IMG/VR virus record: IMGVR_UViG_3300042111_000083
Coordinates: 1-36,562 of that record
Reading direction: 5' to 3' (one strand)
DNA from: a virus
DNA: 36,562 bases
In this document: one piece after another, positions 1-36,562 of the stretch
How positions within the stretch are numbered: position 1 is the first letter of the stretch
How the letters are laid out: every line of letters starts with the position of its first letter
Position numbers and translations under genes: made by a program
The notes under the pieces: generated by a model
The model's input: the letters and a program-made list of their open reading frames with translations, nothing else
Database searches by the model: none
Told to the model about the DNA's origin: nothing

Positions 1-29
1 GGAATTATTTAAACTAAAGGAAATACAAA

Positions 30-497
30 ATGGCACTATTTGGAAACAAAGATACAAAAGCTATTACAGGAACTGCAGCTGTGACTAACGGATCAGCTAC
101 ATTGACTGGAACAGGAACTGCTTTCACTACTGAATTGAAAACAGGAAATACTGTCGTAATAGCAACTGTAGAATATAGAGTCGTAAGTATTACTTCAAAC
201 ACAGTAGCAACTTTACATAAAAACTATGCAGGTTCAACTGCATCTGGTTTAACTATAAGTGCTAATGAGCAACCAGCATCTCTTAGTGATGCTGATCTTG
301 CGAGTGTTTATGGTGTAGATGCTACAGAAGCAACTATCGCTGCAAACAGACAAAAAGGTTTGACGACTCCAGGATGGGTAAAATATTCAACCTATACTGA
401 TGCGCAAAGTAATACAAGACATAAATCTGAAGTACTCGTAGCAATGTCATCTATAACAGGTGATGCTAACGACGATGCAGTACTAGCAGATTCGTAA
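30..497 (+). CDS. Putative virion structural protein (155 aa)
   Basis: The first half (about residues 10-80) is rich in Thr, Ala, Gly and Val in an alternating beta-strand pattern, as in phage decoration or tail-associated proteins. The C-terminal half contains TPGWVKYSTYTD and TRHKSEVLVAMSS, which I recognise from memory as resembling a conserved protein of T4-like marine phages usually listed as virion structural. A purine-rich AAAGGAAA lies before the ATG. The next gene is also structural-looking, and a hairpin separates the two. The precise role (head, neck or tail) cannot be told. No transmembrane segment or signal peptide is seen. Confidence 0.6.
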   Translation: MALFGNKDTKAITGTAAVTNGSATLTGTGTAFTTELKTGNTVVIATVEYRVVSITSNTVATLHKNYAGSTASGLTISANEQPASLSDADLASVYGVDATEATIAANRQKGLTTPGWVKYSTYTDAQSNTRHKSEVLVAMSSITGDANDDAVLADS

Positions 498-505
498 AAT
501 AAATA
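498..505 (+). promoter_or_regulatory. T4-late-like promoter element AATAAATA
   Basis: AATAAATA directly follows the stop codon of the first gene and lies upstream of the fibre-like gene at 580. T4 late promoters are defined by TATAAATA at -10. Similar elements recur in other gaps of this window. AT-rich DNA produces such matches by chance, so confidence is low. Confidence 0.3.
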
Positions 506-517
506 AAAATATAATCC

Positions 518-557
518 TAGAGTTGGGATGGTTAGATAAAAATAACCATCCCCTCTA
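518..557 (+). terminator. Strong intergenic hairpin, possible terminator or RNA-stability element
   Basis: GGGATGGTTA (525-534) is perfectly complementary to TAACCATCCC (543-552) around an 8-base loop. TAGAG (518-522) and CTCTA (553-557) extend the stem by 5 bp, leaving a TT bulge on the left arm. The G+C-rich stem stands out in this AT-rich genome. No T-run follows it, so it is not a textbook Rho-independent terminator. It could instead protect or process mRNA between two structural genes. Confidence 0.65.
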
Positions 558-579
558 TAACATAGAATAGGAAAACACA

Positions 580-1173
580 ATGGCTGATCAAAAAATATCA
601 GATCTAACAGCTGCAACCAGTGCTGCTGGTGCAGATCTATTTACACTCGTACAGGGTGGTTCAAATAAAAAAATAACAATAACAAACTTTTTAGCAAACT
701 TGAATTCTGCTGTGATAGTAAATTCAAATGGTGCTGACCAAGATACTCGTATCTCTGGAGATAATGATAACAATCTATTTTTCACAGATGCTTCTAGTGA
801 TAGAGTAGGTATCGGTACTGCTACTCCAGGACAAAAACTTGATGTTGCTGGAAACTTAGCGATATCGAATGGGTTTTTAACTTTTTCACAAACACCACAA
901 GCTGCAACAGGTAATGCTGCTGCAAGTTTAACAACAGCAATAACTAATTTTACTCTATCTTCTGGAGGTGATTCTCTATCTCTCGCAGCAGGTACAACAG
1001 GACAAGTTAAAATTATAAATGTTATAGCAGGTGCTGGAAGTGTATCAATTAACGTTGCAACTAGAGTTGGTTTTACAACAATTAATAGTAGTGTGGTTGG
1101 TGCTTCAATAACGTTATTAGCATTAACTAGTGGATGGATTATTCTATCAGCTAGAAATATGACAATAGCATAA
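580..1173 (+). CDS. Putative tail fibre / virion appendage protein (197 aa)
   Basis: The N-terminus (KISDLTAATSAAGADLFTLV) is typical of phage fibre or appendage proteins that attach to the virion. At residues 74-90 the DRVGIGTATPGQKLDVAG motif matches a linker found again and again in bacteriophage tail fibres. The C-terminal half is a Thr/Ser/Ala/Val-rich beta-type sequence ending in a strongly hydrophobic strand. No intramolecular chaperone (S74 peptidase) domain is present, and the protein is short for a full fibre, so it may be one part of a multi-protein fibre or a whisker. It lies downstream of a structural-like gene and the 518-557 hairpin. Confidence 0.6.
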   Translation: MADQKISDLTAATSAAGADLFTLVQGGSNKKITITNFLANLNSAVIVNSNGADQDTRISGDNDNNLFFTDASSDRVGIGTATPGQKLDVAGNLAISNGFLTFSQTPQAATGNAAASLTTAITNFTLSSGGDSLSLAAGTTGQVKIINVIAGAGSVSINVATRVGFTTINSSVVGASITLLALTSGWIILSARNMTIA

Positions 1174-1194
1174 TATATAATAAAGGTTTAAATT

Positions 1195-1416
1195 ATGACA
1201 TATGATGTAAAAAGTAAAATTGAAGAATATTCTAAAATATTAGTAGAAAAACAAAATTTTTTAGTTCAACTTCGTAATACAACAGCTCAAACTATAAAAG
1301 AGATTGATATGTTGACTGGTGCGATACAAGCATTAAATGAAATAGTTAGTTCAACTAAAGAAAAAGAAGAAACTTTAACCAAAGATAATGACAGAGCTAA
1401 AACTAGCGGAAAATAA
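1195..1416 (+). CDS. Small coiled-coil protein (73 aa)
   Basis: Not recognised. It is almost entirely heptad-like and charged (KIEEYSKILVEKQNFLVQL, then TIKEIDMLTGAIQALNEIV), which predicts one long amphipathic helix or coiled coil. It is followed by a Lys/Glu-rich tail. The gene overlaps the next by 29 bases, so the two are probably translated together. It could be an assembly chaperone or a structural accessory protein, but nothing shows which. Confidence 0.6.
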   Translation: MTYDVKSKIEEYSKILVEKQNFLVQLRNTTAQTIKEIDMLTGAIQALNEIVSSTKEKEETLTKDNDRAKTSGK

Positions 1417-1777
1417 TTTCCTAAGTTATGCTATTAAATATTATGATAATCCTACTATTGGAAATTTATCAGAATTTGAAGATGATTTAAAAAGATTTAT
1501 TCATCTTTCTAAACTGTTAAAAAGATATAAACTTTCTTTAAATATAGATGATTTAAAAGAAAGACTTATATTAAATCATATAATTATTATCTATAATCTT
1601 TGGGGAAAATCAGCAACTAAAATGTTATTCTTTAAGGTAGGTGAAGAAAATTGGGATGTATTAATTCCTTTCCTTACCTATCTTGGAAGACTGCCTGAGT
1701 TTATTCCAGATACAGCAGTTCGTACAACAAGTTTGTTGATTGATGAAAACGTACAAAAAAAATTAAGAGAAATATAA
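1388..1777 (+). CDS. Conserved-type phage protein of unknown function (129 aa)
   Basis: A helical protein with a central hydrophobic stretch (HIIIIYNLWGKSATKMLFF, about residues 63-81). This is followed by EENWDVLIPFLTYLGRLPE, a pattern I associate with small conserved proteins of T4-like marine phages. It starts inside the preceding coiled-coil gene, and its last base is the first base of the next gene's ATG (TAATG), which suggests coupled translation. No catalytic motif is visible. Confidence 0.6.
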   Translation: MTELKLAENNFLSYAIKYYDNPTIGNLSEFEDDLKRFIHLSKLLKRYKLSLNIDDLKERLILNHIIIIYNLWGKSATKMLFFKVGEENWDVLIPFLTYLGRLPEFIPDTAVRTTSLLIDENVQKKLREI

Positions 1778-2547
1778 TGGCAAATCTAGTAGTAGATAAT
1801 CTTATTGCTTTAAGAATTTTATATTTGCTTGTCACACCTTTCACAAAGACAAAAGCATATGAATATGGAATTATTGATGACAAAGGCAATTATCTTAAAA
1901 AATATTCAGAATTAAAAACTTCAGCAGAACGTGAATCATTTTCGTATTTGCATCGATTAGTTTTTAAATTAAAAATGTTATTAGCAAAACTTCCTGGAGG
2001 AGATAATCGTTTAAAGTCTATTGTAGCAGCATTATATTTAATTAAAGAATTTTATATTAAAAAAGAATCATTATACTTAGTTGAATCAAGATATAATGAA
2101 TTGTTATCATCTAATGAGAGAATGAATTTAGATGAACAAGAAGTAAAAGAATTTTTAAGAGATTTATATTTAACAGAAGAAGTACAAGAAGATATAGCAA
2201 ATGTCACAGGTGCTGGTGTAAGTACAGATGCCCCAGTTGTTTCAAAGAAAGCTGCAAGACGTTATGCTATGTTTAATGTTAAAGATTCTATATATGATAA
2301 ATTTAAAAATGGTAAAACTAAATGGACTCGTTGGTCTGAATATTTAAATTTAGAAGATGAAGGAGAAAATTTAATTTATAATTTTGCTCGTAAAAATCCT
2401 AAAGGAATTATAGTTTTAAAAAATGGTAATAAAATGAAAGCCATTCGTTTTAATCGTTATGGTGGTGGATCTTGGTCTTCTATTAAAAGAAATAAAGAAT
2501 CAAAAGAACAAGAAATAGCAAATATAGTAGCAACAGAATTGAATTAA
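1777..2547 (+). CDS. Phage protein of unknown function (256 aa)
   Basis: The N-terminal half carries TPFTKTKAYEYGIIDDKG and FHRLVF-type residues (SYLHRLVFKLKMLLAKLPGG), a pattern I recall from proteins widespread in marine phages that have no assigned function. The C-terminal third (about residues 148-235) is basic with aromatic residues (KTKWTRWSEYLN, then GIIVLKNGNKMKAIRFNRYGG) and could bind nucleic acid or another virion part. It shares one base with the upstream gene, and three bases separate it from the spanin-like gene. Confidence 0.55.
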   Translation: MANLVVDNLIALRILYLLVTPFTKTKAYEYGIIDDKGNYLKKYSELKTSAERESFSYLHRLVFKLKMLLAKLPGGDNRLKSIVAALYLIKEFYIKKESLYLVESRYNELLSSNERMNLDEQEVKEFLRDLYLTEEVQEDIANVTGAGVSTDAPVVSKKAARRYAMFNVKDSIYDKFKNGKTKWTRWSEYLNLEDEGENLIYNFARKNPKGIIVLKNGNKMKAIRFNRYGGGSWSSIKRNKESKEQEIANIVATELN

Positions 2548-2550
2548 TTT

Positions 2551-3213
2551 ATGTTTGAATTTTTAAGTATAAAATCATTAAGTAGTTTTTTCACATTATC
2601 AACATTATTTACATTAATACCTGATTTTGTGTTTCATGCAATATTTTTTACAGGTTTAGTAGGATTTATAATTACATCTATTCCTTTTATACCAATCCCA
2701 CTTAAATTTTTTTATCGTATAATGTTTTTAATTGTATTAATAGTAGGAACATGGTTAGAAGGATTAAATTATGCAAATAGTTCTTCTACAACTAAAAAAA
2801 TATTAAAAGAAAGTAAAGATAAAATAAAAACATACGAAAAGCAAATAAAAGATTTATCTGAAGCTTCAGATAAAAACTTAGAAAGAATAGTTAAAAGAAT
2901 AAATGAAAGAGGTGAAAATGTCCATGCAAAAGTATCAAAAATTATCCCTGACAATCTTAATAGGCAGTGTGCTCTTCCTTATGATGTCAAATTGCTCCAT
3001 AATGAAGCAATCACAGGTATCCCCGAAATACCCAATGCCACCAGAGGTGTTGATGGAAAGTCCAAAACAAATGAAAACGATAAAGTAGAATTAAAAACGT
3101 TATTAGAAACAACTGTTGATAATTACACAGAATGTAATATAATACGTGAGAAATTAATTGCTTTACAAAATTGGGTAAAAGAAGCAGAAAGATTACAAAA
3201 AAATGTCAGATAA
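2551..3213 (+). CDS. Putative inner-membrane spanin subunit, Rz-like (220 aa)
   Basis: The N-terminus has two strongly hydrophobic segments (about residues 24-46 and 52-70). A charged coiled-coil region follows (about 80-120: KKILKESKDKIKTYEKQIKD and onward). A conserved-looking patch comes next (NRQCALPYDVKLLHNEAITG, 137-156), resembling the C-terminal Cys/Pro/Leu-His region of many phage Rz-like proteins. Rz-type i-spanins anchor in the inner membrane and span the periplasm as a coiled coil, fusing the membranes at lysis. The strongest support is the nested lipoprotein gene at 2918-3088 in the +1 frame, the classic Rz/Rz1 arrangement. Two membrane segments instead of one is unusual. Another coiled-coil membrane protein is the alternative. 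Confidence 0.6.
   Translation: MFEFLSIKSLSSFFTLSTLFTLIPDFVFHAIFFTGLVGFIITSIPFIPIPLKFFYRIMFLIVLIVGTWLEGLNYANSSSTTKKILKESKDKIKTYEKQIKDLSEASDKNLERIVKRINERGENVHAKVSKIIPDNLNRQCALPYDVKLLHNEAITGIPEIPNATRGVDGKSKTNENDKVELKTLLETTVDNYTECNIIREKLIALQNWVKEAERLQKNVR
2918..3088 (+). CDS. Putative outer-membrane spanin lipoprotein, Rz1-like, nested in the Rz-like gene (56 aa)
   Basis: The gene lies wholly inside the Rz-like gene, in the +1 frame. I choose ATG 2918 over 2903 because AAGAGG (2907-2912) is a good ribosome binding site five bases upstream. The product has a basic start (MSMQKYQK) and a hydrophobic core ending LFLMMSNC, with Cys26 as the likely lipidated residue. A short mature part is Pro-rich (VSPKYPMPPEVLMESP), as in Rz1 o-spanins. 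The lipobox is imperfect, with Met at -3 and Asn at -1. Nesting, size, lipoprotein signal and proline content together make an o-spanin the best reading. Confidence 0.65.
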   Translation: MSMQKYQKLSLTILIGSVLFLMMSNCSIMKQSQVSPKYPMPPEVLMESPKQMKTIK

Positions 3214-3646
3214 CTATGAAAATAATAATGGTAATGGAAATGGAAATACTAAGTCACGTTTCGTTAAATTAACATCTGATATTGAATTACTTAAAACATT
3301 ATTAAATAAACTTGATAAAAATGTAGATAAATTAGCAGATGCTTCATTAGAAGTAAGTAAATTAATTTCTCAACACGAAGTAAGACTAGAAAATAACGAA
3401 CAAAAAAGTGAACATTTAAATAACGAAATACACGATTTAAATATGCGTATAATGGATGTGCATAAAGAAATTAAAGAAGTAAGCCATCATTTATCGAATA
3501 CAAGTTCGAATAATATTGAGAAATTAGCAAATAAAGTACAGAATATTGAACGTTGGAAATGGTATGCTGGTGGTGCTATTTTAGCTATTGCAATGGGTAT
3601 GGAATATAAGAATATATCCCAAATATTATTAAAAATATTTAATTAA
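3203..3646 (+). CDS. Coiled-coil protein with C-terminal membrane anchor (147 aa)
   Basis: After a low-complexity Asn/Gly start (NNNGNGNGN) comes a long heptad-like region (about residues 20-115). Then ERWKWYAGGAILAIAMGM appears, a Trp-flanked C-terminal membrane segment. This architecture resembles XhlA-type haemolysin or holin-accessory proteins, which end in a single membrane anchor after a coiled coil. It overlaps the spanin-like gene by 11 bases, which agrees with a lysis role. That role is an inference, and a virion-associated coiled-coil protein is possible. Confidence 0.55.
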   Translation: MSDNYENNNGNGNGNTKSRFVKLTSDIELLKTLLNKLDKNVDKLADASLEVSKLISQHEVRLENNEQKSEHLNNEIHDLNMRIMDVHKEIKEVSHHLSNTSSNNIEKLANKVQNIERWKWYAGGAILAIAMGMEYKNISQILLKIFN

Positions 3647-3651
3647 GGCAC

Positions 3652-3680
3652 TTTACATACAAGTTAAAATATAGTATAAT
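3652..3680 (+). promoter_or_regulatory. Consensus-like sigma-70 promoter before the primase gene
   Basis: TTTACA (3652-3657), a 17-base spacer and TATAAT (3675-3680), with TAG before and ATA after the -10 box. The spacer begins TACAAGT and ends ATATAG, nearly the same as at 15929 and 32720. The primase ATG at 3691 is only 10 bases past the -10 box, so the mRNA leader would be very short. Confidence 0.8.
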
Positions 3681-3690
3681 ATACGTTATT

Positions 3691-4719
3691 ATGTTGTTTA
3701 TTGACATTAAATACGTTGATTTAGTATCTCCAAAATTAAGGAATTTTAAAAAGAAAAACACTTATCTTTGGAACTTTAGTTGTCCAATATGTAAAGATTC
3801 TAAACGTAATGTATTGAAAGCAAGAGGGTTTATTTACAAGATTAAGAATAATTTAAACTTCAAATGCCATAATTGCAGTGCTAGTATGGGGTTGAGTAAT
3901 TTTTTAAAATTTATTGATCCTAAATTAGAAAGTGAATACAATGTTGAAAAATATAAAAGTAATTCTAAAGTTGGAGTCTCTAAAGAACCGATTAAAGACT
4001 TCTTTGACCAATTTAAACCAGAAAATGAGAAACAAACTATTTCTGTTCTTCCTAATGCTGAGTGTGTCACCACTCTACAAATTGAACATCCTGTTCGTAA
4101 GTACTTATCAAAACGTAAAATACCAACTGAATACCTTGCATCTTTATATTGGGTTAATACATTTAAAAAATGGGTTAATGAAAATATTGCACCAAAATTT
4201 GCTTCGATTGAAGAAGATCATCCAAGGTTAATAATACCATTTTACGATAAGAAAAAGAATTTACTTGCAATACAAGGACGTACTTTAGGAAAAGAATTAC
4301 CAAAGTATTATACAATTAAGACAAACGAGAAAAACGAAAAGATATTTGGTTTAGAAAAGTTAGATGAGAATAAGACTATATATGCTGTTGAAGGACCAAT
4401 TGATAGTATGTTCTTACCTAATGCTGTTGCTGTTGCAGGTACTTCTTTTGAAAGTAAAAGACTTTTAAAAAATAAAGAACGTGTAATAGTAATAATAGAT
4501 AATGAACCAAGAAATGTTGAAATTTGTAAATCTATATATAAGTGTATAAACTTAGGATATGGAGTTTGTTTGCTTCCTTCAAATATATCTGGTAAAGATA
4601 TAAATGAAATAGTTTTAAAACAACCTAAAATAAATATAGTAAATTTAATTAATGAAAATACGTATCGTGGACTAGAAGCAGAACTTGCTTTTAATAAATG
4701 GGTACGTTGTAAAATATAG
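3691..4719 (+). CDS. DNA primase, T4 gp61-like (342 aa)
   Basis: Makes RNA primers for lagging-strand synthesis, together with a gp41-type helicase that is not in this window. The N-terminal zinc-binding domain has CPIC (Cys31/34) and CHNC (Cys59/62). A TOPRIM-like catalytic core follows, with EGPIDS (Glu234) and the acidic VIIDNEPRN segment (Asp270). RLIIPFYDKKKNLLAIQGRT (about 179-198) is characteristic of phage primases of this type. The length is close to T4 gp61. The gene follows a perfect promoter, with almost no room for a ribosome binding site before ATG 3691. The downstream gene starts 7 bases after its stop. Confidence 0.88.
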   Translation: MLFIDIKYVDLVSPKLRNFKKKNTYLWNFSCPICKDSKRNVLKARGFIYKIKNNLNFKCHNCSASMGLSNFLKFIDPKLESEYNVEKYKSNSKVGVSKEPIKDFFDQFKPENEKQTISVLPNAECVTTLQIEHPVRKYLSKRKIPTEYLASLYWVNTFKKWVNENIAPKFASIEEDHPRLIIPFYDKKKNLLAIQGRTLGKELPKYYTIKTNEKNEKIFGLEKLDENKTIYAVEGPIDSMFLPNAVAVAGTSFESKRLLKNKERVIVIIDNEPRNVEICKSIYKCINLGYGVCLLPSNISGKDINEIVLKQPKINIVNLINENTYRGLEAELAFNKWVRCKI

Positions 4720-4726
4720 AGGAAAT

Positions 4727-5101
4727 ATGAGCGACGATAATAATACAATTGATATAACAAAAATACAAGAACAACAAAGACGTGTAGAACATGAACAAAA
4801 TGTTCTTCTTCAACCTCTTTGGAGATCTGTTATGAATATTAAGACACCAAGACAAGCTATATCTTGTGCTTCAGCAATGATTGTTGCTGGTAAAGATTTA
4901 CTTGTGTTAGAGTTAGGCAAAGATGTCGCTAGAAATTTTATTGATAATCTAAATTATGATACACTTGACTTAGTCACAAGCAAACAAATAGAAATACAAA
5001 GAGAGTTAGATAAAATAGCACAAGAAGCTATTTCTCCAACAGTAGTAAAAGCAGATTTTACTAAAAATAAAAACAAGGAAGAAAAAAATGACAAACAATA
5101 A
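4727..5101 (+). CDS. Hypothetical protein (124 aa)
   Basis: Not recognised. ATG 4727 is chosen because GAGGAA lies just upstream; a longer reading from an in-frame TTG at 4685 would overlap primase. The N-terminus is charged (QEQQRRVEHEQNVLLQPLW). A helical region follows (SAMIVAGKDLLVLELGKDVA), and the C-terminus is Lys/Asn/Glu-rich. No catalytic motif or membrane segment is clear. It overlaps the next gene by 14 bases and may be co-translated with it. Confidence 0.6.
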   Translation: MSDDNNTIDITKIQEQQRRVEHEQNVLLQPLWRSVMNIKTPRQAISCASAMIVAGKDLLVLELGKDVARNFIDNLNYDTLDLVTSKQIEIQRELDKIAQEAISPTVVKADFTKNKNKEEKNDKQ

Positions 5102-5288
5102 ATTCGATAGAACGATGGCAATATATTCTGCTAATCAAGAAATCGAGAAAAAAGAAAAAGCTTTATTGAGAGCAAGAAAAGAAGTTGAAATAAATGCGAA
5201 TGGAACTTCTGGATATTCTATTAAAGAAGGAAAAAATGCTGGTAAAGTGGTTGGTCATATTAAGAAAGATAAAAATATTATTGAGTAA
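5088..5288 (+). CDS. Small charged protein (66 aa)
   Basis: Not recognised. The N-terminal half is a charged helix (ANQEIEKKEKALLRARKEVE). The second half is glycine- and lysine-rich (GTSGYSIKEGKNAGKVVGHI), possibly a small beta hairpin. It starts inside the preceding gene after a purine-rich GGAAG stretch, an arrangement typical of phage operons. Confidence 0.55.
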   Translation: MTNNKFDRTMAIYSANQEIEKKEKALLRARKEVEINANGTSGYSIKEGKNAGKVVGHIKKDKNIIE

Positions 5289-5292
5289 TTAA

Positions 5293-5496
5293 ATGTTGAA
5301 TTGGTTATTTTATACCATTCCAGCAAACAAAAGACTACATTATGGAATTTGTTTATGGTTGGTTTTGTGGATTATACCTGAATACATACTTAAAATACAA
5401 TTTACAGTATTAATGCAATTTATAAACTTTATAACATACGATATAATGTATTTTCAAATGTTAAAGTGGGAAAATATTTTTAAGGATGATGAATAA
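5293..5496 (+). CDS. Small membrane protein (67 aa)
   Basis: Two hydrophobic, aromatic-rich stretches (about residues 17-38 and 39-56) predict one or two membrane spans, ending in a charged tail (WENIFKDDE). The function is unknown. Its stop codon shares one base with the ATG of the next gene. Confidence 0.5.
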   Translation: MLNWLFYTIPANKRLHYGICLWLVLWIIPEYILKIQFTVLMQFINFITYDIMYFQMLKWENIFKDDE

Positions 5497-5681
5497 TGCC
5501 AGCAAAAGATAAACAACCTGAAGTTATAGGACATAACGAAGAAACATTTGAGTTTTTTACCAAGTTAGCGAAAGAACATAAACAAAAAGTATTACGACAA
5601 AGTGAATTGATGAAAAATGTTGATATGAATAAAATAGATATAACAGAAATTCATAATATTATAAACAAAGCACATGAATAA
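5496..5681 (+). CDS. Small hypothetical protein (61 aa)
   Basis: Not recognised. A soluble, Lys/Glu-rich helical protein (FEFFTKLAKEHKQKVLRQSE). It overlaps the previous gene by one base and the following oxygenase-like gene by 8 bases, so it belongs to the same transcription unit. Confidence 0.55.
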   Translation: MPAKDKQPEVIGHNEETFEFFTKLAKEHKQKVLRQSELMKNVDMNKIDITEIHNIINKAHE

Positions 5682-6231
5682 AACTTGCTTGCATATTGAG
5701 AATAGACAATTAACTATATTTGATGACTTATATTCAGCAGCAGATAGAGAAAGACTTTATTCTTTTTGTTCAACTAGACATTTTACTACAGATGGAAGTG
5801 ACACAGCAAGATTAGAATATAAAGGCGATTTTAATTTATACTGCAATCTACTCGCAGGCAACCAATTACAACAATCAAACTTTCTTAATTTAGAAGGAAC
5901 TAAAGAAATACTCTCAATGCTTGATGGGTATGAGATTATTCAAGCAAGAGTTAATCTAAGTACACTCCACGATCGTAATCGTTTTCATTGTGATGCTGCA
6001 GGTTCAAACGATGTAAGAACTATATTATATTATCCTAATATGACATGGAATATTGAATGGGGTGGTTATACTATGTTCACAAATCAAAATATGAGTAAAT
6101 TAGAATATTGTTCTTTTTATATTCCAGGAAGAGCAATACTTTTTGATGGCACTATACCACATTGTATCTCATCACCAAGTCCATCAGCTCCAACTTATAG
6201 ATTCAGTTTTGTAATTCAATACTACAGATAA
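5674..6231 (+). CDS. Putative 2OG-Fe(II) oxygenase (185 aa)
   Basis: The double-stranded beta-helix signature can be read: HCD (His105, Asp107), a distal His163 in IPHCISS, and Arg176 in TYRFSF for 2-oxoglutarate. GRAILFDGTIPHC, with a hydrophobic strand before the distal His, is typical of prolyl-4-hydroxylase-like or phage Fe(II)/2OG dioxygenases. Such enzymes couple oxidation of 2-oxoglutarate to hydroxylation of a protein, nucleic acid or small molecule. The substrate is unknown. The gene sits directly before nrdA, and two more oxygenases lie between nrdA and nrdB. Confidence 0.72.
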   Translation: MNKTCLHIENRQLTIFDDLYSAADRERLYSFCSTRHFTTDGSDTARLEYKGDFNLYCNLLAGNQLQQSNFLNLEGTKEILSMLDGYEIIQARVNLSTLHDRNRFHCDAAGSNDVRTILYYPNMTWNIEWGGYTMFTNQNMSKLEYCSFYIPGRAILFDGTIPHCISSPSPSAPTYRFSFVIQYYR

Positions 6232-6239
6232 AAAAAAAT

Positions 6240-8039
6240 ATGACACAAGAAATATATAACGATATACGAGTTGATTATACTCGTGACACTTTATTTGACG
6301 ACGCAGGTTTAAAACGTATGAAAGAATCTTATATGAAAGATGATGAAACATCTCCACAACAAAGATTTGCTTTCGTAAGTAAAACATTTTCTTCAAATAA
6401 AGAACATGCTCAAAGACTTTATGATTATTCATCTAAACATTGGCTATCATATTCTACTCCTATTCTTTCATTCGGAAGAAGCAAAAAAGGTTTGCCAATT
6501 TCTTGTTTTTTAAATTATATAGAAGATACAGCAGAAGGATTAGTTAAAAATCTTTCAGAAACTAACTGGCTATCGATGGTAGGTGGTGGAGTTGGTATAG
6601 GATTTGGTATAAGATCAGCTGACGATAAATCAACAGGTGTATTACCACATTTAAAAATATATGACGCAGCAACATTAGCATATAGACAAGGTCGTACAAG
6701 AAGAGGTTCTTATGCTGCTTACTTAGATATATCTCATCCAGATATAATTGAATTTTTAGAAATAAGAAAACCAACAGGTGATCAAAATGTTCGTTGTTTA
6801 AATATGCATCATGGTATCAATATACCAAATGCGTTTATGGAACTTGTTGAAAAATGTATGTTAGATATAGAAGCTGACGATAAATGGGCTTTACGTGATC
6901 CACATACACAAGAAGTTAAATCTTACATAAGTGCAAGGGAATTATGGCAACGTATATTAGAAATGCGTATGATGACAGGAGAACCATATCTTCATTTTAT
7001 CGATACATCAAATGAGCATCTTCCAGCATTCTTAAAATCAAAAAATTTAAAAATTCATCAATCAAATCTTTGTTCTGAAATTATATTACCCACTAGTGTC
7101 GAAAGAACTGCTGTGTGTTGTTTATCTTCAGTTAATTTAGAATATTTTGATGAATGGAAGAAAGACGATCAGTTTTTAGCAGATATAGCAGAGATGTTAG
7201 ATAATGTTCTTACATATTTTATATCTCACGCTCCGAATGCTATATCAAGAGCAAAATACTCAGCTGAAAGAGAAAGAAGTGTCGGAGTTGGTGCACTCGG
7301 TTTTCATGCTTACCTACAAAGCAAAAATATTCCATGGGAGTCTGCAATGGCAGTATCTGCTAACACTCGAATGTTTATGCATATAAGAAACCAATTAGAT
7401 AAAGCAAACATTAAACTTGGAAAAGAAAGAGGTGAAGCACCAGATGCAGTTGGTACAGGACAGAGATTTTCTCACGTAATGGCTATTGCACCAAATGCTT
7501 CATCTTCTATCATAATGGGAAATACTTCACCATCAATTGAACCATTTAGAGCAAATGTTTACAGACAAGATACTCTTTCTGGAGCTTCTATAAATAAAAA
7601 TAAACAATTAGATAAGTTGATTAAGAAATATGTTGAAAAAAATGATAAACTTAATTATAATGAAATTTGGTCTAGTATTATAATGAATGATGGTTCAGTT
7701 CAACATTTAGAATTTTTAAAAGAAAATGAAAAAGATACTTTTAAAACTGCTATGGAAATAGATCAACGTTGGGTTATAGAACATGCAGCAATACGTCAAG
7801 AGTTTATAGACCAAGCACAATCAGTTAATTTATTCTTTAGACCAGACACGGATATTAAATATTTACATGCTTGTCACTTTATGGCTTGGAAAAAAGGTTT
7901 AAAAACTTTATACTATTGTCGTAGTGAAAAGATTGGTAAAGCTGACAAAGTTGCAAAGAAAATTGAACGAAGAATTATCGAAGAGATTAAGATAAAAGAT
8001 TTAACAAAAGAGGATACATGTTTAGCTTGCGAGGGTTAA
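6240..8039 (+). CDS. nrdA: Class I ribonucleotide reductase large subunit, short form (599 aa)
   Basis: Reduces ribonucleoside diphosphates to deoxy forms for phage DNA synthesis, working with NrdB (10104-11105). Cys89 (GLPISCF) and Cys293 or Cys294 (AVCCLSS) match the redox pair. NLCSE (Asn276, Cys278, Glu280) holds the catalytic centre. Tyr558/Tyr559 (LYYCRS) match the radical-transfer pair, and the C-terminal CLAC (594/597) matches the thiol-relay cysteines. VGVGALGFHAYL and the APNASSSIIMGNTSPSIEPF loop are family hallmarks. It is about 150 residues shorter than E. coli or T4 NrdA and lacks the N-terminal ATP-cone, so feedback inhibition by dATP at that site would be absent. Eight bases separate it from the upstream oxygenase. 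Confidence 0.93.
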   Translation: MTQEIYNDIRVDYTRDTLFDDAGLKRMKESYMKDDETSPQQRFAFVSKTFSSNKEHAQRLYDYSSKHWLSYSTPILSFGRSKKGLPISCFLNYIEDTAEGLVKNLSETNWLSMVGGGVGIGFGIRSADDKSTGVLPHLKIYDAATLAYRQGRTRRGSYAAYLDISHPDIIEFLEIRKPTGDQNVRCLNMHHGINIPNAFMELVEKCMLDIEADDKWALRDPHTQEVKSYISARELWQRILEMRMMTGEPYLHFIDTSNEHLPAFLKSKNLKIHQSNLCSEIILPTSVERTAVCCLSSVNLEYFDEWKKDDQFLADIAEMLDNVLTYFISHAPNAISRAKYSAERERSVGVGALGFHAYLQSKNIPWESAMAVSANTRMFMHIRNQLDKANIKLGKERGEAPDAVGTGQRFSHVMAIAPNASSSIIMGNTSPSIEPFRANVYRQDTLSGASINKNKQLDKLIKKYVEKNDKLNYNEIWSSIIMNDGSVQHLEFLKENEKDTFKTAMEIDQRWVIEHAAIRQEFIDQAQSVNLFFRPDTDIKYLHACHFMAWKKGLKTLYYCRSEKIGKADKVAKKIERRIIEEIKIKDLTKEDTCLACEG

Positions 8040-8440
8040 AAATATGGAGTACTTTAATACTCTTGATGTTATTAACATCATGTATTCCTGCAGGAATAGT
8101 TGCAGTTAAAAAACTATTACCATCTTCATATGATGATAATGAAATGTTAATGATTTCAAATTTAAGATATGATGTAAGACAAGTGCAATGTACTGGTGAT
8201 AAATCACAAGAAACTATATTAAAAATTTGGGAAGGAAAAGAAAAACTATATTATTACTCATCAGCAAAAGAAAATGAAGATGTTTTAAAAATGGTAAGAC
8301 CATTATCTGAGAGTATGAGAGGTCTTTACGAATCTTCTAAATCTGGTAATATGAAAGAACTTTATTGTATCGAGAAAGTAATTAATTTAACAAAGCAAGT
8401 GGATATTATAGCAAATGCACTTGCAGCTAGGAACAAATAA
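8018..8440 (+). CDS. Putative lipoprotein (140 aa), start overlaps nrdA
   Basis: The N-terminus has a basic start, the hydrophobic core STLILLMLLTSC and a good lipobox (LTSC), with Cys22 as the predicted lipidated residue. It would be exported and anchored in a membrane. The mature part contains two further cysteines (VQCTGD and LYCIEK) that could form a disulfide in the periplasm. The rest is helical and not recognised. The start lies 22 bases inside the nrdA 3' end, so the nrdA tail and this signal peptide use the same DNA. It shares one base with the next gene. A role in lysis or superinfection exclusion is possible but unsupported. Confidence 0.7.
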   Translation: MFSLRGLKIWSTLILLMLLTSCIPAGIVAVKKLLPSSYDDNEMLMISNLRYDVRQVQCTGDKSQETILKIWEGKEKLYYYSSAKENEDVLKMVRPLSESMRGLYESSKSGNMKELYCIEKVINLTKQVDIIANALAARNK

Positions 8441-8691
8441 TGACTATAAATGAAGCAATACAAGAAATGCAATCACTAACAACTAGTGAAAATGCATGGA
8501 TAAGAGAAAAAGCAAATAAAATATTAAGATATAATCATCAACACGAAACAGGACAACTATCAACAGCTGAATATACAGATCTATTAAATGATTTGGCTCG
8601 TATCGAAGAAATACAAGAAGAAGCTGATATGATGAAATATAAAGCAGCAATAGAAAAAATAATTACCACTACATTTTCATTACTTAGTTAA
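8440..8691 (+). CDS. Hypothetical protein (83 aa)
   Basis: Not recognised. An all-helical, acidic protein (SENAWIREKANKILRYNHQH and ARIEEIQEEADMMKYKAAIE), possibly a small coiled-coil dimer. Its ATG overlaps the stop of the lipoprotein gene (TAATG). Four bases separate it from the next oxygenase-like gene. Confidence 0.6.
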   Translation: MTINEAIQEMQSLTTSENAWIREKANKILRYNHQHETGQLSTAEYTDLLNDLARIEEIQEEADMMKYKAAIEKIITTTFSLLS

Positions 8692-8695
8692 TATT

Positions 8696-9394
8696 ATGTT
8701 TGTATTTAAAAATATAGATAATTGGTTCACTGACGAAGAACGTTTAAATATAAGAAATAAAGTTGAAGATTTAAAATCTGATTGGAAACATATAAAAGAT
8801 TTTCCTTTAGCAAAATCTGCTAAACTTTTAGCAGCACAAGATCCTGAACTTTATAAGTCAGCTGAAAATCAATATTTTTTAGGTGATGCTACATACGTGT
8901 TAGAAAATCTAGAACAAAGAAATAAAATTTTATCAGAAAATTTAAATGTTTCATTTTTTGATTTGTATGGAAAAATAATTAATACAATTAAAGATATAAC
9001 AGGATTGCCTACTTCTTATTTGTCTGAATATCCACGTCCTGGATTTCATATATTTCGAGGTAAGCAAACACCACATCCTTTTGAATATCATATAGATACT
9101 ACAATATGCAGATATGATACTAATTATAAACCAGAACAATGTTATTCTTTTTTATCTTTAATTGAATCACCAAGCAGTGATCCTGCTGGTTTAGAGTATA
9201 AAGATACAAATGATTTTGATGCGTTAAAAGATTATCCTGAAAAAGTAAAACTATATAAATTAAATACTTTTTATTATTGGAAAGGTGATTATTTCCATAG
9301 GATGAAAAAGTTTGGTATGAATGAAGGAGAAAGTAGAATTACTTTACAAGGTCATTACGTACTTAAAGATAACAGAGCATATATTTACTGGTAA
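8696..9394 (+). CDS. Putative 2OG-Fe(II) oxygenase (232 aa), first of a tandem pair
   Basis: HID (His132, Asp134), His201 in DYFHRM and Arg214 in SRITLQGH give the full HxD...H...R pattern of the Fe(II)/2-oxoglutarate dioxygenases. RPGFHIFRGKQTPHPFEYHI, just before the metal motif, is shared with the following gene (PGFHIFDGKQTAQAF). The two are diverged tandem duplicates. They lie between nrdA and nrdB, all in the same direction and with short gaps, so they are probably expressed with RNR. The substrate is unknown. The GFH[IV]F stretch recalls proteins annotated as prolyl or aspartyl hydroxylases in marine phages, but that is from memory. Confidence 0.65.
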   Translation: MFVFKNIDNWFTDEERLNIRNKVEDLKSDWKHIKDFPLAKSAKLLAAQDPELYKSAENQYFLGDATYVLENLEQRNKILSENLNVSFFDLYGKIINTIKDITGLPTSYLSEYPRPGFHIFRGKQTPHPFEYHIDTTICRYDTNYKPEQCYSFLSLIESPSSDPAGLEYKDTNDFDALKDYPEKVKLYKLNTFYYWKGDYFHRMKKFGMNEGESRITLQGHYVLKDNRAYIYW

Positions 9395-9398
9395 AATT

Positions 9399-10085
9399 AT
9401 GAAACGTTTTTCTTTTGCTGAAATACAAAATTTCTTTTCAGAGGGTGAACGAAACCAAATAGCAAGAAAAGTTTTAGAATTAAAACCACATTGGAAAAAA
9501 TTACACGACTATAATGTATATAAAAATAGTCTTGAAATGAAATCTGACTATTCTAAAAACCAATATTTACTTGGGGATAGTATATATCCACTTAAACCCA
9601 AAGATACGAGTGAGATAAATAAAGAACTTCAAGGAATACTTTTAAAAGAATTTAAAGATTTAATATATAAAAAATTAATTGATAATGTTGGTAAGTGGTT
9701 TGAAGTGTTCAATTATAAAGAAACTGAATTTTATCCAAATTTACCAATTCCTGGATTTCATATATTTGATGGAAAACAAACTGCTCAGGCATTTGGATGG
9801 CATACTGATACGACGCTTTGCTTGTGGGAAGATAATATAGATCCTAAAAGACTGTTTTCTTTTTTATCTCCTATTATGATGCCAGAAAGAGGAGCACACT
9901 TAGAGTGGTTAATGCCATCAGGAAAAGAAACTATGATACCATATGAATATGGTACACTTCATATATGGAGTGGTTTAGAACAACATAGAATAGGTCGTCA
10001 CGCATTAGCAAATTACGAAAAACGAATTACATTGCAAGGACATATTTACATTAATCCAAACGGAAAAGTGCAATTATTTTTTTAA
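9399..10085 (+). CDS. Putative 2OG-Fe(II) oxygenase (228 aa), second of a tandem pair
   Basis: Paralogue of the preceding gene, with the same N-terminal layout (N-F-F-x-x-x-E-R helix) and PGFHIFDGKQTAQAF. Metal and cosubstrate residues are His135 and Asp137 (WHTDTT), His196 (LEQHRIG) and Arg209 (KRITLQGH). ATG 9399, four bases after the previous stop, is preferred over the in-frame ATG at 9321, which would overlap the upstream gene by 74 bases. It also matches the N-terminus of its paralogue. The nrdB gene follows 18 bases downstream. Confidence 0.68.
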   Translation: MKRFSFAEIQNFFSEGERNQIARKVLELKPHWKKLHDYNVYKNSLEMKSDYSKNQYLLGDSIYPLKPKDTSEINKELQGILLKEFKDLIYKKLIDNVGKWFEVFNYKETEFYPNLPIPGFHIFDGKQTAQAFGWHTDTTLCLWEDNIDPKRLFSFLSPIMMPERGAHLEWLMPSGKETMIPYEYGTLHIWSGLEQHRIGRHALANYEKRITLQGHIYINPNGKVQLFF

Positions 10086-10103
10086 CTTAACATATAGAGG
10101 AAC

Positions 10104-11105
10104 ATGAACGTGCCAAAACAATCTGAAACAATTTCTTTAACAAAAGAAAGAAATTATTTTAAACCATTTAATTATCCGTGGGCTTATGATGCATGGCTTA
10201 AACACGAACAATCACATTGGCTACACACAGAAGTGCCAATGCTAGAAGATGTAAAAGATTGGAAAAGTAAATTAACACCACCACAAAAACATTTTCTTAC
10301 TAATATTTTTAGATTTTTTACACAAGGAGATATTGATGTAGCAGGTGGTTATGTAATGAATTATCTTCCTTACTTCCCACAACCAGAAGTGCGTATGATG
10401 ATGTGTGGGTTTGCGGCACGTGAAGCTTTACACATTGCAGCATATTCTCATTTAATTGAAACATTAGGTTTGCCAGAAGCAACTTATAATGAATTCAATA
10501 ACTATAAAGAGATGGCAGCAAAACACAATTACTTTGTAGACTTAGCATCTAAGAGTACAAATAAAACTAGTATTGCTACAAGCATCGCAGCATTCTCAGC
10601 ATTTACAGAGGGTATGCAATTATTCTCATCTTTTATTATGTTATTAAATTTTCCAAGACATGGACTTATGAAAGGTATGGGTCAAATAGTCACTTGGTCA
10701 ATGGTAGATGAAACACAACACTGTGAAGCGATGATAAGAGTGTTTAGAACTTATGTTGAAGAAAATAATGAAATATGGAATGATTCTCTTAAAAAGAAAA
10801 TATATGATATTGCTGAAAAAATGGTAGAATTAGAAGATAACTTTATTGATCTTGCTTTCTCAATGGGCGATATGCAAAATTTAAAAAAAGAAGAAGTAAA
10901 AGAATATATTCGATATATATGTGACCGAAGACTTATTTCAATGGGTCTGAAAGGTATTAATAAAAGAAAAACAAATCCACTTCCTTGGGTAGAGGAAATG
11001 ATGAATGCTCCAATACATGGAAACTTTTTTGAAAATCGTATTACTGATTATGCAAAAGGATCTTTAAAAGGCGATTGGGGTGATGTTTGGGGAGCCAAAA
11101 AATAA
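10104..11105 (+). CDS. nrdB: Class I ribonucleotide reductase small subunit (333 aa)
   Basis: Holds the metal centre and radical that start NrdA catalysis. Ligands can be placed at Glu107/His110 (REALHIAAY), Glu169 (FTEGMQ) and Glu203/His206 (VDETQHCEAM), with Asp76 (TQGDIDV) likely the first ligand. Tyr114 has the spacing of the radical Tyr122 of E. coli (seven residues after Glu115), so this looks like a tyrosyl-radical class Ia protein. GAGGAA lies six bases before ATG 10104. nrdB is about 2 kb from nrdA, with four genes between. Its stop codon overlaps the ATG of a zinc-ribbon gene. Confidence 0.93.
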   Translation: MNVPKQSETISLTKERNYFKPFNYPWAYDAWLKHEQSHWLHTEVPMLEDVKDWKSKLTPPQKHFLTNIFRFFTQGDIDVAGGYVMNYLPYFPQPEVRMMMCGFAAREALHIAAYSHLIETLGLPEATYNEFNNYKEMAAKHNYFVDLASKSTNKTSIATSIAAFSAFTEGMQLFSSFIMLLNFPRHGLMKGMGQIVTWSMVDETQHCEAMIRVFRTYVEENNEIWNDSLKKKIYDIAEKMVELEDNFIDLAFSMGDMQNLKKEEVKEYIRYICDRRLISMGLKGINKRKTNPLPWVEEMMNAPIHGNFFENRITDYAKGSLKGDWGDVWGAKK

Positions 11106-11278
11106 TGAAAACACAAACAGTTAAATTTCATTGCATATCTTGCGAAACAGAGGGTAAGATTTCATTTACGACACAAGATGATACATTGACTAAGGCAGAT
11201 ATTGCTTATTGTCCAATGTGTGCACATGACATAACTGATGATAATAATGAATTTGAAGAACAAGAATCAGATGAATAA
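11105..11278 (+). CDS. Small zinc-ribbon protein (57 aa)
   Basis: Two knuckles, CISC (residues 9-12) and CPMC (about 37-40), separated by a beta-rich, hydrophilic stretch make a zinc ribbon. An acidic tail follows (NNEFEEQESDE). The ATG overlaps the nrdB stop (TAATG), which favours this start over an in-frame TTG at 11087. The role is unknown; it could be a regulator or adaptor acting on a larger protein. Confidence 0.65.
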   Translation: MKTQTVKFHCISCETEGKISFTTQDDTLTKADIAYCPMCAHDITDDNNEFEEQESDE

Positions 11279-11281
11279 ATA
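11274..11281 (+). promoter_or_regulatory. T4-late-like promoter element AATAAATA
   Basis: AATAAATA overlaps the stop of the zinc-ribbon gene and lies 6 bases before the GIY-YIG-like gene. Such a short leader is a weakness. The call rests on likeness to the T4 late -10 element and on similar elements in other gaps. Confidence 0.2.
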
Positions 11282-11286
11282 TAAGT

Positions 11287-11709
11287 ATGACAAAATGGTT
11301 ATACGAAAACAAAGAATTCAATGATCCTGCAAAATATTTCGGATTTATATATTCAATTACAAATCTTTTAAATAATAAAATCTATATAGGACGTAAATAT
11401 TTTACATCGGCTAAAACGAAACAGCCACTTAAAGGAAGAGTCAATAAAAGACGTTCAAGAGTAGAAAACGATTGGGCAGACTATTGGGGATCTTCAACTA
11501 CATTTTTAAACGAAGTAGAAAAAATAGGAAAACAAAATTTCAAAAGAGAAATACTTCGACTCTGCAAAACAAGAGGTGAAGTTAATTATTGGGAAGTAAA
11601 GTATATGTTTGAATTTGATGTATTGAATGCAAAACTTCCTAATGGTGAAAACAAATATTATAATGAAAATATAATGATGAAATTTACAAGAAAAAATATT
11701 GGTAAATGA
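11287..11709 (+). CDS. Putative GIY-YIG endonuclease (140 aa)
   Basis: GFIYSITN (residues 19-26) and KIYIGRKYF (31-39) form the GIY-YIG pair, with Arg36 following as the catalytic arginine. Glu103 (NYWEVKYMF) is a candidate metal-binding glutamate. NDWADYWGSSTTF is typical of small free-standing phage nucleases of this fold (Seg-like). These cut DNA and may act as homing endonucleases, or take part in DNA processing. There is no separate DNA-binding domain, only a basic segment (KGRVNKRRSR). It lies after the RNR block. The next gene overlaps its stop (ATGA). Confidence 0.68.
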   Translation: MTKWLYENKEFNDPAKYFGFIYSITNLLNNKIYIGRKYFTSAKTKQPLKGRVNKRRSRVENDWADYWGSSTTFLNEVEKIGKQNFKREILRLCKTRGEVNYWEVKYMFEFDVLNAKLPNGENKYYNENIMMKFTRKNIGK

Positions 11710-11882
11710 TACCTTTAAAAACTTTTAGATTTTTAGTAATGATTAACAACACATCTCCAGGAATTATAGTTGAGCAACGTGCTATAAATGTGACTGACGC
11801 TACAAGAGCAGTACAAGCACAATATGGTAGAGATAGTAAAGTAGTATTTTATGGATTTGGAGATGATAACAGAAAGAAATAA
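11706..11882 (+). CDS. Small hypothetical protein (58 aa)
   Basis: An open frame beginning with an ATGA overlap on the GIY-YIG gene and ending exactly before the ATG at 11883. The product is MIPLKTFRFLVMINNTSPGI and onward, with a pattern of two beta strands around a helix (NVTDATRAVQAQYG) and a strand (SKVVFYGFGD). This resembles the small ferredoxin-like proteins common in marine phages. It fills the gap with no extra bases, which supports it as a real gene. The function is unknown. Confidence 0.65.
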   Translation: MIPLKTFRFLVMINNTSPGIIVEQRAINVTDATRAVQAQYGRDSKVVFYGFGDDNRKK

Positions 11883-12377
11883 ATGAGGTCAATTATTCTA
11901 TTAACGATTGCTGCAATTATCCATTGGTTCTCGCAACCAGTTATGGCAGCAGACACACGTTCTGGTGGAGGCATTGTGTATCATCGCTCGGACTGTGGAT
12001 ATCCCAATGTGAGATTCTATGGCAAAGGTGGGGAATGGGATGGATCCACTTGTGATAAAATTTGGGTCAATCCAGTAAATTGGCAAACACTGAACAAATT
12101 TGATTTTGCCATCATACACTCATTTGACTTTAATTTCAAAGCAGAAGAACTGGCTTGCTTTCAAGCAGGTGGACAGGCTGAGGGAGGAATAAGTGCTCCA
12201 GGAATGCGAGAATTTCGATTTGACCGAAGTAGATTTGACAATTGTGGCATAGGATTTGTGTATGACAGTGACTCTTATCCTTTCATGCGAAATCTTGGTC
12301 CAAATCATACTGTAGAAGATTTGAATGAAGAACGCAAACGATGGGCGAGATGGCCGCAATTTAATCTACCATATTAA
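11883..12377 (+). CDS. Exported protein of unknown function with unusual base composition (164 aa)
   Basis: A Sec signal peptide is clear: Arg at position 2, the hydrophobic core SIILLTIAAIIHWF, then PVMAADTR with cleavage after an AXA-like site near residue 23. The mature part has four cysteines (SDCGYP, STCDKI, LACFQA, DNCGIG), enough for two disulfides, and many aromatic residues. I do not recognise the family. Its DNA is about 43% GC by hand count over 11941-12240, far above its neighbours (roughly 20-32% in lines I counted), and it uses codons such as TGC, CGC and GCC that are rare nearby. This points to recent acquisition. Confidence 0.7.
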   Translation: MRSIILLTIAAIIHWFSQPVMAADTRSGGGIVYHRSDCGYPNVRFYGKGGEWDGSTCDKIWVNPVNWQTLNKFDFAIIHSFDFNFKAEELACFQAGGQAEGGISAPGMREFRFDRSRFDNCGIGFVYDSDSYPFMRNLGPNHTVEDLNEERKRWARWPQFNLPY

Positions 12378-12404
12378 ATACATAAAAAGCAAGAAAAAGA
12401 AAAA

Positions 12405-13481
12405 ATGAAGACACTATTATTAGTTAATGCGTTGTTCTTATCAGCTATCGCAGCATTTTATGCGATTACTGGATTAATAGCAATATTTGCAACAGCTGTA
12501 ATACCAATAGCAATTATGGGTACAGCTTTAGAAACAGCAAAATTAGTAATTGCATCTTGGCTATATCGAAGATGGAATGATATAACAAAAGTAATGAGAT
12601 ATTACTTTAGCATTTCATTAATTGTACTTATGCTTTTAACAAGCATGGGTATTTTTGGATTTTTAAGTAAAGCACATTTAGATCAAGCAATACCAACAGG
12701 TGAAGTATCCTCTAAAGTTTATCTATTAGATGATAAAATTAAATATCAAAAAGATTTAATCAATAGAAACCAAAAAACAATAAAACAATTAGATGATTTA
12801 GTTGAACAAAGTATAGGACGTACCACTGATGAAAAGGGTATTAATGCAGCAACTGAATTAAGAAGAAAACAAGAAGGACAAAGAAATAAATTAGTTGCTG
12901 AAATAGATCGTGCGCAAAATGAAATAAACAAATTAAATAATGAACGTGCACCTATTGCGTCACAATTAAGAAAAGTTGAAGCTGAAGTTGGACCGATTAA
13001 ATATATTGCTGCTTTAATATATGGTGATAGGATTGACGAAAACCTATTAGAAAAAGCTGTAAGATTTGTTATTATAATTATAGTTTTTGTATTTGACCCA
13101 CTAGCAGTTATGATGTTAATTGCTTGGAATAGAGAAATAGCATTTACAGGTGAAAAACCTCCTACTTCTTTACCAACACAAACATCATTAGAAGAAATAA
13201 AAGAAACAGCTAAAAATATAAAAGATGAAATAAAAGATAAACTAAAAACTGTTTTACGTGTTGATACATTAAAATCTAATTTAAGTGATTTTTATTTACA
13301 ACGTAAAAAAGAGCAAAGACAAAAAGAATTATCAAATATAAATATAACTGAAAATAAACCTACTCCTTTTTTTGAACTTGACAAGACTGATAGGTATTCA
13401 GATATAAAAGAAACAATTTCAAGACCAGTAGATGGAAGACCAGAAGAACCTAAAAATTCTGTAATTCCTAAGAAAGACTAA
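12405..13481 (+). CDS. Coiled-coil membrane protein (358 aa)
   Basis: Hydrophobic segments lie at about residues 1-45 (one or two spans), 66-88 and 215-240. Between the last two is a long charged coiled coil (about 104-195: KYQKDLINRNQKTIKQLDDL and onward). Motifs such as ALETAKLVIASWLYRRW and VFDPLAVMMLIAWNRE resemble a large membrane protein I recall from T4-like marine phages, with no proven function. The C-terminal 110 residues are hydrophilic and probably cytoplasmic. It sits directly upstream of a holin-like gene, so a role at the membrane during lysis or infection is possible. Confidence 0.65.
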   Translation: MKTLLLVNALFLSAIAAFYAITGLIAIFATAVIPIAIMGTALETAKLVIASWLYRRWNDITKVMRYYFSISLIVLMLLTSMGIFGFLSKAHLDQAIPTGEVSSKVYLLDDKIKYQKDLINRNQKTIKQLDDLVEQSIGRTTDEKGINAATELRRKQEGQRNKLVAEIDRAQNEINKLNNERAPIASQLRKVEAEVGPIKYIAALIYGDRIDENLLEKAVRFVIIIIVFVFDPLAVMMLIAWNREIAFTGEKPPTSLPTQTSLEEIKETAKNIKDEIKDKLKTVLRVDTLKSNLSDFYLQRKKEQRQKELSNINITENKPTPFFELDKTDRYSDIKETISRPVDGRPEEPKNSVIPKKD

Positions 13482-13482
13482 T

Positions 13483-13803
13483 ATGGATAATGCAGATATT
13501 AAAACATTATGGCGACCAGCGATTGCTTGGTTATACATTGCTATTTGTTTTGTTGACTTTATGGTATTCCCTATTTTGTGGAACGCAGCCCAAATAGCAT
13601 TTTTAAAATCAATAGTTATTACTCCTTGGGATCCTTTAACCTTAAAAGGTGGTGGATTATTTCACATCTCTATGGGTGCGATATTAGGAGTGACAGCTTA
13701 TGGAAGAACACAAGAAAAAATTAATGGAGTGACTACTACATCAACAGTGATGACTCCACCATCAGCAAAACCACCTACACCAAATTTTCCAGTTCGTGAT
13801 TAA
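13483..13803 (+). CDS. Putative holin (106 aa)
   Basis: The N-terminus WRPAIAWLYIAICFVDFMVF starts the first membrane segment (about residues 11-36). A second comes at about 60-80 around GGGLFHISMGAILGVTAYGR. The pattern RPxxxW at the start, then GGGLFHxxMGAxLGVxAxxR before a hydrophilic tail, resembles putative holins of T4-like marine phages and related three-span holins. Holins form inner-membrane lesions that release the endolysin (34722-35342). It follows the coiled-coil membrane protein by one base. Function is by resemblance only. Confidence 0.62.
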   Translation: MDNADIKTLWRPAIAWLYIAICFVDFMVFPILWNAAQIAFLKSIVITPWDPLTLKGGGLFHISMGAILGVTAYGRTQEKINGVTTTSTVMTPPSAKPPTPNFPVRD

Positions 13804-13804
13804 T

Positions 13805-13921
13805 ATGAAAAAAGAAAATAAAGAAAATAAAAAATATAATTCTCCTGAAGAGTTTATAAAATATCTTACAGAAAAATTAAACCTTTCAAAGAAAACTGAA
13901 AACAAACAACTAAAAAAATAA
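13805..13921 (+). CDS. Very small charged protein (38 aa)
   Basis: ATG 13805 follows the holin-like stop by one base and the frame runs to TAA at 13921. The product is Lys/Asn-rich with one helical segment (SPEEFIKYLTEKLNLSKK). It is not recognised. Its fit in the space between two genes suggests it is real, but an AT-rich Lys/Asn frame of this length can occur by chance. Confidence 0.4.
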   Translation: MKKENKENKKYNSPEEFIKYLTEKLNLSKKTENKQLKK

Positions 13922-13924
13922 ATT

Positions 13925-14074
13925 ATGGCAAAACGTGCATCAAATTATGGAACAAACACTAAGAGACAATCAAAACCAAAACGTACAAGTATTGGAAATG
14001 GTTTTTTTAGTAAATCAATGATGAATAAGCATAAAAGAAGATCTCATAAAGCTTATCGTGGTCAAGGAAGATGA
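13925..14074 (+). CDS. Small basic protein ending in YRGQGR (49 aa)
   Basis: A very basic product (MAKRASNYGTNTKRQSKPKR, then a KHKRRSHKAYRGQGR end). I recall small proteins with the same TSIGNG and KxYRGQGR ending in T4-like marine phages, listed as hypothetical. The charge suggests nucleic-acid binding. It starts 3 bases after the previous stop. Not a known family that I can name. Confidence 0.6.
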   Translation: MAKRASNYGTNTKRQSKPKRTSIGNGFFSKSMMNKHKRRSHKAYRGQGR

Positions 14075-14139
14075 AAAAGTTAATTATTAAAATAAAAAAA
14101 TGTCTTGTAAGATGTTTATTGTGTATTCGTAAAAAATAA
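14071..14139 (+). CDS. Possible 22-residue peptide
   Basis: ATG 14071 overlaps the previous stop (ATGA) and reads MKKLIIKIKKCLVRCLLCIR before ending in two lysines. It is a basic, amphipathic helix with three cysteines. Only the coupled start and the lack of another use for the space support it. Confidence 0.25.
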   Translation: MKKLIIKIKKCLVRCLLCIRKK

Positions 14140-14153
14140 ATTATTTTTTAATT

Positions 14154-14714
14154 ATGAATAATGTTATGAAATATGTGATTACAGGGCATAGATCTGGTAT
14201 AGGTAAATCTATATTTGATTATTATGCGAAACAACCTAATATATATTGTACTGGTTATGATATATCTCACCATTTAGATTTAAACGATTCAAAAGTACAC
14301 TCAGATTTTATAGATAGTTGTAAAGATGCTTCAGTCATAGTACTGAATGCACACACAGGACAACAACATATTTCTTTGAATACTCTTTTTAATTTTTACA
14401 AATCAGAATCAAAACATGTAATTGTAATAGGATCACTTGTAAGTAAAGTGTGGAAAACTATTGAAGAAGTTCCTGAAACATTTAAAACTTATTGGTCACA
14501 GAAAAAATTACTCGAAGATTCTATTACAAGCTTGTATGATGTAAAGATTCCTCTCAAAATTAGTATTCTTCGTCTTGATTGGGTAGATACTCAACTTTCT
14601 AAAGAATATTCTGGTAAAAAATTAACAATCGAATCAGTTTTAAAAGCAGTAAGATACATCATAGAAAATAAAGATAGTTATATAACAAGTATGGATTTAC
14701 AATGTACGAATTAA
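14154..14714 (+). CDS. Short-chain dehydrogenase/reductase-like protein (186 aa)
   Basis: A Rossmann NAD(P)-binding start, GHRSGIGKSI (Gly11, Gly15, Gly17), with LNAHTG replacing the usual NAG-type motif. A serine sits in VIGSLVS (Ser94), and Tyr113-x-x-x-Lys117 (YWSQK) is the catalytic pair. It is shorter than the usual 250 residues, ending soon after the substrate loop. It could be a minimal SDR or a related reductase/epimerase. The aminotransferase starts 13 bases inside its 3' end, so the two probably act on the same metabolite (inference). ATG 14166 is an alternative start. Confidence 0.68.
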   Translation: MNNVMKYVITGHRSGIGKSIFDYYAKQPNIYCTGYDISHHLDLNDSKVHSDFIDSCKDASVIVLNAHTGQQHISLNTLFNFYKSESKHVIVIGSLVSKVWKTIEEVPETFKTYWSQKKLLEDSITSLYDVKIPLKISILRLDWVDTQLSKEYSGKKLTIESVLKAVRYIIENKDSYITSMDLQCTN

Positions 14715-15925
14715 GAAATAGTGCTGATGGTGAAATTCCTAAAATAGTCACAAATACTCATCGTTATTGGGTTGAAATGAATGATGGTAAAAAATACTTA
14801 GATATTCAATCTGGGAATAGTGCTTTCACACTTGGTTATGCTCATAGTGAAGTAATAAAGGCAATGGCTGATAAAATTACTTCAGTTGGTTTTATAAGAG
14901 GAAACACTGGTGAGAGTGATACAGATACTCAGGAGATGGTTAATTTTGTTTTATCTGAATCAAGAATGTCAGTTATGTCTTGGGCTATTTCTGGAACTTC
15001 AGCAGTAGAGTGTGCTATCATGATGAATGATAGTTATTGGAAACAAGTAAATCCAAAAAAACATTTAATTGTATCTTGTTCTCCAGGATATCACGGCACA
15101 AGTTATCTTACAAGAGCAATGGCTAGTCCATATACAGCTGATTTTCCATCAGATAGATTAAGATGTATTCGAGCACCTAAGTGGAACACAATAGAAGAAC
15201 GTGAAACAGAAGAAGAAAGAGCATTAGCAGAATTAGAAAAAAGATTTACTAAATTTGATGACTCGTCAAACGTTGGTGCTTTTATAATGGAAACTTGTCC
15301 TTGGATGGATGGAATACTTCCTTATAGTAAAAGATGGTGGGAGGGTGTTAGACATCTTTGTACACAATATAAAATAAATTTTATTACAGATGATGTAGCA
15401 GTTTGTTGGGGTAAATCATTATCATATTTTGGATATTCAACAGCAGGATATAATATTCAACCAGATATTATTGCTTGTGGTAAATCATTATCAGCAGGAT
15501 ATGCACCAATCGGATTCGCAGCAGGTAATGCTCGTATTGGTGAAATTCTTTCAACGCAAGAGTGGGGGTGGGGACACACTTGGCAACCTTATATGGCTGG
15601 TATTGGTGCAATGAAAAAAGTAAAAGAAATTATACAAAATAATGGTTTGTTTCATACAGCAAAAAGAACAGTTATACGTTTAGATGAAATTGCTAAAGAT
15701 TTACTCAATCAAGGGTATTTGAAAAGTTATAGACAACAAGGATTGTTTTTAGAATTAGATTGTAAAAACCCAACTGTTGGAGTAATGGGTAAGCTTGTTC
15801 GTTCAGGAATGCTCTCAACTACTCAACAAAACAATTCAATAAGAATTATAGCGAATTTAATCGCAGATGATGAATATTTTAACGAATTAAAGACTAGATT
15901 AAATGATTTTTTTAGTAAAAACTAA
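14702..15925 (+). CDS. Class III PLP-dependent aminotransferase (407 aa)
   Basis: Fold-type I features appear in order: SGTSAVECA (98-106, the SGxEAxExA phosphate loop); PGYHGTS with His131 stacking on PLP; FITDDV with Asp230 contacting the pyridine nitrogen; and CGKSLSAGYAPIG with the Schiff-base Lys261. The closest well-known relatives are glutamate-1-semialdehyde aminomutase and omega-aminotransferases. The start (MYELRNSADGEIPKIV) is like that of a second copy beginning at 36232. Such enzymes transfer an amino group to or from a small molecule or sugar-like carbonyl. Coupling with the SDR suggests a two-step conversion. The substrate is not determinable. Confidence 0.85.
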   Translation: MYELRNSADGEIPKIVTNTHRYWVEMNDGKKYLDIQSGNSAFTLGYAHSEVIKAMADKITSVGFIRGNTGESDTDTQEMVNFVLSESRMSVMSWAISGTSAVECAIMMNDSYWKQVNPKKHLIVSCSPGYHGTSYLTRAMASPYTADFPSDRLRCIRAPKWNTIEERETEEERALAELEKRFTKFDDSSNVGAFIMETCPWMDGILPYSKRWWEGVRHLCTQYKINFITDDVAVCWGKSLSYFGYSTAGYNIQPDIIACGKSLSAGYAPIGFAAGNARIGEILSTQEWGWGHTWQPYMAGIGAMKKVKEIIQNNGLFHTAKRTVIRLDEIAKDLLNQGYLKSYRQQGLFLELDCKNPTVGVMGKLVRSGMLSTTQQNNSIRIIANLIADDEYFNELKTRLNDFFSKN

Positions 15926-15928
15926 CTA

Positions 15929-15957
15929 TTTACATACAAGTATTTTTATAGTATAAT
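15929..15957 (+). promoter_or_regulatory. Consensus-like sigma-70 promoter
   Basis: TTTACA (15929-15934), a 17-base spacer and TATAAT (15952-15957). The bases after the -35 box (TACAAGT) and around the -10 box (ATAGTATAATATA) match the promoter at 3652. The next ATG, 15964, lies only 6 bases after the -10 box, about where transcription should start. Confidence 0.8.
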
Positions 15958-15963
15958 ATATCT

Positions 15964-16437
15964 ATGATTATAGTATCAAATCATATTAATATGTCACACA
16001 CTGACCCATTTAAAATTGATATGATTGAAAACGATTTAAAAGCTAATATAATATTTAAGAACATTGTTCCTTTATTTGGAAGCATATTTGATATTGAAAA
16101 AAAAGGTGCCAAATATTCGCTTGTGAATAAAAACTGGAACAATCGTATCCATGGTAAAGTTATTAGTTATGAACGATCCTCTCCTAATTCTATCTTTTTT
16201 GAAATTCAAACAAAATACGTTCCACCAATTTCTTTTTTTGATTATCTAGTTGAAACTAAAAGATATTCAATCGAAGCAACTTATGGTACTGAAAAAACAA
16301 ACTATGAAGATTTTAATGAGTTTGGATTTGTTGGTGTTTATGAAAATGGAGATGATGAGTGTTGGGAAACTACACCACATAATTTGGAAGATAAATTGAT
16401 TCCACCACATTTATTAATTTTGTATAATATAGTATGA
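15964..16437 (+). CDS. Hypothetical protein (157 aa), possibly leaderless
   Basis: Weak likeness to the ferredoxin-like YubB/Api92 (DUF1281-type) phage proteins: NKNWNNRIHGKVISYE, then IFFEIQTKYVPPISFFDYLV, then FNEFGFVGVYENGDDE. In that family a similar W-G-[TV]-K and T-x-x-x-P-P-x-x-x-x-x-x-L pattern occurs, but here it is degenerate. The function is unknown. The ATG at 15964 is almost at the predicted transcription start; if a leader is needed, the in-frame ATG at 15991 is an alternative, though it lacks a clear ribosome binding site. The stop overlaps the next ATG (ATGA). Confidence 0.6.
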   Translation: MIIVSNHINMSHTDPFKIDMIENDLKANIIFKNIVPLFGSIFDIEKKGAKYSLVNKNWNNRIHGKVISYERSSPNSIFFEIQTKYVPPISFFDYLVETKRYSIEATYGTEKTNYEDFNEFGFVGVYENGDDECWETTPHNLEDKLIPPHLLILYNIV

Positions 16438-17282
16438 GAAAATCTGTAATAGTTAAATCTGCAATTGGTCGTATATATCATGTTGAAGAAAATGATACTT
16501 TTTATGGCACAAGATTAAAAAGTAATGGATATCAAATAAACAATTTAAGATATTTTAGAACATTAACACCAAACGCAAGAACAATTATTGATGTTGGTGG
16601 TCATTTAGGAACTAACACAATTGAATATGCTACATGGGCTAAAAACATAAAAACTTTTGAACCTACATCATATTTAAGAACATGGTTGTTAGAAAATATT
16701 AAGATTAATAAAGATAATAAAACAAATGGTAAAGGGTGGTTTAAACTATCTAAAAATTCTTATGCTCCTATTATAATGACTGGTGATATAGAAGTATTTC
16801 CTTATGCGTTAAGTGATAAACAAGGAGAAGAAATATTGAATACAGTCACATGTGCTTCTGGTCACAATCATATAGAATTAAATTTTAATGGAAAAAAATT
16901 AACTAAAAAAGGTTGGATTAAAAAACCTGAAAGTAGATCTACGAGAACTATTCAAGAAAAAATACAAACAAAAACATTAGACAGTTTTAATTTTAAAGAT
17001 GTAGATGGAATTAAAATAGATGTAGAGGGATTAGAATTTCAAGTTATTAAAGGTGCTGTTAATACAATTGAAAAATATCGTCCAATTATTCAAACCGAAA
17101 TACAAACAGCAATGTGTAGACGTGCTGGATATGAAGCTAATGAATTATGTTCATATTTAACAGATATGAATTATGTACAAACACTTTCTGATGGAACAAT
17201 TATAAACCCATCAAATGTTTTTAGTGAAGTAAAAGCCAAAATAGATAGATTTTGGATACCAAAAGAAAAATTGAAAAAATGA
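16434..17282 (+). CDS. FkbM-family methyltransferase (282 aa)
   Basis: An AdoMet-binding Rossmann motif is present, TIIDVGGHLGTNTIEYA (50-66), with an acidic residue ending strand 2 (TFEPTSY). KIDVEGLEFQVIKGA (194-208) is the hallmark FkbM motif after strand 4, followed by RPIIQTEI. FkbM proteins O-methylate sugars, polyketides or other small molecules. Substrate here is unknown. The gene is coupled at both ends by ATGA overlaps, upstream with the 157-aa protein and downstream with RNase H. Confidence 0.85.
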   Translation: MRKSVIVKSAIGRIYHVEENDTFYGTRLKSNGYQINNLRYFRTLTPNARTIIDVGGHLGTNTIEYATWAKNIKTFEPTSYLRTWLLENIKINKDNKTNGKGWFKLSKNSYAPIIMTGDIEVFPYALSDKQGEEILNTVTCASGHNHIELNFNGKKLTKKGWIKKPESRSTRTIQEKIQTKTLDSFNFKDVDGIKIDVEGLEFQVIKGAVNTIEKYRPIIQTEIQTAMCRRAGYEANELCSYLTDMNYVQTLSDGTIINPSNVFSEVKAKIDRFWIPKEKLKK

Positions 17283-18145
17283 TATTAATTGATTATTCAC
17301 AAGTAGCAATTGCAAATATACTTTCTTTTAAACAAGATGTTCAAAAAGGAAGACCAACGGAAGAAGTATCTAATATTATTCGTCACGCAATACTCTCTAC
17401 TATTAAATATTATAAGAAAAAATTTTCAGCAGACTATGGTGATTTAATTATATGTGCTGATGGTAAAGACGTTTGGAGAAAAGTAGAATTTCCTCTATAT
17501 AAAGCACATCGTAAAAAAGATAGAGAAGCAGATCCAGTTGATTGGAAACTTATTTTTGAAACTATGTCTGATGTAAGGCAAGATTTGGTTAAATATTTTC
17601 CTTATAAAGTATTACATATTAATCATGCTGAAGCAGACGATGTAATTGCTACATTAGTGAAAGAAAAACCTTTAGAAAAACATATGATTGTTTCTTCAGA
17701 CAAAGACTTTAAACAATTACAAAAACATGGAAACGTTGAACAATATTCACCATTACTTAAAAAACAAGTTAATAAAGCATCAGTAAGAGAAGCTGAACAA
17801 TATATAATAGAACATATAGTAAGAGGCGACTCAGGAGATGGTGTTCCAAATATACTTTCGCCTGATGATATCTTTAATAAAGATGAAAGACAAAAACCAA
17901 TTACAAAAAAGATATTAAATAATTTCTTAGAAAGAGGTTTTGATGCTTGTGAAACTGATGAGCAAAAGAAAAACTACTTAAGAAACCAAAAATTAGTATG
18001 TCTTGACTCTATACCTAAAAATATAGCAGATGATATACTAAATGCTTATAATAACCTAAAACCAACAGGAGATAAGATGACAATATACAACTATTTAATT
18101 GAAAAACGTTGTAGTCTATTGCTCCAAGAAATAGAGGAGTTTTAA
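17279..18145 (+). CDS. rnh: RNase H / 5'-3' exonuclease, T4 rnh-like (288 aa)
   Basis: Removes RNA primers from Okazaki fragments. Acidic catalytic residues of the FEN/PIN-like fold can be seen: IDYSQ near the N-terminus, CADGKDVWRK, HAEADDVIATL, SSDKDFKQLQ and IVRGDSGDGVPNI (helix-hairpin-helix region), followed by DDIFNKDERQKPITKK as in T4-like phages. The start is ATG 17279, with an ATGA overlap; the longer in-frame TTG reading at 17252 is not needed. The length is close to T4 RNase H (305 aa). Confidence 0.88.
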   Translation: MILIDYSQVAIANILSFKQDVQKGRPTEEVSNIIRHAILSTIKYYKKKFSADYGDLIICADGKDVWRKVEFPLYKAHRKKDREADPVDWKLIFETMSDVRQDLVKYFPYKVLHINHAEADDVIATLVKEKPLEKHMIVSSDKDFKQLQKHGNVEQYSPLLKKQVNKASVREAEQYIIEHIVRGDSGDGVPNILSPDDIFNKDERQKPITKKILNNFLERGFDACETDEQKKNYLRNQKLVCLDSIPKNIADDILNAYNNLKPTGDKMTIYNYLIEKRCSLLLQEIEEF

Positions 18146-18147
18146 AC

Positions 18148-18540
18148 ATGGGAAGACGTGTTTATGAAATACTAGAAGAAATAAATAATGATATAACTGC
18201 CATTGTTAAATATAAAAATAATGCTCAGTTAAAATTAGTTTTACAAAACAACTTTGACAGTAATTTAAAGTGGGATTTACCAGAAACAAATCCACCATTT
18301 AAAGTTGCGATTGAACCACAAGATATGGCTCCATCAAACCTTACTTTAGAAGTAAGAAAGTTTTATATTTTTAGAAGAAAAGATTTAAAACCTGCTCAAA
18401 GAGAATTATTGTTTATTCAAATGTTAGAAAGATTAGATTCAAAAGAACAAAAAATACTTCTTTCACTAAAAAATCAAAATCTAACATCTTTATATCCAAA
18501 CATTACGAAAGAATCTGTTTCAACATACATCAATGCTTAA
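18148..18540 (+). CDS. DUF6433-like phage protein (130 aa)
   Basis: The series FDSNLKWDLPETNPPFK, then RKFYIFRRKDLKPAQRELLF, then QMLERLDSKEQKILLSLKNQ matches what I remember of a family (DUF6433) conserved in T4-like marine phages. The function is unknown. It lies directly after RNase H (2-base gap; AGAGGAG upstream) and before a small gene it overlaps by 8 bases, which suggests a link with DNA metabolism. Confidence 0.7.
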   Translation: MGRRVYEILEEINNDITAIVKYKNNAQLKLVLQNNFDSNLKWDLPETNPPFKVAIEPQDMAPSNLTLEVRKFYIFRRKDLKPAQRELLFIQMLERLDSKEQKILLSLKNQNLTSLYPNITKESVSTYINA

Positions 18541-18775
18541 AATAGGCAACATTATAGAAAAAATATCTAATCGTTCATTTCCAGCTGAAATAAGAGTTTG
18601 GGAAGATGAAAAATTAGTCACAGTGCATCGTTCAACTGAAACTGCACAATTAATTACAACAGAATTTACTTCTTTTGACAATGGTGCTTGGGAAAATGAA
18701 ACTTTTAAAATATTTTATCCCAAAGTAGATAGAACTAAAAAAATAGAAACATTAGTCAGAGTTAAAAAGAAGTAG
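18533..18775 (+). CDS. Small hypothetical protein (80 aa)
   Basis: Not recognised. A beta-rich sequence (AEIRVWEDEKLVTVHRSTET, TTEFTSFDNGAWENETFKIF) with a basic tail. It overlaps the DUF6433-like gene by 8 bases. No membrane or metal motif is visible. Confidence 0.55.
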   Translation: MLKIGNIIEKISNRSFPAEIRVWEDEKLVTVHRSTETAQLITTEFTSFDNGAWENETFKIFYPKVDRTKKIETLVRVKKK

Positions 18776-18785
18776 AAATTATATT

Positions 18786-19262
18786 ATGTCAAGTGAAAAG
18801 AATATCGTAGGAATACGTCATAAATTCGCTACAATGCGAAATCAAACAATCCACATAGATATCAATGGTTTTCAATTAAAAACAACAGTTGATAAAGTCG
18901 ATGAACTTTTTGAGTATAATGTAATACGTTATTGTGTTAATTCTGTATTATATCAACTTGATAGAGCAAGACAAGATGCAATTGATTATAATATGGTACA
19001 GCAAATGGGTTTTCCTTGTAAATTTAATAACACAGCAAATATTCCAGCAGATTTATCTGGTCATAGTGAATCGCAAAAAGTCTCTATTATTATATTAGTT
19101 GATGATATTGATTCTAAAATGCCAGATTATTGTCAAAAAGGAATGACTGGAACATCATGGACTATACATTCAAATCCAGAAGCACCAGAATTTTTAGATT
19201 ATATTAATTATTTGACTGGAACTATCGATAAACCAGAAGCTGATGTGATAACATTACACTAA
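18786..19262 (+). CDS. Hypothetical protein (158 aa)
   Basis: Not recognised. It looks like a soluble alpha/beta protein with a helical middle (FEYNVIRYCVNSVLYQLDRA) and a long hydrophobic strand (VSIIILVDDIDSKMP). Four cysteines or histidine-adjacent residues are scattered without a metal-binding spacing. It is the last gene before a 100-base gap with a promoter, so it probably ends this transcription unit. Confidence 0.55.
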   Translation: MSSEKNIVGIRHKFATMRNQTIHIDINGFQLKTTVDKVDELFEYNVIRYCVNSVLYQLDRARQDAIDYNMVQQMGFPCKFNNTANIPADLSGHSESQKVSIIILVDDIDSKMPDYCQKGMTGTSWTIHSNPEAPEFLDYINYLTGTIDKPEADVITLH

Positions 19263-19300
19263 GTCATTGAAATATAATGCTTTTTTATTTTTTACAAGTA

Positions 19301-19329
19301 TTTACTTATTCAATGAAATATGGTACAAT
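19301..19329 (+). promoter_or_regulatory. Sigma-70-like promoter for the small-gene operon
   Basis: TTTACT (19301-19306), a 17-base spacer and TACAAT (19324-19329) preceded by TATGG. Unlike the three perfect promoters, a normal leader follows, with AAGGAG before ATG 19364. TCATTGAAATATAATG (19264-19279) and TCAATGAAATATGG (about 19310-19323) form an imperfect direct repeat around the -35 region, possibly an operator. Confidence 0.65.
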
Positions 19330-19363
19330 ATACTCATAAACAAATAATAAAAAGGAGTATATT

Positions 19364-19570
19364 ATGGGACAAGTGAAAAATTGGTTAATGGAAATGGAAG
19401 ATGATGTATTTGTATTATCTAGAGAAGAATTTTCCAAAAAACATGGTGAAAAACAAGCTGTGGATATATTTGATAAATTACAAAATCCAGAGTTTGATTT
19501 AAATGACGCACAACAAGCGATGGCTGAAGTTGCTTTAGATTTAGAAATAGCAGCAAAGGAGGGTAGATAA
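19364..19570 (+). CDS. Small hypothetical protein (68 aa)
   Basis: Not recognised. An acidic, helical protein (MEMEDDVFVLSREEFSKKHG, NDAQQAMAEVALDLEIAAKE). AAAAGGAG lies before the ATG, one of the better ribosome binding sites in the window, after the 19301 promoter. That suggests strong, probably early expression, as for T4 host-takeover genes (inference). Confidence 0.6.
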   Translation: MGQVKNWLMEMEDDVFVLSREEFSKKHGEKQAVDIFDKLQNPEFDLNDAQQAMAEVALDLEIAAKEGR

Positions 19571-19571
19571 T

Positions 19572-19874
19572 ATGAAAGTTAAAAATCTATTAAACTGGGC
19601 TGAATTTAATAAAAATAATTATTTACCAACAACATTTAGAGATATGTTGGTAAATACAGCACAATCTACTTATGATATGTATGTTAATAATCGTATCATT
19701 TCTTTTGTTGGGGAATTACCAAGCCCACAAGATGTAAGAGATAGTTTTGATGAATCAATATCAAATTATTTAAAAGGTGCTGCATTTGATGATGAAAATT
19801 ATGAAAGAATTTCTGATGATTTAATGTTATTGGTATATGAAAATAATGTTAAATTATTAAAGGAGAGTGTATAA
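19572..19874 (+). CDS. Small hypothetical protein (100 aa)
   Basis: Not recognised. It begins KVKNLLNWAEFNKNNYLPTT and ends in an acidic helix (ERISDDLMLLVYENNVKLLK). AAGGAGGG precedes the ATG at normal spacing. The next gene's protein ends in a similar acidic, VxENN-type tail, so the two may be distant paralogues. Confidence 0.6.
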   Translation: MKVKNLLNWAEFNKNNYLPTTFRDMLVNTAQSTYDMYVNNRIISFVGELPSPQDVRDSFDESISNYLKGAAFDDENYERISDDLMLLVYENNVKLLKESV

Positions 19875-19875
19875 T

Positions 19876-20196
19876 ATGTTTCCTTATAAAGAACCAATCC
19901 CTTATGCAACATTTGGTATCGCTGACTACAAATACTCGCCAAATAGAATTACACTTTTAAAAGTTGTAAATCAAGTATGGCAAGATTATTTAAATGGAAC
20001 TATTTCTGATGCAGTAAGTACAGAAGAGGGTATATATGAAACTATGGCAAGTCCATATACTGTAAGTGCTGAATTTACAAATAGAATTAAAGCATTTGAA
20101 AATTCTGATGACATTTTTAATGATATAAATTATTTAGAAATTAAAGAAGATTTAGAAATATTTGTAGATGAAAATAACATAAGTCATAGTCACTAA
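19876..20196 (+). CDS. Small hypothetical protein (106 aa)
   Basis: Not recognised. ATG 19876 is chosen because AGGAGAG (19861-19867) lies eight bases upstream; an in-frame GTG at 19867 is too close. The product has a Tyr/Pro-rich start (EPIPYATFGIADYKYSPN) and an acidic end (LEIKEDLEIFVDENN). Confidence 0.6.
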   Translation: MFPYKEPIPYATFGIADYKYSPNRITLLKVVNQVWQDYLNGTISDAVSTEEGIYETMASPYTVSAEFTNRIKAFENSDDIFNDINYLEIKEDLEIFVDENNISHSH

Positions 20197-20197
20197 A

Positions 20198-20404
20198 ATG
20201 AAAGAAATCACTATTATTAAAAATAGAAAATCTAAAACTTTTATTTTTAATCAAAATACTTTCTTAAAATTTTTAGATGAAAAAAAATATTTTAAATCCG
20301 AAGAATTAGCAAAACAAGTAGTAAAGGAAGTTTGGTGTTTAAAAAAAGGTGAAAGTTTTAAAACAATGGGATATATATTTACAACAGAAAGCATATATAT
20401 ATAA
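20198..20404 (+). CDS. Small hypothetical protein (68 aa)
   Basis: Not recognised. A Lys/Phe-rich alpha/beta sequence (KEITIIKNRKSKTFIF, then helix SEELAKQVVKEVWCL, then strand). It ends immediately before the next ATG, with no space, as part of the small-gene operon. Confidence 0.5.
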   Translation: MKEITIIKNRKSKTFIFNQNTFLKFLDEKKYFKSEELAKQVVKEVWCLKKGESFKTMGYIFTTESIYI

Positions 20405-20665
20405 ATGATTAAACAAATGCAAATTCCTAATACACATTACTTTGCTGATGCTTTTGCTATGGCAGAAAATGATGCTAAAATATATTTTACCAAAGAATAT
20501 ATGTTTTTAAAGCTTAAATTTAAAGCAGAAATAAAATATAATAAACAAAAAAATATTACTTTTATTGAAATAGATCAAATTAATGGCGACTTTACAGATA
20601 TTGTTATGTTAAAAGGTAATCCAAAAGTTAATCTTATTAAAGATTGGTTAATAAACAAATGGTAA
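20405..20665 (+). CDS. Small hypothetical protein (86 aa)
   Basis: Not recognised. The order appears to be helix (ADAFAMAENDAKIYFTKEYM), strands and helix (VNLIKDWLINKW). It abuts the previous gene and overlaps the following one by 7 bases. Confidence 0.5.
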   Translation: MIKQMQIPNTHYFADAFAMAENDAKIYFTKEYMFLKLKFKAEIKYNKQKNITFIEIDQINGDFTDIVMLKGNPKVNLIKDWLINKW

Positions 20666-20874
20666 ATAATAATATAATTTTAATAGAAGATTATAAAAAG
20701 AAAATAGATTATCAAGAGAAACTTATTGCAGAACAATCTTTTAAAATAAATGATTTAAAAGATGTAATTGATCGTATGAACGAAGACATACAAAATTTAA
20801 CTGCGATTATCAAAAAAATGAATTATAATGACCCTGTTGATGCTATGCCATTTAAAGATGATGAAAGAGATTAA
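20659..20874 (+). CDS. Small coiled-coil protein (71 aa)
   Basis: From ATG 20659 (overlap with the previous stop) the product is a heptad-rich helix (EDYKKKIDYQEKLIAEQSFK, INDLKDVIDRMNEDIQNLTA) followed by an acidic tail. It is probably an oligomer. A longer reading from TTG 20644 is less likely. Confidence 0.5.
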   Translation: MVNNNIILIEDYKKKIDYQEKLIAEQSFKINDLKDVIDRMNEDIQNLTAIIKKMNYNDPVDAMPFKDDERD

Positions 20875-20878
20875 CGAG

Positions 20879-21103
20879 ATGAAACCCCCAATAAAACAAA
20901 ACGAATTATATTTTCTTTATACTAATGTTCGTGATCGTTTGTATGCTATAATTAAAGAACGTAATCCAGATCCTGTCTCTAAACAAATTCGTTCTGAAAT
21001 GGCAGAAGAATTGTTAGAATATTTAAATAAAAGTGAACAAGGATTAAATGCTCAAATAGATTATAAGCAACAATGGATAGCAGGAGAAGTTCAAAATGAC
21101 TAA
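20879..21103 (+). CDS. Small hypothetical protein (74 aa)
   Basis: Begins MKPPIKQNELYFLYTNVRDR and has a helical middle (RSEMAEELLEYLNKSEQGLN). Not recognised. ATG 20879 lies four bases after the previous stop; ATG 20861 is an alternative that overlaps the previous gene. Confidence 0.5.
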   Translation: MKPPIKQNELYFLYTNVRDRLYAIIKERNPDPVSKQIRSEMAEELLEYLNKSEQGLNAQIDYKQQWIAGEVQND

Positions 21104-21242
21104 AAATAAAAAAACAAATAAAAAATGGAAGTTAGATGGCTTTTATTTTGATGGAAAAGATCATTTTGATTTATATAGAGATCAAAATGGCAATGTAAAA
21201 CACGTTAAACAAAAAAAGAAATTAAAAGTTTGCAAAAAGTAA
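21096..21242 (+). CDS. Small lysine-rich protein (48 aa)
   Basis: ATG 21096 overlaps the previous gene by 8 bases after GGAGAAG; the frame ends at 21242. The product is basic at both ends with an aromatic middle (KWKLDGFYFDGKDHFDLYRD), suggesting a small nucleic-acid-binding or adaptor protein. Not recognised. Confidence 0.5.
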   Translation: MTKNKKTNKKWKLDGFYFDGKDHFDLYRDQNGNVKHVKQKKKLKVCKK

Positions 21243-21784
21243 TACAAAAAGAAAAAATCAAATGGTACGATCGTTCATCTCATTTTAGGCATTTGAACCC
21301 AAATGAGTTAGAAGAATGTTTGATTAAATTAAAAAAATCTAGTTTAAAACAAACTGTTAAAGACGATATGCATATGTGTCTTGCAAATCTAAGAGATTTA
21401 GGTTCAGTTGGAAGTTTTAATCACGAGTTGAAAGAAAATTTCTTTGTTTATTGTGAACAAATCGGTATAGATGTTGAGAAATACAAAAGATCAGAAGAGA
21501 AACGAGTAATGACTTCTTCTTTTGCTAGTACAATATGGGATAAAATTGTTAAATTAATCAATGCTAATGAAGAAGACTCCTCTAAGAGAGTTAAAGGCAT
21601 AAAGAAATTAGTTCTTTTTCGTTTATTACAAAAAGAATTACCAGATGTTGAGAAAAAACATATTCATAAGACTGTAAAGAATAATATTAAATTGGGTGCT
21701 TTAGAATATCATCAACAATCAAAATCAAGTAAGTTAATTCGTAAAGGACAATATTGGAACACTTATGTTAAAGTCAATAAGTAA
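21230..21784 (+). CDS. Hypothetical protein with likely TTG start (184 aa)
   Basis: Not recognised. A helical, Lys-rich protein; the C-terminal half (IWDKIVKLINANEEDSSKRV, KHIHKTVKNNIKLGALEYHQ) looks like a winged-helix DNA-binding region ending in GQYWNTYVKV. No ATG occurs in the first 45 residues, so TTG 21230, inside the previous gene, is the likely start. The desaturase begins 20 bases inside its 3' end. Confidence 0.55.
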   Translation: MQKVIQKEKIKWYDRSSHFRHLNPNELEECLIKLKKSSLKQTVKDDMHMCLANLRDLGSVGSFNHELKENFFVYCEQIGIDVEKYKRSEEKRVMTSSFASTIWDKIVKLINANEEDSSKRVKGIKKLVLFRLLQKELPDVEKKHIHKTVKNNIKLGALEYHQQSKSSKLIRKGQYWNTYVKVNK

Positions 21785-22592
21785 TTTTAGTTGGGAAGAT
21801 TTTTCAACACGTAATAATTTATATTTTCGTGTTGCTTATTATATTTTTGTACATATATTAGCATTACTTGTATTTAAATATGGTACACTAACTACATTTT
21901 TTACATTTATATTATTTTGGTGGTTTGGTGCTTGGGCTGTATCAGGTTATACGCATAGAACATTATCGCATAAATCAATTGAAATAAAAAGTAAGTTTTT
22001 AGAACATTTAAGTAATATATTTGCAATCTATGCTGGAATAGGTACACCTTTGGGTTGGGCAGCATTACATCGTATGCATCATACTCATTTAGATACTGAA
22101 TTAGATCCACATAGTCCACATCGTATAGGATTCTGGCGATCTTATTTACATTTATGGGATTGGCGAAAAGAAGATGTACCATTAAAATATGCAGCAGGAT
22201 TATTTCGTAATCGCATTGCTGTTTATTATCACAATCGTGCTATACCTACTTTATTATTATTTTGGTTTGGATTATTCATTGTATCAGAATTTTTAAAAGT
22301 AAATTTAGGAATATTAGGTGGCTTAGAAGTTTGTATTGGTGCAGCATTAGCTGTAGTTGCAGGTTTGCATGGTATGGGTGTGACGAACGCAGTAAGTCAT
22401 AGTCACGAAATACCAAAAAAAGTTGTGTCACTTGATCCAATCGCAGGTGCATTCATTAATTGGGGCGAAGGAAATCATGAATATCATCACACAAAACCAA
22501 TGGATTATAGTTTTGGGAATGGTATATCAGATCCTGTCGCAAGAACTGCCGAATTATTTGAAAAGTTAAATTTAGTTCAAATTAATAGATGA
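21765..22592 (+). CDS. Membrane fatty-acid (acyl) desaturase (275 aa)
   Basis: The three histidine boxes of the di-iron membrane desaturases are in order: HRTLSH (64-69), HRMHH (102-106, with HLDTELDPHSP following) and HEYHH (238-242, in GEGNHEYHHTKP). These bind the two irons that insert a double bond in an acyl chain using O2. Four membrane spans flank them (about 21-40, 44-61, 161-180 and 186-205). At 275 residues it is short but complete for the acyl-CoA delta-9 type. It overlaps the previous gene by 20 bases and the next by an ATGA. A possible role is to alter host membrane fluidity or to act on a product of the ketosynthase at 25815 (inference). Confidence 0.88.
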   Translation: MLKSISNFSWEDFSTRNNLYFRVAYYIFVHILALLVFKYGTLTTFFTFILFWWFGAWAVSGYTHRTLSHKSIEIKSKFLEHLSNIFAIYAGIGTPLGWAALHRMHHTHLDTELDPHSPHRIGFWRSYLHLWDWRKEDVPLKYAAGLFRNRIAVYYHNRAIPTLLLFWFGLFIVSEFLKVNLGILGGLEVCIGAALAVVAGLHGMGVTNAVSHSHEIPKKVVSLDPIAGAFINWGEGNHEYHHTKPMDYSFGNGISDPVARTAELFEKLNLVQINR

Positions 22593-22825
22593 AGAAAAAA
22601 ATACACATTAATCAACATCTGATTCGTGCTAACAAGAAAAACGACACAGATGAACCTGTTATTACAGTTAAAACTTCAAAATCTAATACTTATGCAAAAG
22701 AAGTAGAAATACTTGGTAAATCAAAAATAATTTACAGTCCAGATAAACCATTATCTTGTGGAGCAAAGGTTTGGGTTGAAACAGAAGCAAAGTTGATTTT
22801 AGATAACAGAATTACTATCGAATAA
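22589..22825 (+). CDS. Conserved-type small phage protein (78 aa)
   Basis: The sequence KIHINQHLIRANKKND, VITVKTSKSNTYAKEVEILG and IIYSPDKPLSCGAKVWVETE follows a pattern I recall as widely conserved in marine and other phages. It is a beta-rich protein of unknown function. It overlaps the desaturase stop (ATGA). Confidence 0.65.
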   Translation: MKKKIHINQHLIRANKKNDTDEPVITVKTSKSNTYAKEVEILGKSKIIYSPDKPLSCGAKVWVETEAKLILDNRITIE

Positions 22826-22844
22826 AGGAGTGAATAAAATAGAT

Positions 22845-22973
22845 ATGAAAAAATTAATAATACTTTTATTTTTGTTTAGTTGCACTACAAATACAACAAC
22901 AGATGATAAACCTAAGAATACTATGGATGGAATTAAAAAAGTATTTGAACGAATAGTAATTCCTACCCCATAA
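22845..22973 (+). CDS. Very small putative lipoprotein (42 aa)
   Basis: ATG 22845 reads MKKLIILLFLFSCTTNTTTD, a compact lipoprotein signal with Cys13 as the lipidated residue, then a short hydrophilic tail. AAAGGAG lies upstream, at somewhat long spacing. Size and form fit a phage lipopeptide, such as an exclusion protein or small o-spanin; function is unknown. The tRNA gene begins 10 bases after its stop. Confidence 0.6.
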   Translation: MKKLIILLFLFSCTTNTTTDDKPKNTMDGIKKVFERIVIPTP

Positions 22974-22983
22974 TCTATTTTAT

Positions 22984-23059
22984 TCACTCGTAGTTCAATG
23001 GATAGAATACCAGTCTACGAAACTGGGGGTTGCAAGTTCGAGTCTTGCCGAGTGAGCCA
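22984..23059 (+). tRNA. tRNA-Arg (anticodon ACG)
   Basis: All cloverleaf elements pair. The acceptor stem is TCACTCG (22984-22990) with CGAGTGA, a perfect 7 bp. The D-stem is GTTC/GAAT. The anticodon stem is CCAGT/ACTGG around CTACGAA, giving anticodon ACG. The T-stem is GCAAG/CTTGC around TTCGAGT. Discriminator G and an encoded CCA (23057-23059) follow. ACG reads CGU, and after host TadA converts A34 to inosine, also CGC and CGA. It is the only tRNA I find. Confidence 0.95.
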
Positions 23060-23066
23060 AATGCTA

Positions 23067-23074
23067 ACTAAATA
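23067..23074 (+). promoter_or_regulatory. Late-promoter-like element CTAAATA
   Basis: ACTAAATA lies between the tRNA and ATG 23081. It resembles the T4-type late -10 element with one change. The leader would be almost absent. Confidence 0.2.
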
Positions 23075-23080
23075 CATTAT

Positions 23081-23746
23081 ATGAATTTTGTAGTTAATTT
23101 ACCACACATACAATGCTGGATTAAAAAAGAGTTTCTTTACGACTTTAAAAAAGGTTTTGGAGAATATGTCCCATGCACTTGGGTGACTCTTAAATCTATT
23201 CCACGTAGAGCATTTTATATTGAAAGTTATTTACCAGAATATGGAGCACTTTATGATAAACTTCCGATTAGTGCTTATGTGTGGAAAACAGATATCGACT
23301 TAAATAAACAACTTCCTTTAGATTTTTTACAACTATGGGATGGTTTTAGTTATCACATTACATTAATCGAAAAACAATACCTACAACACAGTCGTGTAGA
23401 GGTTATATTAAGAGATGGTTCACGTATGGGTGGTGAATATCTATTCACAATAGATAGTGCTCATGCTGACCCAAATATTCCAAACGTCACCGAATCAGAA
23501 GTTCCTACAGAACATAAATCACATAATATTGGTAAATTAGATAATGGGCAATGGTTTGCACAACCAAATAATCGTATGCTTTTCTTTGAATCAAGTGCAG
23601 TTAAATCTAAAGGATTAAGTGTTCCTGACTTTAAAGTAAGTTCAAGATATTATCATTGTGAACAAAATCCAAAATGGGTATTCGGGGATTCAGATGAATA
23701 CTTTTATCCATCATATGAAGTAAATAAAAAGCCCGAAAAGGAATAA
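23081..23746 (+). CDS. Conserved-type phage protein of unknown function (221 aa)
   Basis: Motifs IQCWIKKEFLYDF, FYIESYLPEYGALYDKLPIS, DGFSYHITLIEKQYL and FYPSYEV are of a protein I recall from T4-like marine phages, with no assigned function. The sequence is rich in beta strands and aromatic residues, which suits a virion or fibre-associated protein. It directly follows the tRNA. Three bases and GGAATAAACC separate it from the oxygenase-like gene at 23750. No HxD...H metal pattern is seen. Confidence 0.6.
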   Translation: MNFVVNLPHIQCWIKKEFLYDFKKGFGEYVPCTWVTLKSIPRRAFYIESYLPEYGALYDKLPISAYVWKTDIDLNKQLPLDFLQLWDGFSYHITLIEKQYLQHSRVEVILRDGSRMGGEYLFTIDSAHADPNIPNVTESEVPTEHKSHNIGKLDNGQWFAQPNNRMLFFESSAVKSKGLSVPDFKVSSRYYHCEQNPKWVFGDSDEYFYPSYEVNKKPEKE

Positions 23747-23749
23747 ACC

Positions 23750-24445
23750 ATGTTATTTAACGATTCAGTAATTAATCATAAAGCACTAGACTATAAATTA
23801 TGTCCTCTTCCTTTAAATGCTGAAGGAATGAATTGGATGGATGAACAAACATTCCAAAAACAAACTAAATTATGGGTACCGATTAAATATCATAATCATG
23901 CATTTTTAAAATGGACTAAGATGATCGGCTTGAGTATTACAGATATAGAATTGTTTTATAATCCACCAAATCATTCAATGCCAGTTCATATTGATGGAAA
24001 TAATCTTCATGATGAATTTAAATTAAATTATGCTTTTAATCCAACTGGAAATAGTTTAATGAATTGGTTTAAACCAAAGTCAAATACAAAGGCAAAAACC
24101 GAAGGAGTAATGTATGAAAATCAATCTGAAAGAGATATTAACACAGCAGATTTATATTGGTATCCTGATGAAGTTGATTTAATTGAGAGCCACGATATTA
24201 AAGTTTCAATAGTTCAAGTTGGGCAACCACACAATGTTGCTACTACTCATTCATCTCGTAAATGTTTATCTTGCGTGTTTGATAAAATATTAAGTTCAGG
24301 ATACACCACAAATGATCAAATTATATTAAATGAAGAATTAAGTAAGATAGCATTTGATAGAGATAAAGCAGTTAAAAGTGGAATATTACAAGATGTTGTA
24401 CCAATGTGGGATGCTGTAAATTTATTTAAAAGGTTTATTATATGA
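23750..24445 (+). CDS. Putative 2OG-Fe(II) oxygenase-fold protein (231 aa), trio member 1
   Basis: HID (His80, Asp82 in NHSMPVHIDGN), His161 (VGQPHNVA) and Arg170 (SSRKCLSCVF) give the HxD...H...R pattern. Before the distal His is YWYPDEVDLIESHDIKVSIV, echoed in the next gene as WTPEECDLVHTSEIGFPSLV. Together these show a diverged trio of related proteins (23750, 24612, 25168). This subfamily has a GxPHN or GxPHS motif, unlike the other oxygenases here. The C-terminal 50 residues are an added helical tail. Enzyme activity is inferred from the pattern. Confidence 0.6.
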   Translation: MLFNDSVINHKALDYKLCPLPLNAEGMNWMDEQTFQKQTKLWVPIKYHNHAFLKWTKMIGLSITDIELFYNPPNHSMPVHIDGNNLHDEFKLNYAFNPTGNSLMNWFKPKSNTKAKTEGVMYENQSERDINTADLYWYPDEVDLIESHDIKVSIVQVGQPHNVATTHSSRKCLSCVFDKILSSGYTTNDQIILNEELSKIAFDRDKAVKSGILQDVVPMWDAVNLFKRFII

Positions 24446-24615
24446 GTAAAGAAACAATTATAGAAACTGCAGCAAATACAGTTTATTGTGATGGATATGA
24501 TCCTCTTTTAGAAGATGATACTCATCCAAGAGTATTTTACACATTAAAAGAATATAAAGATGGTGAAACAAAAGCTGTTTGTTTTTATTGTGGTACAATT
24601 TTTAAAAAAATATGA
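24442..24615 (+). CDS. Small CHCC zinc-finger protein (57 aa)
   Basis: ATG 24442 overlaps the previous stop (ATGA) and the frame ends at 24615, overlapping the next ATG. VYCDGYD, then THPRVFY, then AVCFYCG gives the Cys-His-Cys-x-x-Cys zinc-binding pattern of the zf-CHCC family (VxCDG...HPRVxL...CPYCG), found in bacterial small proteins and the NDUFS6 complex I subunit. In this context it may stabilise or regulate the neighbouring oxygenase-like proteins (inference). Confidence 0.75.
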   Translation: MSKETIIETAANTVYCDGYDPLLEDDTHPRVFYTLKEYKDGETKAVCFYCGTIFKKI

Positions 24616-25205
24616 AAAACATTTATTGCGCAAATTTAAAATTACCAGTAAATGATGTAATGATAGATAAAAATTGGTTAAGTAAAATGCCAGACAAAGG
24701 ACATTTTCCCATACCAGAAAAAGAAGTAAATCCTGAATTGTTAGATTTTTTTGAAGGAAAAGGAATGTATCTAAAAAATGCTGATGTGTTTTGTTCTCCT
24801 CCAGGATTTTATTTACAAATACACATTGATGGAACAGATTTAGGAACTAATTCATGTGCGATTAATTGGCAATATTGTACTGAAAAAGGTTCTTACATGC
24901 AATGGTGGAATCCAAAACCTGAATTTGCAAATAAAGATATTATAGAGCCAGAAAGTTTTAGTGAAAATAGTTATAAAATAGAAACAACACCATATGCTTA
25001 TGCTTGGACTCCTGAAGAATGTGATTTAGTTCATACTTCTGAAATAGGTTTTCCATCATTAGTAAATATAGGCGTGCCACACTCAATGAAAAATGATACA
25101 AAGGTTAATCGATATGCGATTAGTTTGACGTGGAGACGTTATAATGGTTCAACAGTAGAATGGGATTATGTATATGAGAAATTACAGTCATACGTTGTGG
25201 CGTGA
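24612..25205 (+). CDS. Putative 2OG-Fe(II) oxygenase-fold protein (197 aa), trio member 2
   Basis: HID (His71, Asp73 in FYLQIHIDGTD), His157 (VNIGVPHSMKN) and Arg167 (NRYAISLTW) are all kept. The middle part (CAINWQYCTEKGSYMQWWNP) matches the corresponding NYAFNPTGNSLMNWFKP of trio member 1, so the two are paralogues. It starts with an ATGA overlap on the zinc-finger gene and overlaps trio member 3 by 38 bases. Substrate unknown. Confidence 0.6.
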   Translation: MKNIYCANLKLPVNDVMIDKNWLSKMPDKGHFPIPEKEVNPELLDFFEGKGMYLKNADVFCSPPGFYLQIHIDGTDLGTNSCAINWQYCTEKGSYMQWWNPKPEFANKDIIEPESFSENSYKIETTPYAYAWTPEECDLVHTSEIGFPSLVNIGVPHSMKNDTKVNRYAISLTWRRYNGSTVEWDYVYEKLQSYVVA

Positions 25206-25794
25206 ATTAAATCTGCCAATATCACCAATTAAAAAGGATTATATATTCCCTAAAGAATCAGATCAAGATATAGCAGCAAAATACACAGACCATTATCATG
25301 AAAGACATTTAATCAATCAAGATTTAATTGATTGGGCTAAGTCTATAGATCTTGGTGTACTTCGTATTGAAAGATTTTCATCTAAACCAAATTATCGAAT
25401 GTATATTCACACTGACAACGATGATTGGATAGATGATTTAGTTAAAATTATTTGGTGTTATTGTCCCACAGACGATCATACGATGAATTGGTATGATATA
25501 AAAGATACTACTTACTACGAAACTGAAACAAATAACGATTCTGGACCTACAATGAGATTCCCAGATTTTAATATTGATAAATTAATTACAAGTACTACCA
25601 TTAAGAGTAATCCTATATTAGCAAATACTGGGAGACCACATAATATTCAGAATGGGAGTAGTTATAGACATGTAGTTTGTGCTTGGTTTCATGATTTAAA
25701 ATCAAATGAAAAAATTACAGTTGACGGAAATATTTACCCAAAACCACTTCAATGGAACGTTGCAGTTCAAAGAATGAATAACTTTATTTTATAA
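25168..25794 (+). CDS. Putative 2OG-Fe(II) oxygenase-fold protein (208 aa), trio member 3
   Basis: HTD (His81, Asp83 in NYRMYIHTDND), His158 (NTGRPHNIQN) and Arg167 (YRHVVCAWF) complete the pattern. IIWCYCPTDDHTMNWYDI aligns with the W-containing strand of the other two members. The start overlaps member 2; ATG 25168 and 25174 are equally possible. A TATAAATA element overlaps its stop, before the ketosynthase gene. Confidence 0.6.
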   Translation: MYMRNYSHTLWRELNLPISPIKKDYIFPKESDQDIAAKYTDHYHERHLINQDLIDWAKSIDLGVLRIERFSSKPNYRMYIHTDNDDWIDDLVKIIWCYCPTDDHTMNWYDIKDTTYYETETNNDSGPTMRFPDFNIDKLITSTTIKSNPILANTGRPHNIQNGSSYRHVVCAWFHDLKSNEKITVDGNIYPKPLQWNVAVQRMNNFIL

Positions 25795-25797
25795 ATA
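25790..25797 (+). promoter_or_regulatory. T4-late-like promoter element TATAAATA
   Basis: An exact match to the T4 late -10 element, overlapping the stop of trio member 3 and 17 bases before ATG 25815. A leader of about 10 bases would follow. It is the best late-promoter candidate in the window and would drive the metabolic cassette. Confidence 0.45.
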
Positions 25798-25814
25798 GAA
25801 TTAAGATTTAAATT

Positions 25815-26996
25815 ATGAAACCAGTATATGTAGTTGGATATGGAATGATTGACAGCCTTGGAAATAATCCAAAAGATTGTTTCAATAAGATGTTAGATAA
25901 TCATGATTATTCTTCTGATTTACCTGAGTTGAAAGCTGAGAACGCAAAAGTTTTTCGTGGTGCTATATTCAATCCTAACGATTGCATTATACCAAAAGAT
26001 TTTGACATTAAAATGCTTCGTTCTTTAACGAACGCACAAAAGATGATGCTTCATTCAGTTGATGCAGCATTAAAAATGTCAAACCTACCCCACCATTATG
26101 ATGTTGCGACTCTTCTTTCAACAGTTTCAAACGATACTGAATTTTTAGATGAGTTGTATTTACTAACTAAAAATCATAAAAGAGTAAATCCTAGAAAATC
26201 AGCAAATCGTATTCCAGACATGGGATGTTCACATATTTCATCTCATTATAAATTTATGGGATTAAGTGCAGCAACATTCGCAAGTTGTTCTACTGGTCTT
26301 GTAACAATTGATTATGGAATGCGATTAGTTGATGAATATGAGTATGTAATTGTCGGAGGATCTGATGCAGGTTGTTTTCCGATGGCAATTAAATATTTTA
26401 ATACATTAGGTGCTGTAGGAAATTACAGTATGCCTTTTGATGATTCTCGTACAGGATTTTTAATGGGAGATGGTTGTGGTGTTTTAATATTACAATCAGA
26501 AGCGATGGTAAAAAAATACGGAAGTAAGATATTCGCTAAGTTATATCCTTGTGGTATGGCTAGTGATGCTTTAGATATGACAAGCCCAGCCAATGATGGC
26601 AGAGGTGCTCGTATAAGTATGTCTAAAGCAACAAAAGATATTGGAGAAGAAATAGATTTTGTATGTGCTCATGCTACATCAACACCTATTGGCGATCCGA
26701 TAGAATACGAAACTGTAGTCAGCTTTCTAGGTGATAAACCTATTTGGGCTCCGAAGTCTAAAATAGGACACACCTTAGGTGCTGCTGGAGTGTTAGAATG
26801 TATATATGCGATTCTTTCTATGCAAAAAGGAACGATTCCACATATACAAAATCTTAAAAGTGCGTCTTGCGATTCTAAAAATATTTTAGTTCGTGAGAAT
26901 TTAAATACTAACAAAAAAGTTTTGCGAACATTAAATAACTCATTCGGATTTGGGGGAAAATGTATGTCGCAAGTAATAGAGGTAAGTAAAACATGA
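25815..26996 (+). CDS. Beta-ketoacyl-ACP synthase-like enzyme (393 aa)
   Basis: A thiolase-fold condensing enzyme, similar to FabF/KAS II. Cys158 in FASCSTGLVTID is the nucleophile; His286 in CAHATSTPIGD and His319 in KSKIGHTLGAAG (with Lys314) complete the Cys-His-His triad. FMGDG-like LMGDGCGVLIL and NNSFGFGGKC near the end are also typical. Length is near the usual 410. It condenses an acyl chain with malonyl-ACP in fatty-acid or polyketide synthesis. No acyl carrier protein or ketoreductase partner of clear type is next to it, so it would rely on host ACP, or act in a nonstandard condensation. It is followed by an ATGA-coupled small gene and SpeD. Confidence 0.88.
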   Translation: MKPVYVVGYGMIDSLGNNPKDCFNKMLDNHDYSSDLPELKAENAKVFRGAIFNPNDCIIPKDFDIKMLRSLTNAQKMMLHSVDAALKMSNLPHHYDVATLLSTVSNDTEFLDELYLLTKNHKRVNPRKSANRIPDMGCSHISSHYKFMGLSAATFASCSTGLVTIDYGMRLVDEYEYVIVGGSDAGCFPMAIKYFNTLGAVGNYSMPFDDSRTGFLMGDGCGVLILQSEAMVKKYGSKIFAKLYPCGMASDALDMTSPANDGRGARISMSKATKDIGEEIDFVCAHATSTPIGDPIEYETVVSFLGDKPIWAPKSKIGHTLGAAGVLECIYAILSMQKGTIPHIQNLKSASCDSKNILVRENLNTNKKVLRTLNNSFGFGGKCMSQVIEVSKT

Positions 26997-27142
26997 AGAC
27001 AATAATTCTATTAGCAATCGGTATCATAATCGGTTGGTCTTATAAGCCAGCATTCGCTGACAATGTAATAAACAAATCTAAAGAAATCTTAACAGGTGCA
27101 TTAAACTATGTAAAAGCTCTTTTTAAAAAGGAGAATAAGTAG
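26993..27142 (+). CDS. Small protein with N-terminal membrane or signal segment (49 aa)
   Basis: An ATGA overlap with the ketosynthase; frame ends at 27142. KTIILLAIGIIIGWSYKPAF followed by ADN reads as a signal peptide with a possible cleavage after AFA, or a membrane anchor. A helical tail follows (EILTGALNYVKALFKKENK). Function unknown. GGAG near its end can serve as the ribosome binding site of speD. Confidence 0.6.
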   Translation: MKTIILLAIGIIIGWSYKPAFADNVINKSKEILTGALNYVKALFKKENK

Positions 27143-27144
27143 AG

Positions 27145-27558
27145 ATGCAACTAGAAACAATTACGAAAACGGAATTGACAAATTCCAAGGAGATTCCCCA
27201 ACGTCAAACATCTTGGGGATATCATTTAATTATTGATGCAAAAGGATGCACTAAAAACTTTCAAGACCCAGTAGTTTTGAAAACTTTTTTAAATGATCTT
27301 TTAGTTCGCATTGATATGAATGCATGGGGTGAGCCATGGATAACTCATTTTGCTGAAAAGCCAGAAATAGCTGGATGGACAGTAATACAAGCATTGACTA
27401 CAAGTTCATTAACAATACACTTTTTAGATAATAGTGGTGATTGTTATTTTGATTTGTTTTCATGCAAAACTTTTGATATTGAAATGGTGAAAACTATGAT
27501 AAAAGAATATTTTGATCCTATTTCAATGAAGGATCAATATCTTGTTAGACAAGCATAA
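27145..27558 (+). CDS. speD: S-adenosylmethionine decarboxylase proenzyme-like (137 aa)
   Basis: Bacterial AdoMet decarboxylases self-cleave to make a pyruvoyl group and supply the aminopropyl donor for spermidine. GYHLIIDAKGC (25-35), then AGWTVIQALTTSSLTIHF and DCYFDLFSCKTFD follow the family order. Ser87 is the expected pyruvoyl serine, with His92 five residues and Cys107 twenty residues later, the same spacing as Ser63, His68 and Cys83 in the T. maritima enzyme. The Glu before the serine is Thr86 here. The enzyme could be active, slow to process, or a pseudoenzyme. SpeD is a known auxiliary gene of marine phages. Confidence 0.78.
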   Translation: MQLETITKTELTNSKEIPQRQTSWGYHLIIDAKGCTKNFQDPVVLKTFLNDLLVRIDMNAWGEPWITHFAEKPEIAGWTVIQALTTSSLTIHFLDNSGDCYFDLFSCKTFDIEMVKTMIKEYFDPISMKDQYLVRQA

Positions 27559-28027
27559 TATAACACCAAAAGAAGCATTACAAGAGTGGTTGGCGAGACT
27601 TAAAATACCTCGCCAAGCACTTGATGGCCATTCTATATGTCCATTTAGTAAAGGAATCAGTGTACCTACACCTGAAGACTTAAACATCGATAAATCTTTT
27701 CGTCCTCCTTTATTATGGGAGATTAAAAAAATTAAAATTTACAACATAACTAATCCAAATATTACAACAACTGAATTAGATGAATGGTGCGATTATTTTA
27801 TAAACAAATATGAAAATTATATGTTTATAGCAGACCATAAAGACAGAGATACGTACATTAATGGAATTAAAACAAATAATGGCTATTTTAACTTTATGTT
27901 AGTTCAAAGTTTGCCTGAATTAAATGAAGCACGTAGAAATTTATTAAAAACAACCAACTATTATAGTTTTTGGGATCCTGAATATTTAAAAGATACTTGG
28001 AATAATAGCTTTGATAAAGAAGAATAA
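27542..28027 (+). CDS. Hypothetical protein with ICPF motif, TTG start (161 aa)
   Basis: AAGGA (27529-27533) lies eight bases before TTG 27542, and no ATG occurs in the first 90 residues, so TTG is the likely start. GHSICPFSKGISVPTPED (about residues 29-46) has a CPF motif; I do not know the family with certainty. The rest is alpha/beta (RPPLLWEIKKIKIYNI, ELDEWCDYFINKY, FNFMLVQSLPELNEARRNLL). It lies between speD and the amidinotransferase and overlaps speD by 17 bases, so it probably works with them. Confidence 0.6.
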   Translation: MLDKHNITPKEALQEWLARLKIPRQALDGHSICPFSKGISVPTPEDLNIDKSFRPPLLWEIKKIKIYNITNPNITTTELDEWCDYFINKYENYMFIADHKDRDTYINGIKTNNGYFNFMLVQSLPELNEARRNLLKTTNYYSFWDPEYLKDTWNNSFDKEE

Positions 28028-28029
28028 TT

Positions 28030-29112
28030 ATGAGTGTTTGGACAGATTATGATCCTTTAAAAGAAATTATTATTGGTGTTATACCAAAGCCTGAATATTT
28101 TTCAAATTTTTTAAAACCAGATATACTAGAAGTTCTTACTCCAATTATAAAAGAAACAGAAGAAGATTTAGAGAAATTCTCAAATATATGCACTTCGTTA
28201 GGAGTGAAAGTATATAGACCAAAAGTAATAGATTTTAGAGAACCATTAAAACTTCCTGGATTTAAAATTAAGAATCCAATAGCACCATTAGTTCCAAGAG
28301 ACAGTTATCTAGTATATGGGAACACAATTTATTCTTCCTATACAAGTATGGCTGATAGATGGTTAGAGTCATTATCATTCTATGATATTTTTATGGAAAA
28401 ATATAAAGAAGGATACAACTGGATATCAACGCCAGTTCCACAGTTAAAAGATTTTAGACCTGATACTCAATGGTACACTCATGGTGGAGATCGCTATGGT
28501 GTTGACTTAGTAGATAAAATATTATGGCATTGTGCTACAATGTATAAATGCGGTGATGCATTAATAGTAAATTCTTCTGGTCCAGGAACTAAATTGGGTT
28601 ATGAGTGGATGCAACGTAATATGCCTAATGCTAGATTTATAAAAAATGCAAATAAACCACATCGTGGATGGGGACACATAGATCAATTTTTCTTTCAAAC
28701 AGATGATACTACAGTATTTTGTACGAATAAAAACTATGTTCCAGATATATTCCTAAATAATAGTAAGTTCAAAATACATGAATTTGGTCATCTAATTAAA
28801 GATGTAGATATGAAACAATATGAACATCGTCTAGCACAAACAGATGGTAAGTATAGTATTGAATGGATTGATGAATGGATTGATGAGTGGAGAGGTTTTG
28901 CACAAGAAGTAGCATTTGATAGTAATGTAGTTGTAGTTGATAATAAAAATATAATTGTCACTAATGAACAACCAGCATTATCAAATTATTTTAAAGAATT
29001 TGGAATAACATTACATTCTGTTAATTTAAGACAAGGTGGTTTTTGGGATGGTGGTGTTCATTGTTTGTCACTTGATATTAAAAGAGATGGAGAGAAAAGA
29101 AAAATTGTATGA
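28030..29112 (+). CDS. Glycine amidinotransferase-like enzyme (360 aa)
   Basis: Members of the guanidino-modifying superfamily form a Cys-amidino intermediate from arginine. Catalytic Cys345 lies in GGVHCLSLDIKRDG, close to GGFHCWTCDVRRRG of vertebrate GATM, and His216 in GHIDQFF matches the GATM HID histidine. LGYEWMQRNMP, PRDSYLVYGNTIY and the C-terminal strand order also fit. By eye, the Asp of the GATM DAAD motif has no clear match (WHCATMYKCGD here). The acceptor could be glycine, another amine or a polyamine. A 12-base repeat adds EWIDEWIDEW. It is ATGA-coupled to the first Asp_Arg_Hydrox-like gene. Confidence 0.82.
   Translation: MSVWTDYDPLKEIIIGVIPKPEYFSNFLKPDILEVLTPIIKETEEDLEKFSNICTSLGVKVYRPKVIDFREPLKLPGFKIKNPIAPLVPRDSYLVYGNTIYSSYTSMADRWLESLSFYDIFMEKYKEGYNWISTPVPQLKDFRPDTQWYTHGGDRYGVDLVDKILWHCATMYKCGDALIVNSSGPGTKLGYEWMQRNMPNARFIKNANKPHRGWGHIDQFFFQTDDTTVFCTNKNYVPDIFLNNSKFKIHEFGHLIKDVDMKQYEHRLAQTDGKYSIEWIDEWIDEWRGFAQEVAFDSNVVVVDNKNIIVTNEQPALSNYFKEFGITLHSVNLRQGGFWDGGVHCLSLDIKRDGEKRKIV
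28861..28890 (+). repeat. In-frame 12-base tandem repeat in the amidinotransferase gene
   Basis: GAATGGATTGAT is repeated exactly, followed by GAGTGG, giving EWID-EWID-EW in the protein at about residues 278-287. Its exactness suggests a recent slippage duplication. Confidence 0.85.
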
Positions 29113-30107
29113 GAAAAATTTATAACTGGATAAATCCAACATATTACATTGATTATGAGAAATTAAAGGATGAAATAGTTCCTTTGATGCAAGAAGATTT
29201 ACGTGAATGGATGGAAAATCATCCAATAGAAACAAGCACCGAATGTGCTTATGCTCCACCAGAAGAAGTAGAAGAAAAGATTCTTAACAAAAAAGAAGAG
29301 TTAAAGGCACATAAAAATCGTGCGATTGCTTATAAAGAAATTCTTACAGACGAAAATGAAAGAAAACATTATAATGATTGGCGATCAATTGATTTTCTTT
29401 ATGAACGCAAATGGAATAAAGAAGTATTTAAAAGATCTTGGCAATTAATGTCTGAATGTAAAGGTATTAAACAAATCTTTATTAATTTTATAAAACCAAA
29501 TGGAATTATAACACCACACTTAGATACTTCTACTTGGGAAAAGATAGAAGAAGATTGGAATTTGCCACTCTATTCATTAGAGGGTGCGAGTATTATTGCT
29601 ACACTCTTTACAGGTATGAATGATAGAAAATCAAAAACTGTTGGAATGAAAGTAAATGGAATTTATAAATTTCCATTAGCTGGAGAATTAGTTTGTTTTG
29701 ATGGAAGATGGAACGAACATCAGATGTGGAATAATACAGACCAATGGAGAATTACAGCAGTTATAGACATTGATAGACAATACTTTACTCAAGTATTAGA
29801 AGATGTTAATGAAGAAATTATAGAAGTACAAAAACCAAAAGATCAAATTTATATAGAATCAAATGTGGTACTTAAAATGCAAAATTCTTTTAGTAAAGAT
29901 GAAGTAGAATATTATTTAAATCATGGTTTATCTGAAAAAATAGAATTTTTAAAACAAAAAATACTTTGGTTGACAGAATATTCTGGACGTAAAATATACG
30001 CAGACCATTTAGATGAAGCTTCAACAACAATATTTTTAACTTCTAATTTAGCAAAAATAGATATGTATTTTAAAAAATATAGAGATTATTATGTTCATAG
30101 CACCTAA
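29109..30107 (+). CDS. Asp/Asn beta-hydroxylase-like 2OG oxygenase (332 aa), array copy 1
   Basis: HLD (His137, Asp139 in GIITPHLDTSTW), His204 and Arg214 (NEHQMWNNTDQWRITAVIDI) fit the Asp_Arg_Hydrox (PF05118) type, in which GExxxFD..x..HxxxNxxxxxRIxxxxDI is the C-terminal signature. Such enzymes hydroxylate Asp/Asn or related residues in proteins or free amino-acid units. All six copies share YxxDYxxL-like starts, HYNDWRS-type segments and INFIKPNG before the HxD. This copy alone has about 100 extra C-terminal residues of unknown fold. It overlaps the amidinotransferase by ATGA. Confidence 0.75.
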   Translation: MRKIYNWINPTYYIDYEKLKDEIVPLMQEDLREWMENHPIETSTECAYAPPEEVEEKILNKKEELKAHKNRAIAYKEILTDENERKHYNDWRSIDFLYERKWNKEVFKRSWQLMSECKGIKQIFINFIKPNGIITPHLDTSTWEKIEEDWNLPLYSLEGASIIATLFTGMNDRKSKTVGMKVNGIYKFPLAGELVCFDGRWNEHQMWNNTDQWRITAVIDIDRQYFTQVLEDVNEEIIEVQKPKDQIYIESNVVLKMQNSFSKDEVEYYLNHGLSEKIEFLKQKILWLTEYSGRKIYADHLDEASTTIFLTSNLAKIDMYFKKYRDYYVHST

Positions 30108-30786
30108 TTCTTATATTGATTATCCTGTATTATTAGATCATTATCAATCATTAGTAGATGATATGAATGAATGGCTTAAAACGCATACACCAGAAAAAGA
30201 TTCAATTGGTGTATATGCTGATGACGAACCTGTAAATAAGTTTTTATCCACTACTACTAATTTCGTAGAAACTTGGACGACGCACGAAGAATATGAACAT
30301 CGTAATGATTGGAAATCCATACCTGTATTTTTTGAAAAAGTATGGAATGAAAAAGATTTTCCTAAATTTTCAGAACATGGTAAAAAATTAAAAGGTTTAA
30401 GACAAATAATTATCAATTTTGTTGCTCCATATGGTAAAATTACATTACATACTGATGTTGATAACTGGGCTAAAATGTCACAAGATTGGGAATGTAAATG
30501 CGAAGGATACTCATTAATTGCCACTTTGAAATCAGGTATGAAAAAATCTAAAGAACAAACAGTAGGAACGAGTATAAGAAATGCTAAAACAGGAAATGAT
30601 ACATGGGCTTATCCTCTTGAAAATGAATTTGTTTGTTTTGATGGTTTGAATTATAATCACTCAATAATAAACAATACAAAAGAATGGAGAATTACTGCTG
30701 TGTTTGATATTGATAAAGAAAAATTTAATCCTATGTATATTAAAACAGATAAACAGGTTTGTGAAGATTTTAAATATGTGGATTGA
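30091..30786 (+). CDS. Asp/Asn beta-hydroxylase-like 2OG oxygenase (231 aa), array copy 2
   Basis: HTD (His120, Asp122 in KITLHTDVDNW), His190 (NHSIINNT) and Arg200 (EWRITAVFDID). The segment YEHRNDWKSIPVFFEKVWN matches copies 1 and 3 closely, as does SLIATLKSGMKKSKEQTVGT. It starts 17 bases inside copy 1 and overlaps copy 3 by 11 bases. Copies 1 to 3 are nearer each other than copies 4 to 6. Confidence 0.75.
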   Translation: MFIAPNSYIDYPVLLDHYQSLVDDMNEWLKTHTPEKDSIGVYADDEPVNKFLSTTTNFVETWTTHEEYEHRNDWKSIPVFFEKVWNEKDFPKFSEHGKKLKGLRQIIINFVAPYGKITLHTDVDNWAKMSQDWECKCEGYSLIATLKSGMKKSKEQTVGTSIRNAKTGNDTWAYPLENEFVCFDGLNYNHSIINNTKEWRITAVFDIDKEKFNPMYIKTDKQVCEDFKYVD

Positions 30787-31438
30787 TGAAAAAAAATATA
30801 GAGATTATAAAACATTAATCTCTATCATTCCTGAGTTAGCAAATGATTTGTCAATTTGGCTAACACACAATAATCCAGAAGTTGATACAGATCCAGTGTA
30901 TGAAGATAGAGTATCAAGTCAAAATTCTTATGCTTATATTACTCCTACAGGAATTCAGTTTGCTAATCCAGAAATGACTGAACCTGCACCAGATCCTATT
31001 CGAGATCCTGAAGGATATAAACATAGAAAAGACTGGAGATGTCTCGGAGCATTTTACGAAAAAAAATGGAACACAAAATTATTACCAGAGTCATATAAAA
31101 GTTTAGGGAGATTAATTGGTTTAGTTCAATTAAATATAAATTTTTTATGTCCATATGGTAAAATAACAAATCACAAAGATGATGGTGGTTGGCACAAAAT
31201 AAGTTTAGATTGGGGTACTAAAATTGAAGGATATAGCATAGTCTCAACACTTCATACAGGTATGAAAGATGCTAAAGAAGAAACAGTAGGAATGTGTGTA
31301 AATGGAATAAATAAATTTCCATTACAAAATGAATTAGTTTGCTTTGATGGTATTAATAGTGTTCATAGTATGTGGAATAATACACCAGAGTGGAGAATCA
31401 CTGCTGTATTTGATATAAGAAAAGAAGCATTTATATGA
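30776..31438 (+). CDS. Asp/Asn beta-hydroxylase-like 2OG oxygenase (220 aa), array copy 3
   Basis: HKD (His133, Asp135 in KITNHKDDGGW), His197 and Arg207 (VHSMWNNTPEWRITAVFDI). ATG 30776 is chosen over a longer reading from 30704, because MWIDEKKYRDYKTL matches the start of copy 5 (MWIDATKYKHYEIL). An extra Pro-rich loop (about residues 56-80) sits before the KDWRCLGAFYEKKWN segment. It ends with an ATGA overlap to copy 4. Confidence 0.75.
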   Translation: MWIDEKKYRDYKTLISIIPELANDLSIWLTHNNPEVDTDPVYEDRVSSQNSYAYITPTGIQFANPEMTEPAPDPIRDPEGYKHRKDWRCLGAFYEKKWNTKLLPESYKSLGRLIGLVQLNINFLCPYGKITNHKDDGGWHKISLDWGTKIEGYSIVSTLHTGMKDAKEETVGMCVNGINKFPLQNELVCFDGINSVHSMWNNTPEWRITAVFDIRKEAFI

Positions 31439-32133
31439 TAATTGAAACAAGAACATTTAAGTGGTATAATCAATTAATTGAATTACAAGAATTAATCAAA
31501 CAAGATTTTAGTAATTGGTTATTAAAATATAAGTTTGAAGATAGAGTTCAAGTACAAAAATTTGAAAATCCTGAAGTATATCCTGAATATTCAAATATCA
31601 CAGGAGATATGGATGACTATCATAGACCTGAAAACATAGAAGATAAAGAAGAGGGTAAATCAAAAGAGTATTGGTTTTGTGATCCTATACTTACAAATAA
31701 AGGAAATATTAAATGTAAGTATTATGAAGATTGGAAAATCTCAGCAGATTTTGCTGCTAAAATTCCTGGATTAGTTCAATACATTGTAAATTTTGTAAAA
31801 CCAAATTCTCGACTTCCAATGCATGATGATAGTGGTGGGTGGAAAAGACAAGAAAAAGATTTAGGAATTAAACTAAATGGATTTACAAATGTATTCGGAC
31901 TACAAGCAAATGGAAATAATTCTTATTTTGAATTTGGTAAAACTAATTCTAAACATCCATTAAATACTGGAGAGTGGATAACATTTGAAGGCAAAACACA
32001 CGAACACAATGTGGTGAATAATAGTAGCATATGGCGTGTCACTGCAGTTGTAGATTTTTTAGAATCTGAGTATAATCTATCAATACCAGAAACTAAATAT
32101 TTAAACCATAGATGGAACAACTATAATTATTAA
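31435..32133 (+). CDS. Asp/Asn beta-hydroxylase-like 2OG oxygenase (232 aa), array copy 4
   Basis: HDD (His130, Asp132 in RLPMHDDSGGW), His191 (HEHNVVNNSS) and Arg201 (WRVTAVVDF). VQYIVNFVKPNSRLPMHDD links it to copies 5 and 6 (LPMHHD, LPVHHD). The region between residues 48 and 98 is an acidic insertion not seen in the others. One base separates it from copy 5. Confidence 0.73.
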   Translation: MIIETRTFKWYNQLIELQELIKQDFSNWLLKYKFEDRVQVQKFENPEVYPEYSNITGDMDDYHRPENIEDKEEGKSKEYWFCDPILTNKGNIKCKYYEDWKISADFAAKIPGLVQYIVNFVKPNSRLPMHDDSGGWKRQEKDLGIKLNGFTNVFGLQANGNNSYFEFGKTNSKHPLNTGEWITFEGKTHEHNVVNNSSIWRVTAVVDFLESEYNLSIPETKYLNHRWNNYNY

Positions 32134-32134
32134 T

Positions 32135-32734
32135 ATGTGGATAGACGCAACAAAATATAAGCATTACGAAATTCTTAAAACAAGTTTAATTCCTGCATTA
32201 GAATTAGACTATGATAGATTCATTCGTAAATTTAAAATAACTGAAACAGGTGTAAATGTATTTCGATTTGAATATCCTAATCGAGAAGACGAACATGCTG
32301 ATGATTGGTGGGCTATACCACTTATTCAAGGAGGGGAAGCAGTACCACCTTTAAGAAATCCATGGCAACATTCAACAGCAAGTTTAAAAGAAATTCCTGG
32401 AGTGTTTCAATCAATCGTAAATTTTATAAAACCAAATGGTGGATTGCCAATGCATCATGATTTTGGTAGTTGGCAAAGAATAGAAGAAGCATTTGGTCAT
32501 CCAGTAAAAGGATATACAATAGCAATTGGTATTGATATGCCATCAAACGATCCGAATGTTTGTGGTATGGAATTTGAAAATGATACTTATCCAAGAACTT
32601 ATGGAAATAAAGAAATAGTAGCATTTAATGGACGTGATTTTATGCATAAAGTATGGAATAAAACAGGAAATTGGCGTGTTTCTTGTGTAATTGATACAGA
32701 TATAAAGCATTGGAATGACTTTACAAACAATTAA
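32135..32734 (+). CDS. Asp/Asn beta-hydroxylase-like 2OG oxygenase (199 aa), array copy 5
   Basis: HHD (His107, Asp109 in GGLPMHHDFGSW), His171 (FMHKVWNKTG) and Arg181 (NWRVSCVID). It is the shortest copy and has no extra domains. YTIAIGIDMPSNDP aligns with FTVSFGIDIPEPEK of copy 6, so these two are closest. Its 3' end contains the -35 box of a promoter for copy 6. Confidence 0.74.
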   Translation: MWIDATKYKHYEILKTSLIPALELDYDRFIRKFKITETGVNVFRFEYPNREDEHADDWWAIPLIQGGEAVPPLRNPWQHSTASLKEIPGVFQSIVNFIKPNGGLPMHHDFGSWQRIEEAFGHPVKGYTIAIGIDMPSNDPNVCGMEFENDTYPRTYGNKEIVAFNGRDFMHKVWNKTGNWRVSCVIDTDIKHWNDFTNN

Positions 32735-32748
32735 AAATATAGTATAAT
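32720..32748 (+). promoter_or_regulatory. Consensus-like sigma-70 promoter inside the oxygenase array
   Basis: TTTACA (32720-32725), a 17-base spacer and TATAAT (32743-32748) in ATATAGTATAATATAG, nearly the same as at 3652 and 15929. The -35 box overlaps the end of copy 5. ATG 32757 of copy 6 lies 8 bases past the -10 box. Confidence 0.8.
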
Positions 32749-32756
32749 ATAGTCTT

Positions 32757-33368
32757 ATGTGGCTTGGAAATCCTACATCTTATTCAAATTATAATGCTTT
32801 GACTGCTATGATGATTGCTCTCATGAGTGATTATACTGAATGGCGAAGTCAAAGATCATTCGAAGATACAATAAATGCTGACGATCGTTATTCTATGCCT
32901 GCAAATAATAGAGGTGGATTTAAAGCATTACCACTTATTGATGCTCGTAAAATAAACGAACAGTTAGAAGACAGATATCTTTGGAAACGCACTACTACTC
33001 AATTCTATAATATTCCTGGAGCAATCGACTTATGTGTCAATATGATACGTCCAGGAAAAATGCTACCAGTACATCATGATGGTTATGTTTGGGATTGGAT
33101 ACGTCAAAGTATGGGTGATCCTACACTTGAAGGATTTACTGTAAGTTTTGGTATCGATATACCTGAGCCAGAAAAACAAGCATTAATATTTGATGGTGAA
33201 AAGAAAATTTGGAAAACAGGTGAGTTTGTAGCATTTAATGGGCATGATATTCAACACAGTTTAAAGAATGAAGCAATTAATCCAGAACATTGGAGAGTGA
33301 CTGCTGTAATGGAAGTTGATAAAAAATATTTTAATTTAGAAACTGATGATGCAGGACAGCCATTATGA
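32757..33368 (+). CDS. Asp/Asn beta-hydroxylase-like 2OG oxygenase (203 aa), array copy 6
   Basis: HHD (His106, Asp108 in MLPVHHDGYVW), His167 (HDIQHSLKN) and Arg180 (HWRVTAVMEVD). MWLGNPTSYSNYNAL matches the start of copies 3 and 5. It is the only copy with its own strong promoter, which leaves a leader of only about one or two bases. It ends with an ATGA overlap to a small gene. Confidence 0.74.
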   Translation: MWLGNPTSYSNYNALTAMMIALMSDYTEWRSQRSFEDTINADDRYSMPANNRGGFKALPLIDARKINEQLEDRYLWKRTTTQFYNIPGAIDLCVNMIRPGKMLPVHHDGYVWDWIRQSMGDPTLEGFTVSFGIDIPEPEKQALIFDGEKKIWKTGEFVAFNGHDIQHSLKNEAINPEHWRVTAVMEVDKKYFNLETDDAGQPL

Positions 33369-33628
33369 ATTTAGATAACGACCAATTACAACAAGAAATT
33401 TATGATGATGTGTTTAGAAATGCTATGGATATTATCGTTAAATATTCTAAAAATTCAGAAGTCAATCAACTAGTATCAAGTACGATGCTTGCGATTGCTA
33501 TTCGTTTTTATAAATCAGCTTTAAGCGATTTAGATTATCAAAAGTTTTTAAATTCAATTGTAGAAGTTGGACAACAAGCTAGACCATTTGGTGTAGCTGA
33601 AATATTACCAAAAAGAAAGTTGAATTAG
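33365..33628 (+). CDS. Small hypothetical protein (87 aa)
   Basis: Not recognised. A helical protein (QEIYDDVFRNAMDIIVKYSK, SSTMLAIAIRFYKSALSDLD). Coupled to copy 6 by ATGA, and the last gene before a 35-base gap. Confidence 0.6.
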   Translation: MNLDNDQLQQEIYDDVFRNAMDIIVKYSKNSEVNQLVSSTMLAIAIRFYKSALSDLDYQKFLNSIVEVGQQARPFGVAEILPKRKLN

Positions 33629-33636
33629 AATAAATA
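33629..33636 (+). promoter_or_regulatory. T4-late-like promoter element AATAAATA
   Basis: AATAAATA directly follows the stop at 33628 and precedes a strong ribosome binding site (GAAGGAGG) and ATG 33664. The spacing (28 bases) allows a normal leader, so this is one of the more credible late elements. Confidence 0.35.
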
Positions 33637-33663
33637 GATGTGCTTTTAACGAAGGAGGTTTTT

Positions 33664-33768
33664 ATGACTCTTTTTGTTTATGAAGTAATAATACTTATTT
33701 TATCTGTAATTATGTTAGGAGTGTCAATATATTATATGTTTAGAATTGAAAAAAACATTAAAAAATAA
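33664..33768 (+). CDS. Very small single-span membrane protein (34 aa)
   Basis: ATG 33664 has GAAGGAGG six bases upstream, the strongest ribosome binding site seen in the window. TLFVYEVIILILSVIMLGVS is followed by IYYMF, one membrane helix, then a basic tail. Function unknown; it could be a small holin or membrane regulator. Confidence 0.6.
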   Translation: MTLFVYEVIILILSVIMLGVSIYYMFRIEKNIKK

Positions 33769-33783
33769 TTATTATTTTATACT

Positions 33784-34359
33784 ATGAATATTTTTTACTT
33801 AGATAAAGATCCTAAAATCTGTGCGACAATGCACTGCGATAAACATGTAGTTAAAATGATTATTGAGTATGCGCAGTTATTGTCAACTGCGCATCGCGTC
33901 CTTGACGGAACATCTCATAACATTCTTTCAAAATCAAATCGCAAATATACCACTTGGGTTCATCCATCGCCAATAATGGAAAGTACATTATACAAGTCTA
34001 CTATGAAAAACCACCCATCAGCTATATGGGTTCGTCAAAGTGTGACACATTATGAATATCTAAAAAAATTATGGAAACATTTATCAGAAGAATATACTCA
34101 TCGTTATGGCAAAATACATAGCACTTATGATAAGTTAAAAGATGTATTAAAATTAAATCCAATTAACATACCTAATATTCCATTCAAAGATCCACCACCA
34201 GCAATGAGTCATTTTCCATTATGTATTGTACCAAATAATAGTCTTCACTCTTATTATAATTATTACATAGTAGCAAAGAATTATTTTGCTAAATGGACTA
34301 ATCGACCAATACCTGAATGGTATTCTAAAGGTTTAACAGAAAAGAAACTATATGCCTAA
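33784..34359 (+). CDS. Conserved-type phage protein (191 aa)
   Basis: MNIFYLDKDPKICATMHCDK continues HVVKMIIEYAQLLSTAHRVL, then HPSAIWVRQSVTHYEYLKKLW and PPPAMSHFPLCIV. I remember this protein as widespread in T4-like and other phages, with no firm function. The conserved Cys, His, Lys and Asp residues suggest a catalytic or nucleic-acid role. It overlaps the next gene by 8 bases. Confidence 0.65.
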   Translation: MNIFYLDKDPKICATMHCDKHVVKMIIEYAQLLSTAHRVLDGTSHNILSKSNRKYTTWVHPSPIMESTLYKSTMKNHPSAIWVRQSVTHYEYLKKLWKHLSEEYTHRYGKIHSTYDKLKDVLKLNPINIPNIPFKDPPPAMSHFPLCIVPNNSLHSYYNYYIVAKNYFAKWTNRPIPEWYSKGLTEKKLYA

Positions 34360-34612
34360 TTATACATTTGAAAATAAAAAAACTAAAAAAGAATTTTCAT
34401 TAACAATGAAGATGGATGAACTTGGTCCTTATTTAATAGCGAACCCAGATGTCCAACAAATATTTACTCAATTTCCTGGAGTTGCTGCACCATGGAATGT
34501 TTCTGGTGTATCTGGAAAAGCAACAGATGCTAAAAAAGGATTTAATGAAGTATTAAAAAAAATACATAAAAATACTCCTGGAAGTCGTTTAAATAAAACA
34601 ACAGAAATATGA
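34352..34612 (+). CDS. Conserved-type small phage protein (86 aa)
   Basis: MPNYTFENKKTKKEFSLTM and onward, with MKMDELGPYLIANPDVQQIF and a GFNEVLKKIHKNTPGSRL end. It resembles FmdB-like small phage proteins (MPTYxFxxxxxGxEF) that lost their cysteines. Function unknown. ATGA overlap with the next gene. Confidence 0.6.
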   Translation: MPNYTFENKKTKKEFSLTMKMDELGPYLIANPDVQQIFTQFPGVAAPWNVSGVSGKATDAKKGFNEVLKKIHKNTPGSRLNKTTEI

Positions 34613-34725
34613 TAACGTTAGATAAACTTGTATTTGCTATTGAAATAACAGGAATTTTAATTATTATGATTATTGTAGCAATTATATTAGGATATAAATT
34701 AACAGAATGGTTTAATAAAAAATGA
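34609..34725 (+). CDS. Very small membrane protein (38 aa)
   Basis: ATG 34609 overlaps the previous stop and the frame ends at 34725, overlapping the endolysin ATG. EITGILIIMIIVAIILGYKL is one membrane helix, with a basic tail (TEWFNKK). Position directly before the endolysin raises the chance of a holin or antiholin-type role, but the sequence alone does not show it. Confidence 0.55.
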   Translation: MITLDKLVFAIEITGILIIMIIVAIILGYKLTEWFNKK

Positions 34726-35342
34726 GTATATTCACAGAAGAAAAATTAGGAAAAGCATTATATTTAACAGATGCAAATGTATTAACAAACTGGTATAATG
34801 CCTTGGTTGATTCGATGCCAGAAGATATGATTGAAAACCCAAATCGTATTGCTGGTTTTCTCGCACAAACATCACACGAGTCTGGAAAATATAAATTTTT
34901 GATTGAAAATTTAAATTATTCTGATAAAGGTTTATTAAAAACATTCCCAAAATACTTTAATGAGAGTAATGTGATGGACTATGCTCGTAAGCCAGAAGCA
35001 ATCGCAAATAGAGTTTATGCTAATCGTATGGGGAATGGTGATGAAGCATCAGGTGATGGTTGGAGATATTGTGGAAGAGGACTTATACAATTAACAGGTA
35101 AGAATAATTATCAAGCATTTGCGAATAGTGAACAAATGAATATAGAAGAAGTTCCTGACTATTTAATTACATATGTTGGTGCTGTAAGATCTGCTCTTTG
35201 GTTTTGGAATAAAAATAATTTAAATGATACAGCAGATGCAGGAGATTTAGTAATGATGACAAAGAAAATAAATGGAGGAACACATGGACTTGCTGAAAGA
35301 ACAGCTGAATACAAAAGAATCCTTGAAATATATTCAGCCTAG
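34722..35342 (+). CDS. GH19-type endolysin (206 aa)
   Basis: A chitinase-19-like lysozyme domain that cuts peptidoglycan glycans at lysis. AQTSHESGKYKFLIENLNYS (48-67) contains the two catalytic glutamates, Glu53 and Glu62. GDGWRYCGRGLIQLTGKNNY (about 111-130) is the conserved substrate-binding segment, and MMTKKINGG the later motif. No signal peptide is seen, so release needs a holin (13483, or a small membrane protein such as 34609). It starts with an ATGA overlap. Confidence 0.88.
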   Translation: MSIFTEEKLGKALYLTDANVLTNWYNALVDSMPEDMIENPNRIAGFLAQTSHESGKYKFLIENLNYSDKGLLKTFPKYFNESNVMDYARKPEAIANRVYANRMGNGDEASGDGWRYCGRGLIQLTGKNNYQAFANSEQMNIEEVPDYLITYVGAVRSALWFWNKNNLNDTADAGDLVMMTKKINGGTHGLAERTAEYKRILEIYSA

Positions 35343-36024
35343 CAAAAGATTCACTCATCTTTCAGTTGAATTTCCTAAGTTAGAAAGAATAGATTCTGCT
35401 GGGAGTAGAATTTATAAAACACCAACAGGAAATTTATATCCTTCAGTGACAAGCATTACATCATTACAAAATAGATCAAACATTGTTGAATGGAGAACTA
35501 GAGTAGGAAATAACGAAGCAAATCGTATATCAAGACAAGCATCATCACGTGGTACTTTAATTCATAAATGGTCTGAAAAGTATTTACTTAATGATGGATT
35601 TGAATATGATACAGAAGATTTAGTAGAAACAACTTTGTCTCAAGATTTTACTAACTTTATACCAGTGTTAAATGAAATTGATAATATAATGGCACTCGAA
35701 ACACCTTTATATTCTCATGAATTGCAATGTGCTGGTACAGTTGATTGTATAGCTACATTTAAAAATAAAGTTTCTTTAATTGATTTTAAAACAGCATCAA
35801 GACCAAAAGAAAAGAAATGGATTCAAAACTACTTTATGCAAGCATCAGCATATGCGCATATGTTTAAAGAATTAAAAGGACAACCAATACAACAAACTGT
35901 ATTATTATTTTTAGTAGAGGGTGGCGAAACGCAGATATTTACTGAAAATCCAGTTAATCATCTTGAGATGTTTAGATTTTATAGAGAACAGTATAGAAAA
36001 GAAAATGAGTTGGCAGTCGAATAA
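35272..36024 (+). CDS. PD-(D/E)XK exonuclease (up to 250 aa)
   Basis: GTVDCIATFKNKVSLIDFKT (155-174) gives the Asp158...Asp171-x-Lys173 core of the RecB/Cas4-like nuclease fold. SRGTLIHKWSE (about 92-102) supplies the earlier His, and YSHELQCAG the Glu150. Such proteins are annotated as exonucleases in T4-like marine phages and serve DNA recombination or processing. The start is doubtful: ATG 35272 would overlap the endolysin by 71 bases, while the conserved part begins near VEFPKLERI (about 32). An in-frame TTG at 35323 is an alternative. Confidence 0.75.
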   Translation: MEEHMDLLKEQLNTKESLKYIQPSKRFTHLSVEFPKLERIDSAGSRIYKTPTGNLYPSVTSITSLQNRSNIVEWRTRVGNNEANRISRQASSRGTLIHKWSEKYLLNDGFEYDTEDLVETTLSQDFTNFIPVLNEIDNIMALETPLYSHELQCAGTVDCIATFKNKVSLIDFKTASRPKEKKWIQNYFMQASAYAHMFKELKGQPIQQTVLLFLVEGGETQIFTENPVNHLEMFRFYREQYRKENELAVE

Positions 36025-36187
36025 AGAATTTATTGCAAAAGAATACAAAGCATTTGGTGAGAATGTTTGGGGGCAAAAAGTATATGTAATCAAGTATAAA
36101 GGATTTTCTAATGTCACAGTAGAGAATGATTTTAACCAATGGATAAAAGAAGTAGATGACCTTAAAATTGAAAAGAAAACGAAATAA
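36005..36187 (+). CDS. Small hypothetical protein (60 aa)
   Basis: ATG 36005 overlaps the exonuclease 3' end by 20 bases. MSWQSNKEFIAKEYKAFGEN, then KVYVIKYKGFSNVTVENDFN, and a basic tail. It is a small alpha/beta protein I do not recognise. A longer frame upstream is a shadow of the exonuclease. Confidence 0.5.
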   Translation: MSWQSNKEFIAKEYKAFGENVWGQKVYVIKYKGFSNVTVENDFNQWIKEVDDLKIEKKTK

Positions 36188-36231
36188 AATATTAATAAAG
36201 ATTCCATATTTAACTGGAAGTGATATGAAAC

Positions 36232-36562
36232 ATGTACGAATTAAAAGAAATAAGCCCAGCAGAAAATCTTAAGAGAGTTATTCGAACTGATGGATATTGG
36301 GTTCATTACGAGAATCGTATTAACTTAGAAATACAATCTGGTAATTGTTCATTTACATTAGGTTATAATCATAAAGAATTAAAGAGTCTATTACCAACGA
36401 ATGATATAGATTTTCTTCGTGGCAATAGTGGTGAGTCCGCAGAGCCTGTTGATCGTTTAAGTGAAACACTGACGAAAGAAGCTGATATGGAGGGTATTGC
36501 CTATGCTGTATCTGGTTCTGATGCGAATGAGTGTGCTTTTTATATTAATGATTTATATTGGA
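36232..36562 (+). CDS. Class III aminotransferase, second copy (N-terminal 110 aa; cut by window end)
   Basis: Starts MYELKEISPAENLKRVIRTD and runs open to the window end. NRINLEIQSGNCSFTLGYNH, then FLRGNSGES, then YAVSGSDANECAFYI and DLYW match residues 32-113 of the 14702 aminotransferase one by one (KKYLDIQSGNSAFTLGYAHS, FIRGNTGES, WAISGTSAVECAIMM, DSYW). The two are diverged paralogues. Catalytic lysine lies outside the window. The second copy lacks an SDR upstream; a small gene precedes it. Confidence 0.8.
   Translation, partial: MYELKEISPAENLKRVIRTDGYWVHYENRINLEIQSGNCSFTLGYNHKELKSLLPTNDIDFLRGNSGESAEPVDRLSETLTKEADMEGIAYAVSGSDANECAFYINDLYW

What the first reader, a model, noticed from the sequence alone, without database searches (positions are those of the whole stretch)
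25815..33368. Phage-borne biosynthetic cassette: ketosynthase, AdoMet decarboxylase, CPF protein, amidinotransferase, then oxygenases
Genes for C-C condensation, decarboxylated AdoMet (aminopropyl donor) and amidino transfer lie in one block with short gaps and a TATAAATA element in front, then run into six oxygenase-like genes. The chemistry suggests a guanidino- or polyamine-containing, hydroxylated small molecule, or a modified polyamine. The class III aminotransferases, SDR, FkbM methyltransferase and desaturase elsewhere could feed the same pathway. The product is unknown and the grouping into one pathway is an inference.
Basis: partly seen in the sequence, partly recalled or inferred. 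Interest (0 to 1): 0.9.

Follow-up and report, generated by a model that had tools for sequence, protein, structure and literature searches.

The report
Phage gene set making guanidino compounds
A phage of the T4 type carries two neighbouring sets of enzyme genes, one probably for altering fatty acids and one that probably builds a guanidine-containing compound from arginine; the central enzyme of the second set has relatives in hundreds of viral sequences, and two limited searches of bacterial genomes for it or its partner found none.

Summary
The genes are real, conserved and under purifying selection, but look like two modules, not one cassette. (1) The ketosynthase (KS) belongs to a phage FabF-like family (112 viral stretches); only 3 of 33 sequence groups carry the amidinotransferase-like gene (AGAT) within 10 kb. 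Relatives place KS with a desaturase, oxygenases and, in some, ACP, AcpS and FabI: acyl-chain metabolism. (2) SpeD-like, CPF, AGAT and oxygenases form a separate module. In 56 AGAT loci outside one distinct clade, CPF lies within 8 kb in 53, a class III aminotransferase in 40, an SDR in 26, KS in 3; the window has the SDR and aminotransferase 12 kb upstream of AGAT. The partnership is one-sided: 16 of 22 distant CPF loci lack AGAT. The 'AdoMet decarboxylase' has the residues of pyruvoyl-dependent ornithine decarboxylases and lacks the proline of true AdoMet decarboxylases, so an aminopropyl donor is unlikely; ornithine is the by-product of arginine amidino transfer. Most likely function: making a guanidino compound, tailored by 2-oxoglutarate oxygenases. 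Product and acceptor are unknown, and AGAT has His where characterised relatives have Asp (71 of 71). Pattern-limited scans of about 85,000 genomes found no AGAT or CPF relative; 591 viral stretches encode AGAT relatives.

The parts
14154..14714 (+). SDR-like protein; same family as SDRs near CPF-AGAT in other phages; overlaps the next gene
   Evidence: HMM of those SDRs scores it E 1.1e-21 in a search of 4 window proteins; no Pfam family of its own beyond a chance hit and no NCBIfam family
14702..15925 (+). class III (PLP) aminotransferase AT3
   Evidence: PF00202 E 4.6e-48; relatives within 8 kb of AGAT in 40 of 71 loci
21765..22592 (+). membrane fatty-acid-desaturase-like protein (three histidine boxes read from the sequence)
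   Evidence: no Pfam hit at E 0.01; homologues within 10 kb of KS in 12 of 33 KS groups
23750..24445 (+). 2OG-oxygenase-like, type B
   Evidence: HxD...H...R; no Pfam family
24612..25205 (+). 2OG-oxygenase-like, type B
   Evidence: HxD...H...R; type B homologues near KS in 5 of 33 groups
25168..25794 (+). 2OG-oxygenase-like, type B
   Evidence: HxD...H...R; no Pfam family
25790..25797 (+). TATAAATA; no support as a promoter
   Evidence: 3 in window against 11.3 expected; kept in close relatives only
25815..26996 (+). FabF-like beta-ketoacyl synthase, active-site C158, H286, H319, K314 present
26993..27142 (+). 49-aa hydrophobic-start peptide between KS and speD
   Evidence: similar peptide in L002, L010, L013, L014; absent in L012, L026
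27145..27558 (+). SpeD-fold pyruvoyl decarboxylase with ornithine-decarboxylase (SpeDC) residues Q82, T86, F93, Y101; S87, H92, C107 kept
   Evidence: PMC10407285 section 7
27542..28027 (+). CPF protein (CPF[SA]K motif), usual partner of AGAT; no fold match
28030..29112 (+). amidinotransferase-like pentein (AGAT); C345, H216, D218, D91 kept; His167 at the Asp254 position of human AGAT
29109..30107 (+). Asp/Asn-hydroxylase-like 2OG oxygenase (type A), 332 aa
   Evidence: PF05118 27.5 bits, over cut-off
30091..30786 (+). type A oxygenase
   Evidence: PF05118 below cut-off; motif
30704..31438 (+). type A oxygenase, fast-evolving; listed start may be too early
   Evidence: PF05118 below cut-off; 59% and 48% identity to best matches in L010 and L013
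31435..32133 (+). type A oxygenase, missing in some relatives
   Evidence: PF05118 below cut-off; no own match in L004 and L007-L010
32135..32734 (+). type A oxygenase
   Evidence: PF05118 29.6 bits, over cut-off
32757..33368 (+). type A oxygenase
   Evidence: PF05118 below cut-off; motif
36232..36562 (+). start of a second class III aminotransferase, cut by the end of the window
   Evidence: reading frame open to the end; 32-35% relative of AT3 at the same place in relatives

Best explanation
Two neighbouring modules of a T4-like phage. Module 1 (SpeDC 27145, CPF 27542, AGAT 28030, type A oxygenases; SDR and AT3 at 14.2-15.9 kb) makes a guanidino compound: SDR oxidises an alcohol to a carbonyl, AT3 turns it into an amine, AGAT moves the amidino group of arginine onto an amine and frees ornithine, and the pyruvoyl decarboxylase turns ornithine into putrescine, which pulls the transfer forward and may supply an acceptor. 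CPF is a partner of AGAT with an unknown task. The oxygenases hydroxylate the product or its carrier. Module 2 (type B oxygenases, KS, probably the desaturase) acts on acyl-ACP chains. Shown: gene content, conservation, partnerships, kept or altered catalytic residues. Inferred: every reaction, the direction SDR to AT3 to AGAT, and the product.
For: In the 56 AGAT loci outside the FolE/QueD clade, CPF lies within 8 kb in 53, AT3 in 40, SDR in 26, SpeD in 25, KS in 3; CPF abuts AGAT (within 100 nt) in 45 of 71 and AT3 (within 120 nt) in 29 of 71. In 5 of 5 KS records with AGAT, AT3 is present, against 2 of 14 without. The window's SDR matches the SDR family of these loci. Of 21 distinct SpeD segments from loci that hold AGAT, 15 have the full ODC residue set and 1 has Phe for Tyr; none has the HTWP proline. 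The phage homologues of this kind assayed in print act on ornithine, or on arginine in a pelagiphage (PMC9992855). Best fold match of AGAT is the polyamine amidinotransferase HsvA, then SxtG, human AGAT, StrB1. KS context without AGAT; ACP, AcpS, FabI and acyl-ACP desaturase in relatives.
Against: AGAT has His167 in 71 of 71 where human AGAT, StrB1, HsvA and SxtG align an Asp, so arginine as donor is not assured. CPF is found without AGAT in 16 of 22 distant CPF loci and in 25 cyanophage records (two neighbourhoods read). In the window SDR and AT3 lie 12 kb from AGAT; its AT3 is 20-30% identical to copies abutting AGAT and 33-36% to copies 5-7 kb away. Of the 21 SpeD segments, 5 are not of ODC type, and one of these (L166) has lost the pyruvoyl Ser, His and Cys. 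9 of 46 AGAT groups have no CPF within 6 kb (8 groups hold FolE). SpeD is not within 8 kb of AGAT in 30 of 46 groups. KS and speD are packed without a gap in the window's clade, so co-transcription of both modules is likely.
Confidence: 0.5

Rival explanations
1. Polyamine route: the module only reshapes the polyamine pool. The ODC makes putrescine and AGAT amidinates putrescine or another polyamine (agmatine-like products), for DNA packing or translation.
For: Best fold match of AGAT is HsvA, titled a polyamine amidinotransferase; the SpeD-like protein has ODC residues; phage polyamine enzymes are established (PMC9992855).
Against: Does not explain SDR, AT3, radical SAM genes and many oxygenases as frequent partners. 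SpeD is not within 8 kb of AGAT in 30 of 46 groups.
Confidence: 0.2
2. One pathway: KS builds a chain that AGAT amidinates and the oxygenases hydroxylate.
For: KS lies directly upstream of speD in 15 of 28 loci, packed with a small ORF or with no gap; amidinotransferase plus polyketide logic exists in natural products (recalled).
Against: AGAT is within 10 kb in 3 of 33 KS groups, KS within 6 kb in 3 of 46 AGAT groups; they are apart in L112. I recognised no acyltransferase or dehydratase gene in the window by reading; the only reductase-like gene is the SDR.
Confidence: 0.1
3. Unrelated auxiliary genes gathered in a variable region, each acting alone on host metabolism.
For: The region varies in gene content between relatives; KS, CPF and SpeD occur apart.
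Against: CPF within 8 kb of AGAT in 53 of 56 loci and AT3 abutting AGAT in 29 of 71.
Confidence: 0.15
4. Modification of phage DNA or virion: putrescine or guanidine groups are attached to bases, capsid or tail.
For: A distinct AGAT clade (15 loci, support 1.0) sits near GTP cyclohydrolase I and PTPS/QueD-like genes, early steps of 7-deazaguanine synthesis; an ACP domain sits in a protein among genes I read as capsid-assembly genes in three relatives.
Against: No thymidylate-synthase-type enzyme (PF00303) in 16 records; no DNA-modification gene recognised in the window by reading.
Confidence: 0.15

Closest known systems
Phage pyruvoyl-dependent ODC/ADC derived from SpeD (SpeDC/SpeDA; PMC9992855 passages, PMC10407285 passages and section 7)
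   Same: same family, Ser/His/Cys catalytic set and the four residues Gln, Thr, Phe, Tyr in order; a Lake Baikal and a freshwater Myoviridae example were assayed there
   Different: in the passages seen they are treated as single genes; here the gene is packed with CPF and AGAT
Radical SAM plus amidinotransferase block of Campylobacter phages CP220 and CPt10 (PMC2853527, passages)
   Same: phage-borne amidinotransferase-like gene in an exchangeable block with radical SAM genes
   Different: 27% identity; Asp at the His167 position and Asn at the His216 position; the gene upstream is not a CPF relative; no aminotransferase annotated in the stretch shown
HsvA, SxtG, human AGAT, StrB1 amidinotransferases
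   Same: pentein fold, catalytic Cys and His-x-Asp
   Different: 20-23% identity in the Foldseek alignments; Asp254 equivalent replaced by His
Streptidine (aminocyclitol) synthesis logic: dehydrogenase, aminotransferase, amidinotransferase (recalled)
   Same: same order of enzyme types as SDR, AT3, AGAT
   Different: aminotransferase class and scaffold differ or are unknown; no sugar or cyclitol gene shown
Phage fatty-acid genes: prophage fabG-acpP-fabF (PMC8224337, passages) and cyanophage lipid desaturases (cited there)
   Same: FabF-type KS, ACP and desaturase carried by phages
   Different: KS here is a divergent phage family below the FabF equivalog cut-off (213.5 of 493.75 bits)

Membership tests
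Arginine amidinotransferases (AGAT/StrB1/HsvA) | pentein fold | tested here: met
   the seven best Foldseek hits are amidinotransferases, E 2.7e-22 to 5.5e-20, followed by arginine deiminases and DDAH; model pLDDT 79.5
Arginine amidinotransferases (AGAT/StrB1/HsvA) | catalytic Cys407, His303, Asp305 and Asp170 (human numbering, recalled) | tested here: met
   C345, H216, D218, D91 in 71 of 71
Arginine amidinotransferases (AGAT/StrB1/HsvA) | Asp254 (human numbering, recalled) | tested here: not met
   His167 in 71 of 71, against Asp in the 4 solved chains aligned; so I call it amidinotransferase-like, not a member
Arginine amidinotransferases (AGAT/StrB1/HsvA) | moves the amidino group from arginine | not testable with these tools
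   needs an enzyme assay
AdoMet decarboxylase (SpeD class 1b) | pyruvoyl Ser, His, Cys | tested here: met
   S87, H92, C107 invariant in 6 of 6
AdoMet decarboxylase (SpeD class 1b) | conserved Pro of true AdoMet decarboxylases | tested here: not met
   HFLD in place of HTWP; TIGR03330 27.8 of 75.65 bits. The place of the Pro is inferred from the canonical-looking rows L101, L116, L124
SpeDC ornithine decarboxylase | diagnostic Gln, Thr, Phe, Tyr | tested here: met
   Q82, T86, F93, Y101; residues and order from PMC10407285 section 7, exact columns inferred because the figure is not held
SpeDC ornithine decarboxylase | decarboxylates ornithine | not testable with these tools
   needs an assay
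FabF/FabB ketosynthase | KS domains and Cys-His-His(-Lys) | tested here: met
   PF00109, PF02801 over cut-off; C158, H286, H319, K314 invariant in 10 of 10
FabF/FabB ketosynthase | equivalog cut-off TIGR03150 | tested here: not met
   213.5 of 493.75 bits: a divergent KS
Asp/Asn beta-hydroxylase family PF05118 | profile over cut-off | tested here: inconclusive
   2 of 6 over 22.6 bits

The most novel reading that the evidence does not exclude
A widespread biosynthetic pathway known so far only from phages (SDR, class III aminotransferase, CPF, His-type AGAT-like enzyme, ornithine decarboxylase, 2OG oxygenases, often radical SAM enzymes) makes a guanidino compound of its own that the phage uses on itself or against the host's defences, with CPF as a new partner of a new amidinotransferase type.
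Probability: 0.33. Interest if true: 0.88.

Novelty: new variant of a known kind. Interest (0 to 1): 0.68.

Why it matters
Phage metabolic genes are usually read one by one as boosters of host pathways. If it makes a guanidino compound, that would be a phage-made metabolite with an unknown job, open to test with a handful of small enzymes. The work also corrects an annotation: the 'AdoMet decarboxylase' here is probably an ornithine decarboxylase, so aminopropyl chemistry should not be inferred from it.

Tried and rejected
Rejected: decarboxylated AdoMet as donor (residues; no spermidine synthase over cut-off in 24 records, one weak match below it). TATAAATA as a promoter. Sigma-70-like sites (79 found, 80.6 expected) and terminators (4 found, 3.8 expected) say nothing. 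CP220 gp085 as a CPF relative: no similarity. CPF fold: best PDB match E 0.34; DUF6875 was the best family hint, 3 of 19 members, best E 0.0019. A solved relative of the SpeD-like protein: 0 chains at E 1, so its residues were placed with rows. Thymidylate-synthase-type DNA modification: 0 of 16 records. Rfam: only the tRNA. Phage records with KS hits (28 records, all under 60% identity, those listed at 24-35%) look to me like host-type FabF/FabB and were not used. A weak OlsC (acyl hydroxylase) hit of 29109, 17.5 of 450 bits, was not built on.

Rows dropped or double: of the 80 AGAT loci, 12 loci closely related to the window (L030-L038, L041-L043) were left out; 4 (L039, L040, L071, L073) were represented by L010, L012, L026, L112 of the same contigs; L090, L091, L093 were added. 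So 71 loci were analysed, with L090 and L217 from one contig. Of 112 KS relatives 80 were kept by the tool. Many contigs end near the gene, so absence within 6-10 kb may be a contig end. Groups are single linkage at 85% identity.

Names given by reading, without a scan: uvsX, gp41, capsid-assembly genes, desaturase histidine boxes, PKHD, PhyH, the halogenase-like ORF. For radical SAM, FolE, QueD, FabI and the SDR and AT3 of other phages one member each was scanned (two radical SAM types). Human AGAT residue numbers and the streptidine and polyketide comparisons are recalled. Habitats of the viral contigs were not looked up.

Papers: PMC10407285 (passages and section 7); PMC9992855, PMC11360552, PMC2853527, PMC8226683, PMC10653327, PMC8224337 (passages found by terms); PMC7029224 (terms searched, none found). 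All other papers were seen as search listings only. In these searches of the held library I found no description of a CPF-AGAT pair or of an SDR-AT3-AGAT phage module; other literature was not searched.

Full report
WHAT IS THERE. The window is a 36.6 kb viral record. RNase H with the T4-type C-terminal domain (PF09293), both ribonucleotide reductase subunits and a primase, and two long related records that share many genes in order, mark a T4-like phage. All genes of the finding lie on the plus strand. KS, speD-like, CPF and AGAT are packed: a 49-aa ORF (26993-27142) fills the gap between KS and speD, and the other junctions overlap or are 2 nt apart. The six downstream oxygenases and the three upstream ones carry HxD...H...R (32135 read by eye). 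Against L010 dN/dS is 0.09 for KS, 0.09 for speD, 0.15 for CPF, 0.09 for AGAT and 0.05 for nrdB as a yardstick; oxygenase 30704 diverges faster (0.54) and 31435 is missing in several relatives. So the genes are real and maintained.

TWO MODULES. A scan with KS found 28 loci. In 15 (L002-L015, L026) KS, speD, CPF and AGAT keep their order as far as each contig reaches; in the other 13 (L016-L025, L027-L029) KS stands without speD, CPF and AGAT. A profile scan gave 112 relatives, 80 kept, in 33 groups. Within 10 kb, AGAT occurs in 3 groups (16 of 80 loci); in L112 it lies 7.3 kb from KS, with speD and CPF next to it. A desaturase-like gene occurs in 12 groups and type B oxygenases in 5; 7 groups have KS near genes I read as uvsX or gp41. 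KS therefore does not depend on the AGAT set. Contig ends limit these counts.

WHAT KS DOES. It is FabF-like with its active-site residues but far below the FabF equivalog cut-off. In a sister clade (L016 and kin) the neighbourhood holds an enoyl-ACP-reductase-like SDR (7 of 80 loci; one scanned: PF13561, E 2.4e-71) and AcpS (6 of 16 records; 0 of 39 further records), and three long records hold an ACP domain inside a protein of about 326 aa beside genes I read as capsid-assembly genes. L122 has a separate ACP and an acyl-ACP desaturase (PF03405) around KS; its record is the only one of the 39 further ones with an ACP. This fits work on acyl-ACP chains. In the window's own clade no ACP or AcpS was found (8 records, the longest G001 with 144.8 kb), so host ACP would be needed (inference).

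WHAT THE 'AdoMet DECARBOXYLASE' IS. Ser, His and Cys of the pyruvoyl enzyme are kept. PMC10407285 (section 7) states that Gln, Thr, Phe and Tyr mark ornithine decarboxylases (SpeDC) and that a Pro marks true AdoMet decarboxylases. The window has Q82, T86, F93, Y101 and no Pro. Of 28 distinct SpeD segments, 21 come from loci that hold AGAT (distance about 1 to 10 kb): 15 have all four residues, 1 has Phe for Tyr, 4 are of other types without the Pro, and 1 (L166) has lost Ser, His and Cys. None of the 21 has the HTWP of L101, L116 and L124, which lack AGAT. Exact columns are my inference, since the figure is not held. PMC9992855 assayed phage homologues as ornithine decarboxylases, and one from a pelagiphage as an arginine decarboxylase; it also reports a true AdoMet decarboxylase from a Sinorhizobium phage inside the ODC clade, so the family alone does not settle the activity. 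No spermidine synthase passed the cut-off in 24 records.

THE AGAT MODULE. In 71 loci read (46 groups), CPF is within 6 kb in 37 groups, AT3 in 23, oxyA in 18, oxyB in 16, SpeD in 12, KS in 3. A tree separates a clade of 15 (support 1.0), of which 14 have GTP cyclohydrolase I and 14 a PTPS/QueD-like gene within 8 kb and none CPF, AT3 or SpeD. In the other 56 loci, which include the window's kin, CPF is within 8 kb in 53, AT3 in 40, SDR in 26, SpeD in 25 and KS in 3. Two of the three without CPF (L168, L204) begin at the AGAT gene, so the upstream side is missing. CPF abuts AGAT in 45 of 71 and AT3 does in 29 of 71. The reverse does not hold: of 22 distant CPF loci (L090-L111) 6 have AGAT and 16 do not, and CPF stands in 25 cyanophage records, upstream of gp25 in the two I read. 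As a contrast for AT3, it is within 10 kb in 1 of 30 KS groups without AGAT, though these groups differ in more than AGAT. Among 19 KS records, 5 of 5 with AGAT have AT3 and 2 of 14 without (Fisher p 0.002); four of the five are close kin, one exception (G020) ends 4.3 kb after KS, before the place where AGAT lies in G017, and the other (G052) is a weak match. The window's SDR matches the SDR family of these loci (E 1.1e-21), and a second class III aminotransferase begins at 36232 and runs off the window. Pattern-limited scans of 84,980 species genomes with AGAT and CPF found no relative; the AGAT patterns are specific to the His type, so canonical amidinotransferases would not show.

HOW IT PROBABLY WORKS. 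AGAT has the fold of amidinotransferases, with HsvA, SxtG, human AGAT and StrB1 as best matches. These move the amidino group of arginine to an amine and free ornithine (established knowledge). An ornithine decarboxylase next door removes that by-product. SDR and AT3 could make the acceptor amine in the order dehydrogenase, aminotransferase, amidinotransferase, as in streptidine synthesis (recalled). The oxygenases would tailor the product. CPF has a confident model (pLDDT 87) without a known fold match. The main caution is His167, in 71 of 71, where human AGAT, StrB1, HsvA and SxtG have Asp: donor or reaction may differ. My odds: two modules 0.85; SpeD-like is an ornithine decarboxylase 0.8; AGAT transfers an amidino group 0.6; SDR-AT3-AGAT order 0.4.

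KNOWN AND NEW. Phage ornithine decarboxylases (PMC9992855), prophage FabF and ACP (PMC8224337), fabF in a viral gene catalogue (PMC10653327), an annotated glycine amidinotransferase in viruses of a karst lake (PMC8226683) and the radical SAM/amidinotransferase block of CP220 and CPt10 (PMC2853527) are in print. PMC11360552 reports enrichment of a creatine-pathway methyltransferase, not of this enzyme. I found no report of the CPF-AGAT pair or of the SDR-AT3-AGAT set in the searches.

Noticed in passing
L051:967-1947, L050:979-1944, L052 (G002, G005, G003): A PP-binding (ACP) domain with a DSL serine lies inside an acidic protein of about 326 aa beside genes that read as capsid-assembly genes, in T4-like relatives that also carry AcpS and KS; the window-clade record G001 has no such domain. 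A possible acyl-carrying virion or scaffold protein.
   Followed up: partly
L122:5666-12801: Separate ACP, four 2OG-oxygenase-like genes, a FkbM-like gene, KS, acyl-ACP desaturase (PF03405) and a PhyH-like gene in a row: a second phage acyl module.
   Followed up: partly
L195, L197, L199, L201, L202, L208-L213, L218, L220, L223, L226: Distinct AGAT clade near GTP cyclohydrolase I and PTPS/QueD-like genes, mostly with a B12 radical SAM: possible link to 7-deazaguanine DNA modification.
   Followed up: partly
e.g. L190:10998-12908, L173:14056-15216: B12-binding radical SAM (32 of 71 loci) and a radical SAM with HMPTM zinc ribbon (22 of 71) within 8 kb of AGAT (one member of each scanned).
   Followed up: partly
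L099:13221-14831: ORF that reads like a tryptophan halogenase close to AT3 and AGAT (by eye only).
   Followed up: no
window 26993-27142: 49-aa peptide with a hydrophobic start between KS and speD, similar in four relatives.
   Followed up: partly
window 5674-6231, 8696-9394, 9396-10085: Three more ORFs that read like 2OG oxygenases; one has a weak PF13640 hit, two have no Pfam hit.
   Followed up: no
L102, L103, L105, L106; cyanophage records: CPF without AGAT; in two cyanophages it lies just upstream of the gp25 baseplate gene: CPF may have a role apart from AGAT.
   Followed up: partly
L166:2250-2606: SpeD-like gene in an AGAT locus that has lost the pyruvoyl Ser, His and Cys, so probably not a decarboxylase.
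   Followed up: no
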